From: Holophagae bacterium
GTDB lineage: Bacteria; Acidobacteriota; Thermoanaerobaculia; Thermoanaerobaculales; Sulfomarinibacteraceae
Reading direction: 5' to 3'
Assembly (NCBI GenBank): GCA_003105185.1
Contig: PQAJ01000245.1
Coordinates: 1 to 35,252, forward strand
DNA: 35,252 nt
Below, one piece after another: positions 1 to 35,252 of this stretch (positions are counted from its first letter, which is position 1; each line of letters opens with the position of its first letter). The notes beneath the pieces were generated by a model. It worked only from the letters and a program-made list of their open reading frames with translations. It ran no database searches and was not told the origin of the DNA. A program made the position numbers and the translations under genes.

Positions 1-63
1 GTCACATCCCAGCGCGCCATCCCCGGCGCGCCTCGGATACCGGCGGCAACCATGGTCGCAGGC
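1..63. repeat. REP-like dispersed repeat, copy 1 (core GTCACATCCCAGCGCGCCATCCCCGGCGCGCCTCGGATACC)
   Basis: Same 63-bp unit recurs at 111-173 with 4 mismatches; contains inverted repeat GCGCGCC...GGCGCGC. Confidence 0.85.
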
Positions 64-110
64 GGTGCGAGGCATGAGCGGCCCCCGGGGCGGGTGCGGC
101 GTGCGAGGTA

Positions 111-173
111 GTCACATCCCAGCGCGCCATCCCTGGCGCGCCTCGGATACCAGCGGCCACCACGGTCGCAGGC
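111..173. repeat. REP-like dispersed repeat, copy 2, ending 3 bp from the SulP stop codon
   Basis: Direct repeat of 1-63; perfect hairpin GCGCGCCA-TCCC-TGGCGCGC. Confidence 0.85.
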
Positions 174-176
174 TGA

Positions 177-1877
177 CTACGCCGCTTCGCCCTCGTCCTT
201 TTCCGGCACGTACCCCGGGTGGTCGATCGAGGCGATGGCGCACTTCGTATGCTCGAATACATTGCCGGGGCCGAGCAGCTCCAGGATGCCGAACCGCTCC
301 AGCAGCGGCCGGATCTCCGGCTGGATCGACGTCAGGATGATCCGCACGCCGTGGTTCCGGCGGTGCTCGATGATCCCTTCGAGCGAGAGCAACCCGGAGG
401 TATCGATGTGGCGAACGTCCTTCATTCGGAGGATGAGCGGCCGCTGCATGTCGCCCTGCAACTGGTACTCGAATGCCGACGCGCTGTGGAAGGAAAGCAA
501 CCCCTGCGCCGTGAAGAAGTCGATGTCCGGGCGCGATTGGATCAGGTCGCTCAGTTCGGGCGAGACCTGTGCAATCCGCCCCGTCTGGTCGGGCAACAAA
601 GCCGCCGCCGCGGGGACCCGGGAGAGCCGCCGGACCAGCAGTATCGTCGAGGCGAGGACGCCAAACCCGATCGCGTAGGTCAGGTCGAAGAACAGGGTAA
701 TGAACATGGTGGAAGCCAGGACGATGAGGTCTTCTCGCGGAGCGCGGCGTAGCAGGTTGGTGACTTCCGGGACCTCGGCGATGCGCCAGGCGACCACGAA
801 CAGGACGGCAGCCAGGGTAGTCATGGGGATGTGGCCAGCGAGCGGCCCCAGCACCAGCGTGAGCGTGAGCACCGTGAGCGAATGGAAGACCCCGGCCATG
901 CGCGAGGTGGCGCCGGCGCGAATACTGGCGGCCGTGCGGGCGATGGCTGCGGTTGCCGGCATGGCGCCGAAAATCGGCCCGACCAGGTTTGCGATCCCCT
1001 GGCCCCGAAGCTCCCGGTTCGAATCGTGCCGTACGCGATCCGAGACCATTCCGTCGGCGACAACCGCGCTCAGGAGCGACTCAACCCCGCCGAGGATGGC
1101 GATTGCGATCGCCGGGCGGAGCAGCGTGATGAAGAGACCGGTGTCCCAGAAGCCGAACGACGGAGTGGGGAACTCGCGGGGGAGGTCGCCATACTTGCTC
1201 GCGAGCGTCGGCGTGTCGATGCCGAACCCCCAGGCCAGGGCGGTGATGAGGACCACGGCGATGAGGGCCGATGGCACCTTCGGGAGGAGACGAGGCGACC
1301 AGATGAGGACCGCCAGCGAGGCCAGCCCAACAAGTGGGGTCGTCCAACCGACGGACCCGAGGTGCTGGATGGTGTCCCAGGACTTGGCGTGGAAGTGTTC
1401 GAGCTTTGGGTCCGTGCCCGAGACCGCCAGGAACGTGTTGATCTGCCCAAAGATGATCGAGAGCGCGATGCCGGCCGTGAACCCGATGATGACGGTGCCG
1501 GGCATGTAGCGGACGAGCGACCCGAACCTCAGGCGGCTCATCACCAGGAGGATGACGCCCGACATCAGGCCGACCATGGGCAGGGCGGCAGCGCCATGGA
1601 CCAGCACCACATGGCTGAGCAACGGTACAAGCGCCGCCGTCGGGCCGGTGATATTGAAGCGCGAACCGCCGAAGATCGATGCGGCCGCTCCGGCGAAGAC
1701 GGCCGTATACAGGCCCACGATCGGCGGCACGCCAATGGCCACGGCCAGGGCAATCGAAAGCGGAAGCGCAATGACGCCGGCGACGAGGCCGGCGATGGCA
1801 TTGGTGCGGATTTCGGGAAACGCGGGGAGAGCCGCCCACCGGGAGACAGGCGGCACCGCAGGCACGGAGACGTGCAC
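177..1877 (-). CDS. SulP family sulfate/anion permease with C-terminal STAS domain
   Basis: 566-aa ORF; N-term NAIAGLVAGVIALPLSIALAVAIGVPP..GLYTAVFAG, GGSRFNITGPTAALVPLL; C-term STAS motif RMKDVRHIDTSGLLSLEGI. Confidence 0.93.
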   Translation of the reverse strand: MHVSVPAVPPVSRWAALPAFPEIRTNAIAGLVAGVIALPLSIALAVAIGVPPIVGLYTAVFAGAAASIFGGSRFNITGPTAALVPLLSHVVLVHGAAALPMVGLMSGVILLVMSRLRFGSLVRYMPGTVIIGFTAGIALSIIFGQINTFLAVSGTDPKLEHFHAKSWDTIQHLGSVGWTTPLVGLASLAVLIWSPRLLPKVPSALIAVVLITALAWGFGIDTPTLASKYGDLPREFPTPSFGFWDTGLFITLLRPAIAIAILGGVESLLSAVVADGMVSDRVRHDSNRELRGQGIANLVGPIFGAMPATAAIARTAASIRAGATSRMAGVFHSLTVLTLTLVLGPLAGHIPMTTLAAVLFVVAWRIAEVPEVTNLLRRAPREDLIVLASTMFITLFFDLTYAIGFGVLASTILLVRRLSRVPAAAALLPDQTGRIAQVSPELSDLIQSRPDIDFFTAQGLLSFHSASAFEYQLQGDMQRPLILRMKDVRHIDTSGLLSLEGIIEHRRNHGVRIILTSIQPEIRPLLERFGILELLGPGNVFEHTKCAIASIDHPGYVPEKDEGEAA

Positions 1878-2188
1878 GAATCACAACCTCATCGGGTGGT
1901 TCGCTTCCGTGGCCTGCGAGGTGAGCTGACGGGTTCGGGCGGAAGTGCCCGTCCTTCCGGTGCTCCAGAAGGATTCACCCCAAGAGTGGGTCCCCCGCTC
2001 CGCCGCTCGCGGATTCGGCCGGCCACCCCATGACAGGATGGCCTCGTGTAGTAAGCATCGGCTGAGTTGTGGGCACGGTCTATGGAACTCGGTGTCGGGA
2101 TTCAGAAGTGATGTTTCCCCGGTCCGGGAGGTACGTCACACGTCGCCGGGCCCGGCGAGGAAGGTTCCTTGGTCGCCAGCGGCAACAA

Positions 2189-3748
2189 TTACCCTGGCGG
2201 GACCAATTCCTGGAGCTTCGTTTCGTCCGATCGTTCCATCGCCAGCTCTGCGCGCAGCGACTCGATGTCCCGGTGGATTGACGCCACCGCCAGCGTCTTC
2301 CCGCCCTTGCGATACGCAACGACGCAGTCACGGGCCTCAGTGCTCCCGGTCATATCCAGGCGATCCCAACTCTCGGCGTGCCCGACGTAGTTGATCTGCA
2401 CGTCGTAGTGCTGGCTCCAGAAGAACGGCACCACGTCGAACCGCTCGCGCCGGCCGAGGATGTTTCGGGCGGCGATTTGACCCTGCCGTTGGGCAACAAC
2501 CCAATGCTCCACGCGGATGGCCTGGCCTGAGTAGGGGTCGGGCCAGCGGGCGATGTCCCCCGCCGCCCAGATGCCCGGCGCGCTCGTTTCCAGATACTCA
2601 TCGACGACCACCCCACGGTTCACCGTGATGCCCGCCGCTTCGGCGAGTTGCACCGATGGCCGCACACCAACGCCGAGTACAACGAGGTCCGCTTCAATGC
2701 GGCTCCCGTTCTCCAACGTCACTGACCGGTCGTCCACGCTCACCACCGTCTGTCCGAGATGGAAGCGTACGCCGTGCTCCTCGTGCAGCGCCCGAACGAA
2801 GGCGCCAAGCTCCGGTCCGAGGACGCGCTCCATCGGCACCGCTTCCGGCGCAACGACATGGACGGCGAGCTGCCGGGCGATAAGCGAGGCGGCGACCTCA
2901 AGCCCGATGAAGCTCGCTCCCACAACCACCGCTTTCGTCGCCTGTTCGGCCTGCTTGATGATCGCCCGGCTATCCGCGAGCGTGCGGAGGTAGTGAACGT
3001 GAGGGAGCGTCGCCCCCGGCATATCGAGCCGCACCGGATCGGCGCCCGTCGCCAACAGGATTGCGCCCGCATCGATACGACGCCCATCAGCGAGGACCAC
3101 GTCCCTACGGCCAGTGTCGATGGCCGTCACGCGCTGCCCGAGCAGCAGCTCGATGCCGTTATCGGCATAGAATTCCTGGGAGCGAAGCGGCAGCCAGTCC
3201 TCCGGCGCGTTCCCCGCCAGGTAGTCCTTCGAGAGGTTCGGGCGGTCATACGGCTCCGCGGTGTCGGCCGTGACCATCGTGATCCGGCCCTCATAGCCCT
3301 CCGCCCGGAGGGTCTCCGCCGCCATATTGCCCGCGGCGCCGGCGCCAACGATGACGACCGAGCCGGGTGGCCGTTCGATCGGCCGCGGTGGTGTGGTGCG
3401 ATCGACCTTGCCGCCGACGAATAGCCGGCCGTTGCGGGTCACGACCTCGTAGGTATCGACCGGATTTAGGGCGGGAGGCCGCACCGCTGTCCCGGTGCGG
3501 GCGTCGAAGCAGGCGTGATGCCAGGGACAGCGGACGCCTTCACCATCGAACAGGCCTTCCGCGAGCGGTCCGCCGTAGTGGGTGCACGTCGCGCCCATGG
3601 CGAAAACAGCCGCCCCCTTCCGAACGAGCAGGACGGCGTCTCCATGGGCATGCCCCAGCACCATCTCGCCATCAAGGATGTCCGTTTCGGGAAGCCCATC
3701 CGCTACGAGGTCGATGCCCTTCAGCTCGTTGTCACCGCTGTCACTCAT
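2189..3748 (-). CDS. Rieske [2Fe-2S] domain-FAD/NAD(P)H-dependent oxidoreductase (AIF/ferredoxin reductase type)
   Basis: CTHYGGPL...CPWHHACFD Rieske ligands; VVIVGAGAAGNMAAETLR and WAAGDIARWPDP FAD/NAD motifs; ATG at 3748 (MSDSGDNE) preferred over the longer ORF start at 3814. Confidence 0.92.
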   Translation of the reverse strand: MSDSGDNELKGIDLVADGLPETDILDGEMVLGHAHGDAVLLVRKGAAVFAMGATCTHYGGPLAEGLFDGEGVRCPWHHACFDARTGTAVRPPALNPVDTYEVVTRNGRLFVGGKVDRTTPPRPIERPPGSVVIVGAGAAGNMAAETLRAEGYEGRITMVTADTAEPYDRPNLSKDYLAGNAPEDWLPLRSQEFYADNGIELLLGQRVTAIDTGRRDVVLADGRRIDAGAILLATGADPVRLDMPGATLPHVHYLRTLADSRAIIKQAEQATKAVVVGASFIGLEVAASLIARQLAVHVVAPEAVPMERVLGPELGAFVRALHEEHGVRFHLGQTVVSVDDRSVTLENGSRIEADLVVLGVGVRPSVQLAEAAGITVNRGVVVDEYLETSAPGIWAAGDIARWPDPYSGQAIRVEHWVVAQRQGQIAARNILGRRERFDVVPFFWSQHYDVQINYVGHAESWDRLDMTGSTEARDCVVAYRKGGKTLAVASIHRDIESLRAELAMERSDETKLQELVPPG

Positions 3749-4034
3749 GCCCCTGAACCTCCTTCGGTTGGTGTAGTGGCGTCTCCAGCTTCGATATGTG
3801 CGCCCGAACCACATGGCGAGAGCCCGGTCCCGGAGGTGGCCCGGCGATTCCCTGGCGCGGCTGCCGTAGACCCCGACAGTCCGTACAGCAAACCTAGGAT
3901 AGCACCGCAGGCAGGCGCGGGAGCACGACGGAGCGCCTCGCGCATCGACCGTGATTGAGCGCAGGGATGCCCGGCGGGTGCAGCCAGGATCCCCTTACTT
4001 CTTGGACGGCCTGACGCGTTTCCGCGGTCCCGCC

Positions 4035-4058
4035 CTTCAACTTCAACTTCAACTTCAA
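4035..4058. repeat. Hexanucleotide tandem repeat (CTTCAA)x4
   Basis: Four exact CTTCAA copies, intergenic, about 70 nt upstream of ATG 4127. Confidence 0.95.
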
Positions 4059-4126
4059 GGGCTTGTGCTGCCTGCTCCGACCCGCGTAGTATCCCGCGCG
4101 AAGCATAACAATAGGAGACACGAGAT

Positions 4127-5362
4127 ATGGCAGTAGCTCAAAATGCCCGGCCCGCGCTCTGGCCCGAAATCCGCGTTCTGCTCCTCGCGGCGATGGCTAT
4201 CTTCCTGTACACCATCGGCATCGGCATTCTCAACGGGACCGACGTTGTCGATTTCGACGAGCGGCGCATTCTCTCGCACGTCCACGGCGGCACGCTGGGG
4301 TGGCTGACCCTCGGCGTCTTCGCGGCGGCGCTCTGGCTCTTCGCCGAGGGCCGCGAGGTGTCCCGCCGCGAGCGACAGTTGCTGCGTTCGCTGACCGCCG
4401 GGGCCATCCTTTCGGTCGTCGCATATGTCGTGGCGTTCGCCGTCACCTATGGCAACTGGCGCCCGATCCTCGGCACGGTTACCACCCTGGTGATCGCGGG
4501 GTTCACGGCGTGGGTCATCTACCGGGCGAAGTTCACGGAGCTCGGCGTACCCCATGTCGGATTCCTGGCGGCCCTGGGGACATCGATCGTCGGCGGCGTG
4601 CTCGGCATCCTTCTCGGCCTCGAGCTCGCCACTGGCGATAACTGGCTGCCGGGCGACATCGGCGGGCACCCTGCCACGATGGTCGTTGGCTTCCTGATCC
4701 CCGTCGGGCTTGCGATGGCCGAATGGGCGTTTTTCTTCCCTGTTGCACCAAAGGCGACCCGGGCTGGTGTACTGCAGATGGCATTCCCCTTCGCCGGCGG
4801 CATCATCCTGATGCTGAGCATGCTCCTCGAAGTGACAGCGCTGGCGCCGCTCGCGATCCTCCTCCAGGTCGCCGGTATTGCGATCTTCGTGAAGCGTCTC
4901 TGGCCGCAGTTCCGGGCAGTGTCTCTTGCCGAAGCAAGCCCGGGGCGGCACGCCGTCATGGCCACCGTGGGCCTCGCCTTCGTCATCGGGCTCGCCCAGT
5001 ACCTCGTGATCAAATACGAAGGTGACCTCGACCTTGCCCCCGCCAACCAGATGCTGGCGCTCGATCACGCGCAGTTCATCGGTCTCATGACCAACGCCCT
5101 CTTCGCCATGCTCATGGCTGCCACCATTGGGCAGCGCGGGAACCGCGTGGACCAGGCGGTCTTCATCCTGGTCAATGTGGGCATCGCCGGGTTCGTGGTG
5201 GGCCTGCTCGGAGATTGGACCGCGCCAAAGCGCATCTTCACACCACTGATGGGCACGGGCCTGATCATTGGGCTGGCTGTCTATGCCGCGCGCCTGCTCG
5301 AGGTGCATGTGCCGGTGCTGAACCCCATGCGTGCGGCCCGGATCGGCGCGGCGGGCAAGTAG
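4127..5362 (+). CDS. Polytopic membrane protein, heme-copper oxidase subunit I-like (cbb3/NorB-like)
   Basis: 411 aa, about 12 hydrophobic segments, conserved-looking His motifs LSHVHGGTLGWLTLG, GGHPATMVVGFLIP, LDHAQFIGLMTN; family assignment by resemblance only. Confidence 0.55.
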   Translation: MAVAQNARPALWPEIRVLLLAAMAIFLYTIGIGILNGTDVVDFDERRILSHVHGGTLGWLTLGVFAAALWLFAEGREVSRRERQLLRSLTAGAILSVVAYVVAFAVTYGNWRPILGTVTTLVIAGFTAWVIYRAKFTELGVPHVGFLAALGTSIVGGVLGILLGLELATGDNWLPGDIGGHPATMVVGFLIPVGLAMAEWAFFFPVAPKATRAGVLQMAFPFAGGIILMLSMLLEVTALAPLAILLQVAGIAIFVKRLWPQFRAVSLAEASPGRHAVMATVGLAFVIGLAQYLVIKYEGDLDLAPANQMLALDHAQFIGLMTNALFAMLMAATIGQRGNRVDQAVFILVNVGIAGFVVGLLGDWTAPKRIFTPLMGTGLIIGLAVYAARLLEVHVPVLNPMRAARIGAAGK

Positions 5363-5446
5363 CATCTTCGCCCCGATCTTGTCCAGCACCTCCGCACCTG
5401 AGGGCATAATCGTGTGCGGTCCTACCCCGCAGGAGCTCTCACGGGA

Positions 5447-6208
5447 CTACACCGAGGCGGTGAGCGCCCTGGCCGCGTCCTTCACGGCAGTCATGGCCAT
5501 GAAGAAGAGCCCGCCGCCGGTGCTGATGCGGGACACGCCGAGTGCCGCGAACTCCCGTGCCGAAAGGCCCCCCGGCCGCACGTTCACGTTCACGTGGCCG
5601 CCCACGCCAAGCACGAACTGCTTCACCAATGTGGCGTCCCCGAGAAAGATCGGGTAGACGCAATCCGCACCCGCGGCGAGATACGCGCGCCCCCGCTCGA
5701 TCGCTTCCGCAAGGCTCTCCGCCGGGGCGCCGTCGTTCCCGTGGAACAGGTCGATACGCGCGTTCAGGACGATGGGGACTCCGGCGGCGGTTGCCGCCGC
5801 GCGGATCGCTGCCAGGCGCTCGGCCTGTTCGGCCACCGGGACGAAGCCGCGAGTGCCATGATGGTCGGTGTCTTCGATATTGCAGCCCACTGCGCCTGCA
5901 TCGAGCAGCCGCCTCACAAGCTCTGGTGCGTCGAGCTGATAGCCCGCTTCGATGTCGGCCGTCACCGGAACTTCGACCGCGGCCGAAACCGCGGCGACGG
6001 CGCCGAATGCGATGTCGAGCGGCATGACATCCTGGTCTGGCAGGCCGTGTGACATGGCCACTGCGATGCTCGATGTGGCGATCGCATTCGCGCCCGTCTT
6101 CGCCACCACAGAGGCGGTGGCGGCATCCCAGACGTTGGCGAGCATCAGTGGCTCGCCCGCTCGATGGAGCGCACGCAGGACAGCGGCATCGGCCGCAAGG
6201 TCATGCAT
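5447..6208 (-). CDS. Isocitrate lyase/PEP mutase family protein
   Basis: ANVWDAATASVVAKTGANAIATSS, PVTADIEAGY, VGCNIEDTDH motifs of the PEP mutase/ICL superfamily. Confidence 0.93.
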   Translation of the reverse strand: MHDLAADAAVLRALHRAGEPLMLANVWDAATASVVAKTGANAIATSSIAVAMSHGLPDQDVMPLDIAFGAVAAVSAAVEVPVTADIEAGYQLDAPELVRRLLDAGAVGCNIEDTDHHGTRGFVPVAEQAERLAAIRAAATAAGVPIVLNARIDLFHGNDGAPAESLAEAIERGRAYLAAGADCVYPIFLGDATLVKQFVLGVGGHVNVNVRPGGLSAREFAALGVSRISTGGGLFFMAMTAVKDAARALTASV

Positions 6209-6416
6209 GCGCGTGTGCCGCCTTTCTTGAAACGTAGCCGCCCGCGGGCGCGTGTCCCGCCACCGCCAGGCGGCCCTCGGGCCATGCTTTGTAGATGTCG
6301 AGTCGGGGAGCCTGCTCTTCTTGCATCAGGAGCTACCTTACTCCGGGTCGCCGGGCCCTGCACCGAATCCAGTAGCGTTCAATGGCCTGCTAGAATGAGT
6401 CCCTGAGGTGAATGTC

Positions 6417-6704
6417 ATGACATATATTCGTCTATCTGTTGTCAAGCCGCGCCCCGGCTTCGAGGAGCGCGCCGTGGAGCTCCTGGAGGCGATGTCGGCA
6501 GCCACCGCCGACAGCCCTGGATGGCAGGCCAACTACGTCCTGCGGCCGCACGACGATAGCGGCGAGGTAGCCCGGATCTCCATCTACAACGATGAGGCCT
6601 CAGCCGAGCGCGAAGCAGCAACCCCGAGCGTTCTGTCTCTCCGCTCCGAGCTTCTCCTGATCATCGAGCGGGGTCACCGGGAGCGCGCTTTCTTCAGCGT
6701 CTGA
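6417..6704 (+). CDS. Small dimeric alpha/beta-barrel protein, antibiotic biosynthesis monooxygenase-like
   Basis: MTYIRLSVVKPRPGFEERAVELLEAMSAATADSPGWQANYVLRPHDDSGEVARISIYNDEASAE; TGCTAGAAT extended -10-like element just upstream. Confidence 0.65.
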   Translation: MTYIRLSVVKPRPGFEERAVELLEAMSAATADSPGWQANYVLRPHDDSGEVARISIYNDEASAEREAATPSVLSLRSELLLIIERGHRERAFFSV

Positions 6705-6749
6705 TCGCAGCGGCGGAAGTTGGCACGTTCGACAGAGACGCCCAGGTTC

Positions 6750-6946
6750 TCCTTCAGGTGGCCAGTATCGCCGGGTTCGTGGTGGGCCTGCTCGGCGATT
6801 GGGCCGCTCCAAGGCGCATCTTCACGCCGCTGATGGGCACGGGCCTGATCATTGGGCTGGCGGTCTATGCCGCGCGCCCGCTCGAAGTGCATGTGCCGGT
6901 GCTGAACCCCATGGGTGCGGCCCGGATCGGCGCGGCGGGCAAGTAG
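6750..6946 (+). pseudogene. Truncated duplicate of the C-terminus of the 4127-5362 membrane protein
   Basis: SIAGFVVGLLGDWAAPRRIFTPLMGTGLIIGLAVYAARPLEVHVPVLNPMGAARIGAAGK* is near-identical to the last ~60 aa of the 4127-5362 product; DNA also highly similar. Confidence 0.88.
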
Positions 6947-6949
6947 TAC

Positions 6950-6965
6950 ATCGCAAAATTGCGAT
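6950..6965. promoter_or_regulatory. AT-rich palindrome ATCGCAA-AA-TTGCGAT upstream of the MFS gene; candidate operator
   Basis: 7-bp perfect arms with 2-nt centre, 17 bp upstream of the MFS ORF start. Confidence 0.4.
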
Positions 6966-6982
6966 AGCTGTCCTGCCCGTGC

Positions 6983-8212
6983 TTGAATAGGCCGGTGCCA
7001 CTATTCGTCACGGCCGGGGTGCAGGCAGCGTTGTCGCGGCGGTGGCTCCAGGTCGCCGCCGCCGCGATGTTCATCAACACAAGCTACGGCACCCTCTCCT
7101 ACGCCTTCAGCGTGCTCGTCACGAAATCAGGCCCCGGCGGCGAATTCGGGGCCGGCGCCGTATCGCTCGGGTTCGGGCTCGCCCTCCTGGTCTCCGGAGC
7201 CGCGGGCATCTTCGCCGGGACCATCGCCGACCTCCTCGGCACGCGCCGGCTGATGGCGGGCGGGGCGGTCATCGGCTGTATCGGGCTGGCCCTGCTCGGC
7301 GCCGTGCAGGAGTCCTGGCAGCTCATCCTGGTGATGGCCGTGGTGCTCGGCCCCGCCATGGCAGCCACCTTCTACGAACCGGTGTACGTGCTCATGAACC
7401 GCTGGTTCGCCGCCGGGGACCGGCCCCGCGCCTACGGCGTCCTCACCCTGATGAGCGGCATCTCGATCACCATCTTCACCCCGCTCACCCGCTGGCTCGT
7501 GTCCGAGCTGGGCTGGCGGCAGGCGGTGGTAGTGCTTGGCGGCATCCTGCTCGCGGTCGGCACGCTCGTCCCGGCGCTCTTGCAGGAGCCCATCGAGCGG
7601 GTGGATGGCGCTCCCCGCCTGACTCCGCGCCGGTTCGCGACGGAAGCGCGCGAGGGCCTCGGCCAGGCGAATGCCGCCTTCTGGGTGTTCACCCTCGCGT
7701 TCGTGGCGGCAACCGTGGCCTTCAGCGGGTTCTCGTTCCACATGATCTCGCAGCTCGAGACGCGCGGCTTCGACGAGACGGCCGTGGCGAACACCATCGC
7801 CCTGACGGGCATCGTCAGCCTCCCCGCGCGGCTCATCCTGCCGATGCTCTCGGGCCGCGCGCCGAGCGCCGCGCTGCTGGCGGTTTGCTTCGCCCTGCTG
7901 GGGGTGGCTGCCTGGCTGGCGAGCGTGGCCGGCGCCTGGTGGCAGGTGTGGGTCTACATCGCCGTGTTCGGTGCCGTGTTCGGGGCGGTCTACCCCCTGC
8001 GCGCGCTGGTCGTCTCCGAGCGGTTCGCGGGGCCGTACTTCGGGCGGGTCATCGGGTTGCAGGCGCTCTTCGTGGCGATGGCCCGCGCCACCGGACCGGT
8101 CGCGATCGGTCTCATCGGCACGAGCCAGTCGGCCTACGAGTTCGGCTTCCGGCTGGCTGCAGGCGTACTGGTGGTGATGGCGGCGGTCACCTGGTGGTCG
8201 ATGCGGCGCTGA
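6983..8212 (+). CDS. Major facilitator superfamily transporter
   Basis: 409-aa, 12-TM-like ORF; FGLALLVSGAAGIFAGTIADLLGTRRLMAGGAVI cytoplasmic loop 2-3 signature. Confidence 0.88.
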   Translation: MNRPVPLFVTAGVQAALSRRWLQVAAAAMFINTSYGTLSYAFSVLVTKSGPGGEFGAGAVSLGFGLALLVSGAAGIFAGTIADLLGTRRLMAGGAVIGCIGLALLGAVQESWQLILVMAVVLGPAMAATFYEPVYVLMNRWFAAGDRPRAYGVLTLMSGISITIFTPLTRWLVSELGWRQAVVVLGGILLAVGTLVPALLQEPIERVDGAPRLTPRRFATEAREGLGQANAAFWVFTLAFVAATVAFSGFSFHMISQLETRGFDETAVANTIALTGIVSLPARLILPMLSGRAPSAALLAVCFALLGVAAWLASVAGAWWQVWVYIAVFGAVFGAVYPLRALVVSERFAGPYFGRVIGLQALFVAMARATGPVAIGLIGTSQSAYEFGFRLAAGVLVVMAAVTWWSMRR

Positions 8213-8291
8213 ACCGGCTGTTGTACTATGCATCACATAGAGACCGGCGCATGAGCGACCACGAGCCTGAGTACATGCAACGCCCCGGCAA

Positions 8292-8630
8292 GTGGCGCCG
8301 AGATCGGGATCGGAGCTAAGGTTCGAGATCTGCAGGGGTTCGTCATTGTTGGTGATGGTGATTGCCGTTGCGTTGGTAGGCATCGCCGGCTGCGTCGCGG
8401 CCGCTCGAGGCCGGATCGCCTGGATATCGGCTGTTCTCGCGTTGTCAGGGCCGATTGTCTGGCTCACGATGGATGCCATCGTCTCGGGTACCGCAGCGAG
8501 TGGCCCCGCAGGGCTCTCGCGGGGGAGCTGGCTCGCGATACTGCGGGACCTGCAATGGCTGGCCTGGGGTGGCATCGTCGCGACGAGCGCAGTGTTGTTG
8601 CTGGCAACGAAAAAGCGCGGCGGGGAGTGA
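8292..8630 (+). CDS. Small hypothetical membrane protein (about 3 TM)
   Basis: Hydrophobic segments VMVIAVALVGIAGCVAAA, ISAVLALSGPIVWLTM, LAWGGIVATSAVLLLA; start uncertain. Confidence 0.5.
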   Translation: MAPRSGSELRFEICRGSSLLVMVIAVALVGIAGCVAAARGRIAWISAVLALSGPIVWLTMDAIVSGTAASGPAGLSRGSWLAILRDLQWLAWGGIVATSAVLLLATKKRGGE

Positions 8631-8762
8631 AGCACAGCCGGCCTTCGACGCCGGTTAGGAACACTGGCGGCCCAACCCCGCCTGGGCGCCTCTTACCCTT
8701 CCTGAAGGCTGGGACGCGGGGATTGGCGACGCCTCTTGCCCCGGTAGTGCATGATAGAAGGC

Positions 8763-8884
8763 GAGGGCTCTCCCGGGCGTGTCCGCTCCACACCGGGAAG
8801 CCCTCCTTCTCTTTGCCCTGAACTCTGCCCGCGTTCAGAGAGGAGATGCAAGAAGCCCGCCGGTGGCCAGACCGGGCGGGCTTT
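8763..8884 (+). other. Structured intergenic region: three consecutive hairpins, the last terminator-like; possible ncRNA or 3' UTR element
   Basis: GAGGGCT(C)TCCCGG/CCGGGAAGCCCTC at 8763-8805; CTGAAC/GTTCAG at 8818-8838; AAGCCCGCCGGT/ACCGGGCGGGCTT at 8853-8883 followed by TTTG. Confidence 0.45.
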
Positions 8885-8922
8885 GCGAACTCCAACCAGG
8901 GGAGCGGTGGAGAAGACTCGTA

Positions 8923-9714
8923 TCAGGCGACGGCGGGCGTCGCGGACGGCCGCCGGGCAGCCGAGGGTGTCATGATCCGTGGGCCGTTCGAGCGGGCGCT
9001 CACGAGGTCGCGCTGGGCGCGCCGCAAGAAGTCGCGGACCTCGAGCTCGCCCTCGTACCCGCTCAATGAGACCACCGGGAACATCTGGTTGGCGCTTTCC
9101 AGGGGAATGCACGAACCGAGCGCCGGGAGCAGGCCGTCCGCCTTGTCGGCCGCCGTGCGGTCTTGCTCGTCGGCGATGACCGCCGCGAACACCGGCCCCT
9201 GCAGGTGGGCGACAAAATCGCCTTCGCCAAGCGTCTGGCGCATCACGCGCGCCACCGAGGGCAGGAACCGCTCGTCGCCCACCTTCAATTTCTCGAAACC
9301 TCCGAAGTCGGTGAGGACCAGCGAGAACGCCCGCCCGTTGCGCACCGAGCGCATCATCTGGCGGCGCAGCTCGAACACAAAGTGGCGGCTGTTGGGCAGC
9401 CCGGTCGTGTCGTCCTCATAGATGCGTCCCCGCATCCGGTCGAGGGCCCGGTGGAAGCGGCGGCCCTGTTCCGATTCTTCATACCAGAACTGGACGTGCA
9501 CCCCGGCGAACAGCAACGTCGAGAGCCCGATGACCAGGAAGTTCGAACTCTTGCCGGAGATGATCGTCTGCGCTTCGACGCAGAAAACGATGATCCAGAG
9601 CGCGAATGTCACCGGACGGACCATCCGCACGAGCAGCGACGACTCGACGGAGCCGAGCTCGTTCTGCTCTGCCGATGGCAAGAGGAAGGCGCTCAGCGTG
9701 GGCGGCTTGTTCAT
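8923..9714 (-). CDS. Membrane protein with degenerate GGDEF domain
   Basis: N-terminal hydrophobic segments, then DDTTGLPNSRHFVFELRRQM...FSLVLTDFGGFEKL...GDFVAHLQGPVFAAVIAD, where QGPVF sits at the GGDEF position. Confidence 0.8.
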   Translation of the reverse strand: MNKPPTLSAFLLPSAEQNELGSVESSLLVRMVRPVTFALWIIVFCVEAQTIISGKSSNFLVIGLSTLLFAGVHVQFWYEESEQGRRFHRALDRMRGRIYEDDTTGLPNSRHFVFELRRQMMRSVRNGRAFSLVLTDFGGFEKLKVGDERFLPSVARVMRQTLGEGDFVAHLQGPVFAAVIADEQDRTAADKADGLLPALGSCIPLESANQMFPVVSLSGYEGELEVRDFLRRAQRDLVSARSNGPRIMTPSAARRPSATPAVA

Positions 9715-9811
9715 AGGTGAACCCCTGGCGGTCTCACTTAGTAGGTCGAACGCTTCAGGGCCGATCCGCAGGCCGGAAATGTAAACCGTCTGTAATTCTT
9801 TCCTCCGCGGG

Positions 9812-11263
9812 CTACCTGGGACGCCGTGGCGGAAGCGATTCCAGGTACTCGTGGATGGCCTGGGCCGCCCGCCGCCCATCGGCCAGCGCGGTGACCACCA
9901 GGTCGGCACCGTTCACATTGTCGCCGCCCGCGAACACCCCGGGCCGCGAGGTCTGCCCCTGGCGATCCACCTGGATGAGCGCTTTCCGGTCGGCCTTCAG
10001 CCCGCTCGTCGTCTGCGGCACGACCGGGTCGGCGCCATAGCCGATGGCGATCGCGACGGCGTCAGCCGGGATAAAGAACTCGCTGCCCTTCACCGGGATC
10101 GGCCGGCGCCGGCCGGATTCGTCCGGCTCGCCGAGTTGCATTCGCTGGCACTCCACCGAGACGACATGGCCATTTTCATCGCCGATGAGACGCACCGGCA
10201 GGGTGAGCATCTCGAAGATCACACCCTCTTCGCGGGCGTTCTTCCGCTCTTCGCCGCGCCCCAGCATCTCCGCCTCGGTGCGCCGGTACACGCACGTCAC
10301 GTGTTCAGATCCCAGCCGGATCGCCGTCCGCACGCAGTCCATCGAGGTGTCGCCACCGCCGATGACGACGACATTCGTCAGCTTCGGCAGCGGTTTGCGG
10401 AAGTGCGACGGAAGCTGATCAGCCGAAAGATTGCCACGGACGAGGAACTCGGTGGCGCTGTAGACGCCCGCCAGGCCCTCGCCCTCGATTTCCATCTGGT
10501 TGCCGACCCCGGCGCCGGTGCCGAGGAAGACCGCCTCGAAGCCGGAATCGAACAGGCTGTCGAGGGTCACGTCTTTGCCGACGTAGGTGTTGCAGACGAA
10601 CTTTACGCCCAGTTCTTCCAGGTGCCTGATGTAGTCATCGACGATGTTCTTGCGCATCTTGAAGTTCGGGATGCCATAGACGAGCACGCCGCCCGGCTCG
10701 GGCCAGGATTCGTAGACCGTCGGGGCGTGGCCTTCCAGCGCCAGCTGTTCGGCCACTGCCAGTCCGGCCGGGCCAGACCCGATGATCGCGACGCTGTGGC
10801 CAGTCGGTTCGGGCAGGTAGCGCGGCTTCGGATAGCCGCTCAACTCCTGCCGCTGGTAGTCGGTGCAGAACGCTTCGAGCTTGCCGATGGTGACCGGCGG
10901 CTCTTTCTCGCCGCCGGGGCGGATCGCGAAGCCAACCACGCAGGCGCCCTCGCACAGCTTCTCCTGCGGGCAGAGCCGGCCGCACATTTCGGGCAGGTTG
11001 CTCGTCTCGCGGAACTTGTCCGCCGCCCCGAGGATATCGCCCACTTCGAGCAACGCGAACGCCCCCGGGATGTCGTTGTCCACGGGGCAGGCTTCCTGGC
11101 ACGGCGCCGAGGGGCACTGGATGCAGCGCGACGCCTCAACTCTGGCGGCGTTCAGGTCGAACCCGATGTAGGTCTCGTCGAAATTCCGCTTGCGGGCTTC
11201 GGGGTCCTGCTTGGGGACCGGTTGGACGCTGATGGCAAGACGGCGCGCGACTTCGTGTGTCAT
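9812..11263 (-). CDS. gltD: Glutamate synthase small subunit-like NAD(P)H-dependent oxidoreductase
   Basis: CIQCPSAPCQEACPVDNDIPGAF and CGRLCPQEKLCEGACV Fe-S ligand motifs, VAIIGSGPAGLAVAEQL, VVVIGGGDTSMDCVRTAIRLG, GVFAGGDNVNGADLVVTALADGRRAAQAI; ATG at 11263. Confidence 0.92.
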   Translation of the reverse strand: MTHEVARRLAISVQPVPKQDPEARKRNFDETYIGFDLNAARVEASRCIQCPSAPCQEACPVDNDIPGAFALLEVGDILGAADKFRETSNLPEMCGRLCPQEKLCEGACVVGFAIRPGGEKEPPVTIGKLEAFCTDYQRQELSGYPKPRYLPEPTGHSVAIIGSGPAGLAVAEQLALEGHAPTVYESWPEPGGVLVYGIPNFKMRKNIVDDYIRHLEELGVKFVCNTYVGKDVTLDSLFDSGFEAVFLGTGAGVGNQMEIEGEGLAGVYSATEFLVRGNLSADQLPSHFRKPLPKLTNVVVIGGGDTSMDCVRTAIRLGSEHVTCVYRRTEAEMLGRGEERKNAREEGVIFEMLTLPVRLIGDENGHVVSVECQRMQLGEPDESGRRRPIPVKGSEFFIPADAVAIAIGYGADPVVPQTTSGLKADRKALIQVDRQGQTSRPGVFAGGDNVNGADLVVTALADGRRAAQAIHEYLESLPPRRPR

Positions 11264-11441
11264 AAATCGTGGTGAGACGCGGGGGCGGAGCGGTGGCGGC
11301 CTGCCCCTGCGCGAAATCCTTATTGGAGGGTACCTTCCGATCGTACCGGAGCGGCCCGTGATGTCAACGAACGCATGGCCCGCTGGACATGGGTCCCGCC
11401 TTCCCTGCCTAATGCGCCAACCCAATGCCAGCAGGAGTCCC

Positions 11442-11990
11442 ATGGCACGCCTCGCCCCGCTCGACCTCGACCAACTCCAACCCGGCCAGCGCGCCGTGGC
11501 CGACGCCATCATCAGCGGCCCGCGCGGGGGTCTCCGGGGCCCCTTCGAGGCATGGCTGCGCAGCCCCGAACTGGCCGACCGCGCCCAGAAGCTCGGCGAG
11601 TACTGCCGCTTTGGCACCAGCCTGCCCCGCGACCTCTCCGAGTTCGCGATCCTGCTGACCGGCAAGCACTGGAAGGCCCAGTTCGAGTTCTGGGCGCACG
11701 CCCGTCTCGCGCGCGAGGCCGGGCTCCCCGAGGACATCATCGAGGCGGTCGCCACCAACGTCACGCCCTCTTTCCGGAACGAGGCGCAACGCGCGGTGTA
11801 TGCGTTCGTCACCGAGCACTTCGCCACCAACCGCGTCTCCGATGCCACCTACCGGCTCGCCATCGCCGAACTCGGTGAGCGCGGCGTGGTCGACCTGGTC
11901 GGCGTGGCCGGCTACTACTGCCTGGTCTCCATGACCCTGAATGTGTTCGATGTCGGCCTCCCGCCTGGCGAGTCCGAACTGCTTCCATGA
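11442..11990 (+). CDS. Carboxymuconolactone decarboxylase/AhpD-like family protein
   Basis: GPFEAWLRSPELADRAQKLGEYCRFGTSLPRDLSEFAILLTGKHWKAQFEFWAHARLAREAGLPEDIIEAV typical of CMD-like proteins; no CxxC. Confidence 0.85.
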   Translation: MARLAPLDLDQLQPGQRAVADAIISGPRGGLRGPFEAWLRSPELADRAQKLGEYCRFGTSLPRDLSEFAILLTGKHWKAQFEFWAHARLAREAGLPEDIIEAVATNVTPSFRNEAQRAVYAFVTEHFATNRVSDATYRLAIAELGERGVVDLVGVAGYYCLVSMTLNVFDVGLPPGESELLP

Positions 11991-12069
11991 CCAGGACCTG
12001 CCATGCGGCCGTCCAGGGCGTCCCCGATCGCCCATCGCTTCCCGTCACGGGGCATGGTGAAATAGGGCC

Positions 12070-12936
12070 ATGAAGATCCTCGTCACCACCGACGGCTCCG
12101 AGCGCTCGCTCTGTGTCCTTCCCCATGCAGCGCGTTTCGCGACGGCCACGGGCGCGGAGCTGATCCTGATGCGCGTGCTCGATCCCCGCACCGACGCCTC
12201 GGGCGACATCGCGCCCTCACTCGAGGAGGCGCTGGTCCGGGTACGCGAACGCTGGACCGCCGACTTGCGGGCGGTACTCGCGAAGTCCGGCGTTGCGGGC
12301 GAAACCTACATCGCCGAACGCAAGTGGGGTGAGGACATCCCCACCACCATCCACCGCGCCGCCGACGAGACCGCGGCAACCCTGCTGGCGATGGACTCCC
12401 GGGGCACCGGGGCGCTGCGCCACGCTTTGCTTGGCAGCGTCACCATGGGCGTCATTTCGAAGGCCGACCTCCCGGTCATGTCGCTCGGTGGCTGCCCCCC
12501 ACCGCCCGGCTACGACGGGATCTACCACCTCCTCATCACCTCGGACGGATCGCCCGATGCGCGCAGCGTCTTCGGCGGGCTGGGCGAAATCCTGGCTCCC
12601 GGGAAGGTCAAAGTAACGCTCCTCCAGGTGGTCGTGATGCAGGCGCTCGAACCCGAGGCTGAGGCCGAGGCGCGCGGCCTGGCCGAACTTCGCCCGCTCC
12701 TCGAACGGGTGCCGGCCGGGGTCGAGGCCTCAGCCATGGTGCGGGTCATCCCGCCCGCGGCCGGCATCGACACCGCGATCGCTGCCGCCGCCGCCGACAT
12801 CCGCGCCGACGCCATCGCGACGGCGACCTATGGCCACAGTGCCCGCCGCCACCTGGTGGCCGGCAGCACCGCCCTTGGCGTGGTCAAGCTCGCCGAAGTC
12901 CCGGTCATCCTCGTCAAGAGCCACCCGGTCGCCTGA
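12070..12936 (+). CDS. Universal stress protein with two tandem UspA-like domains
   Basis: MKILVTTDGSE...ATLLAMDSRGTGALRHALLGSVTMGVISKADLPVM, then LLITSDGSPDA...IATATYGHSARRHLVAGSTALGVVKLAEVPVILVK. Confidence 0.92.
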   Translation: MKILVTTDGSERSLCVLPHAARFATATGAELILMRVLDPRTDASGDIAPSLEEALVRVRERWTADLRAVLAKSGVAGETYIAERKWGEDIPTTIHRAADETAATLLAMDSRGTGALRHALLGSVTMGVISKADLPVMSLGGCPPPPGYDGIYHLLITSDGSPDARSVFGGLGEILAPGKVKVTLLQVVVMQALEPEAEAEARGLAELRPLLERVPAGVEASAMVRVIPPAAGIDTAIAAAAADIRADAIATATYGHSARRHLVAGSTALGVVKLAEVPVILVKSHPVA

Positions 12937-13051
12937 GGCGCGCTACAGGCGATTCCGGGCCGTTCGAGCGGCCAGGCAAGACCATTCGGCCTTGGCGTTG
13001 GTCTAATCCGCGGAACAAAATGCCAGAGCTTCTGCGCGAGGAGGCCTTTCC

Positions 13052-16000
13052 ATGGCGGACGACGGGGGCGACCCTTCCGAATCACTGGGCTTCTTCGGCC
13101 AGCTCCGGTCGCAGCACTGGGCCGTCAAGATCATTCTTGGCTTCGTTTTGCTCATCGTCGGGTCGCCGTTCCTCGGGATCGGCGCGGGCCTCGCCTACAG
13201 CGTCGCGCGCGGGCCCGGCCTCCTGGTCTACGGCGCGCTGATCCTGTTCGGCTACGGCTGGTTCGTGTTCACCCGGCCGCAGGTGCCGGACCTTGTGCGG
13301 GACCTCTCCTCCACGGCAGCCCGGCCCGCGCCTGCGGCGGCTGCACCGGTACCCGCGCCGCAGGGCACCTTCGCCGCCGCCGGAGCGGCAACCGTGTCCC
13401 GCTACTGCCAAACATGCGGAGCGGGCTTCGGCAGCGAACTGAACCGCTGCCACGAATGCGGGGCAGATTGGCAGGACACCCCGGCCGGCTCCATCGGTAC
13501 GCTTGCGGCATATCTCAACCAGCTCACGCGCGATCGGCTTTTCGGCCTGCTCGATGAGCCGAACTTCCGCCGGTTGCGTAGCGAGTACGAACGGCGGCTC
13601 AGCGCGCTGCGGCCCACCCCCACCCCGCCCGCGCCGGTAGCCGAGGCGCCCGCCCCCGTCATCCCGCCACCGCCTGTCCCTGTCGAGCGCCCCGCTTCCG
13701 CGATCCCGACGCCGGTCACGCCCCGCCCTGCCAGGGTTCGCGAACCCCGCCCGACCGCGGCGGACATGGGCCGGACCGTCATCGGCTGGGCCGCTGAACG
13801 CCAGGCCGACATCCTCCTCTACGTCGGCGCGTTCATGCTCTCGATCGCCGCCATCATCTTCGTCGCCTACCAGGGTGAAGAGCTCAGCGGCGCCATCCGC
13901 TTCACCGTGCTCACGGCCTATGCGGTGGGCTTCCTCGGGTTCGGCCTGTTGCTCCATCGCTGGGAGCGCGTGAAGGAAGCGGGGCCGGCGTTCCTTGCGC
14001 TCGGCGCGATCCTGGTGCCGCTCGATTTCGTGGCCCTTCGCACGCAGGTGCTCAGCCATCAACAACTCGCCGACGATGTCCTCTGGCTGATCGCGTCCTC
14101 CAGCTGCGCCGCGCTCTACTTCGTCCTTGCCTTCCGGGGCTACGGGCGCTTCTACTTCCTGCCCGCCATCCCGGCCACGCTCATCGCGTGGGGGTCGCTC
14201 GGCTCGGTGGTGAACCTCCCGGCGGAATGGTTCGGCCCCTGGTACCTCGGGATTGCCGCGCCGGGCTACGTGACTGCCATTGCCTTCCTCGGGCGCTGGG
14301 GCCCGGCGAGGTGGCTCCTGGGTCTCGCCGTGGTCATCGGAGGCGCCGCCCTCGGCTGGACCCATGTAGTTTCCGCCGCCAGCGGGGACCACCACGCAGC
14401 CGTGCCCGCCGCTTACGCCCTCGGTACCGCCGCGGTAGCCACCGGGCTGCGCTGGCGCCGCGATGTCCCGGCGCTCTCCGTCCTTCCCATCCTCGCCGGG
14501 CTGACCGCCGGGAGCGCGTGGTGGGCTGCCTTCGGGCTCTCCTACGAATGGCAACCTGTGTTCGTCGCCCTCACCGGGGCCGGGTACCTGGTGCTCGCCC
14601 ACTTCCAGCCCAGGGAGCTGGCGCAGGGGTGGGCCGGGATCGCCACCGGGTTCGCGGCCCTGGCGCTCGTGGCAGCTCACGTTGCCGTGACCGGCGACGG
14701 CGCCGGCCACGGCGCGCTGCCCGCCACTTACGCCGTCGTGTTCGCCGCAACGGCCGGCGCCTTCGGCCGCTGGGGATGGGGCGCCGCCGGTGCGGCCTTG
14801 CCACCACTCGGCGCGATGACGCTCCTGACCGCCGCCTGGGCCTCCGGAGCGGCCGGCACCGAGTGGTATGGAGCCTTCGCCGTCCTCGCGGCCTTCGGCT
14901 ACCTCGCCCTCGCCGCCTTCGACCGCCAGGAGCGCACCCTCAACTGGCAGACCGCGGCCGCGTTCACGGCCGTCATCGGCCCACCGCTCGCCCACATCGC
15001 CGTTGCCGCCAACGACGACCCGCAACGATGGGCGCTGCCGGCCACCCACGGCATGGTGCTCGTGGGAGCAGCGGCGGCATTCGCCCGCTGGCGCTGGTCC
15101 TGGCGGGTGGCGCCGGCTGCCATCCCGGCGGCTGCCGCCCTCACGGCCCTCACGGCGTCGTGGGCCCGGTGGGACCTCCAACCCGAGTGGTATGCCGCCT
15201 TCGCCGCGGCCGCTGGCCTCGGATACCTGGTGCTCGCGCACTTCGGCGAGCAACGGCTCGCCCGGAGCTGGGGCGCAGTCGCATTCGCGTTCGGCGCGCT
15301 CGCGGTCACGGGCGCGCACATCGCGATTCTCGAGCCCGGTGCCGAACGCCTGGCGCTGCCGCTTGCCTACGGGCTGTTTCTCGTGGGAGTCGCTGCCGCC
15401 TATGCGCGCTGGCGCTGGCTTGAATCCGCGGCCCTGCTGCCGCCAGCCGCCGCTATGACCGCCCTGACCGTGTCGTGGTGGCGGTGGGACCTCCAGCCCG
15501 AGTGGTATGCCTCCTTCGCCGCAGCCGCGGCCATCGGTTACCTCGCCCTGGCGCGCTTCGACTTCGCCGAACGGCGCGCGTACTGGTGGGGCGGGAGCGT
15601 CCTGGCCGCCGGTACCGCGCTTGCGATGGCCCACGTAGCCGTCGCGGTCAGGCTGGAGCCCGATCGCCTCGCCCTGCCCGTCCCGTACGCCGTCCTCACT
15701 GGCGGCGCGGCGGCGGCCTTCACGGCCTGGCGGTTCCGCTGGCGTGTAGCCCCCGGGGCTCTCCCCGCCCTTGCGGCCATGGCGGCCATCACCGGCGCCT
15801 GGGCGCTGTGGGACATCCAGTTCGCCTGGTACGGCCCGATTGCCGCCGCCGCCACCTTCGGTTACATCGCCTGGGCACTCACCGACGAAGTGCCCCGGGC
15901 GCGCCCCTGGCTCGCCTTCGCCGCCGTCGCCGGGGGTGTTGGTGTCATCTTCACCCAGGCCGCTCAATTCGCCGAAGCTGACCCGGCGCCCGTCCACGCC

Positions 16001-18001
16001 GCCCTGCCGGTGGTGTATGGCCAGGCGGCGGTGACGGCCGCGTTTGCCGCCGGGCGGTGGCGCTGGGCCTGCCGCGAGGCCGTGGCACTCGTTCCTCCAC
16101 TCGCAGCCGCCTTCGGCGCCTCGCTGCTCTGGGCCACCATCGACATGCGGACCGAATGGCTGACCGCCTGGGCCGCTGCCGCCGCCGCCGGCTATCTCGT
16201 CCCCGCGCTCCTCGATAGACGCTTCCGGGTGAGCTGGCAGACCGCCTCGGCGTTCTGCGGCGTGGGCGTCCTGGTCGTCGCGCACGCGCTCGCGACGGCC
16301 GATGACCCTGTCCGCTGGCAGCTCCCGGCGAGCTACGCCATCCTCCTGGCCGGCTGGACCGTGCTCGCCGCCTGGCTTCGCGATCGCAGCGCGCTCGCCC
16401 CGCCGGTCCTCGCAGCCATGCTCGGGGGCACCGCGCTCTGGGCGGCCGGGGTCGATCAGCAGTGGTGGCCGTACCCGGCGCTCGGCGTGGCCGCGCTCAT
16501 CATGGCGACTGCCCGCTGGTGGCAGCCGAACCGCGTCTTCGGGATGACGGGTTGGGGATATGCGGTCGCGTTGGCCGTGGTCCCCGCCATCGCCGTCCTC
16601 CCGGTCGACTACACGCACCACGCGCACGGCGTCGCGGTCCAGCTGGCCGCGGCGGCCCTCCTCGGCATTGCGGCGCTCGCCTCCAGGGGCAGCATCTTCG
16701 CACTCTTCGTTGACAGTCCCACCGCGCGGGCAAAGTCCGCCGAGTGGACGATGCTCACCCAGGCATCGTTCGCCTTCCTCTTCGGCGCGGGCGCCTCGCT
16801 CAACGGTGTCCTCGAACTGGCCGGCGCCGATCGCGCGTGGGCGTTCGCCATACTCGGGATGGTTGGCTGGGTGCTGACGGCAAGCCGCTGGGGTGGAGTG
16901 GCCGGGATGTGGACGTTCGCACCGGCCGGGCTGGCGGGCGCAGCCGTCAGCTCGCTCGTCGCAGCCGAGGCGGGGGAGGCGGCATATGGCACCCTTACCG
17001 GCGTGCTCGCCCTCGCCACCATCGGGCCGGTGGCCGCCTACGCGGGGGCCCGCCGCTGGACGCTCCTCGGCATCGCGAACTCTTTCCTCTTTCTCGCCAT
17101 CTGGGCGGCCTGGCGCTGGCAGGACCTCGACCTGGCCTACCTGCCGCTGGCGTTCGCCGCCGTCGCCACGCTCGAATGGACCGCCCTCATCGCCCTCCGC
17201 CGTTACGAGGGGACTCCCTCGGAGAGCAACGTGGTCATCGGTTACATCTCCTGGGCGCCGTGGCTGCTCTCGGCCGCCGTGTCCGGCATCCTCCTTTCGC
17301 GCGAACAGGTGAGCCTCGAACCGGGCGCGACGCTTGTGACCACCGAGGAGTGGGGCCTCGCCGCCACGGTGCTCGGCCTGCTCGCCGCGGCGGTCACGGC
17401 CGAGGGCATCCGCCTCAAGCGGCGCTGGGTCTGGATCATGGGCAGCGCGGGGCTGCTTGGCTCACTGCTGATGGCCATCGCCACCCGCGAGCCAGGGAAT
17501 ATCCAGGCGTTCACCGCCCCGGCCGGCATCTACCTCATCGCTCTCGCCCTCACGTACCGCCGCTCGGCGCCGTTCATCCGCGAGCACATGCACGTCCACG
17601 AAGCCGTGATGGTGCTTGGCGCGCTGCTCCTGGTGCTCCCGCCCGCCGAGCAAAGTTTCGAACCGGGAGGCGGCAAGTTCGGGCTCGAACTCATCGGCAT
17701 CGGCATCGGCCTGCTCGCCGTTGGCCTGCTCCTCCACGGCCGCTGGCTCGTGGCAGCCGCCATCCTCACCCTGACCGCGACCTCCGCGCGGATGGTCACC
17801 GGTGGGCTGTTCACGACGCCGTACTGGTTGCTCCTGGGCATCGGGGGCACCGCGTTGATCGGCTTTGGCCTGCTGGTCCTGCTCGAACGGGAACGCTGGG
17901 ACCGTTTCCGCCACGCCGTGGTCCGCTGGTGGACGGCGGTGGAGGAGGCGCCGGTCGAGCCGCTGGGCGGGCCGCGGCCGCCCGAGGGGCAGCGCCCGTA
18001 G
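13052..18001 (+). CDS. Giant polytopic membrane protein with N-terminal zinc ribbon and about 8 internal ~105-aa repeats (SCO7613/DUF2157-like style)
   Basis: 1649-aa ORF; CQTCGAGFGSELNRCHECGADW zinc ribbon; Pro-rich linker; many TM segments; repeats anchored on EW(Y)xxFAAxAxxGYLxLA. Confidence 0.9.
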   Translation: MADDGGDPSESLGFFGQLRSQHWAVKIILGFVLLIVGSPFLGIGAGLAYSVARGPGLLVYGALILFGYGWFVFTRPQVPDLVRDLSSTAARPAPAAAAPVPAPQGTFAAAGAATVSRYCQTCGAGFGSELNRCHECGADWQDTPAGSIGTLAAYLNQLTRDRLFGLLDEPNFRRLRSEYERRLSALRPTPTPPAPVAEAPAPVIPPPPVPVERPASAIPTPVTPRPARVREPRPTAADMGRTVIGWAAERQADILLYVGAFMLSIAAIIFVAYQGEELSGAIRFTVLTAYAVGFLGFGLLLHRWERVKEAGPAFLALGAILVPLDFVALRTQVLSHQQLADDVLWLIASSSCAALYFVLAFRGYGRFYFLPAIPATLIAWGSLGSVVNLPAEWFGPWYLGIAAPGYVTAIAFLGRWGPARWLLGLAVVIGGAALGWTHVVSAASGDHHAAVPAAYALGTAAVATGLRWRRDVPALSVLPILAGLTAGSAWWAAFGLSYEWQPVFVALTGAGYLVLAHFQPRELAQGWAGIATGFAALALVAAHVAVTGDGAGHGALPATYAVVFAATAGAFGRWGWGAAGAALPPLGAMTLLTAAWASGAAGTEWYGAFAVLAAFGYLALAAFDRQERTLNWQTAAAFTAVIGPPLAHIAVAANDDPQRWALPATHGMVLVGAAAAFARWRWSWRVAPAAIPAAAALTALTASWARWDLQPEWYAAFAAAAGLGYLVLAHFGEQRLARSWGAVAFAFGALAVTGAHIAILEPGAERLALPLAYGLFLVGVAAAYARWRWLESAALLPPAAAMTALTVSWWRWDLQPEWYASFAAAAAIGYLALARFDFAERRAYWWGGSVLAAGTALAMAHVAVAVRLEPDRLALPVPYAVLTGGAAAAFTAWRFRWRVAPGALPALAAMAAITGAWALWDIQFAWYGPIAAAATFGYIAWALTDEVPRARPWLAFAAVAGGVGVIFTQAAQFAEADPAPVHAALPVVYGQAAVTAAFAAGRWRWACREAVALVPPLAAAFGASLLWATIDMRTEWLTAWAAAAAAGYLVPALLDRRFRVSWQTASAFCGVGVLVVAHALATADDPVRWQLPASYAILLAGWTVLAAWLRDRSALAPPVLAAMLGGTALWAAGVDQQWWPYPALGVAALIMATARWWQPNRVFGMTGWGYAVALAVVPAIAVLPVDYTHHAHGVAVQLAAAALLGIAALASRGSIFALFVDSPTARAKSAEWTMLTQASFAFLFGAGASLNGVLELAGADRAWAFAILGMVGWVLTASRWGGVAGMWTFAPAGLAGAAVSSLVAAEAGEAAYGTLTGVLALATIGPVAAYAGARRWTLLGIANSFLFLAIWAAWRWQDLDLAYLPLAFAAVATLEWTALIALRRYEGTPSESNVVIGYISWAPWLLSAAVSGILLSREQVSLEPGATLVTTEEWGLAATVLGLLAAAVTAEGIRLKRRWVWIMGSAGLLGSLLMAIATREPGNIQAFTAPAGIYLIALALTYRRSAPFIREHMHVHEAVMVLGALLLVLPPAEQSFEPGGGKFGLELIGIGIGLLAVGLLLHGRWLVAAAILTLTATSARMVTGGLFTTPYWLLLGIGGTALIGFGLLVLLERERWDRFRHAVVRWWTAVEEAPVEPLGGPRPPEGQRP
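14225..16760 (+). repeat. Tandem protein-level modules within the giant membrane protein (period 102-110 codons)
   Basis: Anchor [EAQ]W codon pairs at 14225, 14546, 14861, 15185, 15500, 15824, 16154, 16460 (spacing 321, 315, 324, 315, 324, 330, 306 nt). Confidence 0.85.
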
Positions 18002-18027
18002 CCAGCCCTCTCGCCGGCGCCGCGGGC

Positions 18028-18339
18028 CTAATCGGCCTGGGCTGCCTGGCGCAGCACGTCTTCGTTGTACCAGACTGCCTCGAGGACGGCCTGCCACGTC
18101 CACCCCTGGGCCAGCAGCCGCTCCGTCAGCATGAGCTGCGTGCTCGTCTCGTTCGCGAGGGTCGCCAGCAGGTCGGAAAGCAGGTCCGAGCCTTCCGGGC
18201 CGAGCATGTCGTTGAGCTGTACCTCCCGTTTCTGCGCGATGGCGCGGTACGCCAGCGTAGCGATCGCCATGCGCCGCGTTTCCAGGTCGCGCGGGAGTGC
18301 CCGGCGTTCGTAGGGTGCCGTACCGCTGCTCTCGGCCAT
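18028..18339 (-). CDS. Hypothetical small alpha-helical protein
   Basis: 103-aa ORF MAESSGTAPYERRALPRDLETRRMAIATLAYRAIAQKREVQLNDMLG...; occupies the intergenic space on its own. Confidence 0.55.
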   Translation of the reverse strand: MAESSGTAPYERRALPRDLETRRMAIATLAYRAIAQKREVQLNDMLGPEGSDLLSDLLATLANETSTQLMLTERLLAQGWTWQAVLEAVWYNEDVLRQAAQAD

Positions 18340-18469
18340 CGGTCATGACTCTCGCGAAAAAGTGGACACATGATCTTTCCGCCCGCCAGGTTCGTCTCTC
18401 GGGGGAAACCCCAACTTCGCATCAAGCCACAGGACTGAGCATTCAACTGGTCCGGGCTATCCTGTCCCC

Positions 18470-18766
18470 ATGAGCGCTGCTCCCACATCTCTGCCCGGCA
18501 CCGTGGTCGACGAGGAGACCCTTCGCCGCCTCATCCCGCCCTACCGGGTCATCCTCCACAACGACGACCACAACAGCATGGACCACGTCATCCTCACGCT
18601 GCTCCGCTGCGTCCCGGCGCTCGCCCCGGAGGATGCCGAGCAGATCATGTGGACGGCCCACACCCACGGCCAGGCCACCGTGATCGAGTGCCCGAAAGAA
18701 ACCGCGGAACACTACCGCAACTGTCTTGAATCGGCCGGCCTGACCGCCACCATCGAACCAGCCTGA
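18470..18766 (+). CDS. clpS: ATP-dependent Clp protease adaptor ClpS
   Basis: PPYRVILHNDDHNSMDHVILTLLRCVPALAPEDAEQIMWTAHTHGQATVIECPKETAEHYRNCLESAGLTATIEPA matches the ClpS fold signature. Confidence 0.93.
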   Translation: MSAAPTSLPGTVVDEETLRRLIPPYRVILHNDDHNSMDHVILTLLRCVPALAPEDAEQIMWTAHTHGQATVIECPKETAEHYRNCLESAGLTATIEPA

Positions 18767-18832
18767 CCTTTCCCTTCTTTCCTGCTTCCTCTTCCCTCTT
18801 TCCTCCCGACCGTTACCCTTGCGGGTACACGC

Positions 18833-19375
18833 ATGACCGAACCGAACTGCCACTACTGCAACCGCCCGGCCGAAGCTGAGTGCCCCACCTGCGGCCGGCT
18901 CTACTGCGCCGAGCACGGCGACGACGTTTGCCTGCGCTGCATGTCCCCCGAATCGGCCACGCCGAGCGCGCTCGTCTACCGCGGCTCGGTGCTGACGCTG
19001 GTCATCGCGTCGCTCGTGGCGCTCTTCCTCGTCCTCCGTCCACCCGAGAAGGAAACGGATAACGGCGTTGTGCACACCGTCCCCACCAGCACCGCCGCCA
19101 TCAGCGCAACGGCCACGCCCACCCCGCCGGTTACCCGCACCGCATCCGCGACCACCACGGCCGCCGCATCGCCGGGCACATCCCCATCGCCGGCCGGCTC
19201 GCCCACCGCCGCCGCCACCCCCACCCCCGGCACCAGGAGCTACATCGTCCGCGGCGGCGACACGCTTTCCTCCATCGCCGCTGAAAACGACACCACGGTC
19301 GATGCGATCGTCGCCCTCAACCCGGGCCTCGATCCGGACACGCTCGACGTCGGCGCGGAGATCCTTCTCCCGTGA
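18833..19375 (+). CDS. B-box-like zinc finger-TM-Thr/Pro linker-LysM domain protein
   Basis: CHYCNRPAEAECPTCGRLYCAEHGDDVCLRCM; VLTLVIASLVALFLVL TM; C-term SYIVRGGDTLSSIAAENDTTVDAIVALNPGLDPDTLDVGAEILLP LysM. Confidence 0.88.
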   Translation: MTEPNCHYCNRPAEAECPTCGRLYCAEHGDDVCLRCMSPESATPSALVYRGSVLTLVIASLVALFLVLRPPEKETDNGVVHTVPTSTAAISATATPTPPVTRTASATTTAAASPGTSPSPAGSPTAAATPTPGTRSYIVRGGDTLSSIAAENDTTVDAIVALNPGLDPDTLDVGAEILLP

Positions 19376-19896
19376 GCTGGCAGGACGACCCGGAGCTGCA
19401 AAAACAGATGCGGGTGCGCTCCGTCCGCGGGAAGATCCTGCGCTCCGCGATCCTCTGGGGGCCGCTGTTCCTCACTGCCCTCGGCGGCACGGTCTTCTAC
19501 ACCGCCGACATCCTCTTCCTGGACCGCGAAAATGGTGGGACGTGGGTGCTGGTCACCATCGTCGGCATCCTTGCCGTGCTCTTCGGCTTCCAGGCCGTCC
19601 AGGCCGCTCTCGACGTCTTCGACAAGCCCCGGACCGAAAGCGGCTACGTCACCCGGCGCTGGGCCCGCAGCGATTCACTCGTCGTCCGCTCCCACTACAT
19701 GCGCCTCGAACGAAAGATCCTCCGCGGCGACGCCTATCTCCTCGCCGAGATCAAAGAGGGCGACTACGTGGAGGCAACCTACTACTCCCACTCCGCCGTC
19801 CTGGTGTGGGTCGACAAGCGCCCCGAACCCCCGAGGGACGAGACCCAGCCCGGCCCGGACGCCCCACCGTACGGTGATGGCCCGAGCCAGCGCTGA
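19372..19896 (+). CDS. Hypothetical membrane protein
   Basis: 174-aa ORF, GTG start overlapping the previous stop (GTGA); two hydrophobic segments. Confidence 0.72.
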   Translation: MSWQDDPELQKQMRVRSVRGKILRSAILWGPLFLTALGGTVFYTADILFLDRENGGTWVLVTIVGILAVLFGFQAVQAALDVFDKPRTESGYVTRRWARSDSLVVRSHYMRLERKILRGDAYLLAEIKEGDYVEATYYSHSAVLVWVDKRPEPPRDETQPGPDAPPYGDGPSQR

Positions 19897-19920
19897 GCAT
19901 CCTCGCGTACAATCCCGCCC

Positions 19921-20667
19921 ATGTCCGAATCCGAGCGCCCCGCCTACCGCACCATCCGCGAATGGGCGGGCGATGAGCGCCCCCGCGAACGCCTCCTCGA
20001 ACACGGCCCCGGCGTCCTTTCCGATGCCGAGCTGATCGCCATCGTCCTCCGCTCCGGCATGCCCGGCGAAAACGTCGTCGACATGGCTCGCGGCCTGCTC
20101 GAATCAGTCGGCGGGCTCAGCGGGCTCGTGCGCGCCGACCCGAAGGTGATCCAGCGTTCGCGCGGGCTCGGCCCGGCCAAGGCCGCCCAGGTCGCCGCCG
20201 CCATTGAGCTTGGCCGCCGCGCCCAGCAGCTCGACCCCGCCGACCGCCCCGTCCTCCTCCGCCCAGACGCGGTCTTTCGCCTTCTCGGGCCGCGCCTCGT
20301 CGGCCGCCGCCGCGAGGAGTTCTACGTCCTGCCGCTCGATACCCGTGGCCGGCTGCTCGGCTCGATCTCACCCACCAACGGGGGCGCCGCGAACTCGGTC
20401 GCGGTCCGCCCCGCCGAGGCCTTCCGCGAAGCCATCATCCACGATGCTGTTTCCGTCGTCATCGCGCACAACCACCCCTCGGGCGACCCCCGCCCGAGCC
20501 CTCAGGACATCGCCGTCACGAAGAGTCTCATTGCCGCGGGAAAGCTGCTCGATATCGAAGTGCTGGACCACCTCGTCATCGGCGCGGGCAGTTATGTCTC
20601 TATGCAGCGCGAGGGCATGGCGTTCGAGCGCATGGGCAGCGCCCGAGGGATGGCAGCAGAGCGATGA
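19921..20667 (+). CDS. radC: RadC family JAB/MPN-domain protein
   Basis: IREWAGDERPRERLLEHGPGVLSDAELIAIVLRSG, RGLGPAKAAQVAAAIELGRR, AHNHPSGDPRPSPQDIAVTKSL JAMM motif. Confidence 0.95.
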   Translation: MSESERPAYRTIREWAGDERPRERLLEHGPGVLSDAELIAIVLRSGMPGENVVDMARGLLESVGGLSGLVRADPKVIQRSRGLGPAKAAQVAAAIELGRRAQQLDPADRPVLLRPDAVFRLLGPRLVGRRREEFYVLPLDTRGRLLGSISPTNGGAANSVAVRPAEAFREAIIHDAVSVVIAHNHPSGDPRPSPQDIAVTKSLIAAGKLLDIEVLDHLVIGAGSYVSMQREGMAFERMGSARGMAAER

Positions 20668-20819
20668 AGGCGTCCCTGGTTTCCCATAGCCCCCACCTAT
20701 GGCTCCCTCCGCTCCTATCCGCTGGCATCGGGTACTCCGCCTCCGTACAATGACGAAACCGTGCACTCCGCGGGCCGCGCGTCGGCGGCACCCCGGCACT
20801 CCGCACTCAGGATTGAACA

Positions 20820-21995
20820 ATGGAAGATGTCGTCATTACCAGCGGCGTCCGGACTGCCATCGGCAAGTTCCAGGGCTCCCTCGCTGATGTCCCCGCCTCC
20901 GACCTTGGAGCGCACGTCATCCGCGAGGCCGTCGCCCGCGCGGGCATTGCCCCCGAAAACGTCGACCAGGTGGTCATGGGCATCGTCGGCCAGGTCGCCG
21001 AGGATGCCTACCTCTCCCGCCACTCAACCGTGAAGGCGGGCCTCCCCATCGGCACACCGGCCATGAACGTCAACCGCATCTGCGGCTCGGGCCTCGAGGC
21101 CATCAACACCGCCTCCCGCCTCATCCAGAGCGGCGACGCGGAAGTCGTGGTTGCCGGCGGCGCCGAGAACATGACGCGCATGCCCTTCTACCTGCGCAAG
21201 GCGCGGGCGGGCTACCGCCTCGGGCACGATAGCGTCGAAGACGGCATCATCCACATGCTCAGCGACCCCTTCAAGGGCTACCACATGGGCATCACCGCCG
21301 AGAACCTGGCCGACCAGTTCGAAGTGAGCCGCGCGGCCCAGGACGAGTTCTCGGCCGAGAGCCAGCGCCGCGCCATCGCCGCCATCGAAGCCGGCCGCTT
21401 CGTCGACCAGATCGCCCCGCTGACTGTGAAAATCGGCCGCGAGGAGAAGGTCTTCGATGTCGACGAGTACCCCCGCGCCACCACCGTCGAGGCTCTGAGC
21501 AAGCTCCGCCCGGCCTTCAAGGAAGGCGGCGTCGTGACCGCCGGCAACGCCAGCGGCATCAACGATGGCGCTGCCGCCCTCACCGTCATGAGCGCCTCAA
21601 AGGCGAAGGAACTCGGCGCCACCCCGCGCATGCGCATCGTGGCCCGCGCCGAAGCCGGCGTGGACCCGTCGATCATGGGTAGCGGCCCCATCCCGGCCAT
21701 CCGCAAGGCGCTCGCCAGGGCGCAGATGACCCTCGACCAGGTCGACGTCATCGAGCTGAACGAGGCCTTCGCCAGCGTCTCCTGCGCCTGCAGCAGCGAA
21801 CTCGTGCTGGACCCGGCCAAGGTGAACCCGAACGGCGGCGCGATCGCCCTCGGCCACCCGCTCGGCGCTACCGGCGCAATCCTGACCGTGAAGCTCATGC
21901 ACGAACTGGAGCGCACCGGCGGGCGCTTCGGCATCGTCAGCCTCTGCATCGGCGGCGGCCAGGGCATCGCCACCATCTTCGAGCGCGTCAGCTAA
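20820..21995 (+). CDS. Thiolase family protein, acetyl-CoA C-acetyltransferase
   Basis: NRICGSGLEAINTASRLIQSGDAEVVVAGGAENMTRMPF, ELNEAFAS, NPNGGAIALGHPLGATGA, SLCIGGGQGIATIFE. Confidence 0.96.
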   Translation: MEDVVITSGVRTAIGKFQGSLADVPASDLGAHVIREAVARAGIAPENVDQVVMGIVGQVAEDAYLSRHSTVKAGLPIGTPAMNVNRICGSGLEAINTASRLIQSGDAEVVVAGGAENMTRMPFYLRKARAGYRLGHDSVEDGIIHMLSDPFKGYHMGITAENLADQFEVSRAAQDEFSAESQRRAIAAIEAGRFVDQIAPLTVKIGREEKVFDVDEYPRATTVEALSKLRPAFKEGGVVTAGNASGINDGAAALTVMSASKAKELGATPRMRIVARAEAGVDPSIMGSGPIPAIRKALARAQMTLDQVDVIELNEAFASVSCACSSELVLDPAKVNPNGGAIALGHPLGATGAILTVKLMHELERTGGRFGIVSLCIGGGQGIATIFERVS

Positions 21996-22015
21996 GCGCT
22001 CGCAACTCGCAACAA

Positions 22016-22048
22016 CGAAACAGTCCGCCCGATGGGCGGCCTGTTTCG
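22016..22048. terminator. Hairpin between thiolase and PIN-domain genes, probable bidirectional terminator
   Basis: CGAAACAGTCCGCCC-GAT-GGGCGGCCTGTTTCG, 14/15 bp paired, 21 bp after the thiolase stop. Confidence 0.75.
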
Positions 22049-22061
22049 TTTCGGGGATGGC

Positions 22062-22487
22062 TTATGCCGGTTCGATGGCGCGGAGACCCGGGAACCGCTG
22101 GAACCCTCGGTCGAAGGTCACGAACGTGGCGTTGTTCTCGATTGCGAAGGCGGCCAGGTAGGCGTCGCTGACGTGCGGGCCGGTAATCCCCGATTGGAGG
22201 CAGATTCGTTCGAAGAGTCCCCAGTGCCGTGGTCCTTCGTGGAGAGCGACCGCTGCAGGCGTAGCAAGAAGCACTCGCACTCGCCGGAACGCCAGCTCCG
22301 GCGAGTGCGGCCCGCCGAAAACCCGCGGATTGGTCGAAATGCGGACGAACGCGCTCAGAACCGGCCCTGGAATCCCGACAAGCTCATGACCATCGCAGGC
22401 GTCTCTCAACCAGGCCCTCGCGACCCGGTGGTGTGCGAGGTCATAGAACTCGGCGGACAGAAGGATGTTGACGTCAGGGACGAGCAA
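22062..22487 (-). CDS. PIN domain toxin (VapC-like)
   Basis: MLVPDVNILLSAEF...HHRVARAWL...SDAYLAAFAIENNATFVTFDRGFQRFPGL; PIN acidic residues present. Confidence 0.9.
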   Translation of the reverse strand: MLVPDVNILLSAEFYDLAHHRVARAWLRDACDGHELVGIPGPVLSAFVRISTNPRVFGGPHSPELAFRRVRVLLATPAAVALHEGPRHWGLFERICLQSGITGPHVSDAYLAAFAIENNATFVTFDRGFQRFPGLRAIEPA

Positions 22488-22806
22488 ATGGCCCCTCGAC
22501 CTCGTCGATCAGTTTGGAAATGCTTTCAAAACTGAGGCCGGGTGCCGGCTCGCCGTGATGCGGAGGGGGCAATTCCCACTTCCCTCGCAAGCGTTGCTTG
22601 GATTCCACCTCAGCGATGAATGCCACGACGGCCGCAGGGTCGTTCCGGTCGATGTGCGCGGGTATTTCCCAGTCACCTGACCATTTGGGCGCGATGAATT
22701 CCCGCAGGGCCCGTTCGAGCAGGGCGGTAAGCGTCGTCCCCTCCCGGACCGCCATGATCTTCGCCTCCTTCAGGAGATCGTCATCGATATTGAGCGTGGT
22801 ACGCAT
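22474..22806 (-). CDS. Type II antitoxin (VapB-like, ribbon-helix-helix)
   Basis: MRTTLNIDDDLLKEAKIMAVREGTTLTALLERALREFI; 14-nt overlap with the PIN gene. Confidence 0.88.
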   Translation of the reverse strand: MRTTLNIDDDLLKEAKIMAVREGTTLTALLERALREFIAPKWSGDWEIPAHIDRNDPAAVVAFIAEVESKQRLRGKWELPPPHHGEPAPGLSFESISKLIDEVEGPFARP

Positions 22807-22931
22807 ACAGGCAGATTAGCATATCGCTGTACGCCGGCCGCTGCTCTCCCCCCTTTCTCCACCTCCACTGGCCGTTTGGACTTCGGACTTCGCCGGGGTC
22901 TGGGGTGCTGGGGGCCCGAGCCTTCGAGGTG

Positions 22932-22970
22932 GTGACATCGCAGCGCGCCATCCCTGGCGCGCCTCGGATG
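22932..22970. repeat. REP-like dispersed repeat, copy 3 (core only)
   Basis: GTGACATCGCAGCGCGCCATCCCTGGCGCGCCTCGGATG; palindrome GCGCGCCA-TCCC-TGGCGCGC at 22943-22962. Confidence 0.85.
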
Positions 22971-23051
22971 CGACGGCCGGCGCTCCTCGCTTCTCCCTTC
23001 CACCTCCTCCCCCTATCCTCCGGCTACATCGCTCGCCCGGGAGGCACCACC

Positions 23052-23825
23052 ATGTCCAACCTCTTCGATATCTCCGGCAAGGTCGCGCTCGTCACCGGCG
23101 GCTCCCGCGGCATCGGCCTCATGATCGCCCGTGGCTTCGTCGAGGCCGGCGCGAAGACCTACATCTCCTCCCGCAAGGCGGACGTCTGCAACGCCGTCGC
23201 CGCCGAGCTCTCGAAGACCGGCGAGTGCATCTCCATCCCAGCCGACCTGGGCACCGAGGCCGGCTGCCGCTTCCTCGCAGGGGAGATCGCGAAGCGCGAG
23301 CCGAAGCTCCACATCCTGGTGAACAACGCCGGCGCCACCTGGGGCGCTCCCATCGCCGACTACCCCGACGATGCCTTCGACAAGGTGATGAACCTGAACG
23401 TGAAGGGCATCTTCCACCTCACCCGCTTCCTCCTGCCCCAGCTCGAAGCCGCCGCCAGCGCCGCCGACCCGGCCCGCGTCATCAACATCGGCTCGATCGA
23501 CGGGCTCCAGGCGCCCGCGATGGAGACCTACGCCTACTCATCAAGCAAGGCGGCGGTCCATCAGCTCACGCGCCACCTCGCCCACAACCTGGCGCCCCGC
23601 AAGATCATCGTGAACGCCATCGCCCCCGGCCCGTTCGAAAGCAAGATGATGGCCGAGACGCTCCAGCGCTTCGGCGAAGGCATCCGGGCGAGCAACCCCC
23701 TCGGCCGCATCGGCGAACCCGACGACATGGCCGGGACCGCCATCTTCCTGTCCTCGAAGGCGAGCGCCTACATCACGGGCGCCGTCATCCCCGTCGATGG
23801 CGGCATCTCCACGCGCCACCAGTAG
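23052..23825 (+). CDS. SDR family oxidoreductase (3-oxoacyl-ACP reductase-like)
   Basis: GKVALVTGGSRGIGLMIARGF, LVNNAGATWGA, YAYSSSKAAVHQLTRHLA, C-term AYITGAVIPVDGGIST. Confidence 0.95.
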   Translation: MSNLFDISGKVALVTGGSRGIGLMIARGFVEAGAKTYISSRKADVCNAVAAELSKTGECISIPADLGTEAGCRFLAGEIAKREPKLHILVNNAGATWGAPIADYPDDAFDKVMNLNVKGIFHLTRFLLPQLEAAASAADPARVINIGSIDGLQAPAMETYAYSSSKAAVHQLTRHLAHNLAPRKIIVNAIAPGPFESKMMAETLQRFGEGIRASNPLGRIGEPDDMAGTAIFLSSKASAYITGAVIPVDGGISTRHQ

Positions 23826-23879
23826 CTTCCGCTTCAGAAACCGGCCCAAACCGCCGACCAACGAGGGTGGAGGCGCCCC

Positions 23880-25940
23880 ATGCAGTTGAACCGCTCGTTC
23901 GGCGGGAGCACGAGCGCACGAGCGTTCGCCCTGGCCCTTTTCCTGGCCGTCGTGCTCGTTGCCACAGGGCGCGGCGCCGGGGCGGCTGGCCCCGTCACCC
24001 GCACCTGGACCGGCGACGGCGCCAACGGGAACTGGACCACCCACGCGAATTGGAACCCGGCGGCCCCCAACCCGGGGGACATCCTCGTCTTCCCGGCCGT
24101 GGCGGCGCGCAAGTCCAACACCAACGACTACCCGGCCGGCACCGTCTTCACCGAGCTCCGGTTACAGGGTTCCGGGTACGTCCTCGGGGGCAACCGCATC
24201 GAGCTGCTCCACGGCCTGAACAACACGCCAGTCCCGGCCGGCACGAACACCATCAACCTGGTGCTGGATGGCGAGGGCGGCATCACGAGCCACGGCGGCA
24301 CCCTCAACCTCATGGCCCACAACCTCCACGATGGCATGACCTCCGTCTTCGGCGGGACCGTGCACGCCGGGCACAACAACGCCTTCGGCCAGTTCAGCGC
24401 GACCGTCGACGTCCTCGCCGGGACCGTATCGCTGGCTGATGGCGTGACCATCTACAACCCGCTGATCATCGGCGGTCCGGCGAGCCCCGCACTCAAGGCG
24501 CTCGGCGATGCAGCGTGGGACGCGCCGATCTCCGTCTCGGGCCATTCCACCTTCGACGCTGTGCAGGGGGCCACGCTCCGGCTTCCCACGTCGATCTTCG
24601 GCCCCTTTGGCATCCTCAAGACTGGCCCGGGAACCGTGGTGCTTTCCGGTGAGAACACCTTTTCGGGCGCGCTCACGGTGGCCGAGGGCGTCCTCAGCGT
24701 CACCCGCCCCGAGGCCCTGGGCAGCCCCTTCGGCGGTACCGTGATTGATGGTGGCACGCTTGAGTTCGACGTAGCCCTCATGGCCGAGCCCATCACCATC
24801 AACGGCGATGGGCACGATGGCGGCGGGGCTCTGCGCAGCCTGTCCGGTATCAACCACCTGGGCAACGTCCTCATCGATAGCGACGCCACGGTCACCGTCG
24901 TCGAGGGCACCCTCCGCCTCCCGAACGGCATCGACCAGGCCGGAGAGCACCTCACCCTCACCATGACCGGCGACGGCACCCTCGAGATCGAGGACGGGGG
25001 CGACTTCGACGGCACCATCGCCGTCCTCGAAGGCTGGCTCTCGGTCCGTGGTGACCTGCTTGCCTCGGTCGATGTGGATGGTGGCGAACTCAAGGGCGAC
25101 GGAAGCACCGGTTCGGTCCGTCTCCTCGGCGGGTGGCTGACGCCGGGTATCCACGGGACCGGCACCCTTACGGTGGAGGGTGACTTCGAAGCCGGCCCCG
25201 AGGGTAGCGTTCACATCACGATCGATGCCGGGAACTCCTACACCGCGCTGCGCGTCACCGGCCTCGTGTCGCTCGAGAGCCCCACCCTGTGGATTGACGG
25301 CGACGGCGATGTCCCGCTGGGCGGGACCGTCACGCTCATCGAGAACACCGGCCCCGCGCCGATCAATGGCGAGTTCGCCTTGCGTGAGGAGGGATCCGAT
25401 CTGATCGTCGGTGAGACCACCTTCTTCCAGATCACCTACGCGGGCGGCCCGGACCCGGCCAACGATATGGTCCTCGCGCCGCTCCCGCCTGACTCCGCCG
25501 ACGCGGCGCTAGCCCTGCTGAGCACACCCCAGGGCGTGCCCTCGGGCGGGCAGGTGCCGCTGGTCTTCCGCGCCACCAACGCCGGGCCCGATGCGGCTAC
25601 CGGCCCGGAGGTAACCATCACGGCCGGTGCTGGCCTTGCGTTCGTCTCGCTGACGGCCCCCGCGGGCTGGGGCTGCCAGACCCCGGTCGTCGGGGCGCCG
25701 GGCGACATCGTCTGCACGCGCCAGGCGCTTGCACCCGGTGAGGCCGGAGACTTCCATGTCGTGTTCTCCGTGACCGCCGCGGCGGGGGCGAGCGTCGTCT
25801 TCACCGGCCAGCTCACCCACGCCTCGGCCGAAGAGGACCCGGCGGACAACGCCGTCGATGTCTCCGTTGGCGTTTCGCCCGCCGGGCAGCAGCCGTTCCG
25901 CCGTGCCCTCCCCGGGCTCGCCAGCGACGGCTCCTGGTGA
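23880..25940 (+). CDS. Secreted surface protein with autotransporter-type beta-strand repeats and C-terminal DUF11-like domain
   Basis: Signal peptide; RTWTGDGANGNWTTHANWNP; LKTGPGTVVLSGENTFSGALTVAEGVLSV; C-term ATNAGPDAATGPEVTI. Confidence 0.87.
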   Translation: MQLNRSFGGSTSARAFALALFLAVVLVATGRGAGAAGPVTRTWTGDGANGNWTTHANWNPAAPNPGDILVFPAVAARKSNTNDYPAGTVFTELRLQGSGYVLGGNRIELLHGLNNTPVPAGTNTINLVLDGEGGITSHGGTLNLMAHNLHDGMTSVFGGTVHAGHNNAFGQFSATVDVLAGTVSLADGVTIYNPLIIGGPASPALKALGDAAWDAPISVSGHSTFDAVQGATLRLPTSIFGPFGILKTGPGTVVLSGENTFSGALTVAEGVLSVTRPEALGSPFGGTVIDGGTLEFDVALMAEPITINGDGHDGGGALRSLSGINHLGNVLIDSDATVTVVEGTLRLPNGIDQAGEHLTLTMTGDGTLEIEDGGDFDGTIAVLEGWLSVRGDLLASVDVDGGELKGDGSTGSVRLLGGWLTPGIHGTGTLTVEGDFEAGPEGSVHITIDAGNSYTALRVTGLVSLESPTLWIDGDGDVPLGGTVTLIENTGPAPINGEFALREEGSDLIVGETTFFQITYAGGPDPANDMVLAPLPPDSADAALALLSTPQGVPSGGQVPLVFRATNAGPDAATGPEVTITAGAGLAFVSLTAPAGWGCQTPVVGAPGDIVCTRQALAPGEAGDFHVVFSVTAAAGASVVFTGQLTHASAEEDPADNAVDVSVGVSPAGQQPFRRALPGLASDGSW

Positions 25941-25950
25941 CGCGGCGGGC

Positions 25951-27663
25951 TCAGTCCCTGGCGACCCCCGGCACATAGAGCTTGTACGGCCGCGGGTCAG
26001 GCGTGCCGATCGGCGTCACCACGGTCGCGCTGTTGTCCACGCTGTCCTGGTCGGTGGTCTGCGCGAACGTACCCACCGTCGCCGAAATGGGCTGGTTCCT
26101 GCCGGCATCCACCCGCACCACGATGGTGATGCTCGCCGAAGCCCCGGATGCGAGGTTCGGGCCCGTGCAGCTTACGCTCGAGGAGCCAGAGGGCGACGGC
26201 TTCACACACGTCCACCCCGCGGGCGCGGTCACCGATTCGAATGTCGTCCCGCCGGGTATCCCCATGGAGACCCGCGGCGAAGCGGCGGAGTCGGGCCCGG
26301 CGTTGGTCACCGTCGCCGTGTAGGTGAGCAGGCCGCCCGGCGAGGCCGTCGCCGGCTGCACCGAAAGCCCCGCCGCCAGGTCCGCGTTCACCCGCCGGAG
26401 CACCGTCAGCACCACGTCGTTGCCGGCGCCGCCCGGCCCTTTGTACGAAATGCCGAAGACCAGCCCGCCGGCCACGAAGGTGCTCCCTTCGGGCAGGCCG
26501 TAGAACGTGCCCTGCACCGCTCCGCTCCCGGAATTCTTGATAATCGTGAAGGTGTTACCCACGCTCGGGACGAAGCCCAGGTCGATCTCGAGCAGGGTCG
26601 CGTTGCTGGCCAGGCTCACCAGCCCGTCCACGCTGAGCTGCCCGTAACCCGTCCCCGCGGCCGTCCCGTCCAGGTCCACCTTGAAGCGACCGCCGTTGAA
26701 GATGGCGTTCCCAGCGGTCGCCAGGATGCCCGGCGACGAACCGGACCCCGGCCACACCAGCCCGGCCGTAACGTCGATGCTCCCGGCCGAACCCGTGCCC
26801 CGCAGCCACCCATCGCGCAGGACGGTCGCCGTGCCCGGGGTCGAGCTGTTCCAGGTGAGATTGCCGTGCTCGGCGGTCACCGGCCCGGCAAACGTGCCCA
26901 TCCCATCGACCTGGAGTTTACCGCCGCCCACGAGCGTGAGGCTCGCGCCCGGCGCTGCCTGGTCGAGCCCGCCCAGCACCAGAGTCGATTGGCCCACGCC
27001 GATGACCACCGGCCCGCTGAGGGTGACCCCGGCTGCGGAGTTCGTGCCCGACAACGACTGCAGCGCGCCCCATCCGCCAACGCCCGCCCCGGCGAGCAGC
27101 ACGGGCTCGTTGCCGATGCCGGTGAACCCGGAGAGCTGGAGCGTGGCGCCCGCCGAGACAGTGGTGCCCGCCGTATCGGCGCCCAACCCCCTGTCGTCTG
27201 TTACCAGGAGCGTCCCGCCAGTGACTGCCGCCACCGCCGTGAAGGTGTTGGCGCCGGTCAGCGCCATCCGTCCCGAGACCTGCGCGACACCGCCCCCGCC
27301 GCCGACGGCCATCTCCACAACGTTCGTGTCGCTCGAGGGGCTCTCGTTGCGCAACTCGCCCGTCACATCGAAAGCGGCTCCCTGCAGCCGGTAGCCGCCG
27401 CCGGTGAAGCGCACGGTGTCGAACACGAGTCCCGCGGCCAGGTTGTTGGTGTTGGTCTTCTGCGCCGCCCCGGCCGGGAACACCAGCGTGTCGCCCGCCA
27501 CGGGGACACCGCTATCCCAGTTCCCCGCGTCGGACCAGTTCGCGGTGGCTCCCGCCCCGGTCCAGGTACGTGTTGCCGCCGCGCTCACGGTCCCGGCGCT
27601 CGCGCCAAGGAGCGCGGCCACCAGCGCCAGAGCCAGCCACCACCCCGCGAATCGCTGAATCAT
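25951..27663 (-). CDS. Secreted surface protein paralogous to the 23880-25940 product
   Basis: RTWTGAGATANWSDAGNWDSGVPVAGDTLVFPAGAAQKTNTNNLAAG; DUF11-like VTNAGPDSAASPRVSM; C-term YKLYVPGVARD. Confidence 0.87.
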   Translation of the reverse strand: MIQRFAGWWLALALVAALLGASAGTVSAAATRTWTGAGATANWSDAGNWDSGVPVAGDTLVFPAGAAQKTNTNNLAAGLVFDTVRFTGGGYRLQGAAFDVTGELRNESPSSDTNVVEMAVGGGGGVAQVSGRMALTGANTFTAVAAVTGGTLLVTDDRGLGADTAGTTVSAGATLQLSGFTGIGNEPVLLAGAGVGGWGALQSLSGTNSAAGVTLSGPVVIGVGQSTLVLGGLDQAAPGASLTLVGGGKLQVDGMGTFAGPVTAEHGNLTWNSSTPGTATVLRDGWLRGTGSAGSIDVTAGLVWPGSGSSPGILATAGNAIFNGGRFKVDLDGTAAGTGYGQLSVDGLVSLASNATLLEIDLGFVPSVGNTFTIIKNSGSGAVQGTFYGLPEGSTFVAGGLVFGISYKGPGGAGNDVVLTVLRRVNADLAAGLSVQPATASPGGLLTYTATVTNAGPDSAASPRVSMGIPGGTTFESVTAPAGWTCVKPSPSGSSSVSCTGPNLASGASASITIVVRVDAGRNQPISATVGTFAQTTDQDSVDNSATVVTPIGTPDPRPYKLYVPGVARD

Positions 27664-27799
27664 CCAATCACCCCCGCCAGGCGTGCTTTGTCATCGTACT
27701 AGACGCTGGCGCCGCCGCAGGCGTTCCTTAACCCCGCCACACCCCCGGTCGCGTCCGTCCCCCGGCGGTCTGCTTGCATCGAAGCCCCCTGGAAGCCCC

Positions 27800-29074
27800 T
27801 CACAGCACTACTCGCTCCTCGATCACCCTCGACCACTCGGCCGCCGGATCGTCGCTCCCCAGGTTGGCCGCGGCCGTGCGGCGCGACTGGATGCCCGCCT
27901 CCACCAGCGAACGCTCCTCGGCCACCTGCCGCGAACGGTCGACCGGGAGGATCGGGCCCCAGTGCATCACGGGGCGCACCGCCCCGGTCTCGAGCCCCGT
28001 GAACTGCGCGAGCAGCCGCAGCACCAGTTCGGCCCGCCGCTCATAGACCGCCGTGCGGATGCGCTGTTTGCGCGCCACCTTGCGCGCAATCGGGTCGAGC
28101 TCGGTGTTCAGCGCGACGCCGCTGAGCCCCTGCGGGTTGTGCCCGAACGCCGTCCGGGGAGACTCGCCGAGGTCGTGCAGCGTGCGGTAGACCAGGTCGA
28201 TGTACTCGCGGTGGAGGGCCACGCCCCCGCCCTGCAGGAGGTCGAGCAGGTACGCCTTCGCGCTCTCTGGCACCTCCCACACCGCGCCCGGTTCGACCGC
28301 GATGTCCTGCGAGCCGTGCACTCCTTCGAGGACCGCGATGGGGTTGCCCGAGAGCTCCAGGATCTGGCTGAGCTGGCTGTAGGCGCGGTTCAGTTCGCGG
28401 CTCGATTCGATGAGCGCCGGGATGTCGCTCGCACCCCACGGCTGCTTCGGTTCGCGCACGTTCGGGAAGAGGACGAAGGGGATATGGCCGTAGGGGTTGG
28501 GCTGCCGTTCGGCCAGCTCGTTTCCGCGCCAGAGCTCGAAGGCGGCCGCGGTCCAGTACTCGGTCACCAGGTCCTCGGGGCGTTCGGAAGCGCCCGGGTC
28601 CGGCGGCAGGCGGTACTGCGAGGCGAGCGCGGTCAGCCGCGTGGGGTCATCCGGCTGGCGCCACGCAAAGATGCCCTGCACGTCCGGGGCCGTCACCCGC
28701 ACCTCCGCGGCCCCGGCATCCCACGACACGCGGTAGCAGGCATCGCCGAGGACCGCGCAATCGAGCTCGGTCTCGTAGTCGAGCTGGGCGAGGGCGTTGG
28801 CCTGCTCCACCGCGCGAAAGGCCCGTTCCGCCCGGCGCGCGCGCTCCGCGCCCTGTTCGCCACCTTCGAGCTGGAGCGATGAGCCGGTCAGCAGGTAGCT
28901 GGTGACCTTGTCGACGAGCGCCTTCGCGTAGTTGAAGGTGAGGCGCCGTTCGCCACGGCGCGCCCGCCCGGGCCACTGGCTCCCCTGGTAGAAGGCGAGG
29001 TTGTCGCGGTAACGCTGGCGGCGGTCTTCATCGAGCCGCTGGAGGAGGACGGGCAGGGGCGTGTCGTTCGGCAC
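27800..29074 (-). CDS. Phage portal protein (SPP1 gp6-like)
   Basis: RYRDNLAFYQGSQWPGRARRGERRLTFNYAKALVDKVTSYLLTGSSLQLEG...PEDLVTEYWTAAAFELW...NPYGHIPFVLFPNVREPKQPWGASDIPALIESSRELNRAYSQLSQ...SGVALNTELDPIARKVARKQ; GTG start at 29074 proposed. Confidence 0.85.
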   Translation of the reverse strand: MPNDTPLPVLLQRLDEDRRQRYRDNLAFYQGSQWPGRARRGERRLTFNYAKALVDKVTSYLLTGSSLQLEGGEQGAERARRAERAFRAVEQANALAQLDYETELDCAVLGDACYRVSWDAGAAEVRVTAPDVQGIFAWRQPDDPTRLTALASQYRLPPDPGASERPEDLVTEYWTAAAFELWRGNELAERQPNPYGHIPFVLFPNVREPKQPWGASDIPALIESSRELNRAYSQLSQILELSGNPIAVLEGVHGSQDIAVEPGAVWEVPESAKAYLLDLLQGGGVALHREYIDLVYRTLHDLGESPRTAFGHNPQGLSGVALNTELDPIARKVARKQRIRTAVYERRAELVLRLLAQFTGLETGAVRPVMHWGPILPVDRSRQVAEERSLVEAGIQSRRTAAANLGSDDPAAEWSRVIEERVVL

Positions 29075-29341
29075 GGGCTGGCTCCGGTTGAAGAAGTGCC
29101 GCCACCGTGCGCGGCGTGGCCTGCTGCTCCAAGGGCCGGATGTCTCGCCAGCCGGGGTGCAATCGCGAATCGTGAATCGGAAATGGTGGTGGGGCGTGGC
29201 CGGGTGGCCGGGGCGGCCGGGCGGGGACTCCTCCCTTCTTACCTCCTCGCTCCTCCCCACTCTTCCCGGTTTCTTTCTCCTTTCCTTCCGCCAAACCGGG
29301 GGCAAACGTACACTCGGGCTACATTCGCCCCCGGAGCTCTT

Positions 29342-30097
29342 ATGCCACGCCGGCTCGTGCTGGCCCTCTGCGCCTGTACTCTCGCTCTCCCGGCCTTCGC
29401 AGCATGCGGCGGCGACGGGGGCGCTTCCGACACCGCTGCCGGTACTACGGCGGCGAGCAACACGCCGAACGGCGCCAACCCCGGCGCCTCGCCCGCGCTC
29501 GATGGGCCCGCCAGCAAATACTCGGTCGCCATCGATGACCTCGGCGTCAACTGGATCACCGACATCCCGTTTACGTTCGTGCTGGACATCGAGAACTACG
29601 CCCCGACACGGACGTTCCCCTCGGCCGATGAAGGCCGCACATTGCTGAACGAGTGGGGCTACCAGAGCGGCTACGAAACCGGCTACTCGCCCGAGGGCCG
29701 CGACACCGCCGTCCTCAACGGCGCCTTCTACGTCCGCGTCGAATCGCACCTTTTCGAGACCGAGAAGGGCGCCATGGCGGCCATGGCCTACTTCGAATCC
29801 ATCATCAAGTCCACCGGCGCCAGCCCAATCAGCGCCGCCGCCGTCGGCAACGAATCAGCCGCCTACACCGCCACCTTCGGCACGATCGGCAAGTCCAAAG
29901 TGAACGCGGTCTACCATCACGTCATCTTCCGCCGCGGCAACCTGGTAACCGTGGTGCTCACGAAGGGCGCGGAGGGCTTTATGAAGGTCGAACCGGCCCG
30001 CGAGCTCGCCCTGATCGCGGATGCGAAGGCCCTGGGCCAGAAGCCGGCCATCGAACCAACCCCCACCAGCAACTACACGCCGGCGGCCGGCAACTAA
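29342..30097 (+). CDS. Secreted protein/putative lipoprotein with uncharacterised ectodomain
   Basis: Signal peptide MPRRLVLALCACTLALPAFAACGG; C-terminal region paralogous to the ectodomain at about 30840-31420. Confidence 0.8.
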   Translation: MPRRLVLALCACTLALPAFAACGGDGGASDTAAGTTAASNTPNGANPGASPALDGPASKYSVAIDDLGVNWITDIPFTFVLDIENYAPTRTFPSADEGRTLLNEWGYQSGYETGYSPEGRDTAVLNGAFYVRVESHLFETEKGAMAAMAYFESIIKSTGASPISAAAVGNESAAYTATFGTIGKSKVNAVYHHVIFRRGNLVTVVLTKGAEGFMKVEPARELALIADAKALGQKPAIEPTPTSNYTPAAGN

Positions 30098-30108
30098 CCG
30101 GAGGCGCG

Positions 30109-30249
30109 ATGCGCAAGAACCAGCCCCATCAGGTGTCCGTGAGACAACGACACCGGCGGTGGGCCAGCGAGATTGGGAGGTCCTCGATGAACCGATTTGA
30201 ATCGCTCCAACAAGGGCTTCCCTGCGCTACCGAGGCAGAGTCCGACTGA
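30109..30249 (+). pseudogene. Short ORF MRKNQPHQVSVRQRHRR...TEAESD*, possible relict 5' end of the downstream membrane-protein gene
   Basis: GGAGG-N5-ATG; KNQP start in frame with and repeated at 30658-30669; stops just before the J-domain ORF. Confidence 0.35.
30115..30127 (+). repeat. 13-bp direct repeat AAGAACCAGCCCC, left copy
   Basis: Exact match to 30658-30670, distance 543 nt (181 codons). Confidence 0.9.
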
Positions 30250-30258
30250 GAGGAACCT

Positions 30259-31440
30259 GTGGACCAAGACCCGTATGAGCTGTTGCAGGTCTCACCGAAC
30301 GCGAGTCTGGGAGTCATCGAGGCTGCCTATCGGCGTCTCGCCAAGACTTACCACCCCGACAACGTGGCAACGGGGGACTCGGATCGATTCAAGTCTATCC
30401 AGGCAGCCTACGAGTTGCTGCGTGACCCCGCCGCCCGAGCTCAGTTCGACCTCGGGCGCGGCCCACGCCAGAAGACTCCGCCGCGAGCCGAAGCGTCAGG
30501 GTCGTCTTCGACCAGCGCGGGCGGGCAGGGAGACCGCGGCGGGGAACAAAAACGACAAGGTGACGAAACCGCCCGGAAGACTTCCGGTGCGACTGGGGAT
30601 CATTCGACACGGGAGGCTAGGCCTTCGCCCCGGCGAGTGGAGCGCGCTGCACTCGCTAAGAACCAGCCCCTCCTGATCCTTGGCGCCGGCCTGGTGTTGC
30701 TCGCCATGGCCGTCGTCGTCATTTTTCTCCTCAGCGGGAACAATGACGGCGACCCGGACGTTAGTAAGACCGTGAACGGCAACAAAGGCCCCGCGAGCAC
30801 GGGCGGCACCCTCGGCGGCCCCGAGCCCATCGCCCAGCTGCCCGCCTCGAAGTACATCCCCCTCATCACCGAAGTCCCCGGTGAAAACGAGGTCAACGTC
30901 TCCGACACGTTCACCATGAACATCACGACCTTCACCAGCTCCTACTGGTTCATCAACGACCAGGAAGGGCAGGACCGCGCCCGCGAGTGGAAGATCGTCG
31001 ACGGCTACCAGGTCTACTACCAGCCGGTCGGGCTTTCCGCCCAGGTCCTCCAGGGCGACTTCTTCACGACCATCGAGACGTACCTCTTCGCCGACGTGGA
31101 GGGCGCAAAGGGCGCCTATACCCACCTCGCGAAGAAGATTGGTTCGCTGGCGGGCACGGAGGTCGAGAAGCCCCGGGGCCTCGCCAACGAATCGTCCGCG
31201 TACAGCCTGGTACAGGGCACGGTTGGGGTCTCGGATGTTGCGGCGGTCTACCACCGCTTCATCTTCCGCAGGGGCAACGCGGTCGTCAGCGTCCAGACGT
31301 ACGGCGGCGAGCCGTTCATGACCATCGACGAGGCGCGCGAGCTTGCGGTTATGATTGACGACAAACTCCTCGGCCAGCGCCCGGCCACGGAGCCCACGCC
31401 CATCCCGACCCCGGCAATCATCGGGGTAGATGCAGATTGA
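30259..31440 (+). CDS. J-domain (DnaJ-like)-TM-ectodomain protein
   Basis: DPYELLQVSPNASLGVIEAAYRRLAKTYHPDN...FKSIQAAYELLRDPAARAQFD (HPD motif); TM LLILGAGLVLLAMAVVVIFLL; C-terminal domain paralogous to the upstream lipoprotein. Confidence 0.9.
   Translation: MDQDPYELLQVSPNASLGVIEAAYRRLAKTYHPDNVATGDSDRFKSIQAAYELLRDPAARAQFDLGRGPRQKTPPRAEASGSSSTSAGGQGDRGGEQKRQGDETARKTSGATGDHSTREARPSPRRVERAALAKNQPLLILGAGLVLLAMAVVVIFLLSGNNDGDPDVSKTVNGNKGPASTGGTLGGPEPIAQLPASKYIPLITEVPGENEVNVSDTFTMNITTFTSSYWFINDQEGQDRAREWKIVDGYQVYYQPVGLSAQVLQGDFFTTIETYLFADVEGAKGAYTHLAKKIGSLAGTEVEKPRGLANESSAYSLVQGTVGVSDVAAVYHRFIFRRGNAVVSVQTYGGEPFMTIDEARELAVMIDDKLLGQRPATEPTPIPTPAIIGVDAD
30658..30670 (+). repeat. 13-bp direct repeat AAGAACCAGCCCC, right copy
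   Basis: Exact match to 30115-30127. Confidence 0.9.
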
Positions 31441-31465
31441 GCGGATAGAACCGCGGGGAGGTTGT

Positions 31466-33673
31466 GTGCGCGCGCGATGGCTGGGCATCCTTGCCCTCGT
31501 TCTGGCCGCGACCACAGGAGCGGCAACCAATCACCTGGACGGCGCGGACGTCAGTGCGGCTGCCCCCGAGGCGTACGTCGACGTGCAGTTCGATACCGGC
31601 GTCTCGGCCCAGCAGCTGCGCGCCGACGGGCTGCCACCCACCCTCGAAGAGCAGGGCTTCCGCCGCCTGGCGGTGCCCCCCGGTAGGACTGCCGATGACT
31701 ACCTGGCCGAGCTGCGCGCCCGCCCGGACGTCATCTCCGCGGTGGAGGACGCGCCGGTGTACGCCGCCGGCCTCCCGAATGACCCGTATTACGGCCCGAA
31801 CCAGGCGCAGTACCTGGCGCTGACGGGCGCCCCCGGCGCCTGGGACATCCACACCGGCTCGAACCAGGTCATCGTCGCGGTCATCGATAGCGGCCTGGAT
31901 GTCACCCACCCGGAGTTCGCCGGCCGCCTCTGGGAAAACCAGATAGACAACAAGAGCGATGGCGTCGACCGCGACGGCAACAAGTGCACGAACGACCGCT
32001 ACGGCTGCCGCTACGTCTCGCTGACGACCGCGAACGCCGCCCTCTGCGGCTACACCAGCTCGCTGCCTACCGGCCAGGTCCTGGACGACATGGGTTCATC
32101 GCCCACCAACATCGGCAGCCACGGCACGCTCGTGGCCGGCATCATCGGCGCCGCCGGGAACAACGGCCAGGGCATCGCCGGAGTCGCCTGGAACGTCCGC
32201 CTGATGACGGTGAAGGTGCTCGATTGCCAGGGCGAAGGCCGCATGCCCGACGTCGCCGACGGCATCGAATACGCAGTCCGCAACGGCGCCCGCATCATCA
32301 ACGTGAGCGTCGCCTCGAAGCCGGGCGACCAGGAGGCCGATAGCCCGCGGCTGCGGGCCGCGCTCCAGCTCGCGCAGGACCAGGGCGTCATCGTGGTGGC
32401 CGCGGCGGGCAACCACCCCCTCGGCTCCGCGCAGGTCGGCACGGCCTATCCCGCCGCCTACACGGAGTTCGCCAACCTCATCGCCGTCGGCGCCTCGAAC
32501 AACCTGAACGACAACATCTGGGCCGCCTATTCGAACTACGGCCCGGCGATCGACTTCGCCGCTCCGGGGAACAAGCTGGTGAGCACCACCCGCACCGATA
32601 TCGGCCTGGCCAACCCCTATGCCGAGATCGGAGACGCCCGCGACGGTTACGACGGCGGCACCAGCTACTCCACGCCTTTGGTCTCCGGGATGTTCGCGCT
32701 CATGATGTCGCGCAACTCGAACCTGTCCGCCGCCGACTACATCAAGGCGGCGCGTGATGCGGCCACCCCGGCCGAGCCCGCGCCCCACGGCCAGAACTGG
32801 GCTGGCTCGGGCATCATCAACATGGCCGCTTCCGTCGCTCGGATTCCCATGTCCATCAGCGGCGCGCCGCTCAAGGACTGGAAGGACGTGCCGGGGGGCA
32901 CCGCGGTCCAGGCTATCGTCGACGGCGCCGAGTGCGGGAGCACGGTTGCCCAGGCATTCGGCCGCGCGAGCACCTACTCGATCAAGGTGAAGAGCGCGGC
33001 GGAGGCGCCCGGCTGCGGCCTTCCCGGCCGGACGGTCCAGCTCTACGTCGCCGGGTCGCCCGCGAAGCCCACCTTCACCTGGGGCGGGGCCAACCAGGAC
33101 CTTTCCTTGCTGGGCAAGGATGTCAGCTCCGTCTCGCCCGGCCCCGGCGCCCTGGTTGTCCAGCAGCTGAACGGCCAGTGGTCGAACATCGTCCACCTGG
33201 AGCCGACCGGGAACCTCCCCGGCGCCGCCCCCGGGCTGCCCACGCCGTGGAACGTCATCTATCGCTGGGACCCGCTCAAGATGTTCCTCGATAAGCCGGG
33301 GGGCTACCGGCGCTTCGCGCGCCTGGCGCCCGCCTATGCGAGCGACTACCTCCAGATCCAGCAGTACGACACCTACTGGGTTGACGCGCCAGCATCGAAC
33401 ATGTCGAGCCTGAACCCGAACCCGCCTCCGGGCCGGACGGTCGCCCTCGAGCCGGGCTGGAACAACTTCACCTACACCGGCACGGCACGGGCAGTTTCCG
33501 AAGCCCTTGCCGGCGTCAAGTACACCCAGGTGCTGCAGTTCGATAACCCGACGAATACCTGGCTGTCGCACCTGCCGGGCCAGCCGCGCTACCTGAACGA
33601 TTTCAACGGGCTCTTCCAGCTCAAGTCCTACTGGGTGTTCGTCACCGAGCCGGCCACGCTCGTGATGAATTAG
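31466..33673 (+). CDS. S8 family subtilisin-like serine protease, secreted
   Basis: Catalytic Asp AVIDSGLDVTHPEF, His GSHGTLVAGIIGA, Ser GGTSYSTPLVSGMFALM; GTG start at 31466 preceded by GGGGAGG (ORF open from ATG 31430). Confidence 0.92.
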   Translation: MRARWLGILALVLAATTGAATNHLDGADVSAAAPEAYVDVQFDTGVSAQQLRADGLPPTLEEQGFRRLAVPPGRTADDYLAELRARPDVISAVEDAPVYAAGLPNDPYYGPNQAQYLALTGAPGAWDIHTGSNQVIVAVIDSGLDVTHPEFAGRLWENQIDNKSDGVDRDGNKCTNDRYGCRYVSLTTANAALCGYTSSLPTGQVLDDMGSSPTNIGSHGTLVAGIIGAAGNNGQGIAGVAWNVRLMTVKVLDCQGEGRMPDVADGIEYAVRNGARIINVSVASKPGDQEADSPRLRAALQLAQDQGVIVVAAAGNHPLGSAQVGTAYPAAYTEFANLIAVGASNNLNDNIWAAYSNYGPAIDFAAPGNKLVSTTRTDIGLANPYAEIGDARDGYDGGTSYSTPLVSGMFALMMSRNSNLSAADYIKAARDAATPAEPAPHGQNWAGSGIINMAASVARIPMSISGAPLKDWKDVPGGTAVQAIVDGAECGSTVAQAFGRASTYSIKVKSAAEAPGCGLPGRTVQLYVAGSPAKPTFTWGGANQDLSLLGKDVSSVSPGPGALVVQQLNGQWSNIVHLEPTGNLPGAAPGLPTPWNVIYRWDPLKMFLDKPGGYRRFARLAPAYASDYLQIQQYDTYWVDAPASNMSSLNPNPPPGRTVALEPGWNNFTYTGTARAVSEALAGVKYTQVLQFDNPTNTWLSHLPGQPRYLNDFNGLFQLKSYWVFVTEPATLVMN

Positions 33674-33764
33674 CGCTGGAATCGCGCCGATACCGTCCGT
33701 TCCCTACCGCCAACCGCGTCGCTCCAAATACCCTCACCGTTCACCTTGCCAGGGGTTCACGGAG

Positions 33765-35252
33765 ATGGACAGTTCGAATTGGGATGTCGTCGTCGTCGGT
33801 TCAGGGCTGGGCGGGCTCACCGCGGCAGCCTACCTTGCCGCGCTCGGCCGCCGCGTCGCGGTGCTCGAACAACACTACGTAGCGGGCGGCAACGCCCACG
33901 TTTTCCGGCGCATGAAGAAGTTCGAGTTCGATGTCGGCGTCCACTACGTCGGTGACTGCGGCCCCAACGGCGGCGTGACCCAGGCCTTCCGAGGGCTGGG
34001 GCTCGATACGAAGATCGAGTGGGTGGAGCTGGACCCCGACGGGTTCGACACCCTCATCTTCCCCGGCCTTACCTTCAAGGTGCCCGCGAGCTGGGACCTG
34101 TACCGCGAACGCCTGGTCGCCGCCTTCCCCGACGACGAGTCCGCCATCCACAGCTGCATCGACATCCTCCAGGCAGTCAACCAGCAGCAGGGCAAAATCA
34201 AGCTCCCCGTCGACCAGGCCGACCTCCCCCGGCTCATGCAGGAGGCGCCCGCCTTTCTCCAGTGGGGCATGCGGACGCTCGGCGACCTGTTCGAGGCCTG
34301 CGGTGTGGGCCAAAAGGCTCGCGCCGTCATCGCCGCCGAGTGCGGCGACTACGCCACGCCGCCTTCGCGCACGCCCGTCGGCCTCCACGCCGGCTTGCTC
34401 AACGGCTACTTCAAGGGCGCCTACTACCCGCGCGGAGGCGGGCAGGTACTGCCCGCGCACCTGGTGGACGTAGTCCGCTCGAACGGCGGCGACGTGCGCA
34501 CCCGCGCCCGCGTCGAGCGCATCCTCGTGCAGGACGGCCGTACCTGCGGCGTGCGGCTCGATACCGGCGAGGAGTTCCACGCTCCGGTGGTCATTTCCAA
34601 CGCCGACCTAAAACGCACCATGCTCGACATGGTCGGCGAGGAGCACATCTCGCCGGCCACCGCCGCGCGGGTCCGCGACTACCGCATGGCCCTGCCCTTC
34701 TTCGTCGTCTACCTGGGGCTCGATATCGACCTGCGCGAAACCATGCCCCGCACCAACTACTGGTACTACGACTCGTTCGACCTCGAAGGCATGTACGCCG
34801 ACGCCACCGAGGGGCGGGTGCCAGAGGACTTCTTCTGCTTCATCTCGGCCGGGTCGGTGAAGGACCCGGAGACAGGCACGATCGCACCGAAGGGGTGCAC
34901 GAGCCTGGAGATCATGACCATCGTGCCAGCGGACCACCGCCTCTGGAGCGTGGAGGAAGGGCCGGTGGCGGGGGAGCGCTACCACCGCAATCCCGGATAC
35001 CGCAGCTTCAAGGACCAGCTGGCCGACCGCCTCATCGAAGGGGCCGAGCGCGTCATCCCCGGCCTGCGCGAGCACATCGTCTGGCGCGAAGCCGCCACCC
35101 CCATCACGCAGGAGCGCTACACCTTCGCCAGCGGCGGCACCTCCTACGGCATCGAGCTCGCCGTCGACCAGTTCGGTCCGGCCCGGCCCTCGCCGAAGAC
35201 GGAGATCGAGGGCCTCTATCTGGCGGGAGCCAGTACGGTCTTCGGCCACGGC
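33765..35252 (+). CDS. Phytoene desaturase/carotenoid isomerase-like FAD-dependent oxidoreductase, truncated by the window end
   Basis: MDSSNWDVVVVGSGLGGLTAAAYLAALGRRVAVLEQHYVAGGNAHVFRR dinucleotide-binding motif; ends LAGASTVFGHG with no stop in the window. Confidence 0.9.
   Translation, partial: MDSSNWDVVVVGSGLGGLTAAAYLAALGRRVAVLEQHYVAGGNAHVFRRMKKFEFDVGVHYVGDCGPNGGVTQAFRGLGLDTKIEWVELDPDGFDTLIFPGLTFKVPASWDLYRERLVAAFPDDESAIHSCIDILQAVNQQQGKIKLPVDQADLPRLMQEAPAFLQWGMRTLGDLFEACGVGQKARAVIAAECGDYATPPSRTPVGLHAGLLNGYFKGAYYPRGGGQVLPAHLVDVVRSNGGDVRTRARVERILVQDGRTCGVRLDTGEEFHAPVVISNADLKRTMLDMVGEEHISPATAARVRDYRMALPFFVVYLGLDIDLRETMPRTNYWYYDSFDLEGMYADATEGRVPEDFFCFISAGSVKDPETGTIAPKGCTSLEIMTIVPADHRLWSVEEGPVAGERYHRNPGYRSFKDQLADRLIEGAERVIPGLREHIVWREAATPITQERYTFASGGTSYGIELAVDQFGPARPSPKTEIEGLYLAGASTVFGHG

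Follow-up and report, generated by a model that had tools for sequence, protein, structure and literature searches.

The window, a stretch of 35,252 nucleotides, was found to carry three adjacent genes that are best read, with about even confidence, as a surface-tethered protease complex of the Tepidiforma order, together with a recent J-domain insertion into the second gene. The ancestral unit would be a three-gene operon encoding two anciently duplicated, membrane-anchored outside proteins and then a secreted S8 protease without an anchor. The two anchored proteins would tether the protease to the cell surface, stabilise it or regulate it there, comparable to PrcB and PrcA for PrtP of dentilisin. 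In the lineage of the contig, a foreign 530-bp piece with a J-domain would have entered after codon 6 of gene 2, duplicating 13 bp and fusing the J-domain in frame with the signal-anchor already present. We infer co-transcription, a physical complex and a role in extracellular protein turnover; at the level of sequence, the comparison of loci showed the cassette itself, its predicted anchors, its catalytic motifs and purifying selection on its genes. For the Tepidiforma order, Tepidiforma flava YIM 72310 included, this would be a surface protease module of three genes that can be put to the test, and its ectodomain family has no name yet.

Three adjacent genes and their products

The genes and domains of the cassette are as follows.

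29342-30097, + strand: gene 1, a predicted lipoprotein with a PknH/TiME-like ectodomain (ORF, signal peptide and LPAFAAC-GGDGG lipobox read from the sequence)
29513-30064, + strand: shared ectodomain of gene 1 (profile match, E 5e-106)
30259-31440, + strand: gene 2 as it stands, J-domain in frame with the ancestral TM anchor and ectodomain
30268-30450, + strand: J-domain (PF00226) with intact HPD (Pfam E 9e-18, residues 4-64, YHPDN)
30670-30732, + strand: ancestral TM segment of gene 2 (LLILGAGLVLLAMAVVVIFLL; hydropathy 3.05; N-terminal anchor in orthologues)
30847-31401, + strand: shared ectodomain of gene 2 (profile match and AlphaFold model)
31466-33673, + strand: gene 3, an S8 subtilase predicted to be secreted (PF00082 E 9.6e-47; Sec signal, no anchor of its own)
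32816-33670, + strand: C-terminal region of the subtilase (~285 aa), conserved and without a Pfam match

The original prediction had described three consecutive + strand genes for a lipoprotein, a J-domain-TM-ectodomain protein and an S8 subtilase, and all three were present where it had placed them. The product of gene 1 is 251 aa long. In that of gene 2, the J-domain, confirmed by its Pfam match and its HPD, is followed by a basic linker, one TM segment (the single hydrophobic stretch after the J-domain, residues ~138-158) and the ectodomain. Comparison of the two ectodomains (~190 residues) by BLASTP gave 87/238 identities (37%, E 2e-43), a sequence similarity far beyond chance. The ectodomain had been described as shared by all three products; this held for genes 1 and 2, but no link of the subtilase to the domain was found with Pfam and BLAST.

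The longest ORF of gene 3 begins at ATG 31430 and overlaps gene 2. GTG 31466 is probably the likelier start, since it is preceded by GGGGAGG, lies 25 nt past the gene 2 stop, and agrees with the ~25 nt spacing of the starts in relatives; the predicted distance of 26 nt was therefore essentially right. The catalytic triad was located at Asp153/His231/Ser412 (P0003 numbering). The model of the subtilase C-terminal region was of low confidence (pLDDT 64) and too poor for a fold search. No intrinsic terminators or promoters above chance were found at the cassette. Adjoining the cassette on the opposite strand was an SPP1-type phage portal gene (27800-29026, - strand; PF05133 E 2.7e-15, phrog_64), a relative of which, 71% identical, occupied the same place in locus L006; no other phage genes were recognised beside it. 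An ORF of 1649 aa at 13052-18001 on the + strand had no Pfam or PHROG match.

Distribution and conservation of the cassette

The window is assigned to the genome G000, in which the ectodomain was found in the window only. A search of 60 relatives of G000 gave one weak match (E 0.0016), and the profile search of the rest of its class gave no other genome with a match. Contig-wide scanning for the ectodomain retrieved ten loci, labelled mostly Dehalococcoidia or Chloroflexi, Tepidiforma among them. Positions 18000-35252 of the window aligned to G149 (KLAP124) and G150 (CHL9) at 82-93% in the main pieces, with some weaker short pieces, whereas G000's own family (4 genomes) gave short pieces only, at 66-71%. 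Since the DNA is closest to CHL9 and KLAP124, both of the Tepidiforma order, the contig probably derives from a bacterium of that order and was mis-binned in G000, which was rejected as the true host. A search for rpoB in G000 did not find it.

The survey sampled one genome per species, with larger groups sampled by draws, and its locus counts rested on our own ORF calling with inferred gene starts. Of 393 genomes in the class, 33 were matched by the ectodomain profile, built from 19 sequences, and 23 Dehalococcoidia genomes had an adjacent ectodomain pair. All 23 were among the 38 genomes listed for the order of G150 (CHL9) and Tepidiforma, which belongs to the Chloroflexota. Matches outside that order were single and distant, and a 400-genome sample of the phylum added three further, weak ones. 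The third gene was a subtilase in every other locus with room for it (20/20), the contig ending before that point in L005, L119 and L129. Flanking genes were mostly unshared among the ten loci compared by crude ORF layout. The proposal of a candidate envelope system thus stood as to a conserved three-gene set with a shared ectodomain, but not as to Hsp70 coupling as its principle: the ectodomain pair beside a subtilase was conserved in relatives, while a J-domain was sought in the other cassette loci and detected in none.

Gene 2 ectodomains formed one tree branch (support 96/83) and gene 1 domains were not interleaved with them, so the duplication that gave rise to the pair is, by this tree, old and precedes the spread of the order. 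Between close relatives, dN/dS was 0.07-0.15 in the two ectodomain genes and 0.10 in the subtilase gene, showing, within these comparisons, purifying selection on the cassette genes. A lipobox was seen on gene 1 in most loci that include its N-terminus, and orthologues of gene 2 had a TM anchor or a lipobox. The Asp, His and Ser triad motifs were present in all 18 full-length subtilases checked. The subtilases carried a Sec-like signal, and in the 18 relatives there was no lipobox at the signal end and no C-terminal TM segment; the one lipobox motif match, in L011, fell within the signal core. Distant single ectodomain proteins without a detected subtilase (L120-L123, L125-L128) suggest that the domain can act alone.

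Two side observations were made among these genomes. In Tepidiforma flava (L007 11080-12222), a second ORF follows the full-length subtilase gene and resembles the subtilase C-terminal region (61% over 283 residues), as if that part had been duplicated. In G156, two more distant ectodomain proteins (L126 7740-9083 and L127 7164-8195) had extra C-terminal parts without a Pfam family.

Ectodomain fold and comparison with known proteases

The AlphaFold model of the gene 2 ectodomain was confident (pLDDT 88.1, pTM 0.87), and Foldseek gave the PknH sensor 4esq as its best PDB structure match (E 9.9e-7, probability 1.00, TM 0.47-0.51, rmsd 11.8). With TM-scores of about 0.5 and a high rmsd, this predicted resemblance is partial and of superfamily level. 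The soluble domain of TiME also matched (7cu8/7cu9, E about 1e-5 to 1e-4), and LpqN, DcrB and Mog1 did so far more weakly. By sequence, Pfam, NCBIfam, PADLOC and PHROGs gave nothing useful for the ectodomain and the PDB gave no match; PF14032 (PknH_C) matched none of 19 ectodomains at E <= 1 and exceeded its cut-off nowhere in 245 genomes of the class. A search of viral folds returned a single match at E < 0.001, which with a TM of 0.25 was not meaningful. In these searches the domain mapped to no named sequence family, and its modelled fold is in part PknH/TiME-like. Its description as new was borne out as to Pfam and NCBIfam, but the modelled fold resembles that of a mycobacterial sensor, and it was otherwise matched here by mycobacterial envelope proteins.

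That one domain occurs both in a TM protein and in a free lipoprotein has a known parallel, since the PknH-type fold has already been described in receptors and in free lipoproteins (PMC3601408). The likeness to PknH_C, to the mycobacterial lipoproteins LppH, LpqA, LpqQ and LprH, and to TiME is one of fold, as predicted here, and the PknH domain of mycobacteria likewise occurs both TM-anchored and as a lipoprotein. PknH differs in having two disulfide bonds, whereas neither ectodomain of the window has any cysteine, and in being a kinase sensor, whereas the cassette has no kinase and is paired with a subtilase. Judged from the model, a PknH-like fold points to the sensing of a ligand no less than to the anchoring of a protease. 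A possible but rather doubtful alternative is a ligand-sensing or lipid-binding pair, in which the PknH-like cleft would bind an envelope ligand and the protease would be the output, or would mature or shed the ectodomains as a release-type switch. The best fold matches, to the PknH sensor, TiME and weakly LpqN, speak for it (PMC3601408), but the conserved cassette holds no kinase or other signalling gene and the fold match of the model is only partial.

The surface-tethered protease complex, our preferred reading, has its closest counterpart in dentilisin of Treponema denticola. In the dentilisin operon, prcB-prcA-prtP, the first two genes encode anchored lipoproteins that have been proposed to keep the protease on the cell surface. 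PrtP protein depends on PrcB (23 kDa), PrcA (70 kDa) undergoes cleavage, both accessory proteins have been described as restricted to oral treponemes, and the system needs a C-terminal domain of ~250 residues (PMC8167434). The cassette has the same gene order, with two surface-anchored accessory genes upstream of an S8 subtilase, and the window subtilase, like PrtP with its ~250-residue domain, has a C-terminal region of its own. The PrtP model NF033595 matched the window protease at E 5e-21 and 75 bits, below its cut-off of 300. PrtP is itself acylated, whereas the cassette subtilases have no lipobox anchor, and the accessory proteins of the window are paralogues with a PknH-like fold, apparently unrelated to PrcB and PrcA. 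From the gene order, the anchorless protease and the constant trio, we propose that the cassette works like dentilisin without being a member of that family. Should the protease depend on its accessory proteins, the dentilisin-type architecture of two anchored helpers and a subtilase would have evolved on more than one occasion, with helpers that are unrelated.

The best NCBIfam match of the cassette subtilases was the mycosin model TIGR03921 (153-171 bits, 157.7 for the window), below its cut-off of 278.75. The likeness is in the catalytic domain, and the window subtilase differs by a long additional region at its C-terminus. Mycosins, the proteases of type VII secretion, are generally anchored by a C-terminal TM segment and located in ESX loci, and neither feature was seen in the cassette.

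The J-domain insertion in gene 2

The following features mark the insertion.

30109-30249, + strand: remnant of the gene 2 5' end (MRKNQP...; in the alignment with L004/L005 the same ATG starts the TM-ectodomain protein)
30115-30127, + strand: left copy of a 13-bp direct duplication, AAGAACCAGCCCC
30128-30657, + strand: 530-bp insertion, consisting of a 131 bp leader, the J-domain and a linker
30633-30656, no strand: 24-nt near-palindrome (11/12 pairs), ending 1 nt before the right end of the insert
30658-30670, + strand: right copy of the 13-bp duplication, AAGAACCAGCCCC

We found that the alignments of G149 and G150 to the window break at 30127 and resume at 30658, and that AAGAACCAGCCCC is a single copy in these relatives (C292:1484-1496 in G149, C122:9857-9869 in G150). 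Bases 30128-30657, the whole J-domain included, were missing from every related locus; in L004 and L005, gene 2 follows gene 1 directly, opens with MRKNQPLLILGAGLVLL... and has no J-domain. The window held 14 unrelated 13-mer repeats at 300-1000 bp spacing, so the duplication counts only because it coincides with the insertion breakpoints. Insert and one repeat together make 543 bp, which is divisible by three, and the reading frame of the J-domain continues across the right repeat into the ancestral TM segment. At 30109, the original ATG now begins a 46-codon stub that runs into the insert and stops at TGA 30247-30249. The J-domain ORF has its GTG 9 nt after this stop, an arrangement in which re-initiation would be possible. 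GC3 of the coding part of the insert was 0.677, against a lowest value of 0.789 among 195 equal-length (399-nt) stretches of neighbouring genes, and by this measure its codon usage is foreign. On these comparisons the J-domain is a recent add-on by insertion and lies outside the working of the system. It clearly illustrates how a domain was gained recently, the unoccupied site being kept in two relatives (G149 and G150).

From the J-domain, the original prediction had inferred that the gene 2 product would link the external domain to Hsp70 in the cytoplasm, possibly in secretion, folding or quality control with the protease. As a principle of the system this was not supported, the J-domain occurring in this contig only, within an insert flanked by the 13-bp duplication. 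Such a coupling as a working secretion or quality-control device is clearly unlikely: the HPD is intact, the J-domain is joined in frame to a suitable type of signal-anchor, the ectodomain of the window branch is still under purifying selection (branch S,N 18,5) and the same order has a separate J-domain-TM-external protein (L030), but the J-domain is absent in all 23 other pair genomes and came with a target-type duplication and foreign GC3, and the coupling cannot be the general function. The case illustrates that a single contig can suggest a link between cytoplasm and envelope that no relative has. DjlA likewise joins a J-domain and a membrane segment in one chain, its TM segment being N-terminal, and it is not known to have an external domain of the cassette kind; the J-domain of gene 2, set against DjlA, came by insertion.

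The evidence for the insertion comes from one assembled contig. That it is an assembly or library artefact, present in no cell, is clearly unlikely: the contig is one of a draft, probably mis-binned assembly and no second copy of the insert was found in the genomes searched, but in a chimaera both junctions would have to fall on the same gene, duplicate exactly 13 bp and, at the right one, leave the reading frame open, and the words used in assembly are usually longer than 13 bp. A very improbable extension is that the insert is a mobile unit with a captured J-domain, which would have given a working receptor-like link from the protease complex to DnaK, a domain gain caught in the act. It draws on the 530-bp size, the terminal hairpins and the 13-bp target-type duplication. 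Besides the near-palindrome, a 6-bp stem begins at about 30132, near the left end; a palindrome as good and as close as that at the right end occurred at 0.07% of window positions, a post hoc observation, and the folding z-scores of the two hairpins were modest (-0.9 and -1.3). An integron cassette was rejected, as the 13-mer and its complement hold no GTTRRRY by eye, and two Rfam matches on the insert (HIF1 IRES and FMN) were weak, far below gathering scores and attributed to chance.

No DNA source of the insert was found in its own genome or in the 38 genomes listed for the order, nor among plasmids, phages and viral contigs, and the J-domains of relatives were at most about 51% identical to that of the window. 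G307 (L141), with 79% over 72 bp, was rejected as the source: its J-like protein lacks HPD and is only 46% identical. J-domains beginning YEVLQVSPxAxxEVIEAAYR stand at the N-terminus of membrane proteins in the Tepidiforma order (L030 and L042), which suggests that the donor may have been of this kind. As a separate observation, L030 (1474-2361), L040 and L042 of the order were seen to have a J or J-like domain at the N-terminus, linked to membrane segments; L042 and L141, both without HPD, have a cysteine-rich stretch followed by several TM segments.
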